The notes under the pieces are model-generated. The model worked only from the letters and a program-made list of their open reading frames with translations, was not told where the DNA came from and ran no database searches. Both the position numbers and the translations under genes were made by a program. Of a stretch of 64,000 bases of DNA, positions 1 to 64,000 are shown one piece after another. Origin of the DNA: Salinisphaera hydrothermalis C41B8 (lineage in GTDB: Bacteria > Pseudomonadota > Gammaproteobacteria > Nevskiales > Salinisphaeraceae); contig NZ_APNK01000004.1 of the NCBI RefSeq assembly GCF_000732535.1, forward strand, positions 124,001 to 188,000. Reading direction: 5' to 3'. The first letter of the stretch is position 1. Each line of letters starts with the position of its first letter.

Positions 1-914
1 TTGAAGGACTGCAACCCCTCTCGAATCGTGGCGTCGTCGATGCCGAGCGTATCCGTCAGCGCCCAGACGGCGGCGGCGTTGGCGGCGTTATGGCGACCGG
101 CCAGCGGCAACCGGCGCGTTTCTAGCCAGGGCTCGTCGCCACGCGCGAGCCACAGGCCGTCGTGGGCTTCGAGCAGGCGATAATCGGCCGTTTCGGCCGA
201 GCCAAAGCTCGCCACGCGCGCGTTGTGGGTATTCATGGCCGCAACGCGCGCATCGTCGGCGTTGATGAGCGCGGTATCAGCGGCGCGGAAGATACGCGCC
301 TTGAGTTCGGCATAATGCTCAAGACTGCCGTGGCGATCGATATGATCGGCACTGATGTTGAGCACGGTCGCGGCTACACAGGCCAGACGCTCGGTCAATT
401 CCAGCTGGAAACTGGACAGCTCCAGCACATAGAGATCGACGTCGTCGGCCAGCAAGTCGAGCGCCGGCGTACCGAAATTGCCGCCCACGGCGACGCGCCG
501 TCCGCTGGCGACCGCGATCTCGCCGGCCCAGGCCGTAACCGTGGATTTGCCGTTCGACCCGGTGATCGCGATCACCGGCGCGTTGGCTACCCGGGCGAAC
601 CATTCGATATCACCGATGATCTCGTGGCCGGCTTCGCGCGCCGCCTCGATCAGCGGCTCACGTAAATCCACGCCCGGCGAAACGACCACGTGGTCGATGC
701 CCATGAGCGTCGCTGGATCCAACCCACCGACCACGATGCCGATTGATGGCCAGTCGCGGGCCAGCGCATCCGCCGCGGGCGGGTTCTCGCGGCTGTCGAC
801 CACGCGCACCTTGGCCCCCGCGGCCGCGGCAAAGCGCGCCGCCGACGCCCCGGTCGCGCCGCAGCCCACAACCAGTACGCGGGCATTCGCCAGTTGTGCT
901 TTCCAGTCGCTCAT
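1..914 (-). CDS. murD: UDP-N-acetylmuramoyl-L-alanine--D-glutamate ligase, partial (C-terminus outside window)
   Basis: Adds D-glutamate to UDP-MurNAc-L-Ala in the cytoplasmic stage of peptidoglycan synthesis. The reading frame starts at an ATG (912-914) that overlaps the mraY stop codon as ATGA, and runs off the left edge after about 304 codons. Near the N-terminus is a Rossmann-like stretch ([17 protein letters not shown]), and around residue 115 the Mur-ligase ATP-binding loop ([13 protein letters not shown]). An NADDARVA segment of the central domain and the start of the C-terminal region follow. It is the last visible gene of the minus-strand dcw cluster, so murD directly follows mraY as in other gammaproteobacteria. 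Family and position agree; only the C-terminal domain is unseen. Confidence 0.95.
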
Positions 915-1993
915 CGGATCTTCAACGTCGACAGACCGATCAACACCAGCACCAGGGTGATGATCCAGAAACGCACGATAATCTTGGGTTCGGCCCAGCC
1001 CTTGAGCTCGAAGTGATGATGCAGCGGCGCCATGCGAAATATTCGACGGCCGGTCAGCTTGTAGCCGGCCACCTGGATCATCACGGAAACTGTTTCGGCG
1101 ACGAAGATGCCGCCCATGACCACCAGAATGAGTTCCTGGCGCACGACCACCGCCACCACGCCGAGCGCAGCCCCCAATGCCAGCGCGCCGACATCGCCCA
1201 TGAAGACCTGGGCTGGATAGGCATTGAACCAGAGGAACCCGAGCCCGGCACCGGCAATCGCGGTGCAGAAGATCAGCAGTTCGCCGGCGCCCTTGATATA
1301 GGTGAAACCGAGGTAGCGCGAGAACTCGGCATGCCCGGTCACGTAGGCGAATACGCCCAGCGCCGAGGCCACGAGCACGCAGGGCATGATGGCCAGACCG
1401 TCGAGCCCGTCGGTGAGATTGACCGCGTTGGATGAGCCCACGATGACCAGATAGGTCCAGATGATGTAGCCGGCGCCAAGCGGAATCGCCACGTTCTTGA
1501 CCATCGGGATCAGCACGCTGGTTTCAGCGCTCGAACCAGCCACGAGATACAGCCAGAGCCCAGCCGCCAGCCCGATAATCGTCTGCGCACCGTACTTCTG
1601 TTTGGCGGACAACCCCTTGCTGTTGCCGAACTTGAGCTTCTTGTAGTCGTCGACGAAGCCCACCACGCCAAAGGCAGTGGTCACGAACATCACCAGCCAG
1701 ACCCAGCCGTCGGTGAGATCGGCCCAGAGCAACGTCGATACCAGCACCGCGGCCAGAATCAGCGTGCCGCCCATGGTCGGCGTCCCCGCCTTGACCAGAT
1801 GGCTCTGCGGCCCGTCGTCGCGCACGAACTGGCCGATCTGGTGGAACGTCAGCTTGCGGATCAGAATCGGGCCGAACACGAACGAGAACACCATGGCGGT
1901 GAGCACGCCGAGAATCGCGCGGAAAGTCAGGAACTGAAATACGCGAAAGCCCGAAAAGGCCGGCTCCAGCAAATGGGCGAGGTACATCAGCAT
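911..1993 (-). CDS. mraY: Phospho-N-acetylmuramoyl-pentapeptide transferase
   Basis: Integral membrane enzyme that transfers phospho-MurNAc-pentapeptide to undecaprenyl phosphate, forming lipid I. At 360 residues it has exactly the usual length. Visible signatures are the Asp pair in FVDDYKKL (residues 115-116), the catalytic loop [13 protein letters not shown] near residue 190, and the triple-His motif [10 protein letters not shown] near residue 325. About ten hydrophobic segments are visible. It overlaps murF upstream (by 7 bp) and murD downstream (4 bp, ATGA), so translation of the cluster is probably coupled. Confidence 0.98.
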
Positions 1994-3369
1994 GACGCGC
2001 CCACCTTGGTTGGACTGTTGGCACGCAGCGCATCGGCCACGCGATCCATGCGCGCGCTGCGCGAGCCTTTCACCAGCACGATCACATCGCCCGTCGCGGC
2101 CCCGAGCGCTTCGGACAGGGCGGCCGTCAGGCTATCGTGATCGGGATACCAGGCCCCGCCGTCACCGAAGGCCGAGACGGTCAGACGGCTGTGCTCGCCA
2201 GTGGCGAACAGCCGCTCGACGCCCGCCTCGCGTGCGGCGATACCGGCGTCGCGGTGCGCCGACTCGGTGTAATCGCCGAGCTCACCCATATCACCAAGCA
2301 CCGCCCAGCGCGCCCCACTCTGCTGGCCGAGCCACGACAACGCCGCCGCGAGCGAACCGGGGTTGGCGTTGTAACTGTCGTCCACCAAGCGCGCGCCGTG
2401 GATCGCCGGCTTGATCGCGAGACGCCCGGCAACCGCGGCCGTACGCGCCAGCCCGGCGGCGATGGTCGCGCCTTTCAAACCCACCGCCACAGCAACGGCC
2501 GCCGCCGCGAGCGCGTTGGCCACGTTGTGGCGCCCGGCGAGGTCGAGCGCGACCGCGGTGGTCTCGCCCGGTGTGTGCAGGGCAAATCGGACGCCGTCGT
2601 GGTCCAGCTCGATATCGTCGGCGTAGACGTCGGCTCCCCGGCCGGGCTCCATCGAAAAAGTGAGCATGCGCCGGCCCTCGGCCAGCTCGCGCCACAGATC
2701 GGCGTAGTCGTCGTCGGCGTTGATCACCGCCGTGCCCGACTCAGGCAGACGGATGAACAATTCCCCTTTGGCTCGGGCGATACCTTCGCGAGAACCGAAA
2801 CCCTCCAGATGCGCCCAGCCCGCGTTGGTAATCACGCCGACATCCGGACGCGCGATCGCCGCCAATTGACCGATCTCGCCGGGATGATTCGCGCCCATCT
2901 CGATCACGGCACGCTCGGCCGAGGCGTCGAGACGCATCAGGGTCAGCGGCACGCCGAGATGATTGTTCAGATTGCCTTCGGTGGCCATCGTCGGCCCGGC
3001 CACCGAAAAGATGGCCGCGATCATCTGCTTGACCGTGGTCTTGCCATTAGAGCCCGTCACGCCGACCACCGGCCCGGCAAAGCCGGCTCGCGCCAGGCGC
3101 GCCGCGCGACCGAGCGCCTCCATGACATCGTCGACCACCAGCTGCGACACGTCGGCGTCCACCGGATGATCGACCACCGCCGCCGCAGCACCGGCCGCGC
3201 CGGCCGCCGCCACGAATTCGTGCCCGTCGGCATGCTCGCCGGCCAACGCGAAGAACAAGGCCCCAGGCGTGATGCGACGCGTGTCGATGCTGGCGCCGTC
3301 GAACACGGCGTCATCGCCGATCAGACAAGCCCCGAGGGCGAGTGCAAATTCGGACAGCCGGCCCTTCAC
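1987..3369 (-). CDS. murF: UDP-N-acetylmuramoyl-tripeptide--D-alanyl-D-alanine ligase
   Basis: Adds D-Ala-D-Ala to UDP-MurNAc-tripeptide, the last cytoplasmic step of the peptidoglycan precursor. The 460-residue product matches the family. The N-terminal domain contains the uridine-binding type sequence [16 protein letters not shown] (about residues 27-42), the ATP loop [14 protein letters not shown] is at about 103-116, and the C-terminal Mur ligase domain includes [11 protein letters not shown] near residue 320. Its start overlaps the murE stop codon by 4 bp (ATGA), as in most dcw clusters. Confidence 0.98.
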
Positions 3370-4871
3370 AGCGCCTCCAGTACGTGGCGGGCGGCCACGC
3401 GATCGTCGAAAGAAACCATCTCGGTGCCGTATTGCTGGGTCGTTTCATGACCCTTGCCGGCGATCAGCACCACATCGCCCGGCGCCCCATCCGCGATGGC
3501 CGCGGCGATGGCATCGGCGCGCGAATGCACAATTTCGTAGCGCGCCGCAGCCGTAACCGCCTCGGGAATGCCGTCAAGCACATCGGCGACGATCGCCGCC
3601 GGGTCCTCGCTGCGCGGGTTGTCGTCGGTGATCCAGAACCGATCCGCATGGCGCGCGGCCACCGCACCCATTAACGGTCGCTTGCCGCGATCGCGATTGC
3701 CGCCGCAACCAAAAACACACAGCAACCGGCCTTCGACATGCGCCGAGAGCGCGGACAATGCCGCCTCCAGCGCGCCGGGAGTGTGTGCATAGTCGACGAT
3801 CACCAGAGGTTGATCGCCGGACACGTCGACGCGCTCCATGCGGCCCGGCACGGTTGGCACCGCGGCCAGCGCTTCGACGGCCTCGACCAGCGACACATCG
3901 CGGGCGAGGAGCACCGCCAGAGTGGCGGCGAGGTTCCACGCATTGAAAGTCCCGACCAGGCGACTGGCTAAGGTCGCCGATCCGAGATGCGTGGCGAAAT
4001 CCACGACCAGACCATCGGCGCGGGCATCCACGCGTGAGATCCGGACGAATCGGGAATAATCAGAAACCGCCGGGCTTTCGCCGTAGGCGATGTACGACAC
4101 GCCGCGGGATTCACGCGTCAACCAGTCATGGCCGGTGGCGTCGTCGGCGTTGAGTACGGCAACACGCAGATCCGGGCTGTCGAACAGACGTCGCTTGGCG
4201 GCGATATAGGCCGTCTCGTCGCCGTGGTAGTCCAAATGATCGCGGCCGATCTGCGTGAGCACCGCGACGTCGAAGGCCACGGCGTCAGTGCGTTGCTGTG
4301 CGAGCGCATGTGAGGAGACTTCCATTGCCACGGCTTCATGCTCGGCGGCTGCGAGGCGCGCCAGCCAGCGCTGCAGGCGCGCGGCGTCGGGCGTGGTATG
4401 CGTCGCCGCGGCCAGATCGTCGATAGCGCCGAAACCCAGCGTGCCGAGATAGCCACAGCGCGAGCCCAGTGCGGTCAGCGCGCGGGCGATCAGCCAGGCG
4501 CAGGAGGTCTTGCCGTCGGTGCCGGTCACACCCGCCACGAACAGCTGCCGCGAGGGGTCGCCGTAAAGCCGTGCCGCGATCGCGCCCACATGCTGCGACA
4601 AATTAGGCACCGCGACGGCAGGCAGATCGTCTCCCGGGTCGATACCGGTCGCCGGCTCCCAGAGCATGGCTGCCGCGCCGGCCTCGGCAGCCGCATGGGC
4701 ATGCATCACGCCGTGCGCACGCGTGCCGGCACAAGCCGCGAACAGCGCGCCCGGCGTCACCTGGCGGCTGTCTAGCACGACGTCCGACACCGCGACATCC
4801 GGCACGTCCGAAACGTCGAAACCTGCCAGCAATTGCGGCAGGTTCTGTCTGACTTGCACATCGGCCAGCAT
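3366..4871 (-). CDS. murE: UDP-N-acetylmuramoyl-tripeptide synthetase (meso-diaminopimelate-adding)
   Basis: Adds the third stem-peptide residue. The motif DNPR near residue 410 is the known determinant for meso-diaminopimelate rather than lysine, so a Gram-negative A1-gamma wall is predicted. The ATP loop GVTGTDGKTS is at about residues 114-123. I chose the ATG at 4869-4871 (protein starting MLADVQVRQN, 501 residues) rather than the in-frame ATG 22 codons upstream: a good Shine-Dalgarno (GGGAGG) precedes it by six bases, and the start sits right after the ftsI stop. The gene ends overlapping murF. Confidence 0.97.
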   Translation of the reverse strand: MLADVQVRQNLPQLLAGFDVSDVPDVAVSDVVLDSRQVTPGALFAACAGTRAHGVMHAHAAAEAGAAAMLWEPATGIDPGDDLPAVAVPNLSQHVGAIAARLYGDPSRQLFVAGVTGTDGKTSCAWLIARALTALGSRCGYLGTLGFGAIDDLAAATHTTPDAARLQRWLARLAAAEHEAVAMEVSSHALAQQRTDAVAFDVAVLTQIGRDHLDYHGDETAYIAAKRRLFDSPDLRVAVLNADDATGHDWLTRESRGVSYIAYGESPAVSDYSRFVRISRVDARADGLVVDFATHLGSATLASRLVGTFNAWNLAATLAVLLARDVSLVEAVEALAAVPTVPGRMERVDVSGDQPLVIVDYAHTPGALEAALSALSAHVEGRLLCVFGCGGNRDRGKRPLMGAVAARHADRFWITDDNPRSEDPAAIVADVLDGIPEAVTAAARYEIVHSRADAIAAAIADGAPGDVVLIAGKGHETTQQYGTEMVSFDDRVAARHVLEAL

Positions 4872-4872
4872 C

Positions 4873-6600
4873 CTAGCCTCCCGCCGTCGACGATTCGGCG
4901 GCCGCGGTGAGCACGCTCGGATTGTCGGGTGGCACATGCAGGATGCGCAGCGCGCTCTGCATGATCTTGGAGAACACGGGCGCGGCCACGGTGCCGCCGT
5001 AGTAGGAGCCCTTCGTCGGCGCGTCGACCACCACGAGCGTGACCAGCCGCGGGTTCTTGGCCGGCGCCATGCCGACGAACAACGCGCGATGCTGATTGCG
5101 ATGATAACCGTCGTCGCTGATCTTGCGTGCGGTGCCGGTCTTGCCCGCGACCGTATAACCCGGCACTTTCGCCCGCTCCGCGGTGCCTTCCGGGCTGATC
5201 ACGCCGCGCAGGAGCTGGCGCATGGTCGCGGCCGTCGACGGCTTGATGGCCTGCTGCGGCGGCGGATGCATGTCGGCGCCCTTGCCCAGAATCAGACGCA
5301 GGCTACGCAGCTCGCCATTGTCGGCGATCGCGCCGTAGGCCCGTGCCAGCTGCAGCGGTGTGACCGCGAACCCGTAGCCGTAGGACGCGGTCGCGGTCTC
5401 GACGTTGTCCCAGGTGTAGTAGTCGCGCAGGACGCCGAAGCGCTCGCCGGGGAAGCCGCTCCCGGTGGTTTCACCGAAGCCAAAGTTGCGAAAATCCTGC
5501 CAGACGGCCTGTGGCCCCATCTTCAGGCCGACATGGGCGGCCCCGACGTTGGAGGATTTCTGCAGAATCTTGGCGAAATCCTCGTTTCCGTAGTTGAGTT
5601 CGTCCTTGACCGTGAGCCGGCCGACCTGGAACCAACCTTTGGTATGGATGATGCTCGAGGTGGTGTAGAGCCCTTTGTTGAGCGCGCCCGAGAGCACGAT
5701 CGGCTTGGCCGTGGACCCCGGCTCCATGACGTCGGTCGCCGCCCGCAGCCGCATCCCGGCCTGATCGATCGTGGAACGATCGTTCGGGTTGAAGCTCGGA
5801 TACGACGCCACCGCCAACAGCTGGCCGTTGTCCGGGTCGAGCATGACCACGATGCCGTCCTTGGCCTTGTGGCTGAGCACCGCCTCCTTGATATCGCGGT
5901 AGGCCAGATACTGCAGGCGCGAATCGATCGTCAGCTTCAGATCGTGGCCCGGGTGCGGGGCCTTGAACTCATCCAGATCGTCGACCACCCGGCCACGACC
6001 GTCCTTGACCACCTTGCGCTCGCCCGGCGAGCCCGAGAGGTAGCCGTTGCGCGCCAGCTCCATGCCGGACTGGCCCTTGCCGTCGATGTTGGTGAGCCCG
6101 ATCAGCTGGGCGGCGGCTTCGCCGGCCGGGTAATACCGCTTGTACTCGCGTTGCAGGAAAATGCCCGGCGCGTCGACCGCCATCACCTGATGCGCGTCAT
6201 AGGGCGACAGCTGGCGCTTGAGATAAAGAAACTGACGGCTCTTGTGGCGCTCGAGATCACGCTTCAGATCGTGGGTCGACATGCCCAATCGGGAAGCCAG
6301 CTTGGCGATCTTGTCCGGCGCCTTGAGCACCGCCGAGGGCACGGCCCAGACCGATTCGGTAGGCGCCGACAGCGCCAACGGCAGGCCGTTGCGATCGAGG
6401 ATCGCGCCCCGATGCGCCGGCACCTTGACCGTACGCACGTGGCGAATATCGCCCTGATGGGTCAGAAACTGCTCGTCGAAAACCTGTAGATCGACGGCCC
6501 GCCAAACCAGCGTAGAACCGAACACGACGAACACGCCCAGAATAAACCACGCCCGCCATCGCGACGGCGTGAAATGCTGCGGCTCGTCGTCGCGGCTCAT
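4873..6600 (-). CDS. ftsI: Peptidoglycan D,D-transpeptidase FtsI (PBP3)
   Basis: Septal transpeptidase that crosslinks peptidoglycan at the division site. The 575-residue protein has one N-terminal membrane anchor (about residues 16-35), a PBP dimerisation domain, and a class B transpeptidase domain. The three penicillin-binding motifs are visible: STAK (Ser at about 296), SSN (about 349-351) and KTG (about 487-489). It starts overlapping the ftsL stop codon by 4 bp and ends just before the murE start. Confidence 0.98.
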   Translation of the reverse strand: MSRDDEPQHFTPSRWRAWFILGVFVVFGSTLVWRAVDLQVFDEQFLTHQGDIRHVRTVKVPAHRGAILDRNGLPLALSAPTESVWAVPSAVLKAPDKIAKLASRLGMSTHDLKRDLERHKSRQFLYLKRQLSPYDAHQVMAVDAPGIFLQREYKRYYPAGEAAAQLIGLTNIDGKGQSGMELARNGYLSGSPGERKVVKDGRGRVVDDLDEFKAPHPGHDLKLTIDSRLQYLAYRDIKEAVLSHKAKDGIVVMLDPDNGQLLAVASYPSFNPNDRSTIDQAGMRLRAATDVMEPGSTAKPIVLSGALNKGLYTTSSIIHTKGWFQVGRLTVKDELNYGNEDFAKILQKSSNVGAAHVGLKMGPQAVWQDFRNFGFGETTGSGFPGERFGVLRDYYTWDNVETATASYGYGFAVTPLQLARAYGAIADNGELRSLRLILGKGADMHPPPQQAIKPSTAATMRQLLRGVISPEGTAERAKVPGYTVAGKTGTARKISDDGYHRNQHRALFVGMAPAKNPRLVTLVVVDAPTKGSYYGGTVAAPVFSKIMQSALRILHVPPDNPSVLTAAAESSTAGG

Positions 6601-6866
6601 GGCTTGTTCCCGAGCACGACATAGTCGTGCGGCTGGATCATGCCAAGCTTGTTGCGGGCGACCTGCGATACCCGATCCGGGCTCGCCCAGGCGCTATCCT
6701 CGAGCTGAATCTGAGCCCATTCGGTGGTCAGCTGATCCCGGGTCAAGCGTGCGGACTGTAGTTGATGAAACAGCTCCCGCGTCTTCTGGGTGGACTGCAC
6801 TACCGCGATCGCGCTGACGACGTTGAGCGCCAACAAACAAAGCAGCACCAGCACACGGCGAGTCAC
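6597..6866 (-). CDS. ftsL: Cell division protein FtsL
   Basis: Small bitopic division protein that forms the FtsQLB complex in the inner membrane. The 89-residue product has a short cytoplasmic start (MTRR), a single transmembrane segment at about residues 5-24, then a helical heptad-like region (TRELFHQLQSARLTRDQL) and the typical end in which a Lys-Leu-Gly-Met segment precedes the C-terminus. Sequence conservation is low in this family, but the position between rsmH and ftsI and the architecture make the call secure. Confidence 0.93.
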   Translation of the reverse strand: MTRRVLVLLCLLALNVVSAIAVVQSTQKTRELFHQLQSARLTRDQLTTEWAQIQLEDSAWASPDRVSQVARNKLGMIQPHDYVVLGNKP

Positions 6867-7858
6867 GGCGCCACCTCCTCGGCGGTGGTCCGCTCGGCCG
6901 CGCGCATGATCGCGCTGCGGGCCCGTGGGTTGGCCGCCAACTCCGACTCACTCGCGGTCACCGGCTTGCCGATCAGACGCAGCGCCGGCTCAACCGCCGG
7001 GGCCATCGGCAGCTCCGGCTGCGGCGGGCGCGCCTGATGCCGGAAAAAACGCTTGACGCGACGATCCTCCAGTGAATGAAAGCTGATCACGACGAGCCGC
7101 CCGCCGGGCGCCAGCGCCGACAAGCCGGCGGCCAGCCCGGCATCCAGCGCGCCGAGTTCGTCGTTGATGTGCATGCGAAACGCCTGAAACGTACGGGTCG
7201 CCGGATGGACGCGCTTGCCGGCGGCTACGCGGGCCGGAATCGCGCTTTTGATTAACGCGGCCAGCGCCGCGGTATCGGTAAGCCGGCCCGCTTCGCGCGC
7301 CTCCAGAATCGCGCCAGCGATACGCCCGGCCATCGGCTCTTCGCCGAGTGTCTTGATTACGCGTGCGATCTCGCCGTGCGATGCCGTGGCCAACCATTCC
7401 GACAACGGTGCGCCGGCGTCGGGGTTCATGCGCATATCGAGCGGCCCGGCATGCCGGAACGAAAATCCACGCTCGGCGACATCGAACTGCGGCGACGACA
7501 CGCCCAGATCAAACAGCACGCCGTCCACATCACGGATATCGTGCTGCGCCAGCACGTCGGCCATATCGGCGAACGAGGCGCGCACGAAAACGAGCCGCTC
7601 GTCGGCGGCCGCGAGCGCCCGCGCATGACGCTCGGCGTCGGGATCCTGATCGAAAGCAATCACGCGGCCGGCCGGGCCCAGCCGATCCAGCATCGCCGCG
7701 GTATGCCCGCCGCGCCCGAAAGTGGCGTCGATATAGGTCCCGTCCGGGCGTACGGCCAGCGCGGCGAGCGCCGCCTCGAGCAGGACCGGTTGATGTTCGT
7801 CGGCCATGGCGGTGGCGAACCTCGGCGCGGTGTCGGTAGATGATGGGCGTGCGTTCAT
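6863..7858 (-). CDS. rsmH: 16S rRNA (cytosine(1402)-N(4))-methyltransferase
   Basis: SAM-dependent methyltransferase acting on C1402 of 16S rRNA. The SAM site IDATFGRGGHTAAML is at about residues 43-57, and the family signature VISFHSLEDRRVKRFF lies in the C-terminal third. The start given overlaps the mraZ stop (ATGA) and yields 331 residues. An internal ATG at 7805-7807, giving a protein beginning MADEHQPVLL, aligns better with the usual N-terminus, so the first 17 residues may not be translated. Neither start has a strong Shine-Dalgarno. The gene ends overlapping ftsL. Confidence 0.96.
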   Translation of the reverse strand: MNARPSSTDTAPRFATAMADEHQPVLLEAALAALAVRPDGTYIDATFGRGGHTAAMLDRLGPAGRVIAFDQDPDAERHARALAAADERLVFVRASFADMADVLAQHDIRDVDGVLFDLGVSSPQFDVAERGFSFRHAGPLDMRMNPDAGAPLSEWLATASHGEIARVIKTLGEEPMAGRIAGAILEAREAGRLTDTAALAALIKSAIPARVAAGKRVHPATRTFQAFRMHINDELGALDAGLAAGLSALAPGGRLVVISFHSLEDRRVKRFFRHQARPPQPELPMAPAVEPALRLIGKPVTASESELAANPRARSAIMRAAERTTAEEVAP

Positions 7859-8316
7859 AGACTGATGTCCATCAGCACGTCGGGCAGGTCACCGTTGGCG
7901 GCGTCATCGGCCAGCGTGTCCGCCGTATCGGCGTTGCGCCGGTTGAAGGTGTCTTCATCCCAGAGCTCGAACAGATTGCCGATACCCGAGAGCACCGCCT
8001 TGCTGTCCAGCCCGGCTGCCGCACGCAGCGTGGCCGGCAGCAATAGCCGGCCCTGGCGATCCATGTCGATATCGCGTGCATTGCCAATAAAAAACCGCTG
8101 AATGTCGCGCACCTTCGGGTTCAAGCTGCCGCGGGACAGCAACTGCTGCTCGAAGGCCTGAAATTCGGGGCCGGGATAAATCAGCAAGCAGCCATCCCAG
8201 TGGCGGGTGATCACAAGACGGCCACTGCAGTCGTCGATCAACGACTGGCGATAAGACGCCGGGATCGCAATACGACCCTTCGCGTCAATCGTGACCGAAT
8301 GAGACCCCTTGAACAC
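7855..8316 (-). CDS. mraZ: Transcriptional regulator MraZ
   Basis: DNA-binding repressor of its own dcw cluster. The 153-residue protein has the family layout of two SpoVT/AbrB-like MraZ domains: the first begins FKGSHSVTIDAKGRIAIPAS, and the second contains DIDMDRQGRLLLPATLR around residues 80-97. MraZ proteins assemble as rings that contact several short repeats upstream of the gene; such repeats are seen here at 8341-8360. It is the first gene of the cluster and overlaps rsmH. Confidence 0.97.
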   Translation of the reverse strand: MFKGSHSVTIDAKGRIAIPASYRQSLIDDCSGRLVITRHWDGCLLIYPGPEFQAFEQQLLSRGSLNPKVRDIQRFFIGNARDIDMDRQGRLLLPATLRAAAGLDSKAVLSGIGNLFELWDEDTFNRRNADTADTLADDAANGDLPDVLMDISL

Positions 8317-8340
8317 TGAAGGTTCCTGCTCGCCGACTTA

Positions 8341-8360
8341 AACCACTTTACCCCACTTCT
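8341..8360 (-). promoter_or_regulatory. MraZ boxes (two 10-bp repeats)
   Basis: On the minus strand the region reads AGTGGGGTAA followed by AGTGGTTTAA, i.e. two direct GTGG-type repeats with a 10-bp period. This closely resembles the MraZ operator described upstream of mraZ in E. coli. The repeats lie between the promoter (8375-8404) and the mraZ start, in the transcribed leader, so binding would block early elongation or initiation. The assignment rests on pattern and position. Confidence 0.75.
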
Positions 8361-8374
8361 CGCCCCTCGACGCC

Positions 8375-8404
8375 ACTATAGGCAGCGGCAAAACAGAGTG
8401 TCAA
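8375..8404 (-). promoter_or_regulatory. Sigma-70 promoter of the dcw cluster (Pmra)
   Basis: The minus strand carries TTGACA (8399-8404), an 18-base spacer, and TATAGT (8375-8380). This is a perfect -35 and a 5/6 match to the -10. Transcription should start near 8368, just upstream of the MraZ boxes. It is the best sigma-70 promoter match in the window. Confidence 0.8.
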
Positions 8405-8695
8405 GTTTGTCGTCAGGGTAAAAAAGCCCGCCAATCAGCGAGTTCCAAGCCATTTCCAGCGTCCACGCGTCAAGCTAAAAAGCAATTCTTTCGACTTTGC
8501 GTTCAACCGCTTGGCGCATAGTCATGTACATACATACAGTATTTAAGGTGCAATATGGCGCGAAAGCGGGCCGACAAACACGTCAGCTCGACATTGGTGG
8601 GAGAAAGTGGATGGCGCCCGGTCGCGGTGGGTCGCTATCCCACAAGGCGCGCCCCACGCACACGTCATCGGGGCGCGCGAGGCAAAGAATCAAGA
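8405..8695. other. Intergenic region between the mraZ promoter and rnpB
   Basis: No convincing gene. It contains an AT-rich stretch at about 8520-8555 with a near-LexA-type palindrome (8524-8539). Just downstream of the rnpB 3' end there is a GC-rich hairpin with arms 8648-8655 and 8670-8677 (CGCGCCCC/GGGGCGCG). That hairpin may help terminate rnpB, but no uridine tract follows it. Confidence 0.5.
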
Positions 8696-9053
8696 ATCGG
8701 AGTCGGCCTGTAAGCCGGGTTCTGTCGCGCGCAGCCATTCATCTGGGACTGCCGTCACCGGCAGCCTCATGCGACCTACCCGAGGACTGTGCGGGCCGCA
8801 CGTCGTCCTCCTATTTGGTCTTGCTCCGGACGGGGTTTACCGTGCCGCGAACCGTTGCCGGTCGCGCGGTGCGCTCTTACCGCACCGTTTCACCCTTGCC
8901 GGGTTCGCTCACGCGAACCTTAGGCGGTCTGCTCTCTGTTGCACTTTCCGTAGACTCACGCCTCCCAGGGGTTACCTGGCGTCCTGCCCTATGGAGCCCG
9001 GACTTTCCTCGACGTCGATGTTTCGACGCCGCGACTGCGTGGCCGACTCCGAG
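8696..9053 (-). ncRNA. rnpB: RNase P RNA (M1 RNA)
   Basis: Catalytic RNA that matures tRNA 5' ends together with RnpA. Reading the minus strand, the conserved bacterial type A core is obvious: GAGGAAAGTCCGGGCTCC near the 5' end, AGGGTGAAACGGTGCGGTAA in the middle, and the 3' part complementary to the plus-strand text AAGCCGGGTTCTGTC. Terminal helix P1 is formed by 9041-9052 pairing with 8697-8708 (twelve matching bases), which sets both ends. Position between rsmI and mraZ is also typical (for example in Pseudomonas). Apparent open frames across it are not genes. Confidence 0.97.
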
Positions 9054-9130
9054 CGGCGGATTCTAGGCGCTTGGCGAGCTCGACGCGAGCCTTGCGTGAC
9101 AATTGGCGCCCGAGGCGGGGCCTGGGCCGC

Positions 9131-9973
9131 TCAGCCCGCCAGCTCCAGCGCGCGCTGATAAGCGGCATTGCGCGCCGTGCCGGTTAAACGCGCCGCGATC
9201 GTGGCCGCTTTCTTGGTGCCGGCCAGCGGCAACAGTTCGGCAAGCAGCGCATCGAGCGAGATTTCACGCGGGCGGCTCTGCGGCTCGGGCGCGCCGGCAA
9301 TCACCAGCACGAACTCGCCACGCCGGCGATTGTCATCAGCCGCCAGCCAGGCCGGCAGCTCGGCGGCGGCGAGCGCCACGCTCTGCTCATGCAACTTGGT
9401 CAGCTCGCGCGCCAACACCAACTGACGCATACCAAAGCGCTCGGCCAGATCGGCGGCAGTCGCCACGATCCGATGGCTGGACTCGTAGCAGACCACGGTG
9501 CGCGGCTCCTCCGCCAGCGCCTCGAGGCGGGCGCGGCGCGCCCCCGGCTTGCTGGGCAGAAACCCCTCGAAGACAAAACGATCCGTCGGCAGCCCGGCCA
9601 CCGATAGCGCCGCAATGACCGCGCACGGCCCCGGCACCGCCACCACGGCATGGCCCGCCGCACGAACCGCGGCCACCAGTGCATACCCGGGGTCGCTGAT
9701 GAGCGGGGTACCGGCATCGCTGATCAAAGCGACATGCTCGCCGGCCGCGAGACGTTCGATGATCTGATCGATTCGCGCCGACTCGTTGTGCTCATGCAAT
9801 GAAATCAGCGGCGTGCCCACGCCCAGATGCGACATCAGCCGCCGGCTATGGCGCGTATCCTCCGCCGCAATGACGTCCGCCGCCGCCAATACCTCACGCG
9901 CACGCGCGGACATATCGTCGAGATTGCCGATCGGCGTAGCCACGATCGAGAGCGTTGCCGCTGACGATGGCAT
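9131..9973 (-). CDS. rsmI: 16S rRNA (cytidine(1402)-2'-O)-methyltransferase
   Basis: Methylates the 2'-OH of C1402, the same nucleotide modified by RsmH encoded nearby. The 280-residue protein starts with the tetrapyrrole-methylase-type motif VATPIGNLDDMSARAREVL and has AEDTRHSRRLM around residues 35-46, PGPCAVIAALSVAGLPTDRFVFEGFLP in its centre (residues about 114-140), and a C-terminal RsmI helical domain. It is divergent from lpoA across a 163-bp gap. Confidence 0.97.
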   Translation of the reverse strand: MPSSAATLSIVATPIGNLDDMSARAREVLAAADVIAAEDTRHSRRLMSHLGVGTPLISLHEHNESARIDQIIERLAAGEHVALISDAGTPLISDPGYALVAAVRAAGHAVVAVPGPCAVIAALSVAGLPTDRFVFEGFLPSKPGARRARLEALAEEPRTVVCYESSHRIVATAADLAERFGMRQLVLARELTKLHEQSVALAAAELPAWLAADDNRRRGEFVLVIAGAPEPQSRPREISLDALLAELLPLAGTKKAATIAARLTGTARNAAYQRALELAG

Positions 9974-10136
9974 GATGACGTCCTTTCCTATGAAACCAGA
10001 CTAACGGGACCGGAGCGCCGGCTCATCTTTCCACCCGCTTTCCCACGACGCCGCCGCTTTCCCGCTGATATTATGCGGGAACAGTCGCGCGGCGGGGGAA
10101 GCGCGTGATACGACGGTCTCTCGGGAGCAATAATTA

Positions 10137-12157
10137 ATGACACTGTTCAAGGCAGGCCTGCGGGCCACAGCAATCGTGGCTGCCGCGCTGGCGATGGCCG
10201 GCTGCGCTTCTCAGATGGCCGGCGGGCCCTCTTCCAAGCCGTCCAACCCCGCCGATGCCGCGGCCCAGGCCGCCGAAACCAGCCATTACAAAACGGCGGT
10301 GCGCGAATACATGCGTGCAGCCAGCCAAGCCAGCCAGCCGGCCGCCCAGCGTCGCTACCGGCTCGAAGCCGGCCTCGCGGCCGCCCAGGGCGGGGATGCC
10401 CAGACAGCACAGCAGTTGCTCGGTGGGATCGATCCGAGCCAGCTCGACCCGACCAATCAAGCGCGCTACAACCTGGCCCAGCGCGAGATATCGATTGCGG
10501 GCATGTCGCCCGACCAGGCGCTGACGCATCTGCCAAAACCGGCACGCAATACCGCCCCCGCCGTGGCTCAGCGCGTCTGGGAGAAACGGGCCGATCTGCA
10601 TTTCGCCAACGACGAGCCGGTTCAGGGCATCGAAGCACTGGTTCAACGCGACGTCTGGCTGATGAACGATCGCGCCATGCGGGCCAACGACAATCGCATC
10701 TACGACAAGTCGCTCGACGCGATCGGCCTTGGCATCGGCCCGAACAGCCGGGCCGCGAAAGACGCCGGCAAGACCACCCGCGGCTGGCTGGCGCTCGCCC
10801 AGATCGGCCAGCAACCGTTCGCCGACCGCACCGCGCGCGACAAGGCCATCGCGCAATGGCAGAAGCAGTACCCGGGGCATCCGGCAAACCGCACCATCCT
10901 CGCCGATCGTTTTCACTATAAGAACGCGACCCAGGTCACGCGTCAGAAGCCCGGCCAAATGCTCAACGGCCAGGCGCCGCAGCCGACGAGCGACCAGGTC
11001 GCGCTCGCCCTGCCCCTGACCGGGCAGTTCCAGAACGCGGCCCAGGCCATTCGCGACGGCTTCATGTTCGCCTATCAGAATAATCCGGCCGGCATGCCCC
11101 AGCCGCTGATCTACGACAGCAACACCATGTCGCCGCAAGCGTTGCTCTCGCGCGCCGAGAGCGACAACGTCGGCATCCTCGTCGGCCCGCTGGACAAGTC
11201 AAAAGTCCAGGCAATGTCCGATCTTTCGCTGCCGATGCCGGAGATCGCGCTCAATACCTCGAGCGACGCCGACCAACGCCCGGGCTTCTATCAGTTCGGG
11301 CTGGCCCCGGAAGACGAGGCCGCATCGGCCGCTGCCCATGCCGTACAGGCGGGCTACACCCACGCTCTGGCGCTGGTACCGAGCGGCGACTGGGGTGATC
11401 GCGTACTCGATGCGTTCCGCAGCGCCCTGGCCGCCCGCGGCGGTCAGCTCGTCGGCTACCAGACGTATGACGAGAGCAGCCACGACCACAGTCAGGCCAT
11501 TCAACAAGTGCTGGCCAACCAGAACAACGCCGACTTCATCTTCGTGGCGGCGCAGCCTCTACAGGCGCGGCTGATCCGCAGCCAGCTGAAGTATTATCAC
11601 GCGGCCGACCTGCCGATGGTCACGACCTCGCACGCGTTTTCCGGCACGGTTAATCCGGGCGAAGACATCGACCTCGACGATGTGCATTTCGTGGATATGC
11701 CCTGGTTGTTGGGGCACGGTGGCACGATCACCCGCCTGCGCAGCGAAGCCGCCGATGCGTACGGCGACGAGGCAAAATCCTATGCCCGGCTGTTCGCCAT
11801 GGGCATGGACGCCTGGTTGCTGGCCCACAAGCTGGACCAGAGCGGTCTATCGACCGGGCAACCGATCGAAGGCATGAGCGGCGTGCTGTCGATACAGCCG
11901 GATGGCTACATCAAGCGCTATCTGGGCTGGGCCGTGTTCCATAACGGCCGCCCGCAGACCCTGTCCATGCCGTCGATCAGCCAGGCCAAGTCGGGCGACA
12001 GCTACGCGCAGCAACAGCAGAAGAACAACGCGGGCAACGGCAATTCGCTCTCCGCGCCGCGCAGCGGCAACAACGCCGTCGCGCCCACCGCCGCCGGGCC
12101 GTCGACGTCCAGCCAGTCGACGCCCGCCGCGCCCTCATCGAGCGGCAACGACGCGTC

Positions 12158-12176
<19 letters not shown>
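10137..12176 (+). CDS. lpoA: Penicillin-binding protein activator, LpoA/LppC family outer-membrane lipoprotein
   Basis: Outer-membrane lipoprotein that activates the bifunctional synthase PBP1A through the periplasm. The 679-residue product has a lipoprotein signal peptide with lipobox LAMAGC (Cys about 22), an N-terminal TPR-like helical domain rich in Ala and Gln, and a C-terminal periplasmic-binding-protein-like domain (ALALPLTGQFQNAAQAIRDG around residue 285, then LVPSGDWGDRVLDAFRSA). A low-complexity Ser/Ala/Asn tail ends the protein. A GGGAG Shine-Dalgarno nine bases before the ATG supports the start. The order lpoA-yraN-diaA matches E. coli. Confidence 0.93.
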
Positions 12177-13387
<1,211 letters not shown>

Positions 13388-13478
13388 GCGCTCACCGAAG
13401 TACATCGGCGCAAGATCGTGATGCGCCAGTCCGTGGATGTACCGGCGCCAACCGGCAGCCGCGGCTCGTCCGTTGTTG

Positions 13479-13937
13479 CTATTTAACGACCTTCAGATGC
13501 GGATGCTTCTTGCGGGCCGGCGCATCGGAGTCGTCGGCGCCGCCCGTCTCGTCGCTGGTCTCGCTCGCATCCTGGGACGCGCCGGCGATGGTTTCCTCGC
13601 TGGCGGTCTCGTCTTCCTCGACCTCCCCGAACAGCATGCCCTCGCCGTTTTCGCGGGCATACAGCGCCAGCACCGCGCCCGGCGGAACGGCGACGTTGTA
13701 GTTGGCGCCGGAAAACCGTGCGGAGAAGCTGATCAGCTGATTCTCCAGCGCCAGGCCGCGTACGGCCGTCGGGCTGATGTTGATCGTGATCTTGCCATCG
13801 TCGGTCACGAACTGGCGCGGCACGTTCACGCCCGGCGCGTCCGCTGCCACCAGCAGATGCGGCGTCAGGTCGTTATCGAGCACCCAGTCGTAGAGCGCCC
13901 GGATGAGATAGGGGCGTCGCGAAGTCAATTCGGCCAT
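13479..13937 (-). CDS. sspB: ClpXP protease specificity-enhancing factor SspB
   Basis: Adaptor that tethers ssrA-tagged proteins to ClpXP. The start at 13935-13937 gives a 152-residue protein beginning MAELTSRRPYLIRALYDWVL; the frame is open further upstream, but the longer version would cover the sspA end. The folded domain includes HLLVAADAPGVNVPRQFVTDDGKITINI and AVRGLALENQLISFSARFSG. A long acidic Glu/Asp/Ser linker follows, and the basic ClpX-binding tail (HPHLKVVK) is at the extreme C-terminus, exactly as in known SspB. It lies directly downstream of sspA. Confidence 0.96.
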   Translation of the reverse strand: MAELTSRRPYLIRALYDWVLDNDLTPHLLVAADAPGVNVPRQFVTDDGKITINISPTAVRGLALENQLISFSARFSGANYNVAVPPGAVLALYARENGEGMLFGEVEEDETASEETIAGASQDASETSDETGGADDSDAPARKKHPHLKVVK

Positions 13938-13963
13938 TCGGGTTTCGCCTCGTCGTCTTTGGC

Positions 13964-14593
13964 TCAGTGAGCGGCCAGCGTCGGTCGCATGTCGGCTTCC
14001 TCGGCGGACAGGCTGGCCTCGAAGGCCGGGCGCGCGAACAGGCGCGCCGCATACTGGCCGAGCCGTTCGCCATGCTTGGCCGGCAGGCTCACCTGATAAT
14101 GCTCCAGCCGCCACAATATGGGCGCCAGCGTACAATCCAACAGCGAGAATTCCTCGCCGATGTAATGCTTGGGCGCGAACTCGGCGGCCAGCGTGGTCAA
14201 CAGTTCGGTCATGCGGGCCCGGGCCTTGCGCGCGACCGCGGGCGTCCCCTCCAGATCCTCGCAGAGATCGTAAAGATCGGACTCCATACGGAAGATGGCC
14301 AGCCGGTACTGGGCCCGTAACACCGGATCCACCGGCATCAGCGGCGGATGCGGATAACGCTCGTCGATGTATTCGATGATGATACGCGGGTCGTAGACCA
14401 CCAGCTCTCGATCCACCAGCGTCGGTACCGTATTGTACGGATTCAGATCGATCAGATCCTCGCTCTGGTCATCCTCGCGCAGCTCGACAACGTCGTAATT
14501 CGCGACGCCCTTCTCTGCCATGACCAGTCGGACGCGATGACTGTGAACCGAGCTGGGATGGCTGTATAGAGTAATCGAGGAACGCCGGGCCAT
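13964..14593 (-). CDS. sspA: Stringent starvation protein A
   Basis: RNA polymerase-associated protein with a glutathione-S-transferase fold. The 209-residue protein has the thioredoxin-like N-terminal domain (LYSHPSSVHSHRVRLVMAEKG), the DLNPYNTVPTLVDRELVVYDPRIIIEYIDERYPHPPLMP block at about residues 50-87 and a helical C-terminal domain. It lacks an obvious catalytic Cys/Ser pair for glutathione, as is usual for SspA. It forms an operon with sspB (26-bp gap). Confidence 0.96.
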   Translation of the reverse strand: MARRSSITLYSHPSSVHSHRVRLVMAEKGVANYDVVELREDDQSEDLIDLNPYNTVPTLVDRELVVYDPRIIIEYIDERYPHPPLMPVDPVLRAQYRLAIFRMESDLYDLCEDLEGTPAVARKARARMTELLTTLAAEFAPKHYIGEEFSLLDCTLAPILWRLEHYQVSLPAKHGERLGQYAARLFARPAFEASLSAEEADMRPTLAAH

Positions 14594-14679
14594 ACTTGTA
14601 TCCTGTTCGACAGCAGCGCGCCGCGCGGGCGCTTGCCCACGCGCATAAGGTCGCGCCGATGCCTGTGATCGTCCGCCGA

Positions 14680-14688
14680 ACTATAGCA
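14680..14688 (-). promoter_or_regulatory. Probable extended -10 promoter for sspA-sspB
   Basis: The minus strand reads TGCTATAGT, an extended -10 element, about 90 bases upstream of the sspA ATG. No good -35 is visible at the right spacing, which fits an extended -10 promoter. It lies in the only sizeable gap (14594-14846) of this gene group. A GAACGCCG/CGGCGTTC inverted repeat just upstream of it could end hisD transcription, although no T-run is present. Confidence 0.5.
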
Positions 14689-14846
14689 TGCCGTCGCCGG
14701 CCCGAACGCCGCGAATCAACGGCGTTCGCTGGCTTGCGGTCGTGCCAACACCCGAGGCGGCGCCCCATATCGGCCGCCAGAGATCCGGCCGGGCGAGTGC
14801 CGCAACACATCTTGCAGCGTGGCCCGAGCCCAACCGCGAGCACGGC

Positions 14847-16153
14847 TCAGTCCGTCGAGCCGCCCCCGGCACGCGCCGCGGCCGACGCAGCATGCGCGTG
14901 CAGCCCCTCACCTTCGGCCAGACGCACCGCAATCGGCGCCAGTCGTCGGGCGCCGGCTTCGCTGGCCGACACCACGGAGATACGTTTCTGGAAGTCGTAG
15001 GCCCCGAGCGCCGAGGAAAACCGCGCGGTACGCCCGGTTGGCAACACGTGGTTCGGCCCGGCGCAGTAGTCGCCGAAGGCTTCCGGCGTGCGATGGCCCA
15101 TGAAGATGGCGCCTGCATGGCGGATACCGTCCAGCAACGCGTCGGGATCGGCGACCGCCAACTCCAGATGCTCGGGCGCGATGGCGTTGACCAGCCGAAG
15201 AGCATCGTCCAGATCGGCGCAGCGGATCAGGGCGCCGTGGCCATCGAGGGCCGCCCGGATGATCGCCGCGCGCGGCTGATCGGCGATGAGACGCTCGACC
15301 GCAGCATCGACCGCATCCAGATAATCCGCGTCCGGGCTTACTAGCATCGCCCGCGCCATTTCATCGTGCTCGGCCTGGGCGAACAGATCGAGCGCCGCCC
15401 ATTCCGGGTCGCCGGTGCCATCGGCCACGATCAACACCTCCGAGGGCCCGGCCACCGATTCGATGCCCACACGCCCGAAGACCTGGCGTTTGGCCGACGC
15501 GACGTAGGCATTGCCCGGCCCGACGATCTTGTCGACTTCGGGGATGTGCTCGGTGCCATAGGCCAAGGCTGCCACGGCCTGGGCGCCGCCGATGGTGAAG
15601 AAACGATCGACACCGGCCACCGCCGCCGCGGCGAGCACCCATTCGTTGAGCACACCCTCGGGCGCCGGCGACACCATCACGATTTCGCCCACGCCGGCCA
15701 CTTTGGCCGGCACCGCGTTCATCAACACGCTTGAGGGGTAAGCCGCCTTGCCGCCCGGCGCATAGATGCCGGCCCGCTCGATCGGCCGAACGATCTGGCC
15801 GAGTTCGTTGCCGTCATCGTCGTGATAACGCACGGGTGCGATCTTTTGCGACTCGGCGAACGACGCGATGCGCTCGGCCGCGGCTTCGAGCGCGGCGCGA
15901 TCATCGGCCGCCAACGCGTCGAGCGCACGCTGCATACGCTCGCGCGAAATCTCGAGGGCGTCGAAGGCGACGCCATCACGCCGGTCGAGTTCGCGCGTGT
16001 ACTCGAGCACGGCCTCGTCACCGCGCTCACGCACATCGGCGATGATCGCCGCGACGCGGGCGTCGATCTCGGTCTGCTCTGGGCTGTCGCGATCGGTCAG
16101 TGCCGCAAACTGGGCATCGAACGCGGCGTCCGCGGTATCCAGACGACGCATGC

Positions 16154-16157
<4 letters not shown>
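14847..16157 (-). CDS. hisD: Histidinol dehydrogenase
   Basis: Catalyses the last two oxidations of histidine synthesis (histidinol to histidine, NAD- and zinc-dependent). The 436-residue protein has normal length. Recognisable are the NAD-binding region [16 protein letters not shown], the block [20 protein letters not shown] with the zinc-associated His, and [36 protein letters not shown] near residue 350. It overlaps hisG by 4 bp on the upstream side. No hisC follows; sspA is next. Confidence 0.97.
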
Positions 16158-18358
<2,201 letters not shown>

Positions 18359-18420
18359 GACTCAAGCCTCCAATAATGGGCAAAAATGCTAGCACGCTAA
18401 CATTGGTCTTCGTGCAGCGA

Positions 18421-19176
18421 TCAACCGCGGATCTTGTAACCGCGCGCGAGCATGGTGATGGCGATCACCGACACCACCGTAAAGAACGCCGCTGCCACGA
18501 TCAGGCTGACCAGCGGATTGGCATCGCCGACACCGAAGAAACCGTGTCGGAACCCGTCGATCATGTAGAAGAACGGGTTGAAGTACGACGCGTGCTGCCA
18601 GAACGACGGCAGATTATGAATGGAATAAAACACCCCCGAAAGGAAACTCATCGGGAGAATGAAGAAATTCTGAAACGCCGCCAGGTGATCGAATTTGTTG
18701 GCCAGTATGCCGGCGATCAGACCCATGACGGCGAGCGTGCCGCCGGAAAAGATCAGCATGGCCAGCATCAGCAGCGGATCGTGGACCGGCACGTGCACGA
18801 AAAACTGGGTGACGATATAAAGCACGATCGCGACCAGTACCGCACGCACCAGCGAGGCAGCGATATAGGCCAGATAGATCTCGAACGCCGACAATGGCGT
18901 CATCAAAAGAAACACCAGATTGCCCATGATCTTGGACTGGGTGATCGACGACGACGTATTGGCGAACGAGTTCTGGATGATGCTCATCATCATCAGCCCG
19001 GGCACCAGGAACTCGACCGCGCGCACGCCTTCGATGGTCTGGCCGGCCAGCACTTGGCCGAATACCGCCATGTACAGCAGCGCCGTGACCACCGGCGCAC
19101 CGACGGTCTGCAGGATCACACTGTAGAAGCGCCGGACTTCCTTGATGAACAGGGTATAGCAGCCGCGCCAGTTCAT
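18421..19176 (-). CDS. ABC-2 type transporter permease (YadH-like)
   Basis: Membrane subunit of an ABC exporter of unknown substrate. The 251-residue protein has six hydrophobic segments and the ABC-2 signature near residues 60-100 (VEFLVPGLMMMSIIQNSFAN) and at the end (LPSFWQHASYFNPFFYMIDGFRHGFFGVGD). It resembles the E. coli YadH family. The start overlaps the stop of the ATPase gene by 4 bp, so the two are co-translated. Confidence 0.9.
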   Translation of the reverse strand: MNWRGCYTLFIKEVRRFYSVILQTVGAPVVTALLYMAVFGQVLAGQTIEGVRAVEFLVPGLMMMSIIQNSFANTSSSITQSKIMGNLVFLLMTPLSAFEIYLAYIAASLVRAVLVAIVLYIVTQFFVHVPVHDPLLMLAMLIFSGGTLAVMGLIAGILANKFDHLAAFQNFFILPMSFLSGVFYSIHNLPSFWQHASYFNPFFYMIDGFRHGFFGVGDANPLVSLIVAAAFFTVVSVIAITMLARGYKIRG

Positions 19177-20108
19177 GCGCTCACCTTCGAGTCTTCGGAA
19201 TCCATGGTCAGCTCGACGAAAATGTTCTCCAGCGACGGCTCGCGCGTGTGCACGTCGGTGATGCGATAACCCGCACCGCGCACACCTTCGATCACGTCAC
19301 CGATGAAGTCCTCGCCCTGCTTGAGCTTGAGATCGAGCGTATCGCCGCGCCGGTCTTCGACCAGGCGCTGGACCTCGGCGGGCAGCTCGCCGCCGTCACC
19401 CGTGAGTTCGATCGACAGGAAACGATAAGGGTGGCGATCCAGCAACGCCTCCTTGTCTTCCAGCACTTGCAGCTCGCCGTGGTTGAGGATGGCGATGCGA
19501 TCGCACAGCTCCTCGGCCTCTTCCAGATAGTGCGTGGTCAGCACGATCGTGTGGCCGGCCTCGTTGAGCTCGCGCGTGAACTTCCATAGCGTGCGCCGCA
19601 GCTCGACATCGACGCCGGCGGTCGGCTCGTCGAGAATCACCACCTCGGGCTTGTGCACCAGCGCCTGCGCAATCAGCACGCGGCGCTTCATGCCGCCGGA
19701 CAGCTGGCGGATGGAATCCGCGCCCTTGTCCTCGAGCTCGAGGCGTTCGAGCAATTCGTCGATCCAGGGCCAGACTTCCTTGCCACAGCCCTGGTAGCCG
19801 GCCTGCAGGCGCAGCATTTCGCGGACCGAGAAGAACGGATCGTAGACCAGCTCCTGCGGCACCACGCCGAGCGCGCGGCGGGCGGCGCGATAGTCGGACA
19901 CGACATCGTGGCCGAGCACGGCGACCGAACCAGAGGTCGCCTGGGCCAGGCCGGCCGTGATGGAAATCAGCGTGGACTTGCCGGCGCCATTGGGCCCGAG
20001 CAGGCCGAAATATTCGCCGCGCCGGATATCGAAGGACACGCCCTTGAGCGCATGCGTGGTCGCATAACGCTTCTGGACATCCCGAAAGGATATCGCCGTA
20101 TCAGTCAT
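19173..20108 (-). CDS. ABC transporter ATP-binding protein (YadG-like)
   Basis: Energising subunit for the adjacent ABC-2 permease. The start at 20106-20108 gives 311 residues beginning MTDTAISFRDVQKRYATTHA; the frame is open further upstream but that part has no ABC similarity. Walker A is [12 protein letters not shown] (about residues 35-46), the signature is LSGGMKRRVLIAQAL, and Walker B is VVILDEPTAGVD. The C-terminal ~80 residues form the small extra domain common in YadG/NatA-type exporters. In Pseudomonas and E. coli the genes next to ibaG-murA encode the Mla lipid transporter; here this unrelated exporter occupies that place. Confidence 0.93.
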   Translation of the reverse strand: MTDTAISFRDVQKRYATTHALKGVSFDIRRGEYFGLLGPNGAGKSTLISITAGLAQATSGSVAVLGHDVVSDYRAARRALGVVPQELVYDPFFSVREMLRLQAGYQGCGKEVWPWIDELLERLELEDKGADSIRQLSGGMKRRVLIAQALVHKPEVVILDEPTAGVDVELRRTLWKFTRELNEAGHTIVLTTHYLEEAEELCDRIAILNHGELQVLEDKEALLDRHPYRFLSIELTGDGGELPAEVQRLVEDRRGDTLDLKLKQGEDFIGDVIEGVRGAGYRITDVHTREPSLENIFVELTMDSEDSKVSA

Positions 20109-20191
20109 GACATGGATATGGGTCGGGGCAAGACGGCGCAGTATACGCGCCGCATGTCGGGGCCCCAAGCCGGACGGCCCAGTCGCCCCGG

Positions 20192-20221
20192 TTGGCCTTT
20201 GTACATCTTGCCTGCGATAGA
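20192..20221 (+). promoter_or_regulatory. Possible sigma-70 promoter for kdsD-kdsC-lptCAB
   Basis: TTGGCC (20192-20197), an 18-base spacer and GATAGA (20216-20221) lie just upstream of the kdsD ATG in the 121-bp divergent gap. Both hexamers match at four of six positions, and the start point would lie within a few bases of the ATG, so a second promoter further upstream is possible. Confidence 0.3.
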
Positions 20222-20229
20222 ATGCCGCC

Positions 20230-21207
20230 ATGGAAGCCGACACCCTGATCGCCGCCGGACGGCGCACCGTTAATATCGAAGCCGCCGCCGCCGCGGCGCT
20301 GGAAGCCCGCATCGACGAGAACTTCGCTCGTGCAGCCGATCTCATCATGCACTGTACCGGCCGCGTGATCGTCACCGGGATGGGCAAATCCGGGCATATT
20401 GCCGGCAAGCTGGCCGCCACCCTGGCGTCGACCGGCACGCCGGCGTTTTTCGTGCATCCGGGCGAAGCCAGCCACGGCGATCTGGGCATGATCACCGCAC
20501 ACGACGTGGTCATCGCCCTGTCCTATTCCGGCGAGACCGGCGAGATTCTGACTATTTTGCCGTTGCTTGGACGGCTGGGCGTGCCGCTTATTGCGATGAC
20601 GGGCAAGCCGGAGTCGACCTTGGCCAGCCGCTCGCATGTTCATCTGGATGTCTCGGTCGAAGTCGAGGCCTGCCCGCTCGAACTCGCGCCCACCTCATCG
20701 ACCACCGCAGCCCTGGTCATGGGCGACGCGCTGGCCATCGCCCTGCTCGAAGCCCGCAACTTCACGGCCGAGGATTTCGCCCGCAGCCACCCCGGCGGCT
20801 CGCTCGGCCGGCGTCTGCTGCTAACCGTCGCCGACGTCATGCACACGGACGAGGCGCTACCGCTCGTGAACGAGCACGCCATGATGCGCGAAGCGCTGTT
20901 GGAGATGACCGCCAAGGGGCTCGGCATGACCGGCGTGACCGACGCCGAGGGTCGACTGATCGGGCTATTCACCGACGGCGACCTGCGCCGCGCGCTGGAC
21001 CGCGACCTCGACATCAAGCGCGCCGTGATCGCCGACTACATGACCCACAGTCCGAAGACGGTCGGCCCCGACGTCCTGGCCGCGGAAGCCGTACGGCTAC
21101 TGGAAACTCACCGCATCGGCGGTGGCGCGCTGATGGTGGTCGACGACGATACGCGCCCGATCGGCGCACTCAACATGCAGGATCTGCTACGGGCCGGTGT
21201 GATATGA
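20230..21207 (+). CDS. kdsD: D-arabinose 5-phosphate isomerase
   Basis: Converts ribulose 5-phosphate to arabinose 5-phosphate, the first step of KDO synthesis. The 325-residue protein has an N-terminal SIS domain (VIVTGMGKSGHIAGKLAATL at about 46-65, and SHGDLGMITAHDVVIALSYSG) and two C-terminal CBS repeats (from about residue 205). It begins the LPS gene block and overlaps kdsC by 4 bp (ATGA). Confidence 0.97.
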   Translation: MEADTLIAAGRRTVNIEAAAAAALEARIDENFARAADLIMHCTGRVIVTGMGKSGHIAGKLAATLASTGTPAFFVHPGEASHGDLGMITAHDVVIALSYSGETGEILTILPLLGRLGVPLIAMTGKPESTLASRSHVHLDVSVEVEACPLELAPTSSTTAALVMGDALAIALLEARNFTAEDFARSHPGGSLGRRLLLTVADVMHTDEALPLVNEHAMMREALLEMTAKGLGMTGVTDAEGRLIGLFTDGDLRRALDRDLDIKRAVIADYMTHSPKTVGPDVLAAEAVRLLETHRIGGGALMVVDDDTRPIGALNMQDLLRAGVI

Positions 21208-21728
21208 CGTTTCTGGATCGACCTGATGAGGCGCTGACACCGGCACAACGCGCGGCCGGTATTCGCTTGGCGGTGTTCGACGTCGACGGCGTGATGACCG
21301 ACGGCCGGCTCTATCTCGGCCCGGATGGCGGCGAAACCAAGACCATGCACATCCGCGACGGCCTCGGCTTGAAACGCCTGAGCGCGGCCGGCGTCGAAAT
21401 CGCGGTGATCAGCGGGCGTCCCTCGCCGCCAGTGGCCGCACGGCTGGCCGATCTCGGCGTGCAGGAAGTTCATATGGCATGTGACGACAAGACGGCCAAG
21501 CTGGCCGAGCTGCGCGAGGCGCGCTCACTGGCGGATGGTCAGATTGCGGTCATGGGGGACGACCTGCCGGATCTGGACATCATGCGTTCAGCCGGGCTCG
21601 CCCTGACCGTGGCCGACGCGGTGCCCGAAATCCGCGAGATCGCACACTGGGTGAGTGCCGCGCCCGGCGGCCACGGCGCGGTGCGCGAAGCCTGCGAACT
21701 GATCATCGCCGCGGTCGAGGCCGACTGA
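21204..21728 (+). CDS. kdsC: 3-deoxy-D-manno-octulosonate 8-phosphate phosphatase
   Basis: HAD-superfamily phosphatase that releases KDO from KDO 8-phosphate. The 174-residue protein has the nucleophile motif FDVDGVMTDGRL (Asp26 and Asp28), AVISGRPSPPV for motif II, and VMGDDLPDLDIM for motif IV. The size is that of the cap-less tetrameric KdsC class. It lies between kdsD and lptC with only one base before the next ATG. Confidence 0.97.
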   Translation: MTFLDRPDEALTPAQRAAGIRLAVFDVDGVMTDGRLYLGPDGGETKTMHIRDGLGLKRLSAAGVEIAVISGRPSPPVAARLADLGVQEVHMACDDKTAKLAELREARSLADGQIAVMGDDLPDLDIMRSAGLALTVADAVPEIREIAHWVSAAPGGHGAVREACELIIAAVEAD

Positions 21729-21729
21729 C

Positions 21730-22284
21730 ATGCTGCGTATCGGCGTGATACTGGCGGTGGTATGCGTGATTCTGCTCGGCGCCGGCAGCTGGCTGGGCTC
21801 GCTCAAGCATTCCGGCCCCAAACCGGGCGCCGTACATACCCCGGACGACAGCGACTACTACATGCAGGGCGCCACGGTGTACCAACTCTCCAAGCAGGGC
21901 CAGCTGACCTATCGCATGAAAGTCGGCCAAGTCCTGCACTTCGCGGACGACTCGGCTCGCCTTTCCGATATTGACGTACACTACCTTAAAGGCACGAAGA
22001 CCTACTGGAACCTGCATGCCGCCAAGGGACGCGTCCCGGCGGGCCAGCGCGACCTGTACCTCTACGACGGCGTGGTGATTCATCATCCGCGCGTTAACGG
22101 GAACATGGTGAAGGTGACCACATCGCATGCCTGGGTCCGGCCCAAGGCCAACCGGGTCGACTCGGACGCACGGGTCACTGCCATCGAGCCCGGGCAGAAA
22201 GTCACCGGGGACGGCATGCTGATCAACCTGGATACGAACAAGCTGAAACTGTTGAATAATGTGCATGTCACCTACTCGCCCTGA
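21730..22284 (+). CDS. lptC: LPS export protein LptC
   Basis: Bitopic inner-membrane protein that receives LPS from the LptBFG extractor and passes it to LptA. The 184-residue protein has one N-terminal transmembrane segment (about residues 4-23), followed by a periplasmic jellyroll of beta strands (YYMQGATVYQLSKQGQLTYRMK, DLYLYDGVVIHHPRV). Position between kdsC and lptA is diagnostic. The end overlaps lptA by 26 bp. Confidence 0.94.
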   Translation: MLRIGVILAVVCVILLGAGSWLGSLKHSGPKPGAVHTPDDSDYYMQGATVYQLSKQGQLTYRMKVGQVLHFADDSARLSDIDVHYLKGTKTYWNLHAAKGRVPAGQRDLYLYDGVVIHHPRVNGNMVKVTTSHAWVRPKANRVDSDARVTAIEPGQKVTGDGMLINLDTNKLKLLNNVHVTYSP

Positions 22285-22816
22285 GCACCGCGCGCCGCGG
22301 TCGACGTTGATCGCGCTGGCGCTGCTGGTCGCCGCGCTGACACCAGCGCTGACCCTGGCCGCCACCAGCGATTCGTCGAAGCAGAAGCTGCCGATCAACA
22401 TCCAGGCCAATAACGCCGACTTCACCCAGAAATCGGGGGTGAGCACTTACACCGGCAACGTACACCTCACGCGCGGCGGACTGACGCTGACCGGCAACAA
22501 GCTCGTCGTCACGCAGATGAACGATAAGCATCAAATCAAGGCAGTACTCACCGGCGACCCGGCCCATATCGACAAACAGCCCGATTCGAGCGATAACGAA
22601 GTCGTGACCGGACATGCCCAACAGATCGAATACAGCAATGCCAGCTCGGTGATCACCCTGCGTGGCGACGCCGTAATCAATCGCAACGGCGATCAGATCC
22701 GCGGCGCGGTGATTACTCACAATGTCGATACTGGCGCCACGCACGCCGAGCGTGGCCAGGGCAAGGACGAGCGCGTGCACATCACGATCCAGCCCGCCAA
22801 CCAAGACGGTTCCTGA
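22259..22816 (+). CDS. lptA: LPS transport periplasmic protein LptA
   Basis: Periplasmic bridge protein of the LPS transport machine. The 185-residue product has a signal peptide with hydrophobic core at about residues 16-33, cleaved after Leu-Ala-Ala or nearby, then an OstA domain ([39 protein letters not shown]). A second ATG two codons downstream (22265) is an equally good start. It overlaps lptC at one end and shares one base with the lptB start at the other. Confidence 0.95.
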
Positions 22817-23577
22817 TGGCGGCCGCGGCATCCCAGACGCCTATGGCCGAGGACGCGGTGCTTACCGCGACCGGCCTGCGCAAGCGCTACAAAGGGCGCG
22901 ACGTGGTACGCGATGTCGATCTGCGTGTGGCGCGAGGCGAAGTCGTCGGGCTGCTCGGGCCCAACGGGGCCGGCAAGACCACGTCGTTCTACATGATCGT
23001 GGGGCTGGTGACGCCGGACAGCGGCACCCTCGACCTGGGTGGGCACAATCTCGTCGGCCTGCCGATGCATCGACGGTCGCAGATGGGCATTGGCTATCTG
23101 CCCCAGGAAGCCTCGGTATTCCGCAAGCTGACCGTTGCCGACAATATCCGGGCCATTCTGCAGGTTCGGAAGGACCTGGACCGGGCCGGCATCGAACGCG
23201 AGCTTTCGGAGCTGCTCGATGAGCTTTCGATCGGCCATATCGCCGACTCCAAGGGCCTGAATCTGTCCGGCGGCGAACGGCGGCGGGTGGAAATCGCCCG
23301 CGCGCTGGCCGCTCGACCCACCTTCATGCTGCTGGACGAGCCGTTCGCGGGCATCGATCCGATCTCGATCGGCGATATCCGCAGCATCATCCGTCATCTA
23401 CAGAATCGTGGCATCGGCGTGCTGATCACCGACCACAACGTTCGTGAGACCCTGTCGATCTGCGACCGGGCTTATATCCTGGCCGACGGCTCGGTCATTG
23501 CCGAAGGCCAGGGGGAGCATATCCTGGCCGATCAGAAGGTCCGCGACGTCTATCTCGGCGAGGACTTTCGGCTATGA
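22816..23577 (+). CDS. lptB: LPS export ABC transporter ATP-binding protein LptB
   Basis: ATPase that powers LPS extraction from the inner membrane. The 253-residue protein contains Walker A ([15 protein letters not shown]), the Q-loop region [14 protein letters not shown] typical of LptB, the signature [15 protein letters not shown] and Walker [14 protein letters not shown] short N-terminal extension (about 14 residues, [14 protein letters not shown]) precedes the domain; the ATG at 22843 may be the real start. It is followed by rpoN with a 4-bp overlap. Confidence 0.97.
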
Positions 23578-25028
23578 AGCAGACGCTCGGTCTGAATCTG
23601 GGACAGACGCTGACGATGACGCCAGCGCTGCAGCAGGCCATTCGCATGCTGCAGCTGTCGACCCTGGATCTGAAAACCGAGATCCAGGATGCGCTCGAGT
23701 CCAACGTCATGCTCGAGGCCGACGACGGCCACGACGAAATCGATTCCAACGAGGCCGCCGAGGCGCGCAAGCGTGAACGCGAACAGGCCTCGGGCAAGGA
23801 CAGCGAGATCCCCGAAAACCTCCCGGTGGATGCCGACTGGAACGATATCTACGCGGGCTCGGCGGCGCCGGCGTCACCCGCCCCGACCGCCGACGACGAA
23901 GACTACTGGGACTATCGCCAGGCCAATCTGTCGAGCACGCCCGATCTGCATGCGCACCTGACCTGGCAGGCGGACATGCACTCGTTCACGGCCGATCAGC
24001 GTGCGATCGCGGCGGTGATCATCGATGCCATCGACAATAATGGCCTGTTGCTCGACTGGGACGACGTCGGGGCGCGCATCGCCGACGAGTTCGAGATCGC
24101 GCCCGAGCGCGTCGAGGCCGTGCTGCTCGCGATCCAGGACTTCGATCCGCCCGGCGTGGCCGGTCGCAGCCTGGCCGAATGCCTGGCCATCCAGCTGCGC
24201 GGCCTGCCCGCAGACGCGCCCGGCCGCGATCTGGCGCTGACCCTGGTCCGGCGCGAGTCGCTGGAACAGCTGGCAACCCCGAATCGCGACGCGCTGGCAC
24301 GCCGTCTGTCGGTGTCACGCGACGATCTCGAAGTGGCCGTCGCGCTGATCCAGACCTTGCAGCCCCATCCCGGCGAGGCTTTCACCCAGCACGAGTCCGA
24401 TTACGTCATTCCTGAGGTGTTCGTCACCCGAAGCGCTGAGGGCTGGCACGTCGCGCTCAACGCCGACATCGCGCCCAAGCTGCGTATCAACAGCCAGTAC
24501 CTGGCATTGATCAAGCGAGCGGACAAATCCGCCGACCAGACCACGCTGAAATCCCATCTGCAGGAGGCGCGGTTCTTCCTCAACAGCCTGAAATCGCGTA
24601 ACGATACCCTGCTGGAAGTGGCGCATTGCATAGTTGAAGCCCAGCGTGCTTTTCTGGAATATGGCGAAGAGGCAATGAAACCGCTGGTGTTGCGCGACGT
24701 GGCCGAACAACTCGATATACACGAATCGACCGTATCGCGGGCGACGGCCAACAAGTACATGCAGACGCCGCGCGGCATCTTCGAACTCAAGTATTTCTTT
24801 TCCAGCCACGTTTCCACCACCGACGGCGGCTCGGCCTCGGCCACGGCGATCCAGGCCATGATCAAACGCATGGTCGCCACTGAGGCCCCGAACAAGCCCT
24901 TGTCCGACAGCAAGCTTGCCGAAGCCCTGCTCGACAACGGCATTCGTGTCGCCCGCCGTACGGTCGCCAAATATCGTGAGGCCCTGTCCATTCCGCCGTC
25001 GCACGAGCGCCGGCGTAAGGCGGGGTGA
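23574..25028 (+). CDS. rpoN: RNA polymerase sigma-54 factor
   Basis: Alternative sigma factor that needs AAA+ activators such as GlrR (encoded at 35684). The 484-residue protein has region I ([25 protein letters not shown]), an acidic region II, the core-binding and HTH regions ([19 protein letters not shown]), and a perfect RpoN box [10 protein letters not shown] near the C-terminus that reads the -24 element. Its place downstream of lptB and upstream of hpf and ptsN is the standard one. A strong sigma-54 promoter occurs in this same window at 37276-37291. Confidence 0.98.
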
Positions 25029-25082
25029 CCCCGAACGCATGTTAATCCTTGTTCGTCCACACACGCTGCCAAGGAGTACGCG

Positions 25083-25409
25083 ATGAACCTGAACATCTCC
25101 GGCCACCACGTCGATATGACCAATGCCCTGCATCAGTACGTGGCCTCAAAGATGGAACGCATCGAGCGCCATTTCGATCATGTGCTCGACGCCGAAGTGG
25201 TTCTCGAAGTCGAAAAACTACGGCACAAGGCCGAGGTGACCATGCAACTCCGGGGTGCGACGCTGCACGCCGAGGCCACCAAGGAAGATATGTACGCCGC
25301 CATCGACTGCATGGTCGACAAGCTCGATCGCCAGACGCTGCGGCACAAGGAAAAAGCCTGCGATCATCACAATCGCCAGGCGCGTCACATCGATATGAGC
25401 ACGGACTAG
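25083..25409 (+). CDS. hpf: Ribosome hibernation promoting factor (short form)
   Basis: Binds the 30S subunit to inactivate ribosomes in stationary phase. The 108-residue protein has only the S30AE domain (MNLNISGHHVDMTNALHQYVASKMERIERHFD) with no C-terminal dimerisation domain, so it is the short HPF type used together with RMF. An AAGGAG Shine-Dalgarno precedes the ATG. It lies between rpoN and ptsN as in E. coli. Confidence 0.97.
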   Translation: MNLNISGHHVDMTNALHQYVASKMERIERHFDHVLDAEVVLEVEKLRHKAEVTMQLRGATLHAEATKEDMYAAIDCMVDKLDRQTLRHKEKACDHHNRQARHIDMSTD

Positions 25410-25428
25410 CCGTTCGACGCCCATCATC

Positions 25429-25893
25429 ATGAATATCGCCGATATCGTCGCGCCCGATCGGGTCCAGCTCGCCGCCGACGTGCAGTCCAAGAAACGTGCC
25501 CTGGAACAGCTGGCCGATATCCTGGCCGAGGGCACGCCTTACCTGACCGCCGCCGACGTATTCAACGGGCTGATCGGCCGTGAAAAACTCGGCAGTACCG
25601 GCGTGGGGGATGGCGTGGCCATTCCCCACGCGCGCCTCAAAGGCATCGACGACTGCATTGGCGCCTTTATTCGTTTGCCGCAGGGCGTGGATTTCGAAGC
25701 CACCGACGACCAGCCGGTGGATCTGATCTTCGGTCTTCTGGTGCCCGAAGACGCGACCGACGAGCACTTGAAACTGCTGCGCCAACTCGCCGAGATCTTC
25801 TCCGAAGCCGACACGCTCTCCGATCTGCGTGAAGCTGGCGACGACCGCAGCCTCTATCGCGCCCTGCTCGATCACGACACGATCGTCATATAG
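25429..25893 (+). CDS. ptsN: PTS IIA-like nitrogen-regulatory protein PtsN (EIIA-Ntr)
   Basis: Terminal phosphoacceptor of the nitrogen PTS, controlling potassium and nitrogen metabolism by its phosphorylation state. The 154-residue protein is a complete EIIA of the fructose/mannitol type with the phosphorylated His in GDGVAIPHARLKG (about residue 66). It is followed at 34 bp by hprK. No PTS sugar permease is present in the window, so the phosphorelay here is probably purely regulatory. Confidence 0.97.
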   Translation: MNIADIVAPDRVQLAADVQSKKRALEQLADILAEGTPYLTAADVFNGLIGREKLGSTGVGDGVAIPHARLKGIDDCIGAFIRLPQGVDFEATDDQPVDLIFGLLVPEDATDEHLKLLRQLAEIFSEADTLSDLREAGDDRSLYRALLDHDTIVI

Positions 25894-25927
25894 CCCCGCG
25901 CCCCACGCGATCACGGACCGCCCGCCT

Positions 25928-26926
25928 ATGGACAACCCCCGCGCCGAGGCCCGCGAGGACGCTGATCGACGGGTCGACATCGAAACGCTGTACGAGCGGC
26001 TGGCCGACTCGCTGCAGCTGCGCTGGCCGGAACCGACGATCGGCGCGGCCGGCACGCTGGGGGCCACCCAGCACGGCGGTTGGCGCGTGCCGACCGTGGG
26101 CTATCTCAATTTCATTCACCCACCGCAGGTGCAGATCGTCGGCCATCCGGAAATCGCTTATCTGGCCGGGCTGTCCGATGAACTCGCTGTGCATCTGCGG
26201 CACCAGCTGACCGAAGGCGCCACCCGGCTGGTCGTGGTCGCCGACGCGCAAACCCTGCCGGCTTATCTTCACGACGCCCTGCGCGCAGCCGGCATCGCCG
26301 TGTTTACAACCCCGACCAGCGGCCATCACGTCGCCTATCGACTGCGCCATTTTCTCGGCGAGACCCTGGCCCGCCAGATCACCCTGCACGGCGTGTTCCT
26401 GGAAGTGCTGTCGATCGGCCTGCTGCTGGTGGGCGACCCCGGCGTGGGCAAATCCGAACTCGCGCTGGAACTCATCAACCGCGGCCATCGACTGGTGGCC
26501 GATGACGCCCCCGAATTCGTGCTGCTCGGCCCCGACGATCTCAACGGCGGCTGCCCGCCCTTGTTGCAGGATTTTCTGGAAGTTCGCGGGCTCGGCATTC
26601 TGAACATCCGGGCCATGTTCGGCGAGGCCGCCATCAAACGCCGTAAGCAGCTTGGCCTGATCATCCGTCTCGTGCGCGGTGATACCGGCGACGCCACGCC
26701 GCCGGATCGCTTGACCGGCGCCCGCGCCACGCGCGAAATTCTGGATACCTCTATACCCGAGATCACATTGCCCGTGGCCGTCGGACATAACCTGTCGGTG
26801 CTAGTGGAAGCCGCCGCACGCGATCATCTGCTGCGCATGCAGGGCCAATACAGTGACGAACAGTTCGCCGCACGCCAGGCCCAGGTCATCGGCGCAGACC
26901 CGACAGGAGTAAGTTCATGCGACTGA
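25928..26926 (+). CDS. hprK: HPr kinase/phosphorylase
   Basis: Bifunctional enzyme that phosphorylates and dephosphorylates HPr on Ser46. The ATG at 25928 gives 332 residues; the frame is open upstream, but that part lies within ptsN. The P-loop LLLVGDPGVGKSELAL is at about 166-181, followed by the HPr kinase block NRGHRLVADDAPE, and the C-terminal signature (EVRGLGILNIRAMFGE) is present. The HPr encoded at 28629 keeps Ser46. The order ptsN-hprK-rapZ-EIIA-HPr-EI is also known from Xanthomonas-type genomes. It overlaps rapZ by 10 bp. Confidence 0.96.
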   Translation: MDNPRAEAREDADRRVDIETLYERLADSLQLRWPEPTIGAAGTLGATQHGGWRVPTVGYLNFIHPPQVQIVGHPEIAYLAGLSDELAVHLRHQLTEGATRLVVVADAQTLPAYLHDALRAAGIAVFTTPTSGHHVAYRLRHFLGETLARQITLHGVFLEVLSIGLLLVGDPGVGKSELALELINRGHRLVADDAPEFVLLGPDDLNGGCPPLLQDFLEVRGLGILNIRAMFGEAAIKRRKQLGLIIRLVRGDTGDATPPDRLTGARATREILDTSIPEITLPVAVGHNLSVLVEAAARDHLLRMQGQYSDEQFAARQAQVIGADPTGVSSCD

Positions 26927-27774
26927 TCGTCGTCAGCGGGCTGGCCGGCGCCGGTAAATCCGTGGCGCTGAACATGCTCGAAGACCTGGGCTATTACTGC
27001 ATCGACAACCTGCCGCTGGGCCTGCTGCGTGAAGTCTCGGCGGACACGCTGCGCCGCCAGGGGCTGGATTTCGATCGGCTCGCGATCGGCGTGGACTCAC
27101 GCGCCCGGCAAACTGAGATCGCCGAATTCAGCGAACGCATCGATGCGCTTCGCAGTGACGATCTCGATATCGAGATCATCTATCTCTATGCCGACGAAGA
27201 CACCATCCTGCGGCGCTACTCCGAGACCCGGCGCAAGCACCCGCTATCCAACGATCAGCGCTCGCTGATTGATGCGGTCGCGCTCGACACCGAACTCACG
27301 CAGCCCATCGCCTCCAAGGCCGATATCTCGATCGATACCAGCCGACTGAACATCCATCAGCTGCGCGACATCATCCGCAACCGCGTCGAAGGCTCGTCCA
27401 GCGGCGAATTGTCGATCCTCGTCCAGTCGTTCGGTTTCAAGTACGGCCTGCCGCCCGCGGTCGATTTCGTGTTCGACGTGCGCTGCCTGCCCAATCCGCA
27501 CTGGGTTCCGGAGTTGCGCGCGCTGACCGGTCAGGACGCGGCCGTAGCCGAGCATCTGGCCGCGCAACCGGCGACCCACGAAATGCGCGACGATATCGTG
27601 CGCTTTCTTACCCGCTGGCTACCCGACTTCGCGCGTGAGGACCGAACCTATATTACGGTCGCGATCGGCTGTACCGGCGGCAAGCATCGCTCGGTCTACC
27701 TTGCCGAGCAGATCACCGAACATTTACGGCGCCAGTACGCGAACGTCCTGGTCCGCCATAACGAACTGCACTGA
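26917..27774 (+). CDS. rapZ: RNase adapter protein RapZ
   Basis: RNA-binding adaptor; in E. coli it binds the small RNAs GlmY and GlmZ and delivers GlmZ to RNase E, adjusting glucosamine-6-phosphate synthase. The 285-residue protein has the N-terminal P-loop VVSGLAGAGKSVALNMLED (residues 4-22) and the well-conserved C-terminal domain (FKYGLPPAVDFVFDVRCLPNPHWVP, then IGCTGGKHRSVYLAEQITEHL). It follows hprK by overlap. No GlmY/GlmZ gene is known in this window, but see the tandem hairpin RNA at 37644. Confidence 0.97.
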   Translation: MRLIVVSGLAGAGKSVALNMLEDLGYYCIDNLPLGLLREVSADTLRRQGLDFDRLAIGVDSRARQTEIAEFSERIDALRSDDLDIEIIYLYADEDTILRRYSETRRKHPLSNDQRSLIDAVALDTELTQPIASKADISIDTSRLNIHQLRDIIRNRVEGSSSGELSILVQSFGFKYGLPPAVDFVFDVRCLPNPHWVPELRALTGQDAAVAEHLAAQPATHEMRDDIVRFLTRWLPDFAREDRTYITVAIGCTGGKHRSVYLAEQITEHLRRQYANVLVRHNELH

Positions 27775-28168
27775 TTGCGACGGACGCCCGGCATCACGTT
27801 CGCTGTCGCGAGATCGAGCCGCCGGCCTCGCCGGGTTGAGTGCCGCGCCGGCAGGCATGAACGGAACACGACAACGCCCATTCAAGGCGTATCGATCATC
27901 GCGGTATGGGCTTGGCCGCAACCCAGCACGGTAGCGCAGGACGGACGCGTTTTCCGGGGTTATCGTCGTCCGGCGTCGCGCGGGCGCCGTTTCGTCTACC
28001 GTCACAACCGCACGCTTGGCGGGCACCGAACCTCAGCGCGCCAGCGTCTGAGCTCCAAGTGCGTCGCGCCTGGCCTGTCGTAAGCGAAATGCTGTGCGAT
28101 AGTCGATGTCGAATCTGCCGCCGACACGGTTGGCCCACGCCGGGCCGTGTTCAAACCCGCGATAATCC
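27775..28168. other. 394-bp intergenic region between rapZ and the EIIA-Man gene
   Basis: No gene with convincing codon use, start or similarity is seen on either strand. A weak extended -10 (TGCGATAGT, about 28092-28100) lies 69 bases before the next ATG and may serve manX-ptsH-ptsI. GC-rich short inverted repeats are present, but none is followed by a T-run. The size is unusual for this otherwise tightly packed block. Confidence 0.4.
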
Positions 28169-28591
28169 ATGACCACTGACATGCCCTCTGCGACCCCGGA
28201 ACCGATGCCCGGCCTGATCCTGGTCGGCCATGCCGGCCTGCCGGAGGCGCTGCTGGCGGCCGCGCGCCACGTAATCGGCGCGCTGGTTCGGCCGACCCGC
28301 ATCATCAGTGTTTCAGCCAAAGACGATCCCGAAGGCGTCGAGCGCGATGTGGCCGCGGCCATCGATGCGCTGGACAGCGGCGCGGGCGTGCTGATACTCA
28401 TCGATGTCATGGGGGCGACGCCGTATCGGATTGCGCATGCCGCAGCACAGAACCGTGACCGGGTCGCGCTCGTTACCGGAGCGAATCTGGCCATGCTGAT
28501 CCGCAGCTACAACTATCCGGGCATGAGCCTGGCTGAACTGGCCGAATCCGCGGTGGCAGCGGGCCAGCGCAGCGTGGCGCGCGTGCATTGA
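28169..28591 (+). CDS. PTS EIIA component, mannose family
   Basis: Free-standing EIIA of the mannose family, likely a regulatory phosphoacceptor rather than part of a sugar permease, since no EIIB/C/D genes accompany it. The 140-residue product has the phosphorylatable His21 in LILVGHAGLPEALL and the second family block VLILIDVMGATPYRIAHAAA. A second in-frame ATG at residue 5 (28181) could also serve as the start. It leads the EIIA-HPr-EI set that follows rapZ. Confidence 0.92.
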   Translation: MTTDMPSATPEPMPGLILVGHAGLPEALLAAARHVIGALVRPTRIISVSAKDDPEGVERDVAAAIDALDSGAGVLILIDVMGATPYRIAHAAAQNRDRVALVTGANLAMLIRSYNYPGMSLAELAESAVAAGQRSVARVH

Positions 28592-28628
28592 TCATCCACT
28601 GGTTACCACAACAAACAAGAGCCAACTC

Positions 28629-28898
28629 ATGCCAACTCGCGATTTGTCGATCGTCAACAAGCTGGGCCTCCATGCACGCGCGGCCAGTAAATTCGTCACG
28701 GTCGCCTCGCAGTTCGAATCGCGCATCACCGTGACCAAGGACGGCCGCGAGGTATCGGGGAAATCGATCATGGGCGTGATGATGCTCGCAGCCGCACGCG
28801 GCAGCACCATTCATGTGAGTGCCGAGGGAGACGACGCCAACGAAGCGCTGGATGCCCTCGATGCCCTGGTTGCCGATCGCTTCGGCGAGGCCCAGTGA
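28629..28898 (+). CDS. ptsH: Phosphocarrier protein HPr
   Basis: Carries phosphate from EI to EIIA domains. The 89-residue protein has the active His15 in NKLGLHARAAS and the regulatory Ser46 in SGKSIMGVMML, at exactly the classical positions. The presence of HprK makes Ser46 phosphorylation likely. The gene begins 37 bp after the EIIA gene and ends 37 bp before ptsI. Confidence 0.97.
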   Translation: MPTRDLSIVNKLGLHARAASKFVTVASQFESRITVTKDGREVSGKSIMGVMMLAAARGSTIHVSAEGDDANEALDALDALVADRFGEAQ

Positions 28899-28935
28899 TC
28901 GTGCCGCGGCGCACGCCGACACCGGGCGGTTTCCG

Positions 28936-30675
28936 ATGAGTCTTTGGCTGTCGGCCATTGGCGCCTCGCGCGGGGTCGCGATCGGGCCCGTGCATCGCAT
29001 GCATGGCACCGATCTGGATATTCCCGAGTACCATATCGGCGCCGAGGCGATCGAGGACGAGATCGCGCGCTTCAACGCCGCCGCGCGCGAAGCGCGTGAA
29101 CAGCTGGCCGCGGTGCGCGATCAGATTCCGGCCAACGCCCCATCCGAAATCGGCGCTTTCATCGAGACTCATCTGTTGATGATGGACGATGCGGCACTGA
29201 TCGAGACGGTGACCGCGCGAATCCGCGATGATCGGGTCAACGCTGAATGGGCGCTCAAACTGCAGGCCGAGGAACTGATCGACGTCTTCGAGCAGATGGA
29301 CGACAGTTATCTACGCACCCGGCGCGACGATATCGCTCACGTGACCGCGCGGCTGCAGCGTGTCTTGCTCAATCAGGAACACCCGATCGGCGGCTGCCCC
29401 ACCGACGAGGCCGGCCCACGGCCGGTCATCGTCGCCGACGAACTCACGCCGGCCGATATCATCCTGTTGCACCAGCAGGGCGTGGCTGCGGTGGTCACCG
29501 AACACGGCGGGCCGCTGTCGCACAGCGCGATTCTGGCGCGCAGCCTGCGTATCCCGGCGTTGATGGGCGCCGTGGGCGCGCGTCGCATCCTCGCCGACGA
29601 AGAAAACGTCATCGTCGACGGCGAGGCCGGCCATCTGCTGGCTGATCCCGACGAAGCGGCGCTTGCCTTCTACCGGCATCGACAACAGCGCGACGCACGC
29701 TACCAGCGCATGCTCGCCGTGCTGCGCGACGAAGACGCGGTCTCCGCTGACGGCGTGCGTGTGACCATGCTCGCCAACGTCGAACTGCCCGGCGATGCGA
29801 TCGAGGCCGGCAAGGTCGGCGCCGAGGGGGTCGGACTGTATCGCACCGAGTTCCTGTTCATGAATCGCGACGATTCGCCGAGCGAGGACGAGCAGTTCGA
29901 GGTCTACCGCCAGGTGGTGGCCGCGATCGACGGCCCGGTCACCATTCGTACGCTGGACGCCGGGGCCGACAAGAGTCTCGGCCGGCCGGACAAGGTCTCG
30001 CCGAACCCGGCCCTCGGCCTGCGCGCGATCCGACTCTGTCTCAAGGAAACCGCGCTGTTTCGCACCCAGCTCCGGGCGTTGCTGCGGGCCTCGGCCGAGG
30101 GGCGCATGCGCATCATGCTGCCCATGATCTCTACCGTGTCCGAAATACGCCAGGCGCGTCATCTCATCGGCGAGGTCGCCGCGGAACTGGATGACGAGGG
30201 CATCGCCTACGATCGCGATCTGCCGGTGGGCGCCATGATCGAAGTCCCGGCAGCGGCGCTGGCCGCGCCGACGCTCGCGCGCTACTGCGACTTCTTCTCG
30301 CTGGGTACCAACGACCTGATCCAGTACACCCTGGCCATCGATCGTATCGACGACGAGATCAATTATCTCTACGACCCGCTGCATCCGGCCGTACTGGGGT
30401 TGATCCGCATGACGATCGACGCCGGGCGCGCGGCCGGCATCGGCGTATCGATGTGCGGCGAAATGGCCTCGGACAAGCGCTATACCCCACTGTTGCTGGG
30501 GCTCGGTCTGACCGAATTCTCCATGCATCCGGCCAGCGTGCTCGAAGTCAAACGCGCGGTCATGGGGGCGGATGTAGATCGGTTGCGCCGGCGCACGGCC
30601 GAAATTCTTTCCCTGACCGACGCCAATACCTACCGCGAGGCGCTCGACGGGCTCACGCGCGAGAGCATCGACTAA
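28936..30675 (+). CDS. ptsI: Phosphoenolpyruvate-protein phosphotransferase (PTS enzyme I)
   Basis: Starts the phosphorelay by taking phosphate from PEP. The ATG at 28936 gives 579 residues beginning MSLWLSAIGASRGVAIGP; the frame is open further upstream, but that part overlaps ptsH in another frame. The phospho-His is His196 in EHGGPLSHSAILAR. The PEP-binding TIM barrel is recognisable from GLYRTEFLFMNRD and FFSLGTNDLIQYTLAIDR, and the Cys of the C-terminal loop is in GVSMCGEMASD. There is no N-terminal GAF domain, so this is EI rather than the EI-Ntr (PtsP) type. Confidence 0.96.
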   Translation: MSLWLSAIGASRGVAIGPVHRMHGTDLDIPEYHIGAEAIEDEIARFNAAAREAREQLAAVRDQIPANAPSEIGAFIETHLLMMDDAALIETVTARIRDDRVNAEWALKLQAEELIDVFEQMDDSYLRTRRDDIAHVTARLQRVLLNQEHPIGGCPTDEAGPRPVIVADELTPADIILLHQQGVAAVVTEHGGPLSHSAILARSLRIPALMGAVGARRILADEENVIVDGEAGHLLADPDEAALAFYRHRQQRDARYQRMLAVLRDEDAVSADGVRVTMLANVELPGDAIEAGKVGAEGVGLYRTEFLFMNRDDSPSEDEQFEVYRQVVAAIDGPVTIRTLDAGADKSLGRPDKVSPNPALGLRAIRLCLKETALFRTQLRALLRASAEGRMRIMLPMISTVSEIRQARHLIGEVAAELDDEGIAYDRDLPVGAMIEVPAAALAAPTLARYCDFFSLGTNDLIQYTLAIDRIDDEINYLYDPLHPAVLGLIRMTIDAGRAAGIGVSMCGEMASDKRYTPLLLGLGLTEFSMHPASVLEVKRAVMGADVDRLRRRTAEILSLTDANTYREALDGLTRESID

Positions 30676-30793
30676 TCCATGGCGGGTTTGCTTTCATACC
30701 GGCCGCGGGCCCGGCCACGGGTATGAGCGGCTGAAAAAAAGCCCGGTTTTCGCTATGTTGTAACTCTGCCCGCCCCACTGCCAAGGCCGTCGC

Positions 30794-32158
30794 ATGAGCG
30801 AGCCCGCCGTCAAGACCGATGTGCTCGAAGAGCGCCTGGCCTCGCTGGATGCGGCCCTGCAATCGGGCCGCATGCGTCGGCTCAAACCGATGCTGGCCTC
30901 GCTGTCGCCAGCCGAAATCGCCCTCTTCCTGGAGTCCATCCCGCGCGCCAAGCGTGAAGTGGTCTGGGCACTCGTACCCGACGAGGATCACGGCGAAACG
31001 CTGCTGCACGTCAACGACGAGGTGCGCGCCGAACTGATCGATTCGCTCGACCGCGAGACACTGCTCGCGGCGACCGAGGGCATGCCGATCGACGATCTGG
31101 CGGATCTGGTCGAAGACCTGCCCGAGCAGGTCACGCGCGAAATGCTGCGCTCGATGGACGTGCAGAATCGCGAGCGGCTCAAGGTCGTGATGTCCTACGC
31201 GCCGGATTCAGCCGGCGGCCTGATGAACAACGACACCATCACGGTCCGTCCGGACGTCTCACTGGACGTGGTGTCGCGTTATCTCAAGCAGCGCGCCTCG
31301 CTGCCCGACGATACCGATGCGTTGTTCGTGGTCTCGCGCTATGGCCGCTACCTCGGCATGCTGCCGCTGGCCAAGCTGGTCACGCTCGATCCCGAGCGCG
31401 ATGTTTCGGAGGTGATGAACACCGATATCGACGCGCTGGCGGTGGACATGCCGGCCGCACAGGTCGCCAAACGGTTTCAGGACCTGGACTTGATCTCGGC
31501 GCCGGTCGTGGACCCGGAAGGCGGCCTGGTCGGCCGGATCACGATCGACGACGTGGTGGACGTGATTCGGGACGAAGCCGAGCACAGCATCATGAGCCTG
31601 GCCGGTCTCGACGAGGAAGAAGACGTGTTCGCACCGATCGGACGCAGCGCGCGCCGGCGCGCGATCTGGCTCGGCACCAATCTCGCCACGGCGTTCCTGG
31701 CGTCGGAAGTGGTGGGGCTGTTCTCGGACGCCTTGTCCAAGATCGTGGCGCTGGCCGTGCTGATGCCGATCGTCGCCAGCATGGGCGGCATCGGCGGCTC
31801 GCAAACACTCACGCTGATGATTCGCGGCCTGTCGCTCGGCCAGATCGGCTTTGCCAACGCTCGCGCCCTGCTGGTCAAGGAGCTGGCCGTCGCACTCATC
31901 AACGGCATTCTGTGGGGCGTGGTGGTCGGCGGCATCGCCTTCGTCTGGTTCCACCAGCTCGGTCTCGCCGTGATCATGGCGGCCGCGCTGGTCATCAACC
32001 ATCTCAACGCGGCCGTGACTGGTGTCGCCATCCCGCTGGCGATGAAGAAGATGGGCATCGATCCGGCGCTGGCCGGCTCGGTCGTGCTGACGACCTTTAC
32101 CGACGTCATCGGCTTCGCGTCCTTCCTCGGCCTGGGCACCCTGTTTCTGTTGCACTGA
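30794..32158 (+). CDS. mgtE: Magnesium transporter MgtE
   Basis: Mg2+-gated channel in the inner membrane. The 454-residue protein has the N-domain with its helical repeats (residues about 20-130), the PDSAGGLMNNDTI segment that starts the CBS pair (about 135-255), a connecting helix, and a C-terminal membrane domain with five hydrophobic helices including the conserved GGIGGSQTLTLMIRGL. Position after ptsI is typical for genomes with the hprK-type arrangement. A weak sigma-70-like promoter (CTGAAA, 17 bases, TATGTT) lies at about 30733-30761. Confidence 0.95.
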   Translation: MSEPAVKTDVLEERLASLDAALQSGRMRRLKPMLASLSPAEIALFLESIPRAKREVVWALVPDEDHGETLLHVNDEVRAELIDSLDRETLLAATEGMPIDDLADLVEDLPEQVTREMLRSMDVQNRERLKVVMSYAPDSAGGLMNNDTITVRPDVSLDVVSRYLKQRASLPDDTDALFVVSRYGRYLGMLPLAKLVTLDPERDVSEVMNTDIDALAVDMPAAQVAKRFQDLDLISAPVVDPEGGLVGRITIDDVVDVIRDEAEHSIMSLAGLDEEEDVFAPIGRSARRRAIWLGTNLATAFLASEVVGLFSDALSKIVALAVLMPIVASMGGIGGSQTLTLMIRGLSLGQIGFANARALLVKELAVALINGILWGVVVGGIAFVWFHQLGLAVIMAAALVINHLNAAVTGVAIPLAMKKMGIDPALAGSVVLTTFTDVIGFASFLGLGTLFLLH

Positions 32159-32193
32159 TCCGGCGTATCACCCGCGGCCGGGCGCCCACCCCA

Positions 32194-33558
32194 TCACTGC
32201 CCGGCGATGGTCATCCGATCGATCACCACCGAGGGCGTGCGCAGCGCGCTCTGATATTCGACGTCATTGCCCAGGGCGGCGATGCCGTTGTACATCTCGG
32301 CCAGATTACCGGCGACGGTCGCATTCTCGACTGGATAGGCCAGCTCGCCGTTTTCTACCCACCAGCCGGCCGCCCCGCGCGAATAATCGCCGTTGACCAG
32401 ATTCACGCCCTGGCCCATCAGCTCGGTGACGACCAGCCCGCGGCCCATGGCCGAAACCAACGTCTCGAAGTCATCCTGCCCCGGCGCCACATCGACGTTG
32501 AATACGCCGCCGGCATTACCTGTGGTCGTGAGCCCCAGTCGGCGCGCGGAATAGGCCGAGAGCAAATAGGATCGCAGCACGCCGCCGGCGACCAGGTCGC
32601 GTTCGGTGGTCGCCACGCCGTCGTCATCAAACCCGGTGCTGGCCAGACCGTGACGACGATGCGGCACCTGACGCAAGGTCAGCGTGGGCACGGCGATACG
32701 TTGATCGATGCGGTCTTTGAGAAAACTGGCATTGCGATACAGCGAGCCACCGCTGATCGCGCCAAACAGATGCCCCCAGAGGCTGCGCGCGACGCGCGGC
32801 GTGAACAGTACCGGCGCGGTCGTGGTCGGCACAGCGCGCGCGCCCAACCGGGCCAGCGCACGATCGGCCGCTAGCCGTCCGATCTCGGCGGGCGCCAACA
32901 ATTCCTCGGCGCGTCGAGCCTGGGAGAACGCGATCTCGCGCTGCATCCGGCCGTTGCTGTCGCGCGCAATCGCGGTACAGGACGCCGCATGACGACTGGC
33001 GCGCTCGATACCGATAAAACCATGGCTGTTGCCATAGGCGCTGATCGCGTCCTGGGTGGCCACTGTCGCGCCCTCGGTCTGGGCGATGCGCGCGTCGGCA
33101 TCCAGCGCCGCGGCTTCCACGGCCAACGCCATATCCTGGGCGGCGTCCGGGGTCAGCGACCACGGGTTGTAGAGCGCCAGATCCGGCCAGTCGCGCGCCA
33201 TCAGATGCGCCTCGGCTAGGCCGGCGTATTCGTCGGGCTCGGTGAAGCGCGCAATGGTCAGGGCCTGATCGAGCGCCGCCGCCAGGCCGGCGGGCGTGAG
33301 GTCAGTGGTCGAAGCGCTGCCGCTGGCTTGGCCCCGATAGACGGTGACTGCCGCGCTTCGATCGCCTTCGTATTCGAGCGTTTCCCGCGCCCGATCACGT
33401 ACCGAGACCGACAAGCTGCGCGAGGCCGACAGACTGGCCTCGGCGGCATCCGCGCCTGCCCGGGCGGCCCGTGCCAGCATCGAGTTCAACGACTCGCGCA
33501 AGGCGTCCGATGTCGGCAGTTCGCGGGTATCGGCAGAGACGACGGCAGGCTCGGTCAT
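32194..33558 (-). CDS. pmbA: Metalloprotease PmbA (TldE)
   Basis: Partner subunit of the TldD/TldE protease, which processes microcin precursors and the CcdA antitoxin in E. coli. The 454-residue protein carries PmbA/TldE features: VSVRDRARETLEYEGDRSAAV near the N-terminus, then the mid-protein GVATTERDLVAGGVLRSYLLS and the C-terminal RGAAGWWVENGELAYPVENATV. The zinc-binding HExxxH of TldD is absent, as expected for the E subunit. It is divergent from glrK across 94 bp and convergent with mgtE. Confidence 0.95.
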   Translation of the reverse strand: MTEPAVVSADTRELPTSDALRESLNSMLARAARAGADAAEASLSASRSLSVSVRDRARETLEYEGDRSAAVTVYRGQASGSASTTDLTPAGLAAALDQALTIARFTEPDEYAGLAEAHLMARDWPDLALYNPWSLTPDAAQDMALAVEAAALDADARIAQTEGATVATQDAISAYGNSHGFIGIERASRHAASCTAIARDSNGRMQREIAFSQARRAEELLAPAEIGRLAADRALARLGARAVPTTTAPVLFTPRVARSLWGHLFGAISGGSLYRNASFLKDRIDQRIAVPTLTLRQVPHRRHGLASTGFDDDGVATTERDLVAGGVLRSYLLSAYSARRLGLTTTGNAGGVFNVDVAPGQDDFETLVSAMGRGLVVTELMGQGVNLVNGDYSRGAAGWWVENGELAYPVENATVAGNLAEMYNGIAALGNDVEYQSALRTPSVVIDRMTIAGQ

Positions 33559-33565
33559 GCAGGAT

Positions 33566-33575
33566 TGTCCGGACA
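33566..33575. promoter_or_regulatory. Palindrome TGTCCGGACA in the pmbA-glrK divergent gap
   Basis: A perfect 10-bp palindrome, TGTCCGGACA, lies 7 bp before the pmbA start codon. It shares the TGTC/GACA half-sites of GlrR boxes but without the 10-bp spacer, so it may bind another dimer or be chance. No regulator can be named. Confidence 0.25.
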
Positions 33576-33652
33576 GTCAAACCGCCAAAATAGCCGTCTC
33601 GCCGTGGCCCGCGCAATACGCGTGCGCGCCGCCTAGCGGTTATGCTGGCGCC

Positions 33653-35146
33653 ATGCCGCGACACGACCCTCACAACAAGACTTCGGCACACCGCCGCCTG
33701 CTTGGCGTTCTACTGCGGCCGCGCTCGATCAACGGCCTGGTCCTGGCCAGCTTCGCGGTCGTGGCGACACCCCTGATGGTCGCGATCGTGGCCAGCGTGG
33801 TGTACGTGAACCGTCTCAATACACAGAGCGAGCGCCTGGTGATGCAAGGCGTCGCCGTCACCCGCGACAGCAAGCGGCTCAATAGCCTGCTGATCGGCAT
33901 GGAACGCAGCGCTCGCCAGTATCGCGTGCTCGGCAGCGACGATTTGCTGCAACGCTTTGCGAGCCAGGCCAAGGATTTCGAAACCGAATTGAAGTCCCTG
34001 GCGAGTTTGCATTTGGACACGGTGCCGAGCTGGAATCTATCGAAACTGCGCACGCAGGTGGCCTCGCTGGCGACGCAACTCGGCACCGGCGATCAACAGA
34101 CCAACAATGTGATCGCGACGTTGAACAGCATCCGCGATGCCACCGACGCGATCGCCGATCAAGGCACGCAGTTCGTCGACCAGGAACTCGATCGCCTGCA
34201 GAGCACCGCCCGTCATGCCCGACTATTTCTACTGGTCTGCGTGTTCGCCCTGATTCCCGCGGCAATCGCACTTGGGTTATTTTTAACCTTCGTGATAACG
34301 CGGCCGTTACGCCAGATCCTGGATGCGGTCGCGCACTTGGGAACGGGTGATTTTTCGCGGCCGGTTTCGATCGTCGCTCCGGCGTCGGAGCTCGATCGGC
34401 TGGGCGAACGCCTGGACTGGATGCGCCAGCGGCTGGCCACGCTCGATGAGGAGAAACAGCAGTTCATCCGACATATGTCGCACGAACTGAAGACGCCGCT
34501 CGCCAGTATTCGCGAAGGAACGGAACTACTCGCGGACGGCTCGGTTGGGCGGTTGAGCCAGGAACAACATGAAGTCGCCACGATTCTGCAGAGCAACAGT
34601 CAGGATCTGGCGACGCTGATCGACAATCTTTTGAATTCCGCGGCGTGGCAGCAGCAGCGGTCCCGGTTGGAGTACGCGGAATGCGATCTGGCCGCGCTGA
34701 TCGCACGCATGATCGAACGCCAGAAGCTGGCCATCGAGGCACGTGGCCTAAACGTCGAGCGCCCACGCTCGTCCGTTTGGCTGACAGCGGATGCGGATCG
34801 CCTGCATTTGATCGTCGATAATCTGCTGGCCAACGCGGTCAAGTATTCGCCGGCCGGCGGCACCATCCGTATCGAGGTCGAGCACGACACGCGAGGGGGG
34901 ACGGATTTATATGTATCGGATGATGGGCCAGGCGTGGCGCCGGCCGAACGCGAACGTATCTTCGAGGCTTTCGTGCGCGGCAGCAGCACGCCCGGCACCG
35001 CCTCGGCCGTCAAGGGCACGGGCATTGGACTCTCGGTGGTTCGCGATTGTGCTCAAGCACATGGCGGACATGCCGACGTGGTCGAGCGTGGCGGCTGCCG
35101 CAGTGTTTTTCATGTCTATATTCCGCCCCAGAATGCGCTGGCCTGA
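33653..35146 (+). CDS. glrK: Sensor histidine kinase GlrK (QseE-like)
   Basis: Inner-membrane sensor kinase. The start at 33653 gives 497 residues with two transmembrane segments (about 27-52 and 190-214) enclosing a helical periplasmic domain of about 135 residues, then a HAMP domain, the H-box FIRHMSHELKTPLASI (His277), the N-box DNLLANAVKYSPAGG and the G-box VSDDGPGVAP. The frame is open further upstream but that part overlaps pmbA. The next two genes encode a QseG-like lipoprotein and GlrR, so the set matches E. coli glrK-qseG-glrR, an envelope-stress-related system controlling small RNAs. The stimulus here is unknown. Confidence 0.88.
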   Translation: MPRHDPHNKTSAHRRLLGVLLRPRSINGLVLASFAVVATPLMVAIVASVVYVNRLNTQSERLVMQGVAVTRDSKRLNSLLIGMERSARQYRVLGSDDLLQRFASQAKDFETELKSLASLHLDTVPSWNLSKLRTQVASLATQLGTGDQQTNNVIATLNSIRDATDAIADQGTQFVDQELDRLQSTARHARLFLLVCVFALIPAAIALGLFLTFVITRPLRQILDAVAHLGTGDFSRPVSIVAPASELDRLGERLDWMRQRLATLDEEKQQFIRHMSHELKTPLASIREGTELLADGSVGRLSQEQHEVATILQSNSQDLATLIDNLLNSAAWQQQRSRLEYAECDLAALIARMIERQKLAIEARGLNVERPRSSVWLTADADRLHLIVDNLLANAVKYSPAGGTIRIEVEHDTRGGTDLYVSDDGPGVAPAERERIFEAFVRGSSTPGTASAVKGTGIGLSVVRDCAQAHGGHADVVERGGCRSVFHVYIPPQNALA

Positions 35147-35687
35147 GAAGCGCAGCGGGCACGCACTTCTTGCTGCGCTGGGGCTCGCCCTGAGCCTGGC
35201 GACGACCGGCTGCGCACACGAGGAGGCCCGCCCCCCGCATGCGTCGCAACAAACCTCGACGGAACTGTCGGCCCCGGCCCTGACCCTACTCGGCTATGCA
35301 CGCCGTCTGGCCCGGACCACGCCGGCCGGTCGCGAAGCCGCCGTGCGCGCCGCGCGGCGCCAGGTCCGCACGGCCCCTGGCGCGGTATCCTATGCCTATC
35401 TCGCACTGGCGCTCGGCTCGCCGCATCAACGGCTCTACACACCCGACGAGGCGGCGCGGTATGCGCGCCTGGCGCTCGATACCAAGCCGGCCCCTTGGGA
35501 CCCGGATGCGCGCCAATACTTAAGCGACTACGCCCGCTTGTATGGCGAACTCACTCAGGATGACGAGACCGACGAGGCCGACCGCCAAATCGCGGACCTC
35601 AAGTCCCGCTTGTCCAACGCGCAGAACAAACTCAAGGCGCTATCGCATATCGAAGATCGCCTGGATACCGTCGAGAATCGTCCGTGA
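35112..35687 (+). CDS. qseG: QseG-like lipoprotein
   Basis: Probable lipoprotein partner of the GlrK sensor. A signal peptide with lipobox LATTGC leads to a lipidated Cys near residue 34 (about 27 from the alternative ATG at 35133, which gives a more typical signal peptide, MRWPEKRSGHALL). The mature part is about 158 residues and largely helical, ending in a coiled-coil-like segment (DRQIADLKSRLSNAQNKLKA). Sequence similarity to E. coli QseG is not obvious by eye; the name rests on position between glrK and glrR. It overlaps the end of glrK, and its TGA stop overlaps the GTG start of glrR. Confidence 0.75.
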   Translation: MSIFRPRMRWPEKRSGHALLAALGLALSLATTGCAHEEARPPHASQQTSTELSAPALTLLGYARRLARTTPAGREAAVRAARRQVRTAPGAVSYAYLALALGSPHQRLYTPDEAARYARLALDTKPAPWDPDARQYLSDYARLYGELTQDDETDEADRQIADLKSRLSNAQNKLKALSHIEDRLDTVENRP

Positions 35688-37048
35688 CCGAACACCGCAA
35701 AGGCCGCCTGCTACTGGTCGACGACGACCCCAGCCTTCGTCGACTGATGACCATTCGACTCGAGGGCGTCGGCCACACCGTGGCCAGCGTCGAAAGTGCC
35801 GACCGGGCGCTCGAAGTGCTGGGCGAATTCGGTGCCGAATGCGTCATCACCGACCTGCGCATGGACGGCATGGACGGGCTCGATCTGTTGCAGCGCCTGT
35901 CGATCAATCATCCCAACGTCCCGGTGATCGTCATCACCGCGCACGGCACCATCCCGGATGCAGTCTCGGCCACTCAGGCCGGCGCGCTCGACTTCCTGGC
36001 CAAGCCCGTCGACAAAGAAACGCTTCTGGCACGCGTCGACCAGGCGCTGGCCCAGGGCGGCATGCCGGCGCGTGATTGGGACAGTATCTGGCAAGCACGC
36101 ATCGTCACCCGCTCGCCCATGATGCGGGAACGCCTGGCCGAAGCCCGCATGGTGGCCGAAACCGACAGCAGCATTCTGATTACCGGCGAATCCGGCACCG
36201 GCAAGGAAGTCATGGCGCGGGTCATGCACGAAGCCAGTCCGCGCGCGGAACATTCGTTCGTGGCACTGAACTGCGGGGCCATGCCCGAACAATTGCTCGA
36301 GTCCGAGTTGTTCGGCCATGAAAAAGGCGCATTCACCGACGCTAAGAGCGCGCAACCCGGGCTGTTTCGCTCGGCCGAAGGCGGCACCATATTTCTGGAC
36401 GAAATCGGCGACATGCCGATCGCGCTTCAAGTCAAACTCTTGCGCGTATTACAGGAACGCGAAGTCCGGCCGGTCGGCGGTCGCCACAGTATCCCGGTGG
36501 ATGTGCGTGTCATATCGGCCACCCATCGCAATTTGGATGAGGCAATCGCCGAAGGCGCGTTCCGGGAGGATCTGTACTATCGTCTCGCCGTCGTGAGCCT
36601 CGCCCTGCCCTCGCTGGCGCAGCGTCCTGAGGATATTGCGCCGTTAGTGCGTCATTTCCTCGACCGCCTCGCCCGCCGCGCCGGCCAGCGGCCAAAGGTT
36701 TATGCGCCCGATGCCATGGAGCGACTGACGGCATACACCTGGCCGGGCAATATCCGTCAGTTGTCGAATGTGGTCGAACATAACGTCGCTCTCACCCGCG
36801 GCCCCGTGATCGGACGTGCGGCCGTGGACAAGGCCCTGGCCCAACACGGCGACCCCGACGCCTCGACCTCCAGCATCCGCCCTCTGGCCCAGGCTCGCGA
36901 CGAGTTCGTCCACGATTATCTCGTCCAGCTGCTGCGGATTACGGAAGGCAACGTCGCGCGTAGTGCCCGACTGGCACAGCGCAACCGTACCGAGTTCTAC
37001 AAGCTGTTGAACCGTCACGCCATCGACCCGGCGCAATTCAAACATTGA
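35684..37048 (+). CDS. glrR: Sigma-54-dependent response regulator GlrR (QseF-like)
   Basis: Two-component activator of sigma-54 promoters. The 454-residue protein has a receiver domain (acidic residues DDD 13-15, phospho-Asp57 in VITDLRM, Lys107), an AAA+ domain with Walker A GESGTGKE (168-175), the sigma-contacting loop GAFTDA (215-220, where most activators have GAFTGA), Walker B GTIFLDEIGDM, and a C-terminal Fis-type HTH (GNVARSARLAQRNRTEFYKLL). It starts with GTG overlapping the qseG stop. Two TGTT/CGTT-N10-GACA sites resembling GlrR boxes lie just downstream of its stop, before a sigma-54 promoter. Confidence 0.92.
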   Translation: MTEHRKGRLLLVDDDPSLRRLMTIRLEGVGHTVASVESADRALEVLGEFGAECVITDLRMDGMDGLDLLQRLSINHPNVPVIVITAHGTIPDAVSATQAGALDFLAKPVDKETLLARVDQALAQGGMPARDWDSIWQARIVTRSPMMRERLAEARMVAETDSSILITGESGTGKEVMARVMHEASPRAEHSFVALNCGAMPEQLLESELFGHEKGAFTDAKSAQPGLFRSAEGGTIFLDEIGDMPIALQVKLLRVLQEREVRPVGGRHSIPVDVRVISATHRNLDEAIAEGAFREDLYYRLAVVSLALPSLAQRPEDIAPLVRHFLDRLARRAGQRPKVYAPDAMERLTAYTWPGNIRQLSNVVEHNVALTRGPVIGRAAVDKALAQHGDPDASTSSIRPLAQARDEFVHDYLVQLLRITEGNVARSARLAQRNRTEFYKLLNRHAIDPAQFKH

Positions 37049-37054
37049 ATCGCC

Positions 37055-37118
37055 TGTTGCCTGTAGACGACAACGACCTGCGCTGTTCCCGTCTCAAGCG
37101 TTGCTTTTTGACGACAAC
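37055..37118 (+). promoter_or_regulatory. Two GlrR-box-like direct repeats (candidate upstream activator sites)
   Basis: Site 1 (37055-37072) is TGTT-N10-GACA and site 2 (37099-37116) is CGTT-N10-GACA. The known E. coli GlrR site is TGTC-N10-GACA. The two 20-bp stretches also resemble each other directly (GTTGC-T-T--GACGACAAC) and are 44 bp apart, about four helical turns. They lie about 160-220 bp upstream of the sigma-54 promoter, a normal distance for activator binding. An AT-rich stretch at 37117-37150 could accommodate bending (for example by IHF). Confidence 0.55.
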
Positions 37119-37159
37119 ATTTTTCTTTTTATAACAGACACTTAAAAACATTCCGCCGC

Positions 37160-37186
37160 AACCGTCTCCAATTGGCGACGGTTTTT
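37160..37186 (+). terminator. Rho-independent terminator after glrR
   Basis: ACCGTC (37161-37166) pairs with GACGGT (37077+100 to 37182, i.e. 37177-37182), loop TCCAATTGGC, followed by TTTTT. It ends the glrK-qseG-glrR operon and insulates it from the downstream sigma-54 promoter. Confidence 0.75.
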
Positions 37187-37249
37187 GCCATCACGTGACG
37201 CGGTACGGCGACGCCCAGTTCGCGAACCTCCCGAAACACCACGTAAGAT

Positions 37250-37277
37250 CATGATTTTAAAAAACATTAAAATCATG
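37250..37277. promoter_or_regulatory. 11-bp-arm palindrome adjoining the sigma-54 promoter
   Basis: CATGATTTTAA (37250-37260) is a perfect inverted repeat of TTAAAATCATG (37267-37277), loop AAAACA. The right arm runs into the -24 element of the sigma-54 promoter (37276-37291), so a protein bound here would compete with sigma-54 polymerase. It could be a repressor operator. No binding protein can be named. Confidence 0.5.
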
Positions 37278-37291
37278 GCACAGGGGTTGCT
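37276..37291 (+). promoter_or_regulatory. Sigma-54 promoter (-24/-12)
   Basis: TGGCACAGGGGTTGCT is a near-perfect match to the sigma-54 consensus (TGGCAC-N5-TTGCW) with the invariant GG (37277-37278) and GC (37289-37290) correctly spaced by ten bases. Predicted start of transcription is about 37302, 35 bases before the EF-hand ATG. Sigma-54 (rpoN) and the activator GlrR are both encoded in this window. Confidence 0.88.
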
Positions 37292-37336
37292 ATACAGAGA
37301 CTTAGATTCGGACAAAAAACGGCACCTGACGCACTG

Positions 37337-37627
37337 ATGACGAACTTCCTCGCGGTCCTGACGGCGGCTCTATTACTCGCTGGCCCCTGGGTCGCGGGAT
37401 ATGCCGGCACCCAGGACGGCGCGGCCCATGCCCCGGCGGCTTGGGCGTCCATGGACGCCAATAGCGATGGGGCGTTGACTCGCGACGAAGTCGCGACGAC
37501 GCCATGGGCTCAGAAGTTCGACCAGATGGATGCGAACGGTGACGGCAAAGTGACGAAAAAGGAGTTCAAGCAGTACGAACGACACATGAAACGCCGGCAG
37601 GCTGAAAGCCAAAACGGCGGTTCGTGA
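37337..37627 (+). CDS. Small exported EF-hand protein
   Basis: A 96-residue protein with an N-terminal signal sequence (hydrophobic residues about 4-22) and two complete 12-residue EF-hand loops: DANSDGALTRDE (40-51) and DANGDGKVTKKE (65-76). Both have acidic residues at positions 1, 3, 5 and a Glu at position 12, so Ca2+ binding in the periplasm is likely. The tail is basic (HMKRRQAES). The gene is preceded by a sigma-54 promoter and follows glrR, so it is probably GlrR-regulated. The Shine-Dalgarno is poor, so translation may be weak. It could be a calcium or envelope-stress sensor; the function is unknown. Confidence 0.8.
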   Translation: MTNFLAVLTAALLLAGPWVAGYAGTQDGAAHAPAAWASMDANSDGALTRDEVATTPWAQKFDQMDANGDGKVTKKEFKQYERHMKRRQAESQNGGS

Positions 37628-37643
37628 TTCGTTGCAAAGTGTT

Positions 37644-37840
37644 CGCGTGATTACGCGATACGGTTTCGCCTGGTCGGGCCGGTTCCCCCGGTCCCCCCTC
37701 GTGCCTCGGCGTTAACGGCCCGGCCAGTGCGATTTAAACCGCCATCCACGTAATCATGCACCCGTTTCGCCGGTCGGGTCGGAGTTTCTCCCGGTCCCCC
37801 CCTCGTGCCTCGGCGTAGCCCGGCCCGACGCGGCGAATTA
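37644..37840 (+). ncRNA. Candidate structured RNA: two tandem 100-nt hairpin units
   Basis: Two units, offset by exactly 100 nt, each begin with a short TTTCGCC-containing stretch and then form a strong hairpin. Unit 1: stem 37671-37681 with 37716-37726 (11 bp, one G-U). Unit 2: stem 37773-37782 with 37820-37829 (10 bp, one G-U). The stems differ in sequence but remain paired, while the loops share CCCGGTCCCCCC and TCGTGCCTCGGCGT. A terminator at 37878-37902 follows on the same strand. The sigma-54 promoter at 37276 is the nearest clear promoter, so the RNA may be the 3' part of the EF-hand transcript or processed from it. The loops are C-rich and could pair with G-rich ribosome-binding sites. 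I match it to no known RNA family. Confidence 0.55.
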
Positions 37841-37877
37841 ACGATAAGAAATAGCTCAGGCTGTTATCAGCCCCTCG

Positions 37878-37902
37878 AGGCCGCCTTGCGCGGCCTTTTT
37901 TT
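37878..37902 (+). terminator. Rho-independent terminator after the tandem hairpins
   Basis: AGGCCGC (37878-37884), loop CTTGC, GCGGCCT (37890-37896), then a run of seven T (37896-37902). It is a strong terminator for plus-strand transcription, so a transcript from the sigma-54 promoter would be about 600 nt. The following gene, mpl, is on the other strand and ends at 38096. Confidence 0.85.
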
Positions 37903-38095
37903 ATGCACGACGTTCCGGCCCAGTGCTTCATCGGCACCAGCCGGCACCTCGCCCCGGACGGTTCGTAACCACGAGGCGCGGCATCTGTCGAAGTGTGATG
38001 GAAGTACGCCGAACGCGTCCCGGCAAACGAAGACGCCGATCATGCGGTACCACGCGGACCGCTACGCTCGCGGATCAGGACGCCCGATACAACGC

Positions 38096-39451
38096 TCAGT
38101 CGCGATCGGCCAATGCCGCAAGCAGCTTGTCGTGAATCCCGCCGAACCCGCCATTGCTCATCACGATCACGACATCATCGGGCCGTGCATCCGCGGCGAT
38201 CGCAGCCACCAGGGCGTCGACATCGTCGATCGCCTGGAAGCGGTCACCGAGCGGCGCCATGGCATGCGCCAGATCCCAGGTGATGCCGGCGTCGTAGCCG
38301 TAAACCCGGTCGGCGTATTCGAAACTGGCAGCCAGGGTAGCCTCATGGACACCGGCACGCATGGTGTTCGAACGTGGCTCGAACGCCACGAGTATCCGGC
38401 CACGCTCGCGGCTCGCGGCCACGCCCTCGAGCGTGGTCCGAATAGCCGTTGGGTGATGAGCGAAATCGTCATAGACCGCGACGCCGCCTGGCGTGCCGCG
38501 CAGCTCCAGACGCCGTTTGACGCCGTGGAAGCGGCCGAGCGCTGCGATCGCCGCCGTGGGCTCGATACCCGCATGCTCCGCCGCCGCGATCGCCGCACAG
38601 GCGTTGGCCGCGTTATGTGCGCCTTTGAGTGCCCAGTTCAATTCGCCGACCGTCGCGTCGCCCTGGCGAATGCGCAGCTGACCGTAATCCGGGCTCAGCG
38701 GCTCAACATGCCAGCCAGCCGCGCCGTTGAACGCGACCCGCGGAGTCCAGCAGCCTTGCGCAATCACCGCATCGAGCGCCGTATCGGCCGCGTTATGCAC
38801 GATGCATCCCGAGCCGGGCACGGTCCGCAGCAGGTGATGGAACTGCCGTTGAATCGCCGCGAGATCGTCGAATATATCGGCGTGATCGAATTCGAGATTG
38901 TTGAGAATGAGCGTCCGCGGGCGGTAATGGACGAATTTCGATCGCTTGTCGAAGAAGGCCGTATCGTATTCGTCGGCTTCGACCACGAAGAACTTCGAGT
39001 CGCCCAGCGCCGCCGACGTACCGAGATCGGCCGCAATCCCGCCGATCAACCAGCCCGGTGCCAACCCCTGATCAATCAGGATATGGGCCAGCATGCTCGC
39101 CGTCGTGGTCTTGCCATGGGTGCCGGCCACCGCCAGCACCCAGCGGCCCGCGAGGACGTTGTCGGCCAACCACTGCGGCCCGGAGGTATAAGCCAGGCCT
39201 CGATCGAGCATGGCTTCTACCGCCGGGTTGCCGCGCGCCATGGCGTTGCCCACCACCACCTGGTCCGGCGCCGGCTCGAGATGCGCCGGGTCGTACCCTT
39301 CCATCACGTCGATACCGGCTTCAGCCAGCTGGGTGCTCATGGGCGGATACAGGCCCTGGTCGGACCCGGTCACCTCGTGCCCGGCAGCGCGTGCCAGCAA
39401 CGCCACCCCGGCCATGAAGGTGCCGCCGATTCCCAGAATATGGATATGCAT
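38096..39451 (-). CDS. mpl: UDP-N-acetylmuramate:L-alanyl-gamma-D-glutamyl-meso-diaminopimelate ligase
   Basis: Peptidoglycan recycling ligase that attaches the recovered tripeptide to UDP-MurNAc. The 451-residue protein begins with the Mpl-type sequence MHIHILGIGGTFMAGVALLA, has the ATP loop VAGTHGKTTTASMLAHIL near residue 110, and VVEADEYDTAFFDKRSKFVHYRPRTLILNNLEFDHADIF, which distinguishes Mpl from MurC. No neighbouring recycling genes are present. Confidence 0.97.
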   Translation of the reverse strand: MHIHILGIGGTFMAGVALLARAAGHEVTGSDQGLYPPMSTQLAEAGIDVMEGYDPAHLEPAPDQVVVGNAMARGNPAVEAMLDRGLAYTSGPQWLADNVLAGRWVLAVAGTHGKTTTASMLAHILIDQGLAPGWLIGGIAADLGTSAALGDSKFFVVEADEYDTAFFDKRSKFVHYRPRTLILNNLEFDHADIFDDLAAIQRQFHHLLRTVPGSGCIVHNAADTALDAVIAQGCWTPRVAFNGAAGWHVEPLSPDYGQLRIRQGDATVGELNWALKGAHNAANACAAIAAAEHAGIEPTAAIAALGRFHGVKRRLELRGTPGGVAVYDDFAHHPTAIRTTLEGVAASRERGRILVAFEPRSNTMRAGVHEATLAASFEYADRVYGYDAGITWDLAHAMAPLGDRFQAIDDVDALVAAIAADARPDDVVIVMSNGGFGGIHDKLLAALADRD

Positions 39452-39484
39452 GACGAGCTCTCGTAGCGGTGCAGCGTGTGCGGG

Positions 39485-40015
39485 TCAGCCGAGTACCGAA
39501 AAGACCAGCATCAGCAGAACCTCGAAACCGAGGGTCACGGCAACGCCCAGCACGATCGGCACGCCAAGCGCGTTGCGATAGATATGGGTATAGATCGCCA
39601 GGCCCCAGATGCCCACCACCAGATACACCAGCGCGAACAACGGCGACGGCATCGGCACCTGCGACGGATCGGTCGCGCTCCGCAGGGCGTCAAGATACGG
39701 CCGCAGGGCGTGCGTGGGCGCCAACATGATCAGCGTCAGCACCGCCCCCGACGAAAACAACGAAGTCGCCGTCTGGTTGAAGCGATTCGACAGGCCACGC
39801 AGGCGCAGAATAGTCGCGGCGTAAAGACCGAGCATGAGCGTCGCCAGCCCGGCTTGCACCAGCGCACCGGCCAATGACCCGACCAAGGCGACCTGAATGA
39901 ACAGAACGATACAATAAGCCGCTATGCTGACCACCAGCGACGACTGATCGCCGGGCATGTCCTGCGGCCCGCGGCGAAACAACATGAGGTCGGCGAGTCG
40001 GCGGGCAAATTCCAT
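39485..40015 (-). CDS. Membrane protein of unknown function (Yip1-like)
   Basis: A predicted inner-membrane protein with four to five hydrophobic segments (SLVVSIAAYCIVLFIQVALV; ALVQAGLATLMLGLYAATI; LFSSGAVLTLIMLAP; LFALVYLVVGIWGLAIYTHI; VPIVLGVAVTLGFEVLLML). It resembles the YIP1-type helical membrane family in pattern, but I cannot confirm that. The ATG at 40013-40015 gives 176 residues; a TTG two codons upstream is an alternative. It starts only 17 bp from the divergent rnd start, so the two genes' upstream signals must overlap each other's coding regions. Confidence 0.8.
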   Translation of the reverse strand: MEFARRLADLMLFRRGPQDMPGDQSSLVVSIAAYCIVLFIQVALVGSLAGALVQAGLATLMLGLYAATILRLRGLSNRFNQTATSLFSSGAVLTLIMLAPTHALRPYLDALRSATDPSQVPMPSPLFALVYLVVGIWGLAIYTHIYRNALGVPIVLGVAVTLGFEVLLMLVFSVLG

Positions 40016-40032
40016 GGTCAACGCGAGATCCT

Positions 40033-41199
40033 ATGAACGAAAAGCTCGATGAAGCCAAGCGCATGATACCGAAGGCGCCCGGCGGCGTCGTCACGATAGA
40101 CGACGACCTCGCGCTGGCCGACCTTGTGGCAGAACTGGCCTCGCGCGAGTGGATCGCCGTCGATACGGAGTTCCTGCGCGAACGGACGTACTATCCGAAG
40201 CTCTGTCTAGTCCAGATCGCCGATACCGATCGCGTCGCGCTAATCGACGTGCTTGCGCTATCCGACCTGCGCCCGCTGGCGGATTTGCTCACGGCAAGCG
40301 ACGTGCGCAAGGTGTTTCATTCCGCCGAGCAGGATCTGGAGGTGCTCTACCATACCTTCGGAGCCATGCCGGCTTCGATATTCGATACGCAGGTCGCCGC
40401 ACCGCTGCTCGGCTTCGATGACCAAATGGGCTATGCCCGGCTGGTCGACGCCCTGCTCGACAAAAAACTGCCCAAGGGCCATACGCGCACCGACTGGAGC
40501 AAGCGTCCGCTGCCGGAGGGCGCCCTCGATTACGCAGCGGACGATGTCCGCTATCTGTCCGTGGCTTATCAGGTCCTGTGTCAGGCGCTGGCCGCCGCCG
40601 GCCGACTCGACTGGCTGGCCGACGATTTCGAACGCATGGTCGAGCCAGATCGGTTCGATGTCGATCCAAGTGCGGCATGGCGACGCATCAAGGCCTGGAA
40701 CCGGCTCGCGCCGAGCGCACAACAGGTCCTGGCCGAACTCGCCGACTGGCGGGAACGCCAGGCCATGGCCAGCGATCGGCCGCGGCGCTGGATTCTCGCC
40801 GACGCCCCACTGATCGCGATCGCCGAGAACCAACCCGAGACAGATCTCGAACTGGCCGATACCCCGGACCTGCCATCCAGGACGCTGGAACGCTACGGGG
40901 ACGAACTACTGGCCTGTGTAGAACGCGGCCGGGCACGCCCATCGGAGGTACTGGACCCAAACGCGGGACCGCCAGACGAGATCACGCGTCGTCGGATCAA
41001 GACCGGGATGCGGGCGCTCACCCGGGCGGCCGAGGCGGCCGATATTCCGCCAGCGGCAGTCGCCAGCCGGGCCGATATCGCTGCCATCGTGGCCGGTCGG
41101 CGCGACGGGCGTCTTCTGCGCGGATGGCGCGCGGAAGTCGCCGGCCATGCCGTCGTCGACGCCATCGAGACGGCCCAGGCCGACGCGGCCCAATCGTAG
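40033..41199 (+). CDS. rnd: Ribonuclease D
   Basis: 3'-5' exoribonuclease involved in tRNA 3' maturation. The 388-residue protein has the DEDDy exonuclease domain: IAVDTEFLRERTYYPKLCLVQIAD (Asp, Glu) near residue 40, FHSAEQDLEVL, and the Tyr-containing DYAADDVRYL near residue 165. A HRDC domain follows (around 210-285) and a second helical region at the C-terminus. An internal ATG at residue 11 (40063) is an alternative start that would leave a larger gap to the divergent gene. Confidence 0.96.
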   Translation: MNEKLDEAKRMIPKAPGGVVTIDDDLALADLVAELASREWIAVDTEFLRERTYYPKLCLVQIADTDRVALIDVLALSDLRPLADLLTASDVRKVFHSAEQDLEVLYHTFGAMPASIFDTQVAAPLLGFDDQMGYARLVDALLDKKLPKGHTRTDWSKRPLPEGALDYAADDVRYLSVAYQVLCQALAAAGRLDWLADDFERMVEPDRFDVDPSAAWRRIKAWNRLAPSAQQVLAELADWRERQAMASDRPRRWILADAPLIAIAENQPETDLELADTPDLPSRTLERYGDELLACVERGRARPSEVLDPNAGPPDEITRRRIKTGMRALTRAAEAADIPPAAVASRADIAAIVAGRRDGRLLRGWRAEVAGHAVVDAIETAQADAAQS

Positions 41200-41210
41200 C
41201 TACAGCAATC

Positions 41211-41243
41211 GTTGCGCTGCCGGCCGGCGGCCGGCAGCGCAAC
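41211..41243. terminator. Perfect 15-bp hairpin between rnd and adk
   Basis: GTTGCGCTGCCGGCC (41211-41225) and its exact complement (41229-41243) are separated by GGC. It lies between the convergent ends of rnd and adk and probably stops transcription from both sides, although neither side has a T-run. Confidence 0.5.
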
Positions 41244-41248
41244 GGGAA

Positions 41249-41806
41249 TCAGACGTCGGCGAGCGCGGCCTTGATTCGGGCGTAGATCTCGTCGACCGTG
41301 CCGACGCCGGCGACCGGCTTGAGCAGACCTTGCTGCTCGTAATAGGCCACCAGCGGCTGCGTCTGTTCCTGATAGACCGACAACCGGTTCCGAATCGTTT
41401 CTTCGTTGTCGTCGGCCCGACCGCGTGCCATCAGACGCTGGACGATCTCTTCGTTGTCGACTTTCAGATGCACGACGCACTGCAACGGGCGATCGAGCTC
41501 GCCGAGCAGTTCGTCAAGCGTCTCCGCCTGCGCTTCGCTGCGCGGGAAACCGTCGAGAATGAAGCCGTTTTCGGTATCCGGCTGGTTCAGACGCTCCCGG
41601 ATCATGCCGACCACGATATCGTCGGATACCAGCTCGCCGGCATCCATCGCTGTCTTGGCCTTGAGGCCAAGCTCGGTCTGGTCGGCCACCGCTGTGCGCA
41701 GCAGATCCCCCGTCGAGATCTGCGGCACGCCGTACTCCTCGACAAGCTTGGCGCTTTGCGTTCCCTTGCCCGAGCCGGGCGCGCCCAGCAGCACGATTTT
41801 CAGCAT
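41249..41806 (-). CDS. adk: Adenylate kinase (short form)
   Basis: Interconverts AMP + ATP and 2 ADP. The ATG at 41804-41806, with Shine-Dalgarno CGGAG, gives 185 residues starting MLKIVLLGAPGSGKGTQSAK. The P-loop (GAPGSGKGT), STGDLLR, DGFPRSEAQAETL and the short LID loop RGRADDNEETIRNRL are visible. At 185 residues it lacks the roughly 25-residue LID insertion of the E. coli enzyme (214) and resembles the short Xanthomonas type. It is divergent from pfp. Confidence 0.97.
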   Translation of the reverse strand: MLKIVLLGAPGSGKGTQSAKLVEEYGVPQISTGDLLRTAVADQTELGLKAKTAMDAGELVSDDIVVGMIRERLNQPDTENGFILDGFPRSEAQAETLDELLGELDRPLQCVVHLKVDNEEIVQRLMARGRADDNEETIRNRLSVYQEQTQPLVAYYEQQGLLKPVAGVGTVDEIYARIKAALADV

Positions 41807-41890
41807 GATATCTCCGCCAAAAGACCTTGGATTTCTTGGGTGGTGGCCGCCGCGCAAACTGAATGTGCCCGAGTCGCTGGCCGACGCTCG

Positions 41891-41919
41891 ACGTTACTGG
41901 CTGCCCCCCGCTAAGTCAA
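41891..41919 (-). promoter_or_regulatory. Probable sigma-70 promoter for adk
   Basis: On the minus strand TTGACT (41914-41919), a 17-base spacer and TAACGT (41891-41896). The -35 matches 5/6; the -10 is weak. It lies back-to-back with the pfp promoter candidate. Confidence 0.45.
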
Positions 41920-41949
41920 TTGTCGCGAGCTCGCGCGCTCACGTATGCT
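41920..41949 (+). promoter_or_regulatory. Possible sigma-70 promoter for pfp
   Basis: TTGTCG (41920-41925), an 18-base spacer and TATGCT (41944-41949), starting immediately next to the adk -35 element. This would give a 110-base leader before the pfp ATG. It is a moderate match only. Confidence 0.35.
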
Positions 41950-42065
41950 GGGCGCCAGACGCTTGCGGCCACAGGGTTTCACGACGCCGTCGCCGTACGA
42001 TCACCGGCTGTTCAGCCCGAGACCGCTAAAACGCACGACCGGCCGACTCATCAAGGGAAAAACGG

Positions 42066-43328
42066 ATGACGAAGAAGAACGCCTTCTATGCTCAAAGCGG
42101 TGGGGTCACGGCAGTAATCAACGCATCGGCCGCCGGCGTTATCGAGGCGGCACGCGAAAACAGCGACACCATCGGCGCGCTCTATGCCGGGCGCGACGGC
42201 ATCGTCGGCGCGCTGACCGAGGACTTGATCGATACGTCGGCGGAGGACGCGGCCACCGTCGCCGCCCTGCGTCATACCCCGGCCGGCGCATTCGGCTCGG
42301 CCCGCTACAAGCTCAAGGGGCTGGATGAAAATCGCGTCGAATACGAACGGCTGATCGAGGTATTCAAAGCCCACAACATCGGCTATTTCTTCTATAACGG
42401 CGGCGGCGACTCAGCCGATACCTGCGAAAAGATCAGCCATCTGTCGGACGAGATGGGCTATCCCATTCAGGCGATCCATATCCCCAAGACCATGGACAAC
42501 GACCTGCCGCATACCGACTGTTCCCCCGGGTTCGGTAGCGTAGCCAAATACACCGCCGTATCGATCCGCGAGGCCGGCTACGACCTGCACAGCATGTGCA
42601 AGACCTCGACCAAGGTCTTCATCCTCGAGGTCATGGGCCGGCATGCGGGCTGGACGGCGGCGGCCGGCGGGCTCGCTGCCGAGTTCGAGGGCGATGCCCC
42701 GCATATTCTGTTGTTCCCGGAGATCGAGTTCGATCGCGCGAAATTTCTCGCGAAGGTCGACGACACGGTCAAGCAATACGGTTTCTGCACCATCGTGGCG
42801 TCCGAAGGCGTGGAGATCGGCACCGATTTCACCCGCGGCGACGGGCGCGAGGCGGACGCCTTCGGCCATGTGCAGCTGGGCGGCGTGGCACCGAAAATAG
42901 CCGAGCTGATCAAATCGCATCTGGGGTACAAATACCACTACGCCATCGCCGATTACCTGATGCGCGCCGCGCGTCACATCGCTTCGGCGACCGACGTCGA
43001 ACAGGCCTATGCCGTCGGCCGGGCCGCAGTGGAGTACGCGGTCGCCGGCAAGTCTGGCGTGATGGTGACTATCGAACGCGAGTCCGACGAACCATACCGG
43101 TGGTCGATCGGCGAGGCCTCGCTGCAGGAGGTCGCGAACGTCGAGAAATTCATGCCGCGTGATTTCATCAGCGAGGACGGCTTCCACATCACCGACACCG
43201 CGCGTCGCTATCTCAAGCCGCTGATCGCTGGCGAGAGCTACCCGCCGTATGTCGACGGCCTGCCCGACTACGCGCGGCTGAAGAATCAGGCCGTGCCCAA
43301 GAAGCTGGAAACCGGCTTCGAGATTTGA
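42066..43328 (+). CDS. pfp: Pyrophosphate-dependent 6-phosphofructokinase
   Basis: Reversible phosphorylation of fructose 6-phosphate using pyrophosphate instead of ATP. The 420-residue protein has the phosphofructokinase pattern GGVTAVINASAAGVIEAAR, the phosphate-donor loop FYNGGGDSADT (about 109-118), and PKTMDNDLPHTDCSPGFGS (140-158), whose Lys in place of the usual Gly points to pyrophosphate dependence. A later block MGRHAGWTAAAGGLA is also conserved. It lies between adk (divergent) and ppa (same strand, 78 bp downstream), so energy and pyrophosphate enzymes are grouped. Confidence 0.93.
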   Translation: MTKKNAFYAQSGGVTAVINASAAGVIEAARENSDTIGALYAGRDGIVGALTEDLIDTSAEDAATVAALRHTPAGAFGSARYKLKGLDENRVEYERLIEVFKAHNIGYFFYNGGGDSADTCEKISHLSDEMGYPIQAIHIPKTMDNDLPHTDCSPGFGSVAKYTAVSIREAGYDLHSMCKTSTKVFILEVMGRHAGWTAAAGGLAAEFEGDAPHILLFPEIEFDRAKFLAKVDDTVKQYGFCTIVASEGVEIGTDFTRGDGREADAFGHVQLGGVAPKIAELIKSHLGYKYHYAIADYLMRAARHIASATDVEQAYAVGRAAVEYAVAGKSGVMVTIERESDEPYRWSIGEASLQEVANVEKFMPRDFISEDGFHITDTARRYLKPLIAGESYPPYVDGLPDYARLKNQAVPKKLETGFEI

Positions 43329-43406
43329 GCCACGGCTTCGTTACACTACGCGGCACCTGACTCGTTAACTCTTCCATTCCCTTCAACGACACCACAAGAG
43401 GCGCAT

Positions 43407-43940
43407 ATGGGCTACGAAGCACTGACGCCGGGCAAGAACCCGCCCGAGGAAATCAACGTCATCATCGAAATCGTCGAGGGCTCGTCCTCGGTGAAATACG
43501 AAGTGGACAAGGACACCAACTGCCTGATGGTGGACCGCTTCATGAACGTGTCGATGCACTATCCGGCCAACTACGGCTTCGTGCCGAAGACGCTGTACGA
43601 CGACGGCGATCCGGTGGATGTGCTGGTCCTCACCCCCGAGCCGATCGTGCCGGGTGCGGTGATCAAGTGCCGTCCCGTGGCCGTGCTGGGCACCGAAGAC
43701 GAATCGGGCCTGGACGCCAAGATTCTGGCCGTCCCGACCGACAAGATCAGCACCGACTACTACAAGGACGTGCGCGATCTGGATGACGTCGACGAGCGTC
43801 TGCGCAACAAGATTTCCCACTTCTTCGAGAACTACAAGGCCCACGAGAAGGGCAAGTGGTCGAAGATCACCGGCTGGGAAAACGCCGCCAAGGCCAAGGC
43901 CGAGATCGAGAAATCCATCGAGGCCTACAACAAGGGCTGA
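43407..43940 (+). CDS. ppa: Inorganic pyrophosphatase
   Basis: Hydrolyses pyrophosphate to drive biosynthesis. The 177-residue family I enzyme has the usual acidic cluster (DDGDPVDVLVLTPEP at about 65-79), FMNVSMHYPANYGFVPKTL, and KDVRDLDDVDERL near residue 115. A Shine-Dalgarno AAGAGG precedes the ATG. It lies directly after pfp, whose substrate it would consume. Confidence 0.97.
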   Translation: MGYEALTPGKNPPEEINVIIEIVEGSSSVKYEVDKDTNCLMVDRFMNVSMHYPANYGFVPKTLYDDGDPVDVLVLTPEPIVPGAVIKCRPVAVLGTEDESGLDAKILAVPTDKISTDYYKDVRDLDDVDERLRNKISHFFENYKAHEKGKWSKITGWENAAKAKAEIEKSIEAYNKG

Positions 43941-43971
43941 ACGGGCAGCCGGCGCTCGCCGGCGTCCACAC

Positions 43972-44009
43972 AAAAAAGCCCCCGCCGAGCGATCGGCGGG
44001 GGCTTTTTT
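43972..44009. terminator. Bidirectional terminator between ppa and the porin gene
   Basis: AAAAAAGCCCCCGCCGA (43972-43988) pairs with TCGGCGGGGGCTTTTTT (43993-44009) with a four-base loop. The T-runs on both strands make it a good terminator for ppa and for the convergent porin gene. Confidence 0.92.
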
Positions 44010-44029
44010 CGTATCCGGCGAAGTCGCCG

Positions 44030-45553
44030 TTAGAACACGATCTGCGTCCGGGCGCTGACCGTATTGCCATTGTCGACACCGGTGTAAGAACCGCTGCGGT
44101 TATCCGTCTGCCACAGCGTGTCGTCCAGCAGCACACGCATGTAGTCGTTCAGATACCAGCTCAGACCCACGGTCGTACCATGGCCGGTCCCACCGCCGTA
44201 GATGGCACTGTGGTGGGCATTAACCGCCTGGTAACGCGCCATGAGCTGCCACGCACCGATACCGCCCTGGGTGACCGGATGCGCAACGTCCGGATGCGTC
44301 CACACACCTTGCTTGGTGGAGTAGCCGAACTTCTCGCCGGTGAGCGACACACCGACCTGGGCCGAGTAGGCATCGATATGGGTATCCGTACCGCCGTTGC
44401 GGGCGTTGACATCCAGACGACCATATTCGGCGCCGGCGGCGAACGGACCGGTCAGCCCAGCCAGCTCGAAACCGTACGACGTGCTGCTGTCGGCATTGAG
44501 TTCAGGCCCCTCCACGCGGAGGTTACCGTTGTAGTGATCAGCAATGATCGTCCGGTCGGAGAAGCCCGAGTGACCCGAGCTATAGTCTTCATAATAGCCG
44601 TTGGCACCCAGGTGCACGATGGTGTTGCCGGTATTGATCGGATCCCAGTGCGCACGAGAGCGAATCAGGACGTTGTCCGACGACTTATTACTGTCGTTGG
44701 TCGAGCCATTGGTCACAGCGAACGAGATATGGTCGTCATGCTTGCCATAGAACGCAGTGCTGACGCCCACGTTGTAGGCGCCCGGCGCCAGTGAGATCGC
44801 GTTGGCGACGGTGTTGCGCTCGGTGAACCAGGTGTATTTCGAAGACGTCCGGCCATCGAGACCGCTGTCCGAGAACTTGCTGCCGAGATACACCACGCCC
44901 TTGCCGAGCTCGAAGTTCTTCTGGGCCGCCAGGTACATGTCGCGAATGCCCACGCTGTTGCCAGCGAAGTCCAGCTCGGACTTGTACATCAGCCAGCCGG
45001 CGACCTTGCCGTGCGCATCGAGACGGATGCGACGGAATTCGGAGCCGGTGATGTTGCGGCTGTTGTAGTCGGATCCCGTCGTGCCCGAAAAATCGTACTG
45101 AATACGACCGCCGATGCCGAACGTATAGTCGCCGTTCGGGCTCGACAGCTCGGGCGCGCCGTCCGACCAGTCCACCTTGACGCTGTCCTTCTCCAACTTG
45201 GACACGCGCTGTTCCAGACTGGCGTTACTCTGACCGTTGCTGGCGTAAGTGGCTTTTTCGGCCGCCTTGCCAGACGGCACCGAAGGCTGGGTTTGACGCG
45301 GCGCGCCACCGTTGGCGGCGTTGGCGCTCATGCCCGAAGACGCCGTCTGTGAGGCGCCCTGGCCGCTACGCTGCTGTTCGAGTTGATCGATCCGCGCGTT
45401 CAGGCGCTGGATCTGCGCGGCCTGCTGCTTGACCAGATTGGCTAGCTCGGCATTGGACGGCGCCGATTGCGCCATCGCGGCCGGCACGTACACGGACGCG
45501 CTGGCCACGACGGCGGTCATGACGCTGGCCCGCCATAGTCTCCCTGAATCCAT
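44030..45553 (-). CDS. Phosphate-selective porin (OprO/OprP-like)
   Basis: Outer-membrane beta-barrel for phosphate or polyphosphate. The ATG at 45551-45553 (Shine-Dalgarno AGGGG) gives 507 residues: a signal peptide cleaved after Met-Ala-Gln (about residue 29), a coiled coil (ELANLVKQQAAQIQRLNARI), a Ser/Gly/Ala linker, then a long alternation of polar and hydrophobic residues ending in Phe (TQIVF). Blocks such as FRRIRLDAHGKVAGWLMYKS and NFELGKGVVYLGSKFSDSGL are typical of the OprO/OprP family. A Pho box lies upstream (45640-45657). The true substrate cannot be read from sequence. Confidence 0.88.
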   Translation of the reverse strand: MDSGRLWRASVMTAVVASASVYVPAAMAQSAPSNAELANLVKQQAAQIQRLNARIDQLEQQRSGQGASQTASSGMSANAANGGAPRQTQPSVPSGKAAEKATYASNGQSNASLEQRVSKLEKDSVKVDWSDGAPELSSPNGDYTFGIGGRIQYDFSGTTGSDYNSRNITGSEFRRIRLDAHGKVAGWLMYKSELDFAGNSVGIRDMYLAAQKNFELGKGVVYLGSKFSDSGLDGRTSSKYTWFTERNTVANAISLAPGAYNVGVSTAFYGKHDDHISFAVTNGSTNDSNKSSDNVLIRSRAHWDPINTGNTIVHLGANGYYEDYSSGHSGFSDRTIIADHYNGNLRVEGPELNADSSTSYGFELAGLTGPFAAGAEYGRLDVNARNGGTDTHIDAYSAQVGVSLTGEKFGYSTKQGVWTHPDVAHPVTQGGIGAWQLMARYQAVNAHHSAIYGGGTGHGTTVGLSWYLNDYMRVLLDDTLWQTDNRSGSYTGVDNGNTVSARTQIVF

Positions 45554-45639
45554 TATTTTCCCCTGAATAATTTGAGCTGAATGTCCGGTCGTCCCCAGCT
45601 GATGGTAAGCACAACTGGGCGCGGCTGATATTCGCCTTT

Positions 45640-45657
45640 TTGACAATTCTGTGACAG
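45640..45657 (-). promoter_or_regulatory. Pho box (PhoB-binding site) upstream of the porin gene
   Basis: On the minus strand the site reads CTGTCACAGAATTGTCAA, two 7-bp direct repeats (CTGTCAC, TTGTCAA) separated by four bases. This closely matches the PhoB consensus (CTGTCAT-N4-CTGTCAT). It lies about 87-104 bp upstream of the porin ATG, consistent with phosphate-starvation control of a phosphate porin. Confidence 0.7.
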
Positions 45658-45750
45658 CACGATCGTTCTGATTTATAAGACAGATCGCCTTGGAGAGGCG
45701 CTGACGAGGCGAATTGCGTTCGATTGTATACAGGGGTCGACAATCCCGAA

Positions 45751-46266
45751 TCAACGCTCCATTAGTCGAGGGCGCAGCTCCTGCAGATTGCATGGACGCG
45801 TGCGGGAATCGATCTGGGCGGCAATCAGCTTGTCCCAACCGTCGGCTACGGCGCCCGACGAACCGGGCAGACAGAACACGAACGTCGCCTTGGCCACCCC
45901 GGCGATGGCGCGCGACTGCAGCGTGGACGTGCCGATGGATTCGTAGGACAGCATGCGGAACATCTCGCCGAAGCCGTCGATGCGCCGATCGAACAGCACT
46001 TCGATGGCCTGCGGCGTGACATCCCGTCCGGTCAGGCCGGTGCCCCCGGTGGTAATCACCACATCCGGTGCGTCGTCGGCGATCCAGCGCGCCACAATCG
46101 CGCGCAGCTCGTAAACATCGTCCGGACAGATCCGTTTTTCATGCAGTACGTGCCCGGCCGCCTGCAGGCGTTCGACCAGCACGCGCCCGGACTTGTCGGT
46201 GGTCTCGGTACGGGTATCGGAGACAGTGAGCACTGCAATGTGCAGCGGCACGAATTCTTCGCTCAT
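45751..46266 (-). CDS. moaB: Molybdenum cofactor biosynthesis protein B
   Basis: Member of the MogA/MoaB molybdopterin-adenylation family. The ATG at 46264-46266 gives 171 residues starting [20 protein letters not shown]; a TTG three codons upstream is less likely. The molybdopterin-binding motif [18 protein letters not shown] is at about 76-93. The length and N-terminus fit MoaB more than MogA. No other molybdenum genes are close. Confidence 0.9.
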
Positions 46267-46329
46267 GGCGGGCAAGGCAATGGACGGACGATGCCGGTCA
46301 AGATGCCATAAAAACGTGGGGACGCCGCG

Positions 46330-46358
46330 ATGACGCGCTGCTGACTCCCAGGTATACT
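46330..46358 (+). promoter_or_regulatory. Probable sigma-70 promoter for rhlE
   Basis: ATGACG (46330-46335), a 17-base spacer and TATACT (46353-46358). It would give a 5' leader of about 138 bases before the rhlE start, common for DEAD-box helicase genes that are autoregulated or cold-induced. Confidence 0.5.
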
Positions 46359-46502
46359 AGCCACTTGGCCGCTTCCAGCGCCCGGCATCGCTCGGGCCCG
46401 GCCACAACGTGCGGCGGTGCTTTCCGCCCGGCCGCCGAAGATCGACACGGACACTGCATAACAATCCAGGTCGGTCTGCTATTCACACCACCAGGACAAT
46501 GC

Positions 46503-47912
<1,410 letters not shown>

Positions 47913-47961
47913 TCGGCTCGCGGCTGCTTCGTGCGCTCGCGCATGAAGCGATCTGAAGAAG

Positions 47962-47995
47962 AGCGCGCCCGGCCCAAGCCCGGCGCGCTTTTTTT
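47962..47995 (+). terminator. Rho-independent terminator after rhlE
   Basis: AGCGCGCC (47962-47969) pairs with GGCGCGCT (47982-47989), and the intervening bases can extend the stem; seven T bases follow. Confidence 0.88.
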
Positions 47996-48106
47996 GAGCT
48001 CGTGCGGGCGCCGGCCCTTATCGAACCCGATTCAACGGGCCCTCTTCTGCGATCTACGGCGATCGCGCCCTGTCGAGCGCCGCGCTCGGCCCACGCCCAC
48101 GGCGTT

Positions 48107-48397
48107 TCAGCCGGTCAGCGTGCTCGTTCCCGTGGTCACCACGTAGAGCGCGGTCATCACGGTGGCAAAGACGAGCGTCACCCCGAAAAACGGCCCGGTC
48201 TCCAGCGGGCGCTCGGCATACAGACACCAAGCCACATAAATTCCGCCGCTGATCATGAACGACATCACCCAGTAGCACAGCGCCCAGGGCGCACCCGTGA
48301 CCACCAGCAGCCAGTAGATCGGCAACGTGACCACCACAAGCAGTACCAGACTCGCGATCGCGTACAACGCGCCATGAAATTTCCGATCGATGGCCAT
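48107..48397 (-). CDS. Small membrane protein of unknown function
   Basis: A 96-residue protein from the ATG at 48395-48397 (MAIDRKFHGALYAIAS). Three hydrophobic segments are visible: ALYAIASLVLLVVVTLPIYW, WALCYWVMSFMISGGIYVAW and FFGVTLVFATVMTALYVV. No family is recognised. It stands alone between convergent rhlE and divergent ABC-F, and codon use looks normal for the genome. The open frame extends 18 codons upstream without an alternative Met in a better context. Confidence 0.65.
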   Translation of the reverse strand: MAIDRKFHGALYAIASLVLLVVVTLPIYWLLVVTGAPWALCYWVMSFMISGGIYVAWCLYAERPLETGPFFGVTLVFATVMTALYVVTTGTSTLTG

Positions 48398-48623
48398 GTT
48401 CGTTCCCTGTCGCCCCCGTGATGAATCCAATGCGCCGACGGTCGATCTCACGACCTACGGTACGCACCGCCGTTGCCCCGTTCGCTGCGCCGCCGGCGTT
48501 TGCGCTGCAAAGCAAAAACTAGGCCGCCGTTAGTCCTCGGCAAGCCGTGGGAGGATGCCCGGTTATCGATTCGCCGCGAACCTCCGATCGGTCGCGGCCG
48601 CTGAATCCTTTACAATCACGCCC

Positions 48624-50519
48624 ATGATCGCCTTCAAGCACGCCACCCTCCGCCGCGGACCCCGCAAACTACTCGAGGATGTCGACCTGCGCATCCAGCC
48701 GGGCCAGCGCGTGGGCATTGTCGGCGCCAACGGCACCGGCAAATCCAGCCTGCTGGCCATGATGCTCGGCGAGCTGGCACCCGATGCCGGTGAAGTCGAT
48801 ATTCCGGCGTCGGTCGAGATCGCCACCGTGCGCCAGCATGCGCCGGCGGGATCCCAGCCGGCCATCGAGTTCGTGCTCGACGGCGACGTCGAGCTGCGCG
48901 CGATCGAGTCGCGACTGGCCCGAGCCGAGGAAACCGCTGACGGCAACGCCATGGCCGAACTGCATGGCCGGCTGGCCGAGATCGACGGCTATGCCGCGCG
49001 CGCCCGTGCCGCCCGGCTGCTACACGGGCTGGGGTTCGCACCGTCGACCCACGAGGCCCCGATCGACGACTTCTCCGGCGGCTGGCGCATGCGTCTCAAC
49101 CTCGCCGCGGCACTCATGCGACGCTGCGATCTGTTGCTGCTCGACGAGCCCACCAACCATCTCGACATGGATGCGGTGTTCTGGCTGCAGGATTATCTCG
49201 CCGCGCACCCGGCCACGCTCGTGGTCATCTCGCACGATCGCGATTTTCTCGATGCGCTCGCCACGCACACGCTGCATCTCGAGCACGGCAAGGCAGTGCT
49301 GTATACCGGCAACTATTCGCGCTTCGAGATGATGCGCGCCGAAGCCAAGGCGCAACAGCAGGCGGCCTACGAGAACCAGCAGAAGAAGCTCAACCAGCTC
49401 CAGGGCTTCGTCGACCGCTTTCGGGCCAAGGCCACCAAGGCGCGCCAGGCGCAGAGCAAGCTCAAACAGATGGAGCGCATGGAAAAAGTCGAGGCGGCGC
49501 ACTGGGACACGCCGTTCTCGTTCGAGTTCCTCACGCCCGATCGCCTGCCCGATACGTTGCTGCGCGCTGACAATGCCGACGTCGGCTACGACGACACGCC
49601 GCTGGTGGAAGACATCAAACTGCGGCTCATCCCCGGCGACCGGCTCGCTATTCTGGGCCGCAACGGCGCCGGCAAATCGACGGTCATGAAATTGCTGGCC
49701 GGCGCGCTGGCCCCCATGGGCGGCGAGGTGCAGTACGACAAATACCTCAACGTCGGCTACTTCGCCCAGCATCAGCTCGAAGTGCTGGACGACAACGCCA
49801 GTGCCGCCCAGCATCTCCAGCGTCAGGACCCGAAAGCCTCGGAACAGCATATCCGCGATTTCCTCGGCGGCTTCGATTTCCGGGGCGACAAGGCGCTGGA
49901 GCCGATCGGCCCGTTCTCCGGCGGCGAAAAGGCCCGCCTGGCGCTGGCCCTGGTGGTACACAGCAAGCCCAACCTGTTGCTGCTGGACGAGCCGACCAAC
50001 CATCTCGATCTCGACATGCGCCACGCGCTGGAGACCGCGCTCGCCGGCTTTACCGGCGCCGTGGTGATGATCGCGCATGATCGCCATCTCATCGATGCCA
50101 CCTGCGACCAGCTCTGGCGCGTCGATGACGGCGCGCTCGGTCCCTTCGACGGCGATCTGGACGATTACGCGAAGTGGATCACCCGCCAGGGCGCGGCCCG
50201 CGAAGGCCAGGACGTCGCCAAACCGACGAGCCACAGCAATGCGGCTAACCGGCGCAGCGCGGCCGAGCAACGAGCGAAGGAAAAGCCGCTGCGCAACGCG
50301 CTCAAGAAAGCGGAAAGCGAAGTCGAACGGCTCACGAAGCAGATCGAACACGTCGAGGCCGAGCTGGCCAAGCCCAGCGTGTACGAAAGCCCGACCGAAT
50401 CGGCTCGTCTGTCGCAGGAACAGGGCCGACTGCGCAAGCAGCTCGATGCGGCCGAAACCACCTGGATGGAGAAAGCCGAGGAACTCGAAACGCTGCAGTC
50501 GGATGCCAGCGCCGCGTAA
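48624..50519 (+). CDS. yheS: ABC-F family ATPase (YheS-like)
   Basis: Ribosome-associated ABC-F protein that helps translation through difficult sequences. The ATG at 48624 gives 631 residues starting MIAFKHATLRRGPRKLL; a TACAAT -10-like element lies just upstream. Two ABC domains are visible: Walker A IVGANGTGKSSL and ILGRNGAGKSTV, signatures FSGGWRMRLNLAAAL and FSGGEKARLALALVV, and Walker B LLLDEPTNHLD twice. Between them is the arm/linker with KKLNQLQGFVDRFRAKATKA, and the C-terminus is a coiled coil (KPLRNALKKAESEVERLTKQ). Length and start suit YheS rather than EttA or Uup. Confidence 0.92.
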   Translation: MIAFKHATLRRGPRKLLEDVDLRIQPGQRVGIVGANGTGKSSLLAMMLGELAPDAGEVDIPASVEIATVRQHAPAGSQPAIEFVLDGDVELRAIESRLARAEETADGNAMAELHGRLAEIDGYAARARAARLLHGLGFAPSTHEAPIDDFSGGWRMRLNLAAALMRRCDLLLLDEPTNHLDMDAVFWLQDYLAAHPATLVVISHDRDFLDALATHTLHLEHGKAVLYTGNYSRFEMMRAEAKAQQQAAYENQQKKLNQLQGFVDRFRAKATKARQAQSKLKQMERMEKVEAAHWDTPFSFEFLTPDRLPDTLLRADNADVGYDDTPLVEDIKLRLIPGDRLAILGRNGAGKSTVMKLLAGALAPMGGEVQYDKYLNVGYFAQHQLEVLDDNASAAQHLQRQDPKASEQHIRDFLGGFDFRGDKALEPIGPFSGGEKARLALALVVHSKPNLLLLDEPTNHLDLDMRHALETALAGFTGAVVMIAHDRHLIDATCDQLWRVDDGALGPFDGDLDDYAKWITRQGAAREGQDVAKPTSHSNAANRRSAAEQRAKEKPLRNALKKAESEVERLTKQIEHVEAELAKPSVYESPTESARLSQEQGRLRKQLDAAETTWMEKAEELETLQSDASAA

Positions 50520-50626
50520 CCGCCCACTCGCCCGGTGGCGCCCACCGCGCTACTCTCGCCGTTTTCGTGACATCGTGTGCGCCGGGCCACCGGCGTAGCG
50601 ACGATTCGATCCGAGGCTTGTTCCGC

Positions 50627-52066
50627 ATGGCCGAACCGACTTTCTTCTGGCACGACTACGAAACCTTCGGCGCCGATCCCAAGCGCGACAAGCCGGCCCA
50701 GTTCGCCGGCATTCGCACCGATGCCGATTTCAATGTCATCGGCGAGCCGATCGTGCTGTACTGCCAGCCGCCGCTGGACATGCTGGGCCACCCGGAGGCC
50801 ACGCTGATCACCGGCATCACGCCCCAGTACGCCCTGAAACACGGCGTGCCCGAGCCGGAATTCATCGAGACCATCGTCGCCGAAATGGCAAAGCCCGGCA
50901 CCTGCAGCGTCGGCTATAACAGTCTTCAGTTCGACGACGAAGTGACGCGCCATACGCTGTGGCGCAATTTCTTCGATCCCTACGCCCGCGAGTGGCAGAA
51001 CGGCTGCTCGCGCTGGGATATCATCAACATGGTGCGGCTCACCTATGCGCTGCGCCCCGAGGGCATCACGTGGCCGACGCGCGAGGACGGCGCGCCCAGC
51101 TTCCGCCTCGACCAGCTCGCGCCGGCCAACAACCTGGCCCAGGACCGCGCCCACGATGCCCTGTCCGACGTGCACGCCACCATCGGGCTCGCCAAGCTGA
51201 TCCGCGACAAGCAGCCTCGGTTGTACGACTACGTCATCAACAACCGCGACAAGCACAGCGCCCGCAAGCTGCTCGACATGGACACGCGCAAGCCCGCGCT
51301 GCATGTGTCGTCGAAATTCCCGGCCGAGAACGGCTGCCTGTCGCCGGTGATGCCGATCGCACAACACCCGTCGAACAAGAACTGCATCATCGTCTACGAC
51401 CTGCGCGTGGACCCGGCGCCGCTGCTGGAACTCGCCCCCGACGAGATCTACGAGCGCATCTTCACCCCCGCCGAAGATCTGCCCGACGACACGCCGCGCA
51501 TTGCGCTCAAGGGCGTGCATCTGAACAAATGCCCGGTGCTGGCGCCATTCGAGATGATGCGCGAGAACGAGGCGGCCCGGCTCCACCTCGACATCAACCA
51601 GTGCCGGCGCAACTGGAAAGCGATCCACGATCAGCTGACCGAAGTCGAAGCCAAGGCCACCGCCGTGTTCGACGCCCGCGTGTTCGATGCCGAGTCCGAC
51701 GCGGAAGCCGCGCTGTACGACGGTTTTATCTCCGACAGCGATCGCAAGCTCGCCGAATCGGTACGCGCGACGGCCCCCGCCGAACTCGCCGATGGTGCCA
51801 TCGTCTTCTCGGACAATCGGCTCAACGAACTGTTGTTCCGTTATCGTGCCCGGCACTTCCCCGATTCGCTCGCCGACGCCGAGCGCGACGACTGGAACAA
51901 CTGGGTAGCCAAGCGGCTCGAGTTCGCGCCCGACGGCGGTCTGACGCTCGACGAATACGACGAAGTCGTCGCCGCGCTGATGGAACGCGTCCAGGGCGAT
52001 CCCGCCCGGCTGCAGCTGCTGCTCGACCTCAAGGCCTGGGGCGACAAGCTGCGGCAGTCGATCTAG
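50627..52066 (+). CDS. sbcB: Exodeoxyribonuclease I
   Basis: 3'-5' single-strand DNA exonuclease used in mismatch repair and recombination. The ATG at 50627 gives 479 residues starting MAEPTFFWHDYETFG, with catalytic Asp10 and Glu12. The other DEDDh residues are in YNSLQFDDEVTRHTLW and HDALSDVHATIGLA. The SH3-like and C-terminal helical domains follow to the expected length (E. coli enzyme 475). Its TAG stop (52064-52066) is the left end of inverted-repeat element copy 2. Confidence 0.96.
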   Translation: MAEPTFFWHDYETFGADPKRDKPAQFAGIRTDADFNVIGEPIVLYCQPPLDMLGHPEATLITGITPQYALKHGVPEPEFIETIVAEMAKPGTCSVGYNSLQFDDEVTRHTLWRNFFDPYAREWQNGCSRWDIINMVRLTYALRPEGITWPTREDGAPSFRLDQLAPANNLAQDRAHDALSDVHATIGLAKLIRDKQPRLYDYVINNRDKHSARKLLDMDTRKPALHVSSKFPAENGCLSPVMPIAQHPSNKNCIIVYDLRVDPAPLLELAPDEIYERIFTPAEDLPDDTPRIALKGVHLNKCPVLAPFEMMRENEAARLHLDINQCRRNWKAIHDQLTEVEAKATAVFDARVFDAESDAEAALYDGFISDSDRKLAESVRATAPAELADGAIVFSDNRLNELLFRYRARHFPDSLADAERDDWNNWVAKRLEFAPDGGLTLDEYDEVVAALMERVQGDPARLQLLLDLKAWGDKLRQSI

Positions 52067-52351
52067 GGCGTGTTGAGGTTTCGTCCGAGTCCGCGCCAAG
52101 CGCTGTTTTGCGGCAAGACGAGGCGTAGCGAACGTGGCGTAGTGACCCTACGCGAGAGAGCTATAACGCTGTATTGCCGCAAAACAGCGCTTGTCCCGAA
52201 GGGTTGGGCCGCCCATAAAAAATTAACCAGGGGCGCCCAGCCGCGTTGCGAGTCTGGGTCGTGGCACGCCACGACGCGGCGACTCGCGCCTCGCCGGACA
52301 CGATTTGCGGACGCCAACGCGGCGCTCGCACGAAACCTCAACACGCCCTAG
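52063..52351. repeat. Inverted-repeat element, copy 2 (intact, MITE-like)
   Basis: A 289-bp element with 27-bp terminal inverted repeats and one mismatch (outer part CTAGGGCGTGTTGAGG at 52063 and its complement ending 52351). It is in the opposite orientation to copy 1. The internal 19-bp-arm repeat (AAGCGCTGTTTTGCGGCAA) and flanking sequences are shared with copy 1, but the terminal repeats differ from those of copy 1 at a few positions that are matched within each copy. It holds a short extra segment (about 52214-52243, containing AAAAAATTAACCAGG) absent from copy 1. The left end includes the TAG stop of sbcB. Confidence 0.85.
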
Positions 52352-52390
52352 GGCCCCGCGTGCGGCACGATTGGGTGTAAGGTGTCGAAT

Positions 52391-52415
52391 CGCCCGACAT
52401 GATAAGCGTCGGGCG
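52391..52415 (+). promoter_or_regulatory. Hairpin at the start of the unknown gene
   Basis: CGCCCGAC (52391-52398) pairs with GTCGGGCG (52408-52415), loop ATGATAAGC, ending two bases before the ATG at 52418. It would cover the ribosome-binding region of that ATG, so it may control translation, or the true start may lie at 52433 or 52442. Confidence 0.4.
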
Positions 52416-52417
52416 CC

Positions 52418-54394
52418 ATGTCATTTGATTCGATGCCCTGCATGATCACAACGCCGAGCACCCCGCAATTCGACCAGGCGCTGATGGCGCTGGGCCAGGC
52501 CCGTCAGGCCAACACCACGGCCACCAACGCCCAGGTTCTGGCTGCTGCCGGCATGGTGCTGGCCGAGGACGACGGGCCAGCGGCACTTTACGAACGCGTC
52601 AAGCGTTACGAGTCGGCCGGCGTTTTCAAGGACACGGACTGGGACTACCCCGCCATCCTGCAGCCGGACATCGCCAAGATCTCGCTGCGCACCGGCGACG
52701 CCCAGACCACCGTCATCGAAGCGCTCAGCCAGCTTCGGCTATTGGCGGTCGCACTCGGCGACTACGCCCATCCGCGCATCACCGCCGAGCATGCCCGTCA
52801 GTTCATCACCCAGGTGATGGCCCTCAACCTCGACCTGCTGTCGGGCCAGCTCAGTGAAGCCGATCGCGAGCGGCCGTTTTCACTCGGGCCGATCGTGGCG
52901 GCGTTGTATCGCTTCCAGATCGATGCCATGGGCTACGAGAGCATTCTCGACAGCCTGGTCGCCGAAGTCTGGCGCATCCTCGAACAACGCCCGATCGACG
53001 TCGACGACGCGCGCGAAATGGTCATTCAGATCGCACAATGCCTGTTCGATCCAACACTCGATACCGAGAACACGGCCGCCCGCCAGCTCGTCAACTGCCT
53101 GTTTGCGCCCACGCCCGGCTGTGCCGAAGACCCCGGTGTGGATGTCTACGGGATGCGCCTGCCCACGTTCACCGACGAAGAACTACGCGCCGAGGCCCAG
53201 GGCTTCGCTCGCGCCATGCACGAGACCGGGCTGGTGTCCGTCTACCACGCGGTATTCCTGCACCATCTGCGCAGCCCGGAAGTCGGCGGCGAACACCTGA
53301 TCCCGATCACCCTCGGGCTAGGTCGCACTGGCACCGATGCCTACCAGTGCCACACGGCGTTGGTGCACGAGATCATCGACGACATCATTTTTGTCGAGAC
53401 GGCGCAGGCCATCTACGGTCTCGCCCTGCTCCTCGAACGCGGCGTTCTGTTCAACGGACCCGTGGCCGCGGGCCTGGCGCGCCAGCTGCGCCTGCCCTTG
53501 TCCGCCAGCACTGCCGCCACGCTCACCACCGCGTTCGGCGCCACGCGCGAGCCACGGGTCTGGCTCATGGCCGGCGCGCTCAATCTGCTCGGCCAGCCGC
53601 TCGGCGTCGGTCAGGGCAACAATCCCACCTGCCAGTCGGTCATCGGCCTGTCGATGTGGGCCGACAACGACCCGGACTATCTGCTCCAGCTCGTCGCCTG
53701 GGCCGCGCGCGACGATGAAGTGCTGCTGCGCTTCGAGGGTGATCTGGTGTCCTCCAAAGGGCTGGCCGCCGGGCTCGCCAAGCAGCGCCCGCTGGACGTG
53801 GACCCGGTGTCGATGATCCTCGTGCCTCATCTCGACCGGATCTATATCGAAATGGGTCGGCTCTGCGGCGAGCGCGACGACGATCTCCATCGCTGGATTC
53901 ACCCGGAGTTCTACGGCTGGTGGGTCGGCAACGGCTTCCGGGCGGTCACCAACGCCGCCACCGACAAGATCGAAGACCACGCCGGCTTCATCCGCGCGTT
54001 CTACGCCAGCTACCACCTGGACTACAACGGCGGCGTGCCGGTGATTCACCCCCAACCCGCCGGCATCGCCGCCACCGATAGTGCCGCGCGCTATGTCGGC
54101 CGCCACGCCATCGCCATCCGTCGCGTCGCGCTCGACCCGGACGGCGAGATGCGCGTCTACTTCTTCAACCCCAACAACGACAGCGGACAGGACTGGGGCC
54201 AGGGCATCGAAACCGACACCCACGGCCACGGCGAACGCCACGGCGAAGCCAGTCTGCCCTTCCATCAGTTCGCATCGCGCCTGTTCGTGTTCCACTACGA
54301 CCCGCTGGAACAGGGCGAACCGGCCAACGTACCGGCCGAGGCCGTCGACGTCGTGCTGGCGCTCGCCAACGACAGCTGGGCCGCCGTGTTCTAG
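52418..54394 (+). CDS. Conserved-looking protein of unknown function (658 residues)
   Basis: I do not recognise this protein. It is acidic and largely helical, with no signal peptide or membrane segments. A mid-protein block GVGQGNNPTCQSVIGLSMWA (Cys about residue 405), a long His/Asp/Asn-rich C-terminal part (HPEFYGWWVGNGFRAVTNAA, FNPNNDSGQDWGQGIE) and LGLGRTGTDAYQCHTALVHE are distinctive, and the Cys-His-Asn content could suit a cysteine hydrolase, but no catalytic set can be asserted. Start uncertain: ATGs at 52418, 52433 and 52442. It lies between two oppositely oriented repeat copies (52063-52351 and from 54392); its TAG stop opens the downstream one. Confidence 0.8.
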   Translation: MSFDSMPCMITTPSTPQFDQALMALGQARQANTTATNAQVLAAAGMVLAEDDGPAALYERVKRYESAGVFKDTDWDYPAILQPDIAKISLRTGDAQTTVIEALSQLRLLAVALGDYAHPRITAEHARQFITQVMALNLDLLSGQLSEADRERPFSLGPIVAALYRFQIDAMGYESILDSLVAEVWRILEQRPIDVDDAREMVIQIAQCLFDPTLDTENTAARQLVNCLFAPTPGCAEDPGVDVYGMRLPTFTDEELRAEAQGFARAMHETGLVSVYHAVFLHHLRSPEVGGEHLIPITLGLGRTGTDAYQCHTALVHEIIDDIIFVETAQAIYGLALLLERGVLFNGPVAAGLARQLRLPLSASTAATLTTAFGATREPRVWLMAGALNLLGQPLGVGQGNNPTCQSVIGLSMWADNDPDYLLQLVAWAARDDEVLLRFEGDLVSSKGLAAGLAKQRPLDVDPVSMILVPHLDRIYIEMGRLCGERDDDLHRWIHPEFYGWWVGNGFRAVTNAATDKIEDHAGFIRAFYASYHLDYNGGVPVIHPQPAGIAATDSAARYVGRHAIAIRRVALDPDGEMRVYFFNPNNDSGQDWGQGIETDTHGHGERHGEASLPFHQFASRLFVFHYDPLEQGEPANVPAEAVDVVLALANDSWAAVF

Positions 54395-54550
54395 GTGTAT
54401 TGCCGTTTCGTACGCGCGCCGCGTTGGAGATCGCAAATCGTGTCCGGCAAGGCGCGAGTCGCCGGCTCTGGGCGAGCCAAGACCCGGGCTCGCAACACCG
54501 CCGGACGCCCCTAGTCAATTTCGATGAGCGGCCCCACCCGAAGGGTCACG
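54392..54550. repeat. Inverted-repeat element, copy 3 (truncated)
   Basis: Begins TAGGTGTATTGCCGTTTCG at the stop codon of the unknown gene and continues with the same internal sequence as copies 1 and 2 (ATCGTGTCCGGCAAGGCGCG, then GAGTCG). The homology fades near 54550 after a CCCGAAGGG stretch; the right half and right terminal repeat are missing. It has the orientation of copy 1, thus inverted relative to copy 2, on the other side of the unknown gene. Confidence 0.75.
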
Positions 54551-54633
54551 CGCCGCCCGATTCGACGAACGAACGTGGCACAGTCGCCGGCCATTACCGG
54601 TAGCATGGGGGCGGGAATCACACCACCGAATCC

Positions 54634-55305
54634 ATGCTACCCAAGCTCACCGACGTCGAAGCCCGCATCATCGGTTGCCTGATGGAAAAATCCGTCACCA
54701 CGCCGGACCATATGCCCCTGACCCTCAACGCACTGACCAACGCGGCCAACCAGAAATCGGCCCGCGAACCGGTGATGTCACTCACCCGGGTCGAAGTACA
54801 ACGCGCCGCCCGCGCGCTGGCCCAGCGCAGCCTCGTGCAGATCGACGAAAACTTCAAAAGCGGGGTCGAAAAATACAAACAGCGGATGTGCGGCGCCGGC
54901 CAGTTCGCCGACATCAAGCTCACGAAAGCTCAGTTCGCGATCGTGACGTTGCTGCTGCTTCGCGGGCCACAGACACCCGGGGAACTGCGCAGCCGCGCCG
55001 GCCGCCTCTACGACTTCCCCGATAACGACGCCGCCTCTGCCGCGGCCCGCGAACTGATCGACGAGGAAGATCTCGAACACTCTCTGCTGGTTCAACTGCC
55101 CCGAACCAAGGGCCGCAAGGATGCGGAGTTCATGCACCAGCTCTGCGGCCCGCTGGACCTGGAGGCGTACGCTGCGGCGGCGGCCGAGGGACCGGGACAG
55201 TCGGCGGCTCAGGAACGTATCGCTGCCCTGGAACAGCGTGTGGCCGAACTCGAGGCTGAAAACGCCGCGTTGCGTGAGCAACTGGCGACCGAGCGCGGCG
55301 CCTGA
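54634..55305 (+). CDS. yceH: YceH family protein (DUF480)
   Basis: Probable DNA-binding protein with two winged-helix domains; its role is not established. The 223-residue protein matches the family: LTDVEARIIGCLMEKSVTTPD, NALTNAANQKSAREPVMSLT, VEKYKQRMCG, and LLLRGPQTPGELRSRAGRLYDF near residue 107. The C-terminus adds a coiled coil (RIAALEQRVAELEAENAALR) not present in E. coli YceH. A purine-rich GGGGGCGGG stretch lies about 20 bases before the ATG, too far for a good Shine-Dalgarno. Confidence 0.93.
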   Translation: MLPKLTDVEARIIGCLMEKSVTTPDHMPLTLNALTNAANQKSAREPVMSLTRVEVQRAARALAQRSLVQIDENFKSGVEKYKQRMCGAGQFADIKLTKAQFAIVTLLLLRGPQTPGELRSRAGRLYDFPDNDAASAAARELIDEEDLEHSLLVQLPRTKGRKDAEFMHQLCGPLDLEAYAAAAAEGPGQSAAQERIAALEQRVAELEAENAALREQLATERGA

Positions 55306-55454
55306 GGCCAGACTTTCTAGTCGGGAGTTTGCATCGACACGGCCGGGCGCGGCAGCCGGCCATAAGATCGTCATCTTGCCGACATCCTTTTCGTTCGTTT
55401 TTCGTAACAAAATCAAACAGTAACCGCTCTGCAACATCAATGTGCCTCTCTATG

Positions 55455-55474
55455 GTTTCGCGGTAACGCGAAAC
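55455..55474 (+). promoter_or_regulatory. Leader hairpin before the phosphoesterase gene
   Basis: GTTTCGCG (55455-55462) pairs with CGCGAAAC (55467-55474) around a GTAA tetraloop, 25 bases before the ATG and just before a GAGGAGAGG ribosome-binding site. Likely a structured leader or an operator palindrome. Confidence 0.45.
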
Positions 55475-55498
55475 GAAACCGATCAGAGGAGAGGCTTT

Positions 55499-57529
55499 AT
55501 GATTTCAAGAAAGCACAGACGGACACGGATAAGGGCTGGCGCCCTTCTGGGCGCGCTCGTTCTGGCATCCCCCCTGGCACAGGCGGCCACGCACAGGGAT
55601 TGGGACCACCATCATGAGCATGGCCGACAGACCGCGACACCCATCAAGCACGTGATCCTAATCCTGGGGGAGAACCGGACATTCGATAACGTGTTCGCGA
55701 CCTACAAGCCACGTCCGGGGCAGACCGTGGACAATCTGCTCTCTAAAGGCATCATCAATGCCGACGGCACGCCGGGGCCGAATTTTGCCCAGGGGGCACA
55801 ACGGCGCGCTCAGGACACCGACACCTACTCGATTCATCCCGCCACAACCGGCCCTTATGACGCGCTCGGGCCAATCACCACCACCGGCACGCCGACCGAT
55901 GCGCCGTTCGCCACGGCAGCGGCCGCCAAGGCCGTCGAACCCGCGTTACCGGCTGGCACCTACAAACGGCTGGCGACCGGCGGCAGCGGGCTGGCGCCCA
56001 GCGCGAAGATCGACACACGTTTCCCCGACATGGTGCGCAACGGGCCGTTCGATCTCACGCGCTATGTGAATTACAACGACTATACCGGCAGCCCCACCCA
56101 CCGCTTTTTCCAGATGTGGCAGCAGGTGGACTGCAAGATGTCGCAGGCCACGAAACAGAACCCGAGCGGTTGTGCCAACGATCTGTGGGCGTGGGTCGAG
56201 GCCTCGGTGGGCAACGCCAGCAATGGCAAGCCGGAACCCGCCAATCACTCGGAGACCGGCCAGCACCAGGGCCCCGTGGCGATGGGCGTTTACAACGTCC
56301 AGCACGGCGACATGCCCTATTTCAATCGGCTGGCGCATGAGTACGCGATGAGCGACAACTTCCATCAATCCGTGATGGGCGGCACCGGCGCGAATCACGT
56401 CGAGATCGGTTACGGGACCGGCATCTATTACTCGAACGCCCAGGGTCAGCCGGTCAAGCCGCCACAGAACCAGATCGAGAACCCGAATCCGCAATCCGGC
56501 ACCAATAATTTCTACAAACAGGACGGCTACAGCGGCGGCTCTTATGTGGCCTGCAACGACAGCTCGCAGCCGGGCGTGGGTTCGATCCGCAACTACCTAT
56601 CGTCCCTGCCATACAAGGCCTTTCGTGACGGCGATTGCCGCAAGAACGCCTATTACCTCGTGAACAACTATAGCCCGGGCTATAAGGGCACCGGCAAACC
56701 CGCGGCTCTGGGGCCACACCAATACACGGTGCCGCCCACGACCCAGCAGAACCTGGGGCTGCTGCTAAGCCGCAATCACGTGTCCTGGAGCTATTACGGC
56801 GAGGGCTGGGATCACGGCAAGGAAGACGGCGAGAAATCGTCCTATTGCGATATCTGCAATCCCTTCCTGTATTCCAAGCAGATCATGACCAACCCGCAGC
56901 TACGGAAGAATCTCAAGGGGATTCACGCGCTGTATCACGACATCGGCGACGATCGTCTGCCGGCGGTGTCGATCGTGAAGCCGGATACCTATCTCGATGG
57001 CCATCCGGCGTCGTCGAAGTTCGGGCTGTTCGAGGCATTCACGCGCAAGATCATCCGCAAGATCAAGTCGCACCCCGAATTGTGGAAGAATACTGCCATC
57101 GTGGTGACCACTGATGAAGGTGGCGGCTACTACGACTCAGGCTATATCCAGCCCATCGACTTCTTCGGGGACGGGCCGCGCATTCCCTTGATCGTCGTAT
57201 CGCCGTATTCGAAGCATGTCGGCGTGAGCCATACCTATGGCGATCAGGTGTCGTTCGACAAGTTCGTCGAAGCGAACTGGCACCTCGGGCCGATTTCAAG
57301 CTATAGCCGCGACAATCTGCCCAATCCGGTTGCCACGAAGCAGAATCCCTATGTTCCGGTGAACGCGCCGGCAATCGGGAACCTGATGTCGATGTTCGAT
57401 TTCAGTCGACACGGAGAACACGACGGCCGCACGCACGATCATGATGATCAGAACGGTCACGAACACGACCACAACAACCGCGGCCCGTGGGCGCACTCGC
57501 GACGTGACAGCTCCGAGAGACACTCCTAG
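55499..57529 (+). CDS. Secreted phosphoesterase, phospholipase C / acid phosphatase family
   Basis: Exported alkaline-phosphatase-fold enzyme of the PF04185 type (phospholipase C / AcpA-like acid phosphatase). The ATG at 55499, after a strong Shine-Dalgarno (GAGGAGAGG), gives 676 residues with a Sec signal peptide cleaved near Ala-Gln-Ala (residue 29). Family signatures are HVILILGENRTFDNVF (about 51-66), GTGANHVEIGYGTGIYY, and the C-terminal VVTTDEGGGYYDSGYIQP and RIPLIVVSPYSKHVGVSHTY. Both ends of the mature protein are His-rich (DWDHHHEHGR; GEHDGRTHDHDDQNGHEHDH), suggesting metal binding. The substrate cannot be fixed from sequence. Confidence 0.85.
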   Translation: MISRKHRRTRIRAGALLGALVLASPLAQAATHRDWDHHHEHGRQTATPIKHVILILGENRTFDNVFATYKPRPGQTVDNLLSKGIINADGTPGPNFAQGAQRRAQDTDTYSIHPATTGPYDALGPITTTGTPTDAPFATAAAAKAVEPALPAGTYKRLATGGSGLAPSAKIDTRFPDMVRNGPFDLTRYVNYNDYTGSPTHRFFQMWQQVDCKMSQATKQNPSGCANDLWAWVEASVGNASNGKPEPANHSETGQHQGPVAMGVYNVQHGDMPYFNRLAHEYAMSDNFHQSVMGGTGANHVEIGYGTGIYYSNAQGQPVKPPQNQIENPNPQSGTNNFYKQDGYSGGSYVACNDSSQPGVGSIRNYLSSLPYKAFRDGDCRKNAYYLVNNYSPGYKGTGKPAALGPHQYTVPPTTQQNLGLLLSRNHVSWSYYGEGWDHGKEDGEKSSYCDICNPFLYSKQIMTNPQLRKNLKGIHALYHDIGDDRLPAVSIVKPDTYLDGHPASSKFGLFEAFTRKIIRKIKSHPELWKNTAIVVTTDEGGGYYDSGYIQPIDFFGDGPRIPLIVVSPYSKHVGVSHTYGDQVSFDKFVEANWHLGPISSYSRDNLPNPVATKQNPYVPVNAPAIGNLMSMFDFSRHGEHDGRTHDHDDQNGHEHDHNNRGPWAHSRRDSSERHS

Positions 57530-57556
57530 ATCCCGGACGGCGTATTGAGAACCTGT

Positions 57557-57585
57557 GTAGAGGGCGATCTCGAGTCGCCCTCTAC
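57557..57585. terminator. Hairpin between convergent phosphoesterase and DUF3147 genes
   Basis: GTAGAGGGCGA (57557-57567) pairs with TCGCCCTCTAC (57575-57585), loop TCTCGAG. A strong 11-bp stem between two convergent stops, without a T-run. Confidence 0.5.
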
Positions 57586-57613
57586 GCGATGCCCCGCACC
57601 CCAAACTGCCCCG

Positions 57614-57964
57614 TCAGATCCGCAGCCCGATGCGAGGGCCGATAGCCACCATGCCGAGATAGAGCCCGGCCGTCAGCGCACAGCCGATCATCAGGGTGAG
57701 CCAGAACGGCAGGCCGCGGTTGAGCAGCCAGGGCATGAGCAGAAACATGGGCAGCGACGGGATCACGAACCAGAACGTGGCGCCGATATGAGCGGCCATA
57801 CGGGTGCGATCGTGCGTGTCGTGCCAGAGCCAGATCATGCCCAGGATGGAGACCAGCGGCAGCGATGCCACCAGCGCGCCGACGGCCGGCTGGCGTTTGG
57901 CGATGGTCGAAACGATCGCGATGATGACGCCGGACAATATCGATTTCGTGATGAAATAGAGCAT
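57614..57964 (-). CDS. DUF3147 family membrane protein
   Basis: A 116-residue protein with four hydrophobic helices and the DUF3147-type sequence AKRQPAVGALVASLPLVSILGMIWLWHDTHD followed by FWFVIPSLPMFLLMPWLLNRG. Members are small inner-membrane proteins of unknown function. It is convergent with the phosphoesterase gene. Confidence 0.85.
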   Translation of the reverse strand: MLYFITKSILSGVIIAIVSTIAKRQPAVGALVASLPLVSILGMIWLWHDTHDRTRMAAHIGATFWFVIPSLPMFLLMPWLLNRGLPFWLTLMIGCALTAGLYLGMVAIGPRIGLRI

Positions 57965-58166
57965 ATCAATCGCTTGGTTTATTCCCTGCCGTGTTTATTC
58001 ATGAGGGGTGCGGGTCCAGTCATGCGGGCTGTGTTTGCGATGCCCGCGCCTCCGGTCGTTGATCGGTGCCGAGCGATCGGACGGACGAGGCAGACCAAGG
58101 ATAACGCCTGCCCCCGCGTCCCAAATCCGTCCAAGCATGGCGAATCAAACGTCCCGAGCCAACTCG

Positions 58167-58649
58167 TCATCCGTCACGGCGCCCCAGGCGCCCCGCTGCG
58201 GTCTGGTGCCGCCCCGTGGCCGGTTTGACCGCCGTTGCCGCGGCCAGTCCGTGCGTGGGCATGTTGCGATAGACGGTCTCGAACTGGCCGGCTTGTACCA
58301 GATAAGTTTCATGCCAGATGCCGACGCTGTCGTTGCCGCTGCTACGGCGATTGAACTCCCGCCAGGCCGGCAGATGCTCGGATTCCCGAGCGGCGGCGTA
58401 CGCTCGCAATTGATCGAACGAGCGCCAGTACTGGATGAGTTCGACGTTCCGACCGCCCCATCGGCCACGATAGCCGAGCAGGCCGAGTTCGGGCTTCGCC
58501 GACAGCTCCTGGAGCATCTTGGGCATGGCCCGGGACACCGGCCACCAGCGATCGACCCGCCACAATGCGTTGATGCGCATACCGATCAGAAAGACGACGA
58601 AATCGCCTTCCACATTCGCCATCATCCGCTGGGATTCGATGCGCGCCAT
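58167..58649 (-). CDS. DUF4188 domain-containing protein
   Basis: The ATG at 58647-58649 gives 160 residues; the frame is open ten more codons. The DUF4188 pattern is clear: VEGDFVVFLIGMRINALWRV, VSRAMPKMLQELSAKPELGLLGYRG, IQYWRSFDQLRAYAAARESEHLPAW, and VGIWHETYLV. This family is related to stress-responsive dimeric alpha-beta barrel (monooxygenase-like) proteins with no settled function. The last ~25 residues are basic and low-complexity, unlike the family, and may be a divergent tail. Confidence 0.85.
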   Translation of the reverse strand: MARIESQRMMANVEGDFVVFLIGMRINALWRVDRWWPVSRAMPKMLQELSAKPELGLLGYRGRWGGRNVELIQYWRSFDQLRAYAAARESEHLPAWREFNRRSSGNDSVGIWHETYLVQAGQFETVYRNMPTHGLAAATAVKPATGRHQTAAGRLGRRDG

Positions 58650-58792
58650 GAGGAGATACCGGGTTGGACGGCGAACCAACGGTTCGCGTCAGATTTTCGA
58701 ACAATAATCCAATCGACTAACCGGGCGGCGGCACACAAGCCGGCCGCCGCCGCGACCACCGGAACGGTGAGGCACAGGCGCGCTGGTCTTAT

Positions 58793-59419
58793 TCAAGAGC
58801 CGTTGCCGGTCGTCCGCGGCGTCCCGTCGTTGTGGACATAGGCGGTGGCCTGGCTGTCCCCACTGTCCTTGCGATATGGCGCGCAGGCGCTGCCCTGATC
58901 CGGAAACACCAGCTCATCGGTGGGGAAACCGAGATCGGCGGCCCGCTGGATCAGCGCTGCGCGGGTCGCGGCCGAAAGCCGCGGCGTACGTGACAGAATC
59001 CAGAGATAATCGCGATTCGGGCCGGCGATCAGCGCATGGCGATAGTCGGGGTCGAGCGCGATGACGTTATAGCCGGCATAGAACGGGCCGAAAAAGCTGA
59101 CCTTGAATCGGCCTGTATTGTCGCCCGCCACGAAATACGCCTTGCCCACGGCTTCGCTGACCTTGTCCTTGGCGAGATTCACGCCTCGGTTGACCACCCG
59201 GACGCCGCCATCGGCCCGCTTGCTGTAGGTGGCCGTAACGCAGTCCAGCCCCTTCTCGAAGCGATGATCGAGCCGGGCGATTTCGTACCAGCGGCCGAGA
59301 TAATGATTCAACGAGAACGGCTGGACCGCCGTGGTGCCTTTCGGTAATCCCACACAACCGGACAGCACGCCCGAGACGAGACAGGCCGTGACGACACGAA
59401 TCCAGGAACTGACGCTCAT
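58793..59419 (-). CDS. blc: Outer-membrane lipocalin lipoprotein (Blc-like)
   Basis: Bacterial lipocalin anchored to the outer membrane, thought to bind or store lipids. The 208-residue protein has a signal peptide with lipobox LSGC (Cys about 22), the lipocalin start NHYLGRWYEIARLDHRFEKG, YSKRADGGVRVVNRG and a final YLWILSRTPRLS block. An extension of about 30 residues follows the normal lipocalin end (SACAPYRKDSGDSQATAYVH). Confidence 0.9.
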   Translation of the reverse strand: MSVSSWIRVVTACLVSGVLSGCVGLPKGTTAVQPFSLNHYLGRWYEIARLDHRFEKGLDCVTATYSKRADGGVRVVNRGVNLAKDKVSEAVGKAYFVAGDNTGRFKVSFFGPFYAGYNVIALDPDYRHALIAGPNRDYLWILSRTPRLSAATRAALIQRAADLGFPTDELVFPDQGSACAPYRKDSGDSQATAYVHNDGTPRTTGNGS

Positions 59420-59494
59420 CGACGATCCCGTCTGTGGTTGATGTCTCGAGTATAGTCGCGCGCCGCGTGCGGTGACGTGATCGGCCGCGGCGCT

Positions 59495-60673
59495 TCAGTC
59501 TCCGCCGCCCGGCCGACGACCCATCGCGCCCGAGCGTGCGAGCGCGTCACCCCGAGCGCGTGCCATGCAGTGCTTCCAGCGCGATTCCACACGCTTGGCA
59601 AACCAGGCGGTGGTGAGATGACGGGTAATCTTCGGGCTGTCGAGCGTAATACCCGGCAGGATCGCCCGGGGAACGCGTTTGCCGGCCTGTTTGTCGGCCA
59701 GCGCAAAGACACGCTTGTATACCGCCGTGTCGGCGAAATGCGGACTCTCGCCCAGGCGCAGGGCGGCATGGATATCCGCATCCGATAGGCCGAGTCGATC
59801 GGCGAGTTGGCGCGTCGCGCGTTCGGTATAACTCAGCGTGTCGCTGTTGTAGATGATCAGGTCGCCATCGAGCGCGAGCCGGGTCCCCGTAAGCCGGCTC
59901 ACGGCACGCTGAAACGCCGCGTTGCGGCTGGCATACCAACCCGCGTTGTAGTCGGCAAAACGATAAAGCGGCGACGGATAATCAGCCGGATACCCCAGCA
60001 AGTGCAGAATGCCGAAATACAAGCCGCCGCGCCGAGAGAAGACCTCATGCCGGATCGAGCCGTCGACCGGGTACGGATAGTCGCTGTCGTGCGCCGTGGC
60101 GAAATCGACGTCTACTTGCATCGGCCCGCCGGTATGCACCGGATTGAAGCCGCCGAGCAGCTTGCGACCCAGCGGCACCTGCCCGACGAAGTCCTCGAAC
60201 AGTTCGCTCAACTGGCGTTCGGTATGGACCTCGGCGAGCCGTTGCTTATAGGTCTGCCCGGTGGACGATTTGAGATTCAGTGCGCCTTCGAGCAGGAACT
60301 GCGGCACATGCGCGGCCCTGGCACGGCGTTCAAGCTCGTGTCGAGCAATGCGGCCCAGGCCGGGAACCCGCGGATCGGCATGAAACGATGATTCCTGCCC
60401 CGCGACCGCCAGCGTGGCACACAGGTTGCTGTCGTTGGCGGCGAGATGCTGGGCCGAAAATGCGGTCTGGATGTCGTCGGCCCAGGCCTGCTTGTCGTGA
60501 ACGTCGGTCGGCAACAGATGCACCACGCGGTTTTGTACCGTCTCCGGTGAACGTGTCGGCGCTGTCGACGGCTGCCAGTGGGCGCAGCCGCCTAATGCCA
60601 GCAGCATCGCCGCAAGCCACAGACGATATCGCGCGACGAAACAAGTTCGGGCGCCGGAGAATCGAGGCGTCAT
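59495..60673 (-). CDS. DUF1615 family lipoprotein
   Basis: The ATG at 60671-60673 gives 392 residues. A signal peptide with lipobox LALGGC (Cys about 30) precedes a lysozyme-like helical domain of the DUF1615 family (AWADDIQTAFSAQHLAANDS, AGQESSFHADPRVPGLGRIA, FGILHLLGYPADYPSPLYRF). The AGQESSF motif resembles lytic-transglycosylase active-site surroundings, so peptidoglycan binding or cleavage is possible; this is inference. The open frame extends further upstream, but that part has no similarity. Confidence 0.87.
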   Translation of the reverse strand: MTPRFSGARTCFVARYRLWLAAMLLALGGCAHWQPSTAPTRSPETVQNRVVHLLPTDVHDKQAWADDIQTAFSAQHLAANDSNLCATLAVAGQESSFHADPRVPGLGRIARHELERRARAAHVPQFLLEGALNLKSSTGQTYKQRLAEVHTERQLSELFEDFVGQVPLGRKLLGGFNPVHTGGPMQVDVDFATAHDSDYPYPVDGSIRHEVFSRRGGLYFGILHLLGYPADYPSPLYRFADYNAGWYASRNAAFQRAVSRLTGTRLALDGDLIIYNSDTLSYTERATRQLADRLGLSDADIHAALRLGESPHFADTAVYKRVFALADKQAGKRVPRAILPGITLDSPKITRHLTTAWFAKRVESRWKHCMARARGDALARSGAMGRRPGGGD

Positions 60674-60799
60674 AAAGCGTATCCGGGAGGAATCGACAGC
60701 GACGGTATGCGCGTTGGGCCAGACCACGCAACCCAGCGAGCGACCGATCCGATGCGGGCCGATATTACGAGGCCGTCCGGTGCCGCATCCCAACCCCGC

Positions 60800-61912
60800 T
60801 CATGGCATCTCGTAACCCCTGGACCGCTGCGCCTCGCGGGCCGCCGGCTCGATGCGTGCAGCCCGCGCGGCCGACGTCACCGGCTCACCGTGCGTGCGAT
60901 TACGTCCATCGCGCTTGGCCTGGTAAAGCCGCGCGTCGGTCTCGGCGAAAATCTGCTCGAAACTGCATTCAGCCAGGCGAAACGTGGCGACGCCCAGGCT
61001 CAGAGTGAGCGAAATGACGTGATCCCGCGCCAACACCGGCGTTGCACTGATCGTGCAGCGCAACCGTTCGGCTTGGCGCATCGCATCGGCGTGGTCGAGA
61101 TCGAATAAGAGAATCGCCAGTTCCTCGCCGCCGACCCGCCCCAGCACATCCGACTGCCGGCATTGAGCAAGCAGACGCCTCGATACGGCCTCGAGCACGA
61201 TATCGCCGATATCGTGGCCGTAGCGATCATTGACCCGCTTGAAATAATCGAGGTCCATAAGTATCAACGATACCTGCCGGGCGGCCGATGGGACGCCCTG
61301 CTGCGCCGCGTACCGGGCTTGCTCGAACAGCTCTCGAAACCGCCGCCGATTGGCCAGATGAGTAAGCCCATCGAGATCGGCACGAGCACGCAACTTTCGG
61401 TTCACCCGTACGATTTCGGTCTCGTGGGCGAGCGAAATCACGAACAGCGCGGTTGCACACAACAGTACATCCATGGCCTCGGCGGCCTGGGCGACCGACG
61501 GCACGAAACCGAAACGCACAAGCATTAACGCAGCGGCCAGCCCCAGAAACGAGAGGCCAACGATGGACCCGTCACGCCGACCGAGCAGGCGGTGCGATAG
61601 CAAGGGAATCAGCAGAACCCAGACGAATACCGAGATGTTCGCGGCGGTGGCTAATGCAAGTAAAAGAACTACCAGAAATGGCAGTAAAAAAGCCCAGGTC
61701 GCGCGGCGCGGCGGCAGCCCGCTCGCAAGCAGGCCAAGAATGACGAACGCATAGGCCATCATGGCGACCTCGGCAAGCGCCAATGTCCAAACCTGCTGGA
61801 TCACATTGACCGGCACGAAAACGAACCCGAACACGATGGTGAGTATCAGCAGAACCCGGAGCACCACGAGCCGGCGTGTCTCGTCCTCCTGAGATAGATG
61901 GCGTAAAGGCAT
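60800..61912 (-). CDS. Membrane-bound diguanylate cyclase (GGDEF domain)
   Basis: Synthesises c-di-GMP. The ATG at 61910-61912 gives 370 residues starting MPLRHLSQEDETRR; the open frame runs 32 codons further upstream into degraded repeat copy 4 and is probably not translated. Five to six hydrophobic helices (about 18-160) form a membrane sensor of unknown ligand. The GGDEF domain starts DGLTHLANRRRFRELF, with GGEEL at 261-265 (last residue Leu instead of Phe) and an I-site RQSD (252-255) for product inhibition at the correct spacing. Confidence 0.93.
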   Translation of the reverse strand: MPLRHLSQEDETRRLVVLRVLLILTIVFGFVFVPVNVIQQVWTLALAEVAMMAYAFVILGLLASGLPPRRATWAFLLPFLVVLLLALATAANISVFVWVLLIPLLSHRLLGRRDGSIVGLSFLGLAAALMLVRFGFVPSVAQAAEAMDVLLCATALFVISLAHETEIVRVNRKLRARADLDGLTHLANRRRFRELFEQARYAAQQGVPSAARQVSLILMDLDYFKRVNDRYGHDIGDIVLEAVSRRLLAQCRQSDVLGRVGGEELAILLFDLDHADAMRQAERLRCTISATPVLARDHVISLTLSLGVATFRLAECSFEQIFAETDARLYQAKRDGRNRTHGEPVTSAARAARIEPAAREAQRSRGYEMP

Positions 61913-61927
61913 GACGAACCCGGCTCT

Positions 61928-62080
61928 GTTGAGGTTTAGTGCGAACGCCGATTTGACGCCCGCAACTCGATTCGGCAAGGCGGGAGTCGCTAAGCGCTGG
62001 CGCGTCACGCCTCAGACACATAACACCACACCTGACACCGCTACGCGTCCCCCGATTAATTGTTCCCGGGTGAAGCCAAG
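61928..62080. repeat. Inverted-repeat element, copy 4 (degraded)
   Basis: Shows recognisable pieces of the element in order: GTTGAGGTTTAGTGCGAACG, GCAACTCGATTCGGCAAGGC, GGGAGTCGC, and an AT-rich part with GATTAATTGTTCCCGGGTG matching the extra segment of copy 2. The right terminal repeat is missing. It lies just upstream of the diguanylate cyclase gene and could have supplied its upstream region. Confidence 0.6.
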
Positions 62081-62274
62081 GCTTCCCGGTATATCGCCTA
62101 CGATTAACAACATGACGGCAAGCGGGCGGTGGTCAGCGCCCGGCACGAATGGGCACAGGGCCGGGCTGAACCTCGCCCTGGCCTCAGGCGCCCGGCGAAC
62201 CCGAGAGAGAACGCGAACGGGCCGCGAGCGCTCCGCTCGCGGCCGGTGGGCAGCCATCATCTTCGCGCCAAACG

Positions 62275-62505
62275 CTACGGCCCAGCCGATGCCCCGGCAC
62301 TCACCTCCTGCCCAGCACTTTCCGCGTATTTGCCGATCGAGATACCGATCACCGCAACGGCGACGACGCCGATGACCACGATGAATACGAGCGCCCGTCG
62401 TGGGTAACGCGCCAGCGGGGAGCCACAAGACGCGCAAACGCGGGCGCCTCGCGCAGCGGACGCCTGACAGCGCTTGCAAATACGCGGTGGATTCACGGTG
62501 GGCAT
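62275..62505 (-). CDS. Small zinc-ribbon membrane protein
   Basis: A 76-residue protein with four cysteines as two CxxC pairs (Cys10/13 and Cys24/27) forming a zinc-ribbon, followed by a basic stretch (ARYPRRA) and one transmembrane helix (about 38-58). A GGGGAGAGAG Shine-Dalgarno precedes the ATG. No function can be assigned; similar small zinc-ribbon anchors exist in many bacteria. Confidence 0.7.
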   Translation of the reverse strand: MPTVNPPRICKRCQASAARGARVCASCGSPLARYPRRALVFIVVIGVVAVAVIGISIGKYAESAGQEVSAGASAGP

Positions 62506-62758
62506 AAGGTCTCTCTCCCCGGACTATTCGTATGCTGACCGTCGCCAAGACGTCGACTCGGCCGAGTTTGAGCCGACGGGTCTTTAACCTAAGACCGGCT
62601 CACGCAACTTTTGACGCCCGGTCAGACGAGCGTTTGCGGATACTTATTACAAGTAACGCAGACGCGCGCGTTTTGGAGGCACACATCTGCCCCCGGTGGC
62701 TTCCCGGTCCCCGACGCTTCTGCGAGACTCGATGCGAACCGGATCGCGCGGCCCTGCC

Positions 62759-63340
62759 ATGACCAAGACCCGACTCGAAGCATTCAGCGATGCCGTGATC
62801 GCCATCGTGATCACGATCATGGTGCTGGAACTCAAGGTGCCGCACGGCGATACCTTCGCTGCGCTGATACCGGTATGGCCGGTCGCTCTCGCCTATGTGC
62901 TCAGCTTTATCTACATCGGCATCTACTGGAACAACCACCACCACATGCTGCAGGCCGCGCAGCGCGTCACCGGCACCGTGTTGTGGGCGAACCTGCATTT
63001 GATGTTCTGGCTGTCCCTGATTCCGGTCACCACCGCTTGGATGGGCGAAGCCCCGCGCGCCACGGCACCCGCTGCCTGCTACGGGGCCGTATTGTTCATG
63101 GCCGCCGTTGCATATCTGATATTGCAGCGCACGATCATTGCCACGGACGGCGAGCACTCGGTGCTTGCCGATGCCATTGGTCGGGATACCAAGGGGAAAA
63201 TCTCGTTCGGCCTGTATCTGGCCGCCATCGGTCTGGCCTGGGTGGCACCGTGGCTATCCCAGTTGCTATACGTGCTGGTCGCCGGCTTGTGGCTGGTGCC
63301 GGACCGACGGATCGAGCGGCAGCTATCGACGGGGGAGTAA
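62759..63340 (+). CDS. TMEM175 family potassium channel-like protein (DUF1211)
   Basis: The ATG at 62759 gives 193 residues; the open frame upstream does not resemble the family. It has the TMEM175 hallmark RLEAFSDAVIAIVITIMVLEL (residues about 5-25), with the RxxxFSD motif in the first helix, and about six hydrophobic helices. Bacterial members are tetrameric potassium channels. The HHHM segment after helix 2-3 is also common in the family. It is divergent from the zinc-ribbon gene. Confidence 0.9.
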   Translation: MTKTRLEAFSDAVIAIVITIMVLELKVPHGDTFAALIPVWPVALAYVLSFIYIGIYWNNHHHMLQAAQRVTGTVLWANLHLMFWLSLIPVTTAWMGEAPRATAPAACYGAVLFMAAVAYLILQRTIIATDGEHSVLADAIGRDTKGKISFGLYLAAIGLAWVAPWLSQLLYVLVAGLWLVPDRRIERQLSTGE

Positions 63341-63344
63341 CCAG

Positions 63345-64000
63345 TCACGCGGCGCGCGCAGCTCGTCGTGTGCCCCACTGGCTGGCGACGATATCGATCG
63401 TGTAGATCGCCAGCGCAAGCCAGATGCAGGCAAACGTGACCTCATCGGCCGTGGTGAGCGGCTCATGCAGGACAAGCACACCGGTCAAGAAATGAAGCGT
63501 CGGGGTGAGGTACTGAATGATCCCGATCGTACCCAGCCGCAGGCGTCGCGCGCCGGCGGCGAACAACGTGAACGGTACGATGGTGAGCACACCCGCACCG
63601 ATGAGTAGCGCATCGGTTTGCGGGCCGGCGATGCCGAAGGCGGCCCCGCCCGTGGCGTAGAGCCGGATCAGCCATGCGAGCGCGATCGGCGACAACAACA
63701 GGGTCTCGACCAATAGCCCGGTGACGCTATCGACATCCAGTCTCTTTCGAATCAGGCCGTAAAAGCCAAAACACCCGGCCAGAATCAAGCCGATCCACGG
63801 CACCTGTCCGTAAGCCACGACCGAAAACACCACGCCGGTCGCCGCGATGGCCACGGCGATCCATTGCAGGCGGCGCAAACGCTCGCCGAGAAAGACGAAA
63901 CCGAGAGCGACATTCAACAACGGATTGATGTAATAGCCCAGGCTGGCTTCTATGACGTGATCGTTGACGACCGCCCAGATGAAGGTGCCCCAGTTTGTCG
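63345..64000 (-). CDS. rarD: EamA/RarD family transporter, partial (N-terminus outside window)
   Basis: Inner-membrane protein of the drug/metabolite transporter superfamily. The visible part (about 218 codons) runs off the right edge. It includes NWGTFIWAVVNDHVIEASLG, YYINPLLNVALGFVFLGERL (the RarD signature), then several hydrophobic helices, and ends with a short basic tail. The RarD name comes from chloramphenicol-sensitive phenotypes in E. coli; the physiological substrate is unknown. Confidence 0.9.
   Translation of the reverse strand, partial: TNWGTFIWAVVNDHVIEASLGYYINPLLNVALGFVFLGERLRRLQWIAVAIAATGVVFSVVAYGQVPWIGLILAGCFGFYGLIRKRLDVDSVTGLLVETLLLSPIALAWLIRLYATGGAAFGIAGPQTDALLIGAGVLTIVPFTLFAAGARRLRLGTIGIIQYLTPTLHFLTGVLVLHEPLTTADEVTFACIWLALAIYTIDIVASQWGTRRAARAA

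Follow-up and report, generated by a model that had tools for sequence, protein, structure and literature searches.

A tandem array of C-run-loop hairpins between glrR and mpl in Salinisphaera, a probable structured RNA with a sigma-54 promoter

The stretch of DNA that we analysed (the window) is 64,000 nucleotides from Salinisphaera hydrothermalis C41B8, whose genome is assembled as 4.28 Mb in 91 contigs. Two hairpins lie between glrR and mpl in the window and are followed by a terminator (Table 1). The earlier note on this DNA had described the hairpins and the terminator. It did not mention the sigma-54 promoter, the sites of GlrR type, or the EF-hand gene that shares the hairpins' strand, nor that the number of hairpins varies. 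We take the regulator gene to be glrR, given its gene order with a QseG-like lipoprotein (identified by eye) and what is known of the family. A kinase frame with HisKA and HATPase_c domains is at 33344-35146. Within 17 kb (20230-37048), the window also has kdsD/kdsC, lpt genes, rpoN, hpf, ptsN, an hprK-like gene, rapZ, a ptsI-like gene, an mgtE-like gene, and glrK-qseG-glrR. This appears to be a cluster of envelope and sigma-54 genes; the names were mostly assigned by eye, while searches covered rapZ, the glr genes, and mpl.

Table 1. Features around the hairpin array, in window positions
Feature	Position	Strand	Basis or remark
glrR/qseF-type response regulator, presumed activator	35684..37048	+	Pfam Response_reg (E 2.2e-29) and Sigma54_activat (E 1.5e-72)
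Activator site 1, TGTTGCCTGTAGACGACA, fits TGTN12ACA	37055..37072	+	exact match
Candidate activator site 2	37099..37116	+	one mismatch; many relatives have a perfect site near -177
Candidate activator site 3	37163..37180	+	two mismatches; relatives have palindromic sites near -113
Sigma-54 (-24/-12) promoter, TGGCACAGGGGTTGCT	37276..37291	+	TGGCACN5TTGCT pattern
Gene for a small EF-hand protein, after the promoter and before the hairpins	37337..37627	+	EF-hand Pfam matches
Hairpin unit 1	37664..37733	+	R1 77.1 bits (unit belongs to R1's own alignment); fold; covariation
Loop core of unit 1, CGGTCCCCCCTCGTGCCTCG	37689..37708	+	alignment A1; C6
Hairpin unit 2	37765..37837	+	R1 72.8 bits (unit belongs to R1's own alignment); fold
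Loop core of unit 2	37792..37812	+	alignment A1; C7
Intrinsic terminator, predicted RNA end	37877..37902	+	GC-rich stem (37877-37897) and T tract
mpl	38096-39451	minus	convergent, beyond the array

The stems of both units can be read from the letters where the earlier note had placed them: 11 pairs in unit 1 (37671-37681, TGGTCGGGCCG, with 37716-37726, CGGCCCGGCCA) and 10 pairs in unit 2 (37773-37782, GTCGGGTCGG, with 37820-37829, CCGGCCCGAC). In the predicted fold, both stems lengthen further at the base. The units are not offset by exactly 100 nt, as had been claimed, but by 101 nt (unit starts), 102 nt (stem starts), or 104 nt (loop anchors). The fold of the whole region has z = -6.3 relative to dinucleotide shuffles, none of which was equally good (0/200), and the single units have z = -3.0 (0/200 shuffles) and z = -2.8 (2/200). 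Hairpins in the spacers between units are uneven, with z from +1.2 to -5.1 relative to base shuffles (24 spacers); processing by RNase E between the units is just an idea.

A DNA search matched the array in all 14 Salinisphaera genomes, including the one that the window comes from. At the level of the family, 15 of 17 genomes were matched; the two that were not, G015 and G016, are from a third genus. The 14 genus genomes yielded 38 units, with two to five per genome, which we aligned (alignment A1) and used to build a covariance model (R1), as the earlier note had proposed. With stricter filters, R1 matched 15 of 85 genomes from the order, namely the 14 members of the genus and one genome from a sister genus (G014), and 3 of 369 genomes from the class, all within the genus. 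Inside the 14 genus genomes, the only R1 matches (E up to 0.001, under the stricter filters) are the 38 array units, at one locus per genome, which sets them apart from dispersed repeats. The neighbors are conserved as well (by tblastn): mpl follows the array in all 14 genus genomes and in G014, and glrR is directly before the promoter in 13 of the 14, while in the remaining genome (G006) the contig begins 357 nt ahead of the promoter. In G006, units 3-5 hardly differ from each other, which suggests a recent duplication.

A scan of named genomes for the loop pattern found 12 stretches: 9 from Salinisphaera, 1 titled Endozoicomonas sp. G2_2, and 2 that are unrelated. The Endozoicomonas contig (NZ_JAGHQU010000007.1; L049) carries the array, and its title is probably wrong. 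We attribute the two unrelated matches, from Aquisphaera and Nocardiopsis, to chance, as R1 covers only their loop letters (22.1 and 18.0 bits); the Nocardiopsis stretch also has a weak full-length match to R1 (16.2 bits). There were no matches to the loop pattern in viral contigs.

The array does not look like coding sequence. Across the genus the spacing of the units is 97-116 nt and in most cases is not divisible by 3, which means that the arrays have no shared reading frame from end to end. The earlier note's statement that no good frame covers the hairpins holds in this sense, but some arrays do hold stop-free frames, as expected for GC-rich DNA. Its strong terminator is present as a GC-rich hairpin and T tract that reach 37902, and a GC-rich hairpin with a T tract follows the last unit in all 14 genus genomes (at least six T in 13 of them, and five in G012). 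However, a terminator scan found one terminator, as compared to 1.6 expected from shuffles, so the terminator is weak evidence by itself. By eye, an A-rich stretch lies ahead of the terminator (37838-37870) and in the same place in G009 and G010 (AAAAACAACAAGAACC in G010). In these three genomes it resembles Hfq-binding ARN repeats.

In the consensus structure from RNAalifold, an internal loop separates the long stem from a small inner helix. For a test of covariation we considered its 20 pairs in the 35 distinct units (698 cells) and found that 94.7% of the cells are paired. If the partners are slid by 1-3 columns, then pairing falls to 23-45% (at most 44.6%); sliding preserves the relatedness of the units, and the structure, having been derived from the same alignment, is favored over the slid versions. 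Furthermore, 10 of the 20 pairs have both partners changed in one or more units, versus 6.8 in shuffles (4/500 reach 10), and 54 cells are changed on both sides, versus 17.5 in shuffles (0/500 reach 54), although relatedness inflates this shuffle control. The inner helix (columns 32-34 with 47-49) is invariant within the genus, so it has no support from covariation there. While the stems change, all 38 units share nearly the same loop core (CGGUCCCCCCUCGUGCCUCG), which in 36 of them is within 3 mismatches without gaps. The run of C's in the loop has a length of 5 in two units, 6 in 24, 7 in 10, and 8 in two.

As judged from these sequences, selection acts on the hairpins at the RNA level. The two units of the window had led the earlier note to propose a selected RNA structure on the plus strand, with stems that change and still pair around a nearly constant loop; in the relatives the stems are not lost, and the fold, the covariation, and the presence of the array in all 14 genus genomes agree with its proposal. 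Chance is excluded chiefly because of the conservation across these 14 genomes and the covariation. We conclude that the array is very probably a functional structured RNA.

In the sister genus (G014), two hairpins in a row stand between mpl and a QseG-like gene (identified by eye), which follows glrK. The inner helices of these hairpins (CGGU/ACCG and CGG/CCG) enclose loops with C5 and C6. Because G014 retains the helix and the C run, both outlast the GUGCC letters. The second hairpin, which is more diverged and has a C6 loop (L041, 3607-3658, minus strand), has its own sigma-54-like site, and a TGTN12ACA site lies 174 nt upstream of that site. This would fit a division of the array into two separate transcription units in G014.

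The promoter pattern TGGCACN5TTGCT occurs once in each of the 14 genus regions (5.9-10.5 kb each), in plus orientation and always upstream of the array. It is absent from the G014 locus, which has only weaker sigma-54-like sites, and the best GlrR homologue of G014 is on another contig. The 260 nt ahead of the promoter contain 23 TGTN12ACA sites across the 14 genomes, with at least one in each; in 500 shuffles the mean was 0.74 and the maximum was 5, but the shuffles maintain no more than the base composition, and sites are shared among related genomes. The sites cluster near -221, -177, and -113. For comparison, PMC6075780 reports that E. coli QseF binds three TGTN12ACA sites upstream of the sigma-54 promoter of glmY, a small RNA gene. 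In the genome of the window, just one of the three activator sites is without mismatch, which counts against control by GlrR. A loose pattern for the IHF consensus found a similar site in 5 of the 14 genus genomes. The array RNA is quite probably under the control of GlrR and sigma-54; its transcription, and the role of GlrR as the activator, are predicted from these sequence features.

We searched for GlrR in 17 other genomes from the family and the order and inspected what lies downstream of the nine closest homologues. Right after glrR, two of these loci (G018, L119; G075, L120), both in other families of the order, have a pair of GlrR-type sites together with a sigma-54-like site, and different genes come next. 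By eye, these are a small exported protein in G075 and, in G018, a small frame and one that resembles superoxide dismutase. No such sites were found at the other seven loci, which include G014; G081 has one sigma-54-like match a kilobase off. Given these two of nine loci, the place after glrR may generally be taken by a target of GlrR.

The earlier note knew of no RNA family with this loop, and a search of Rfam agrees: at the gathering score, the only match in the window is RNase P RNA (8695-9050, minus strand, 327 bits), and within 37250-37950 there are four weak matches with E up to 10, three of them over the terminator and none to 6C. Among openly licensed papers in PMC, judged chiefly by their titles, we found no publication on this Salinisphaera array, and the papers that treat GlrR together with GlmY concern enteric bacteria, again going by title.

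Sponge RNAs such as CsrB and RsmZ have repeated hairpins that share one loop motif (GGA) and titrate a protein. The array is similar in that its repeated hairpins have the same loop, but its loop core has no GGA (by eye, in alignment A1). Its placement is like that of NrsZ from Pseudomonas aeruginosa: according to PMC9308961, the NrsZ gene is directly after the gene for a sigma-54 response regulator (ntrC) and is induced by NtrB/C with RpoN, and a first stem-loop of NrsZ is a functional unit. NrsZ, which we compared by its description only, has the motif ACAGGCAG instead of a C-run loop, and its regulator is different. CrcZ from Pseudomonas is a precedent for a sigma-54-dependent decoy, as CrcZ requires RpoN and CbrA/CbrB and can sequester Hfq (PMC9308961); here too the likeness is one of description. 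The array fits the NrsZ/CrcZ kind in having a sigma-54 promoter and an RNA gene directly after the activator gene (13 of 14 genus genomes, with the contig of G006 beginning too late to show glrR); the sister-genus genome G014 is an exception. A sigma-54-dependent small RNA beside its activator is known, as with NrsZ, and what is new is the repeated C-run loop.

We propose that this locus of Salinisphaera is a noncoding RNA gene, which would be transcribed from the sigma-54 promoter and is probably activated by the neighboring GlrK/GlrR. The RNA would be a string of two to five hairpins, each with the same apical element: a run of C5-C8 and UCGU that is closed by a small helix (GGU/GCC), which in turn sits atop a long GC-rich stem. 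When GlrR is phosphorylated, presumably upon an envelope signal, the RNA would accumulate, and the identical loops could bind and titrate a partner that recognizes the loop, which is likelier to be a protein than an mRNA. It would act as a decoy in the manner of other sigma-54-dependent RNAs beside their activators and of the sponge RNAs. A multivalent decoy RNA that is induced by GlrR and sigma-54 is the reading that we tentatively adopt, as plausible but short of probable.

The main rival is a base-pairing small RNA of the 6C/B11 type (from Actinobacteria), whose C-run loops would block the translation of several mRNAs by base-pairing to G-tracts in their 5' leaders. We consider this somewhat unlikely. 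Hairpins with C-rich loops give 6C its name, and the array shares the feature of two or more hairpins with C6-type loops (at least six C's in 36 of 38 units and five in the other two). According to PMC10470900, B11 of M. abscessus has two such loops, which pair with G-tracts in leaders. One mRNA that is repressed through these C-rich loops carries six guanosines in the leader, as supported by restoring changes in the loop and the leader. The variable length of the C run in the array, along with the C5 and C6 loops in the sister genus, also fits pairing with G-tracts; a strictly sequence-specific protein might not tolerate a run of five to eight C's, whereas G-tract pairing would, and this counts against a decoy. 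On the other hand, the array has no match to 6C in Rfam (window and locus), it is from a different phylum, and unlike 6C, it has fixed extra letters in its loop (UCGUGCCUCG), up to five units, and a sigma-54/GlrR-type promoter.

Searches for complementary sites in the 14 genus genomes bear on this rival. The complement of the loop 20-mer (up to 3 mismatches) occurs at 38 places, 36 of which are in arrays and 2 elsewhere, versus 3 for the control. The complement of the loop 13-mer (up to 1 mismatch) occurs at 71 places, with 38 in arrays and 33 elsewhere, versus 39 for the reversed control; these 33 places include just two gene-sharing pairs, with sites inside long sense frames, which argues against pairing. 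We did find an excess of GAGGGGGG followed by ATG: there are 26 such places, of which 4 are the antisense of arrays and 22 are outside of arrays, while the reversed pattern gave 9. This excess is as predicted by the pairing rival, and it may also reflect ordinary ribosome-binding sites. No gene start is common to several species among the 25 of these 26 places that were read (one is near a contig edge). When all 26 were compared to each other, sharing was found only among pieces of the glr locus and for a weak pair (L206/L216) with 41% identity over 46 residues. glrK holds two of the places, one in the genome of the window and one in G003, but these are about 200 nt apart, so they are different sites, and none of the 11 other genus genomes that reach the window's place in glrK (G005 and G006 excluded) has a tract of five or more G's there. 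The earlier note had suggested a sponge for G-rich ribosome-binding sites; the lack of a shared GAGGGGGG-ATG gene start across species weakens this idea, although seeds of 6-7 bases may serve as contacts with mRNAs.

We prefer the decoy because near-identical loops are present in up to five tandem copies and because the invariant stretch, which reaches well past the C run, exceeds what a G-tract seed needs. We also prefer it over pairing with a single target because we found no conserved complementary site.

It is improbable, in our view, that the array is a functional counterpart of GlmY, with hairpins that bind RapZ, which would otherwise act on another RNA, so as to link GlrR to the supply of cell-wall precursors. 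The regulator and the promoter design are the same as for glmY of enteric bacteria, which is controlled by QseEF/GlrKR: both have a sigma-54 promoter with TGTN12ACA sites (in all 14 genomes for the array), and both are beside glrK-qseG-glrR. Also, rapZ is present in all 14 genomes (about 10 kb upstream in the window), and the GlmZ_SraJ model, which was positive for the E. coli control, matches none of the 14 genus genomes; GlmY's own model has no match in the window. However, the array has a different structure from GlmY and is located after glrR, while GlmY is before glrK. Nor do the RapZ proteins of Salinisphaera have a strongly basic tail: the last 19 residues of the 14 proteins contain 2-4 K/R, 1-3 D/E, and no SR (without alignment to E. 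coli RapZ). In the glmS leaders of 13 genomes we saw no common pairing with the loop, as judged by eye and without a control (the 14th glmS is in pieces). The array looks to be worked by the same kind of switch as glmY, but the circuit may be a different one.

The hairpins could instead be a 3' structure of the EF-hand mRNA, either a stability element or the source of a 3'-UTR small RNA, with a role that is tied to the protein. A recognizable EF-hand frame does lie between the promoter and the hairpins, on the same strand, in 9 of the 14 genus genomes. But tblastn did not detect it in the other five (G001, G005, G007, G009, and G012), and these have kept the promoter, the hairpins with their loops, and the terminator, with the first unit 111-304 nt past the promoter element. 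Because the promoter, hairpins, and terminator are in all 14 genomes and the EF-hand frame is in 9, the RNA seems to be the constant product and the EF-hand gene to be dispensable. Moreover, stability would not need an invariant loop. We therefore doubt this explanation strongly. EF-hand-like fragments between the promoter and the hairpins are visible by eye in G009 and G012 (L028 and L034), where the EF-hand gene appears to be decaying and the RNA to be kept.

Finally, a repetitive or mobile DNA element of the REP or MITE type without any RNA function is poorly supported and hardly credible: tandem near-copies such as those in G006 would fit, but there is one locus per genome in 14 genomes, always between the promoter and the terminator, and the stems covary.

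The decoy reading can be put in a more specific form, which we consider unlikely to be right in all of its parts: the array would be a lineage-specific sponge under the control of GlrR, its copy number (two to five loops) would set its capacity, it would titrate a putative protein that recognizes the closed C-run loop, and it would fill the regulatory slot of enteric glmY with an unrelated RNA.

In summary, the array adds an RNA family without a match in Rfam, defined by covariation and a regulated promoter, in a little-studied genus of halophiles. It suggests that GlrKR drives an RNA outside of the enteric bacteria, though not a related RNA. Any protein that the loops titrate would represent a new type of regulator, one that recognizes C-run loops, and in that case the natural series of two to five units would allow direct tests of dose and avidity.
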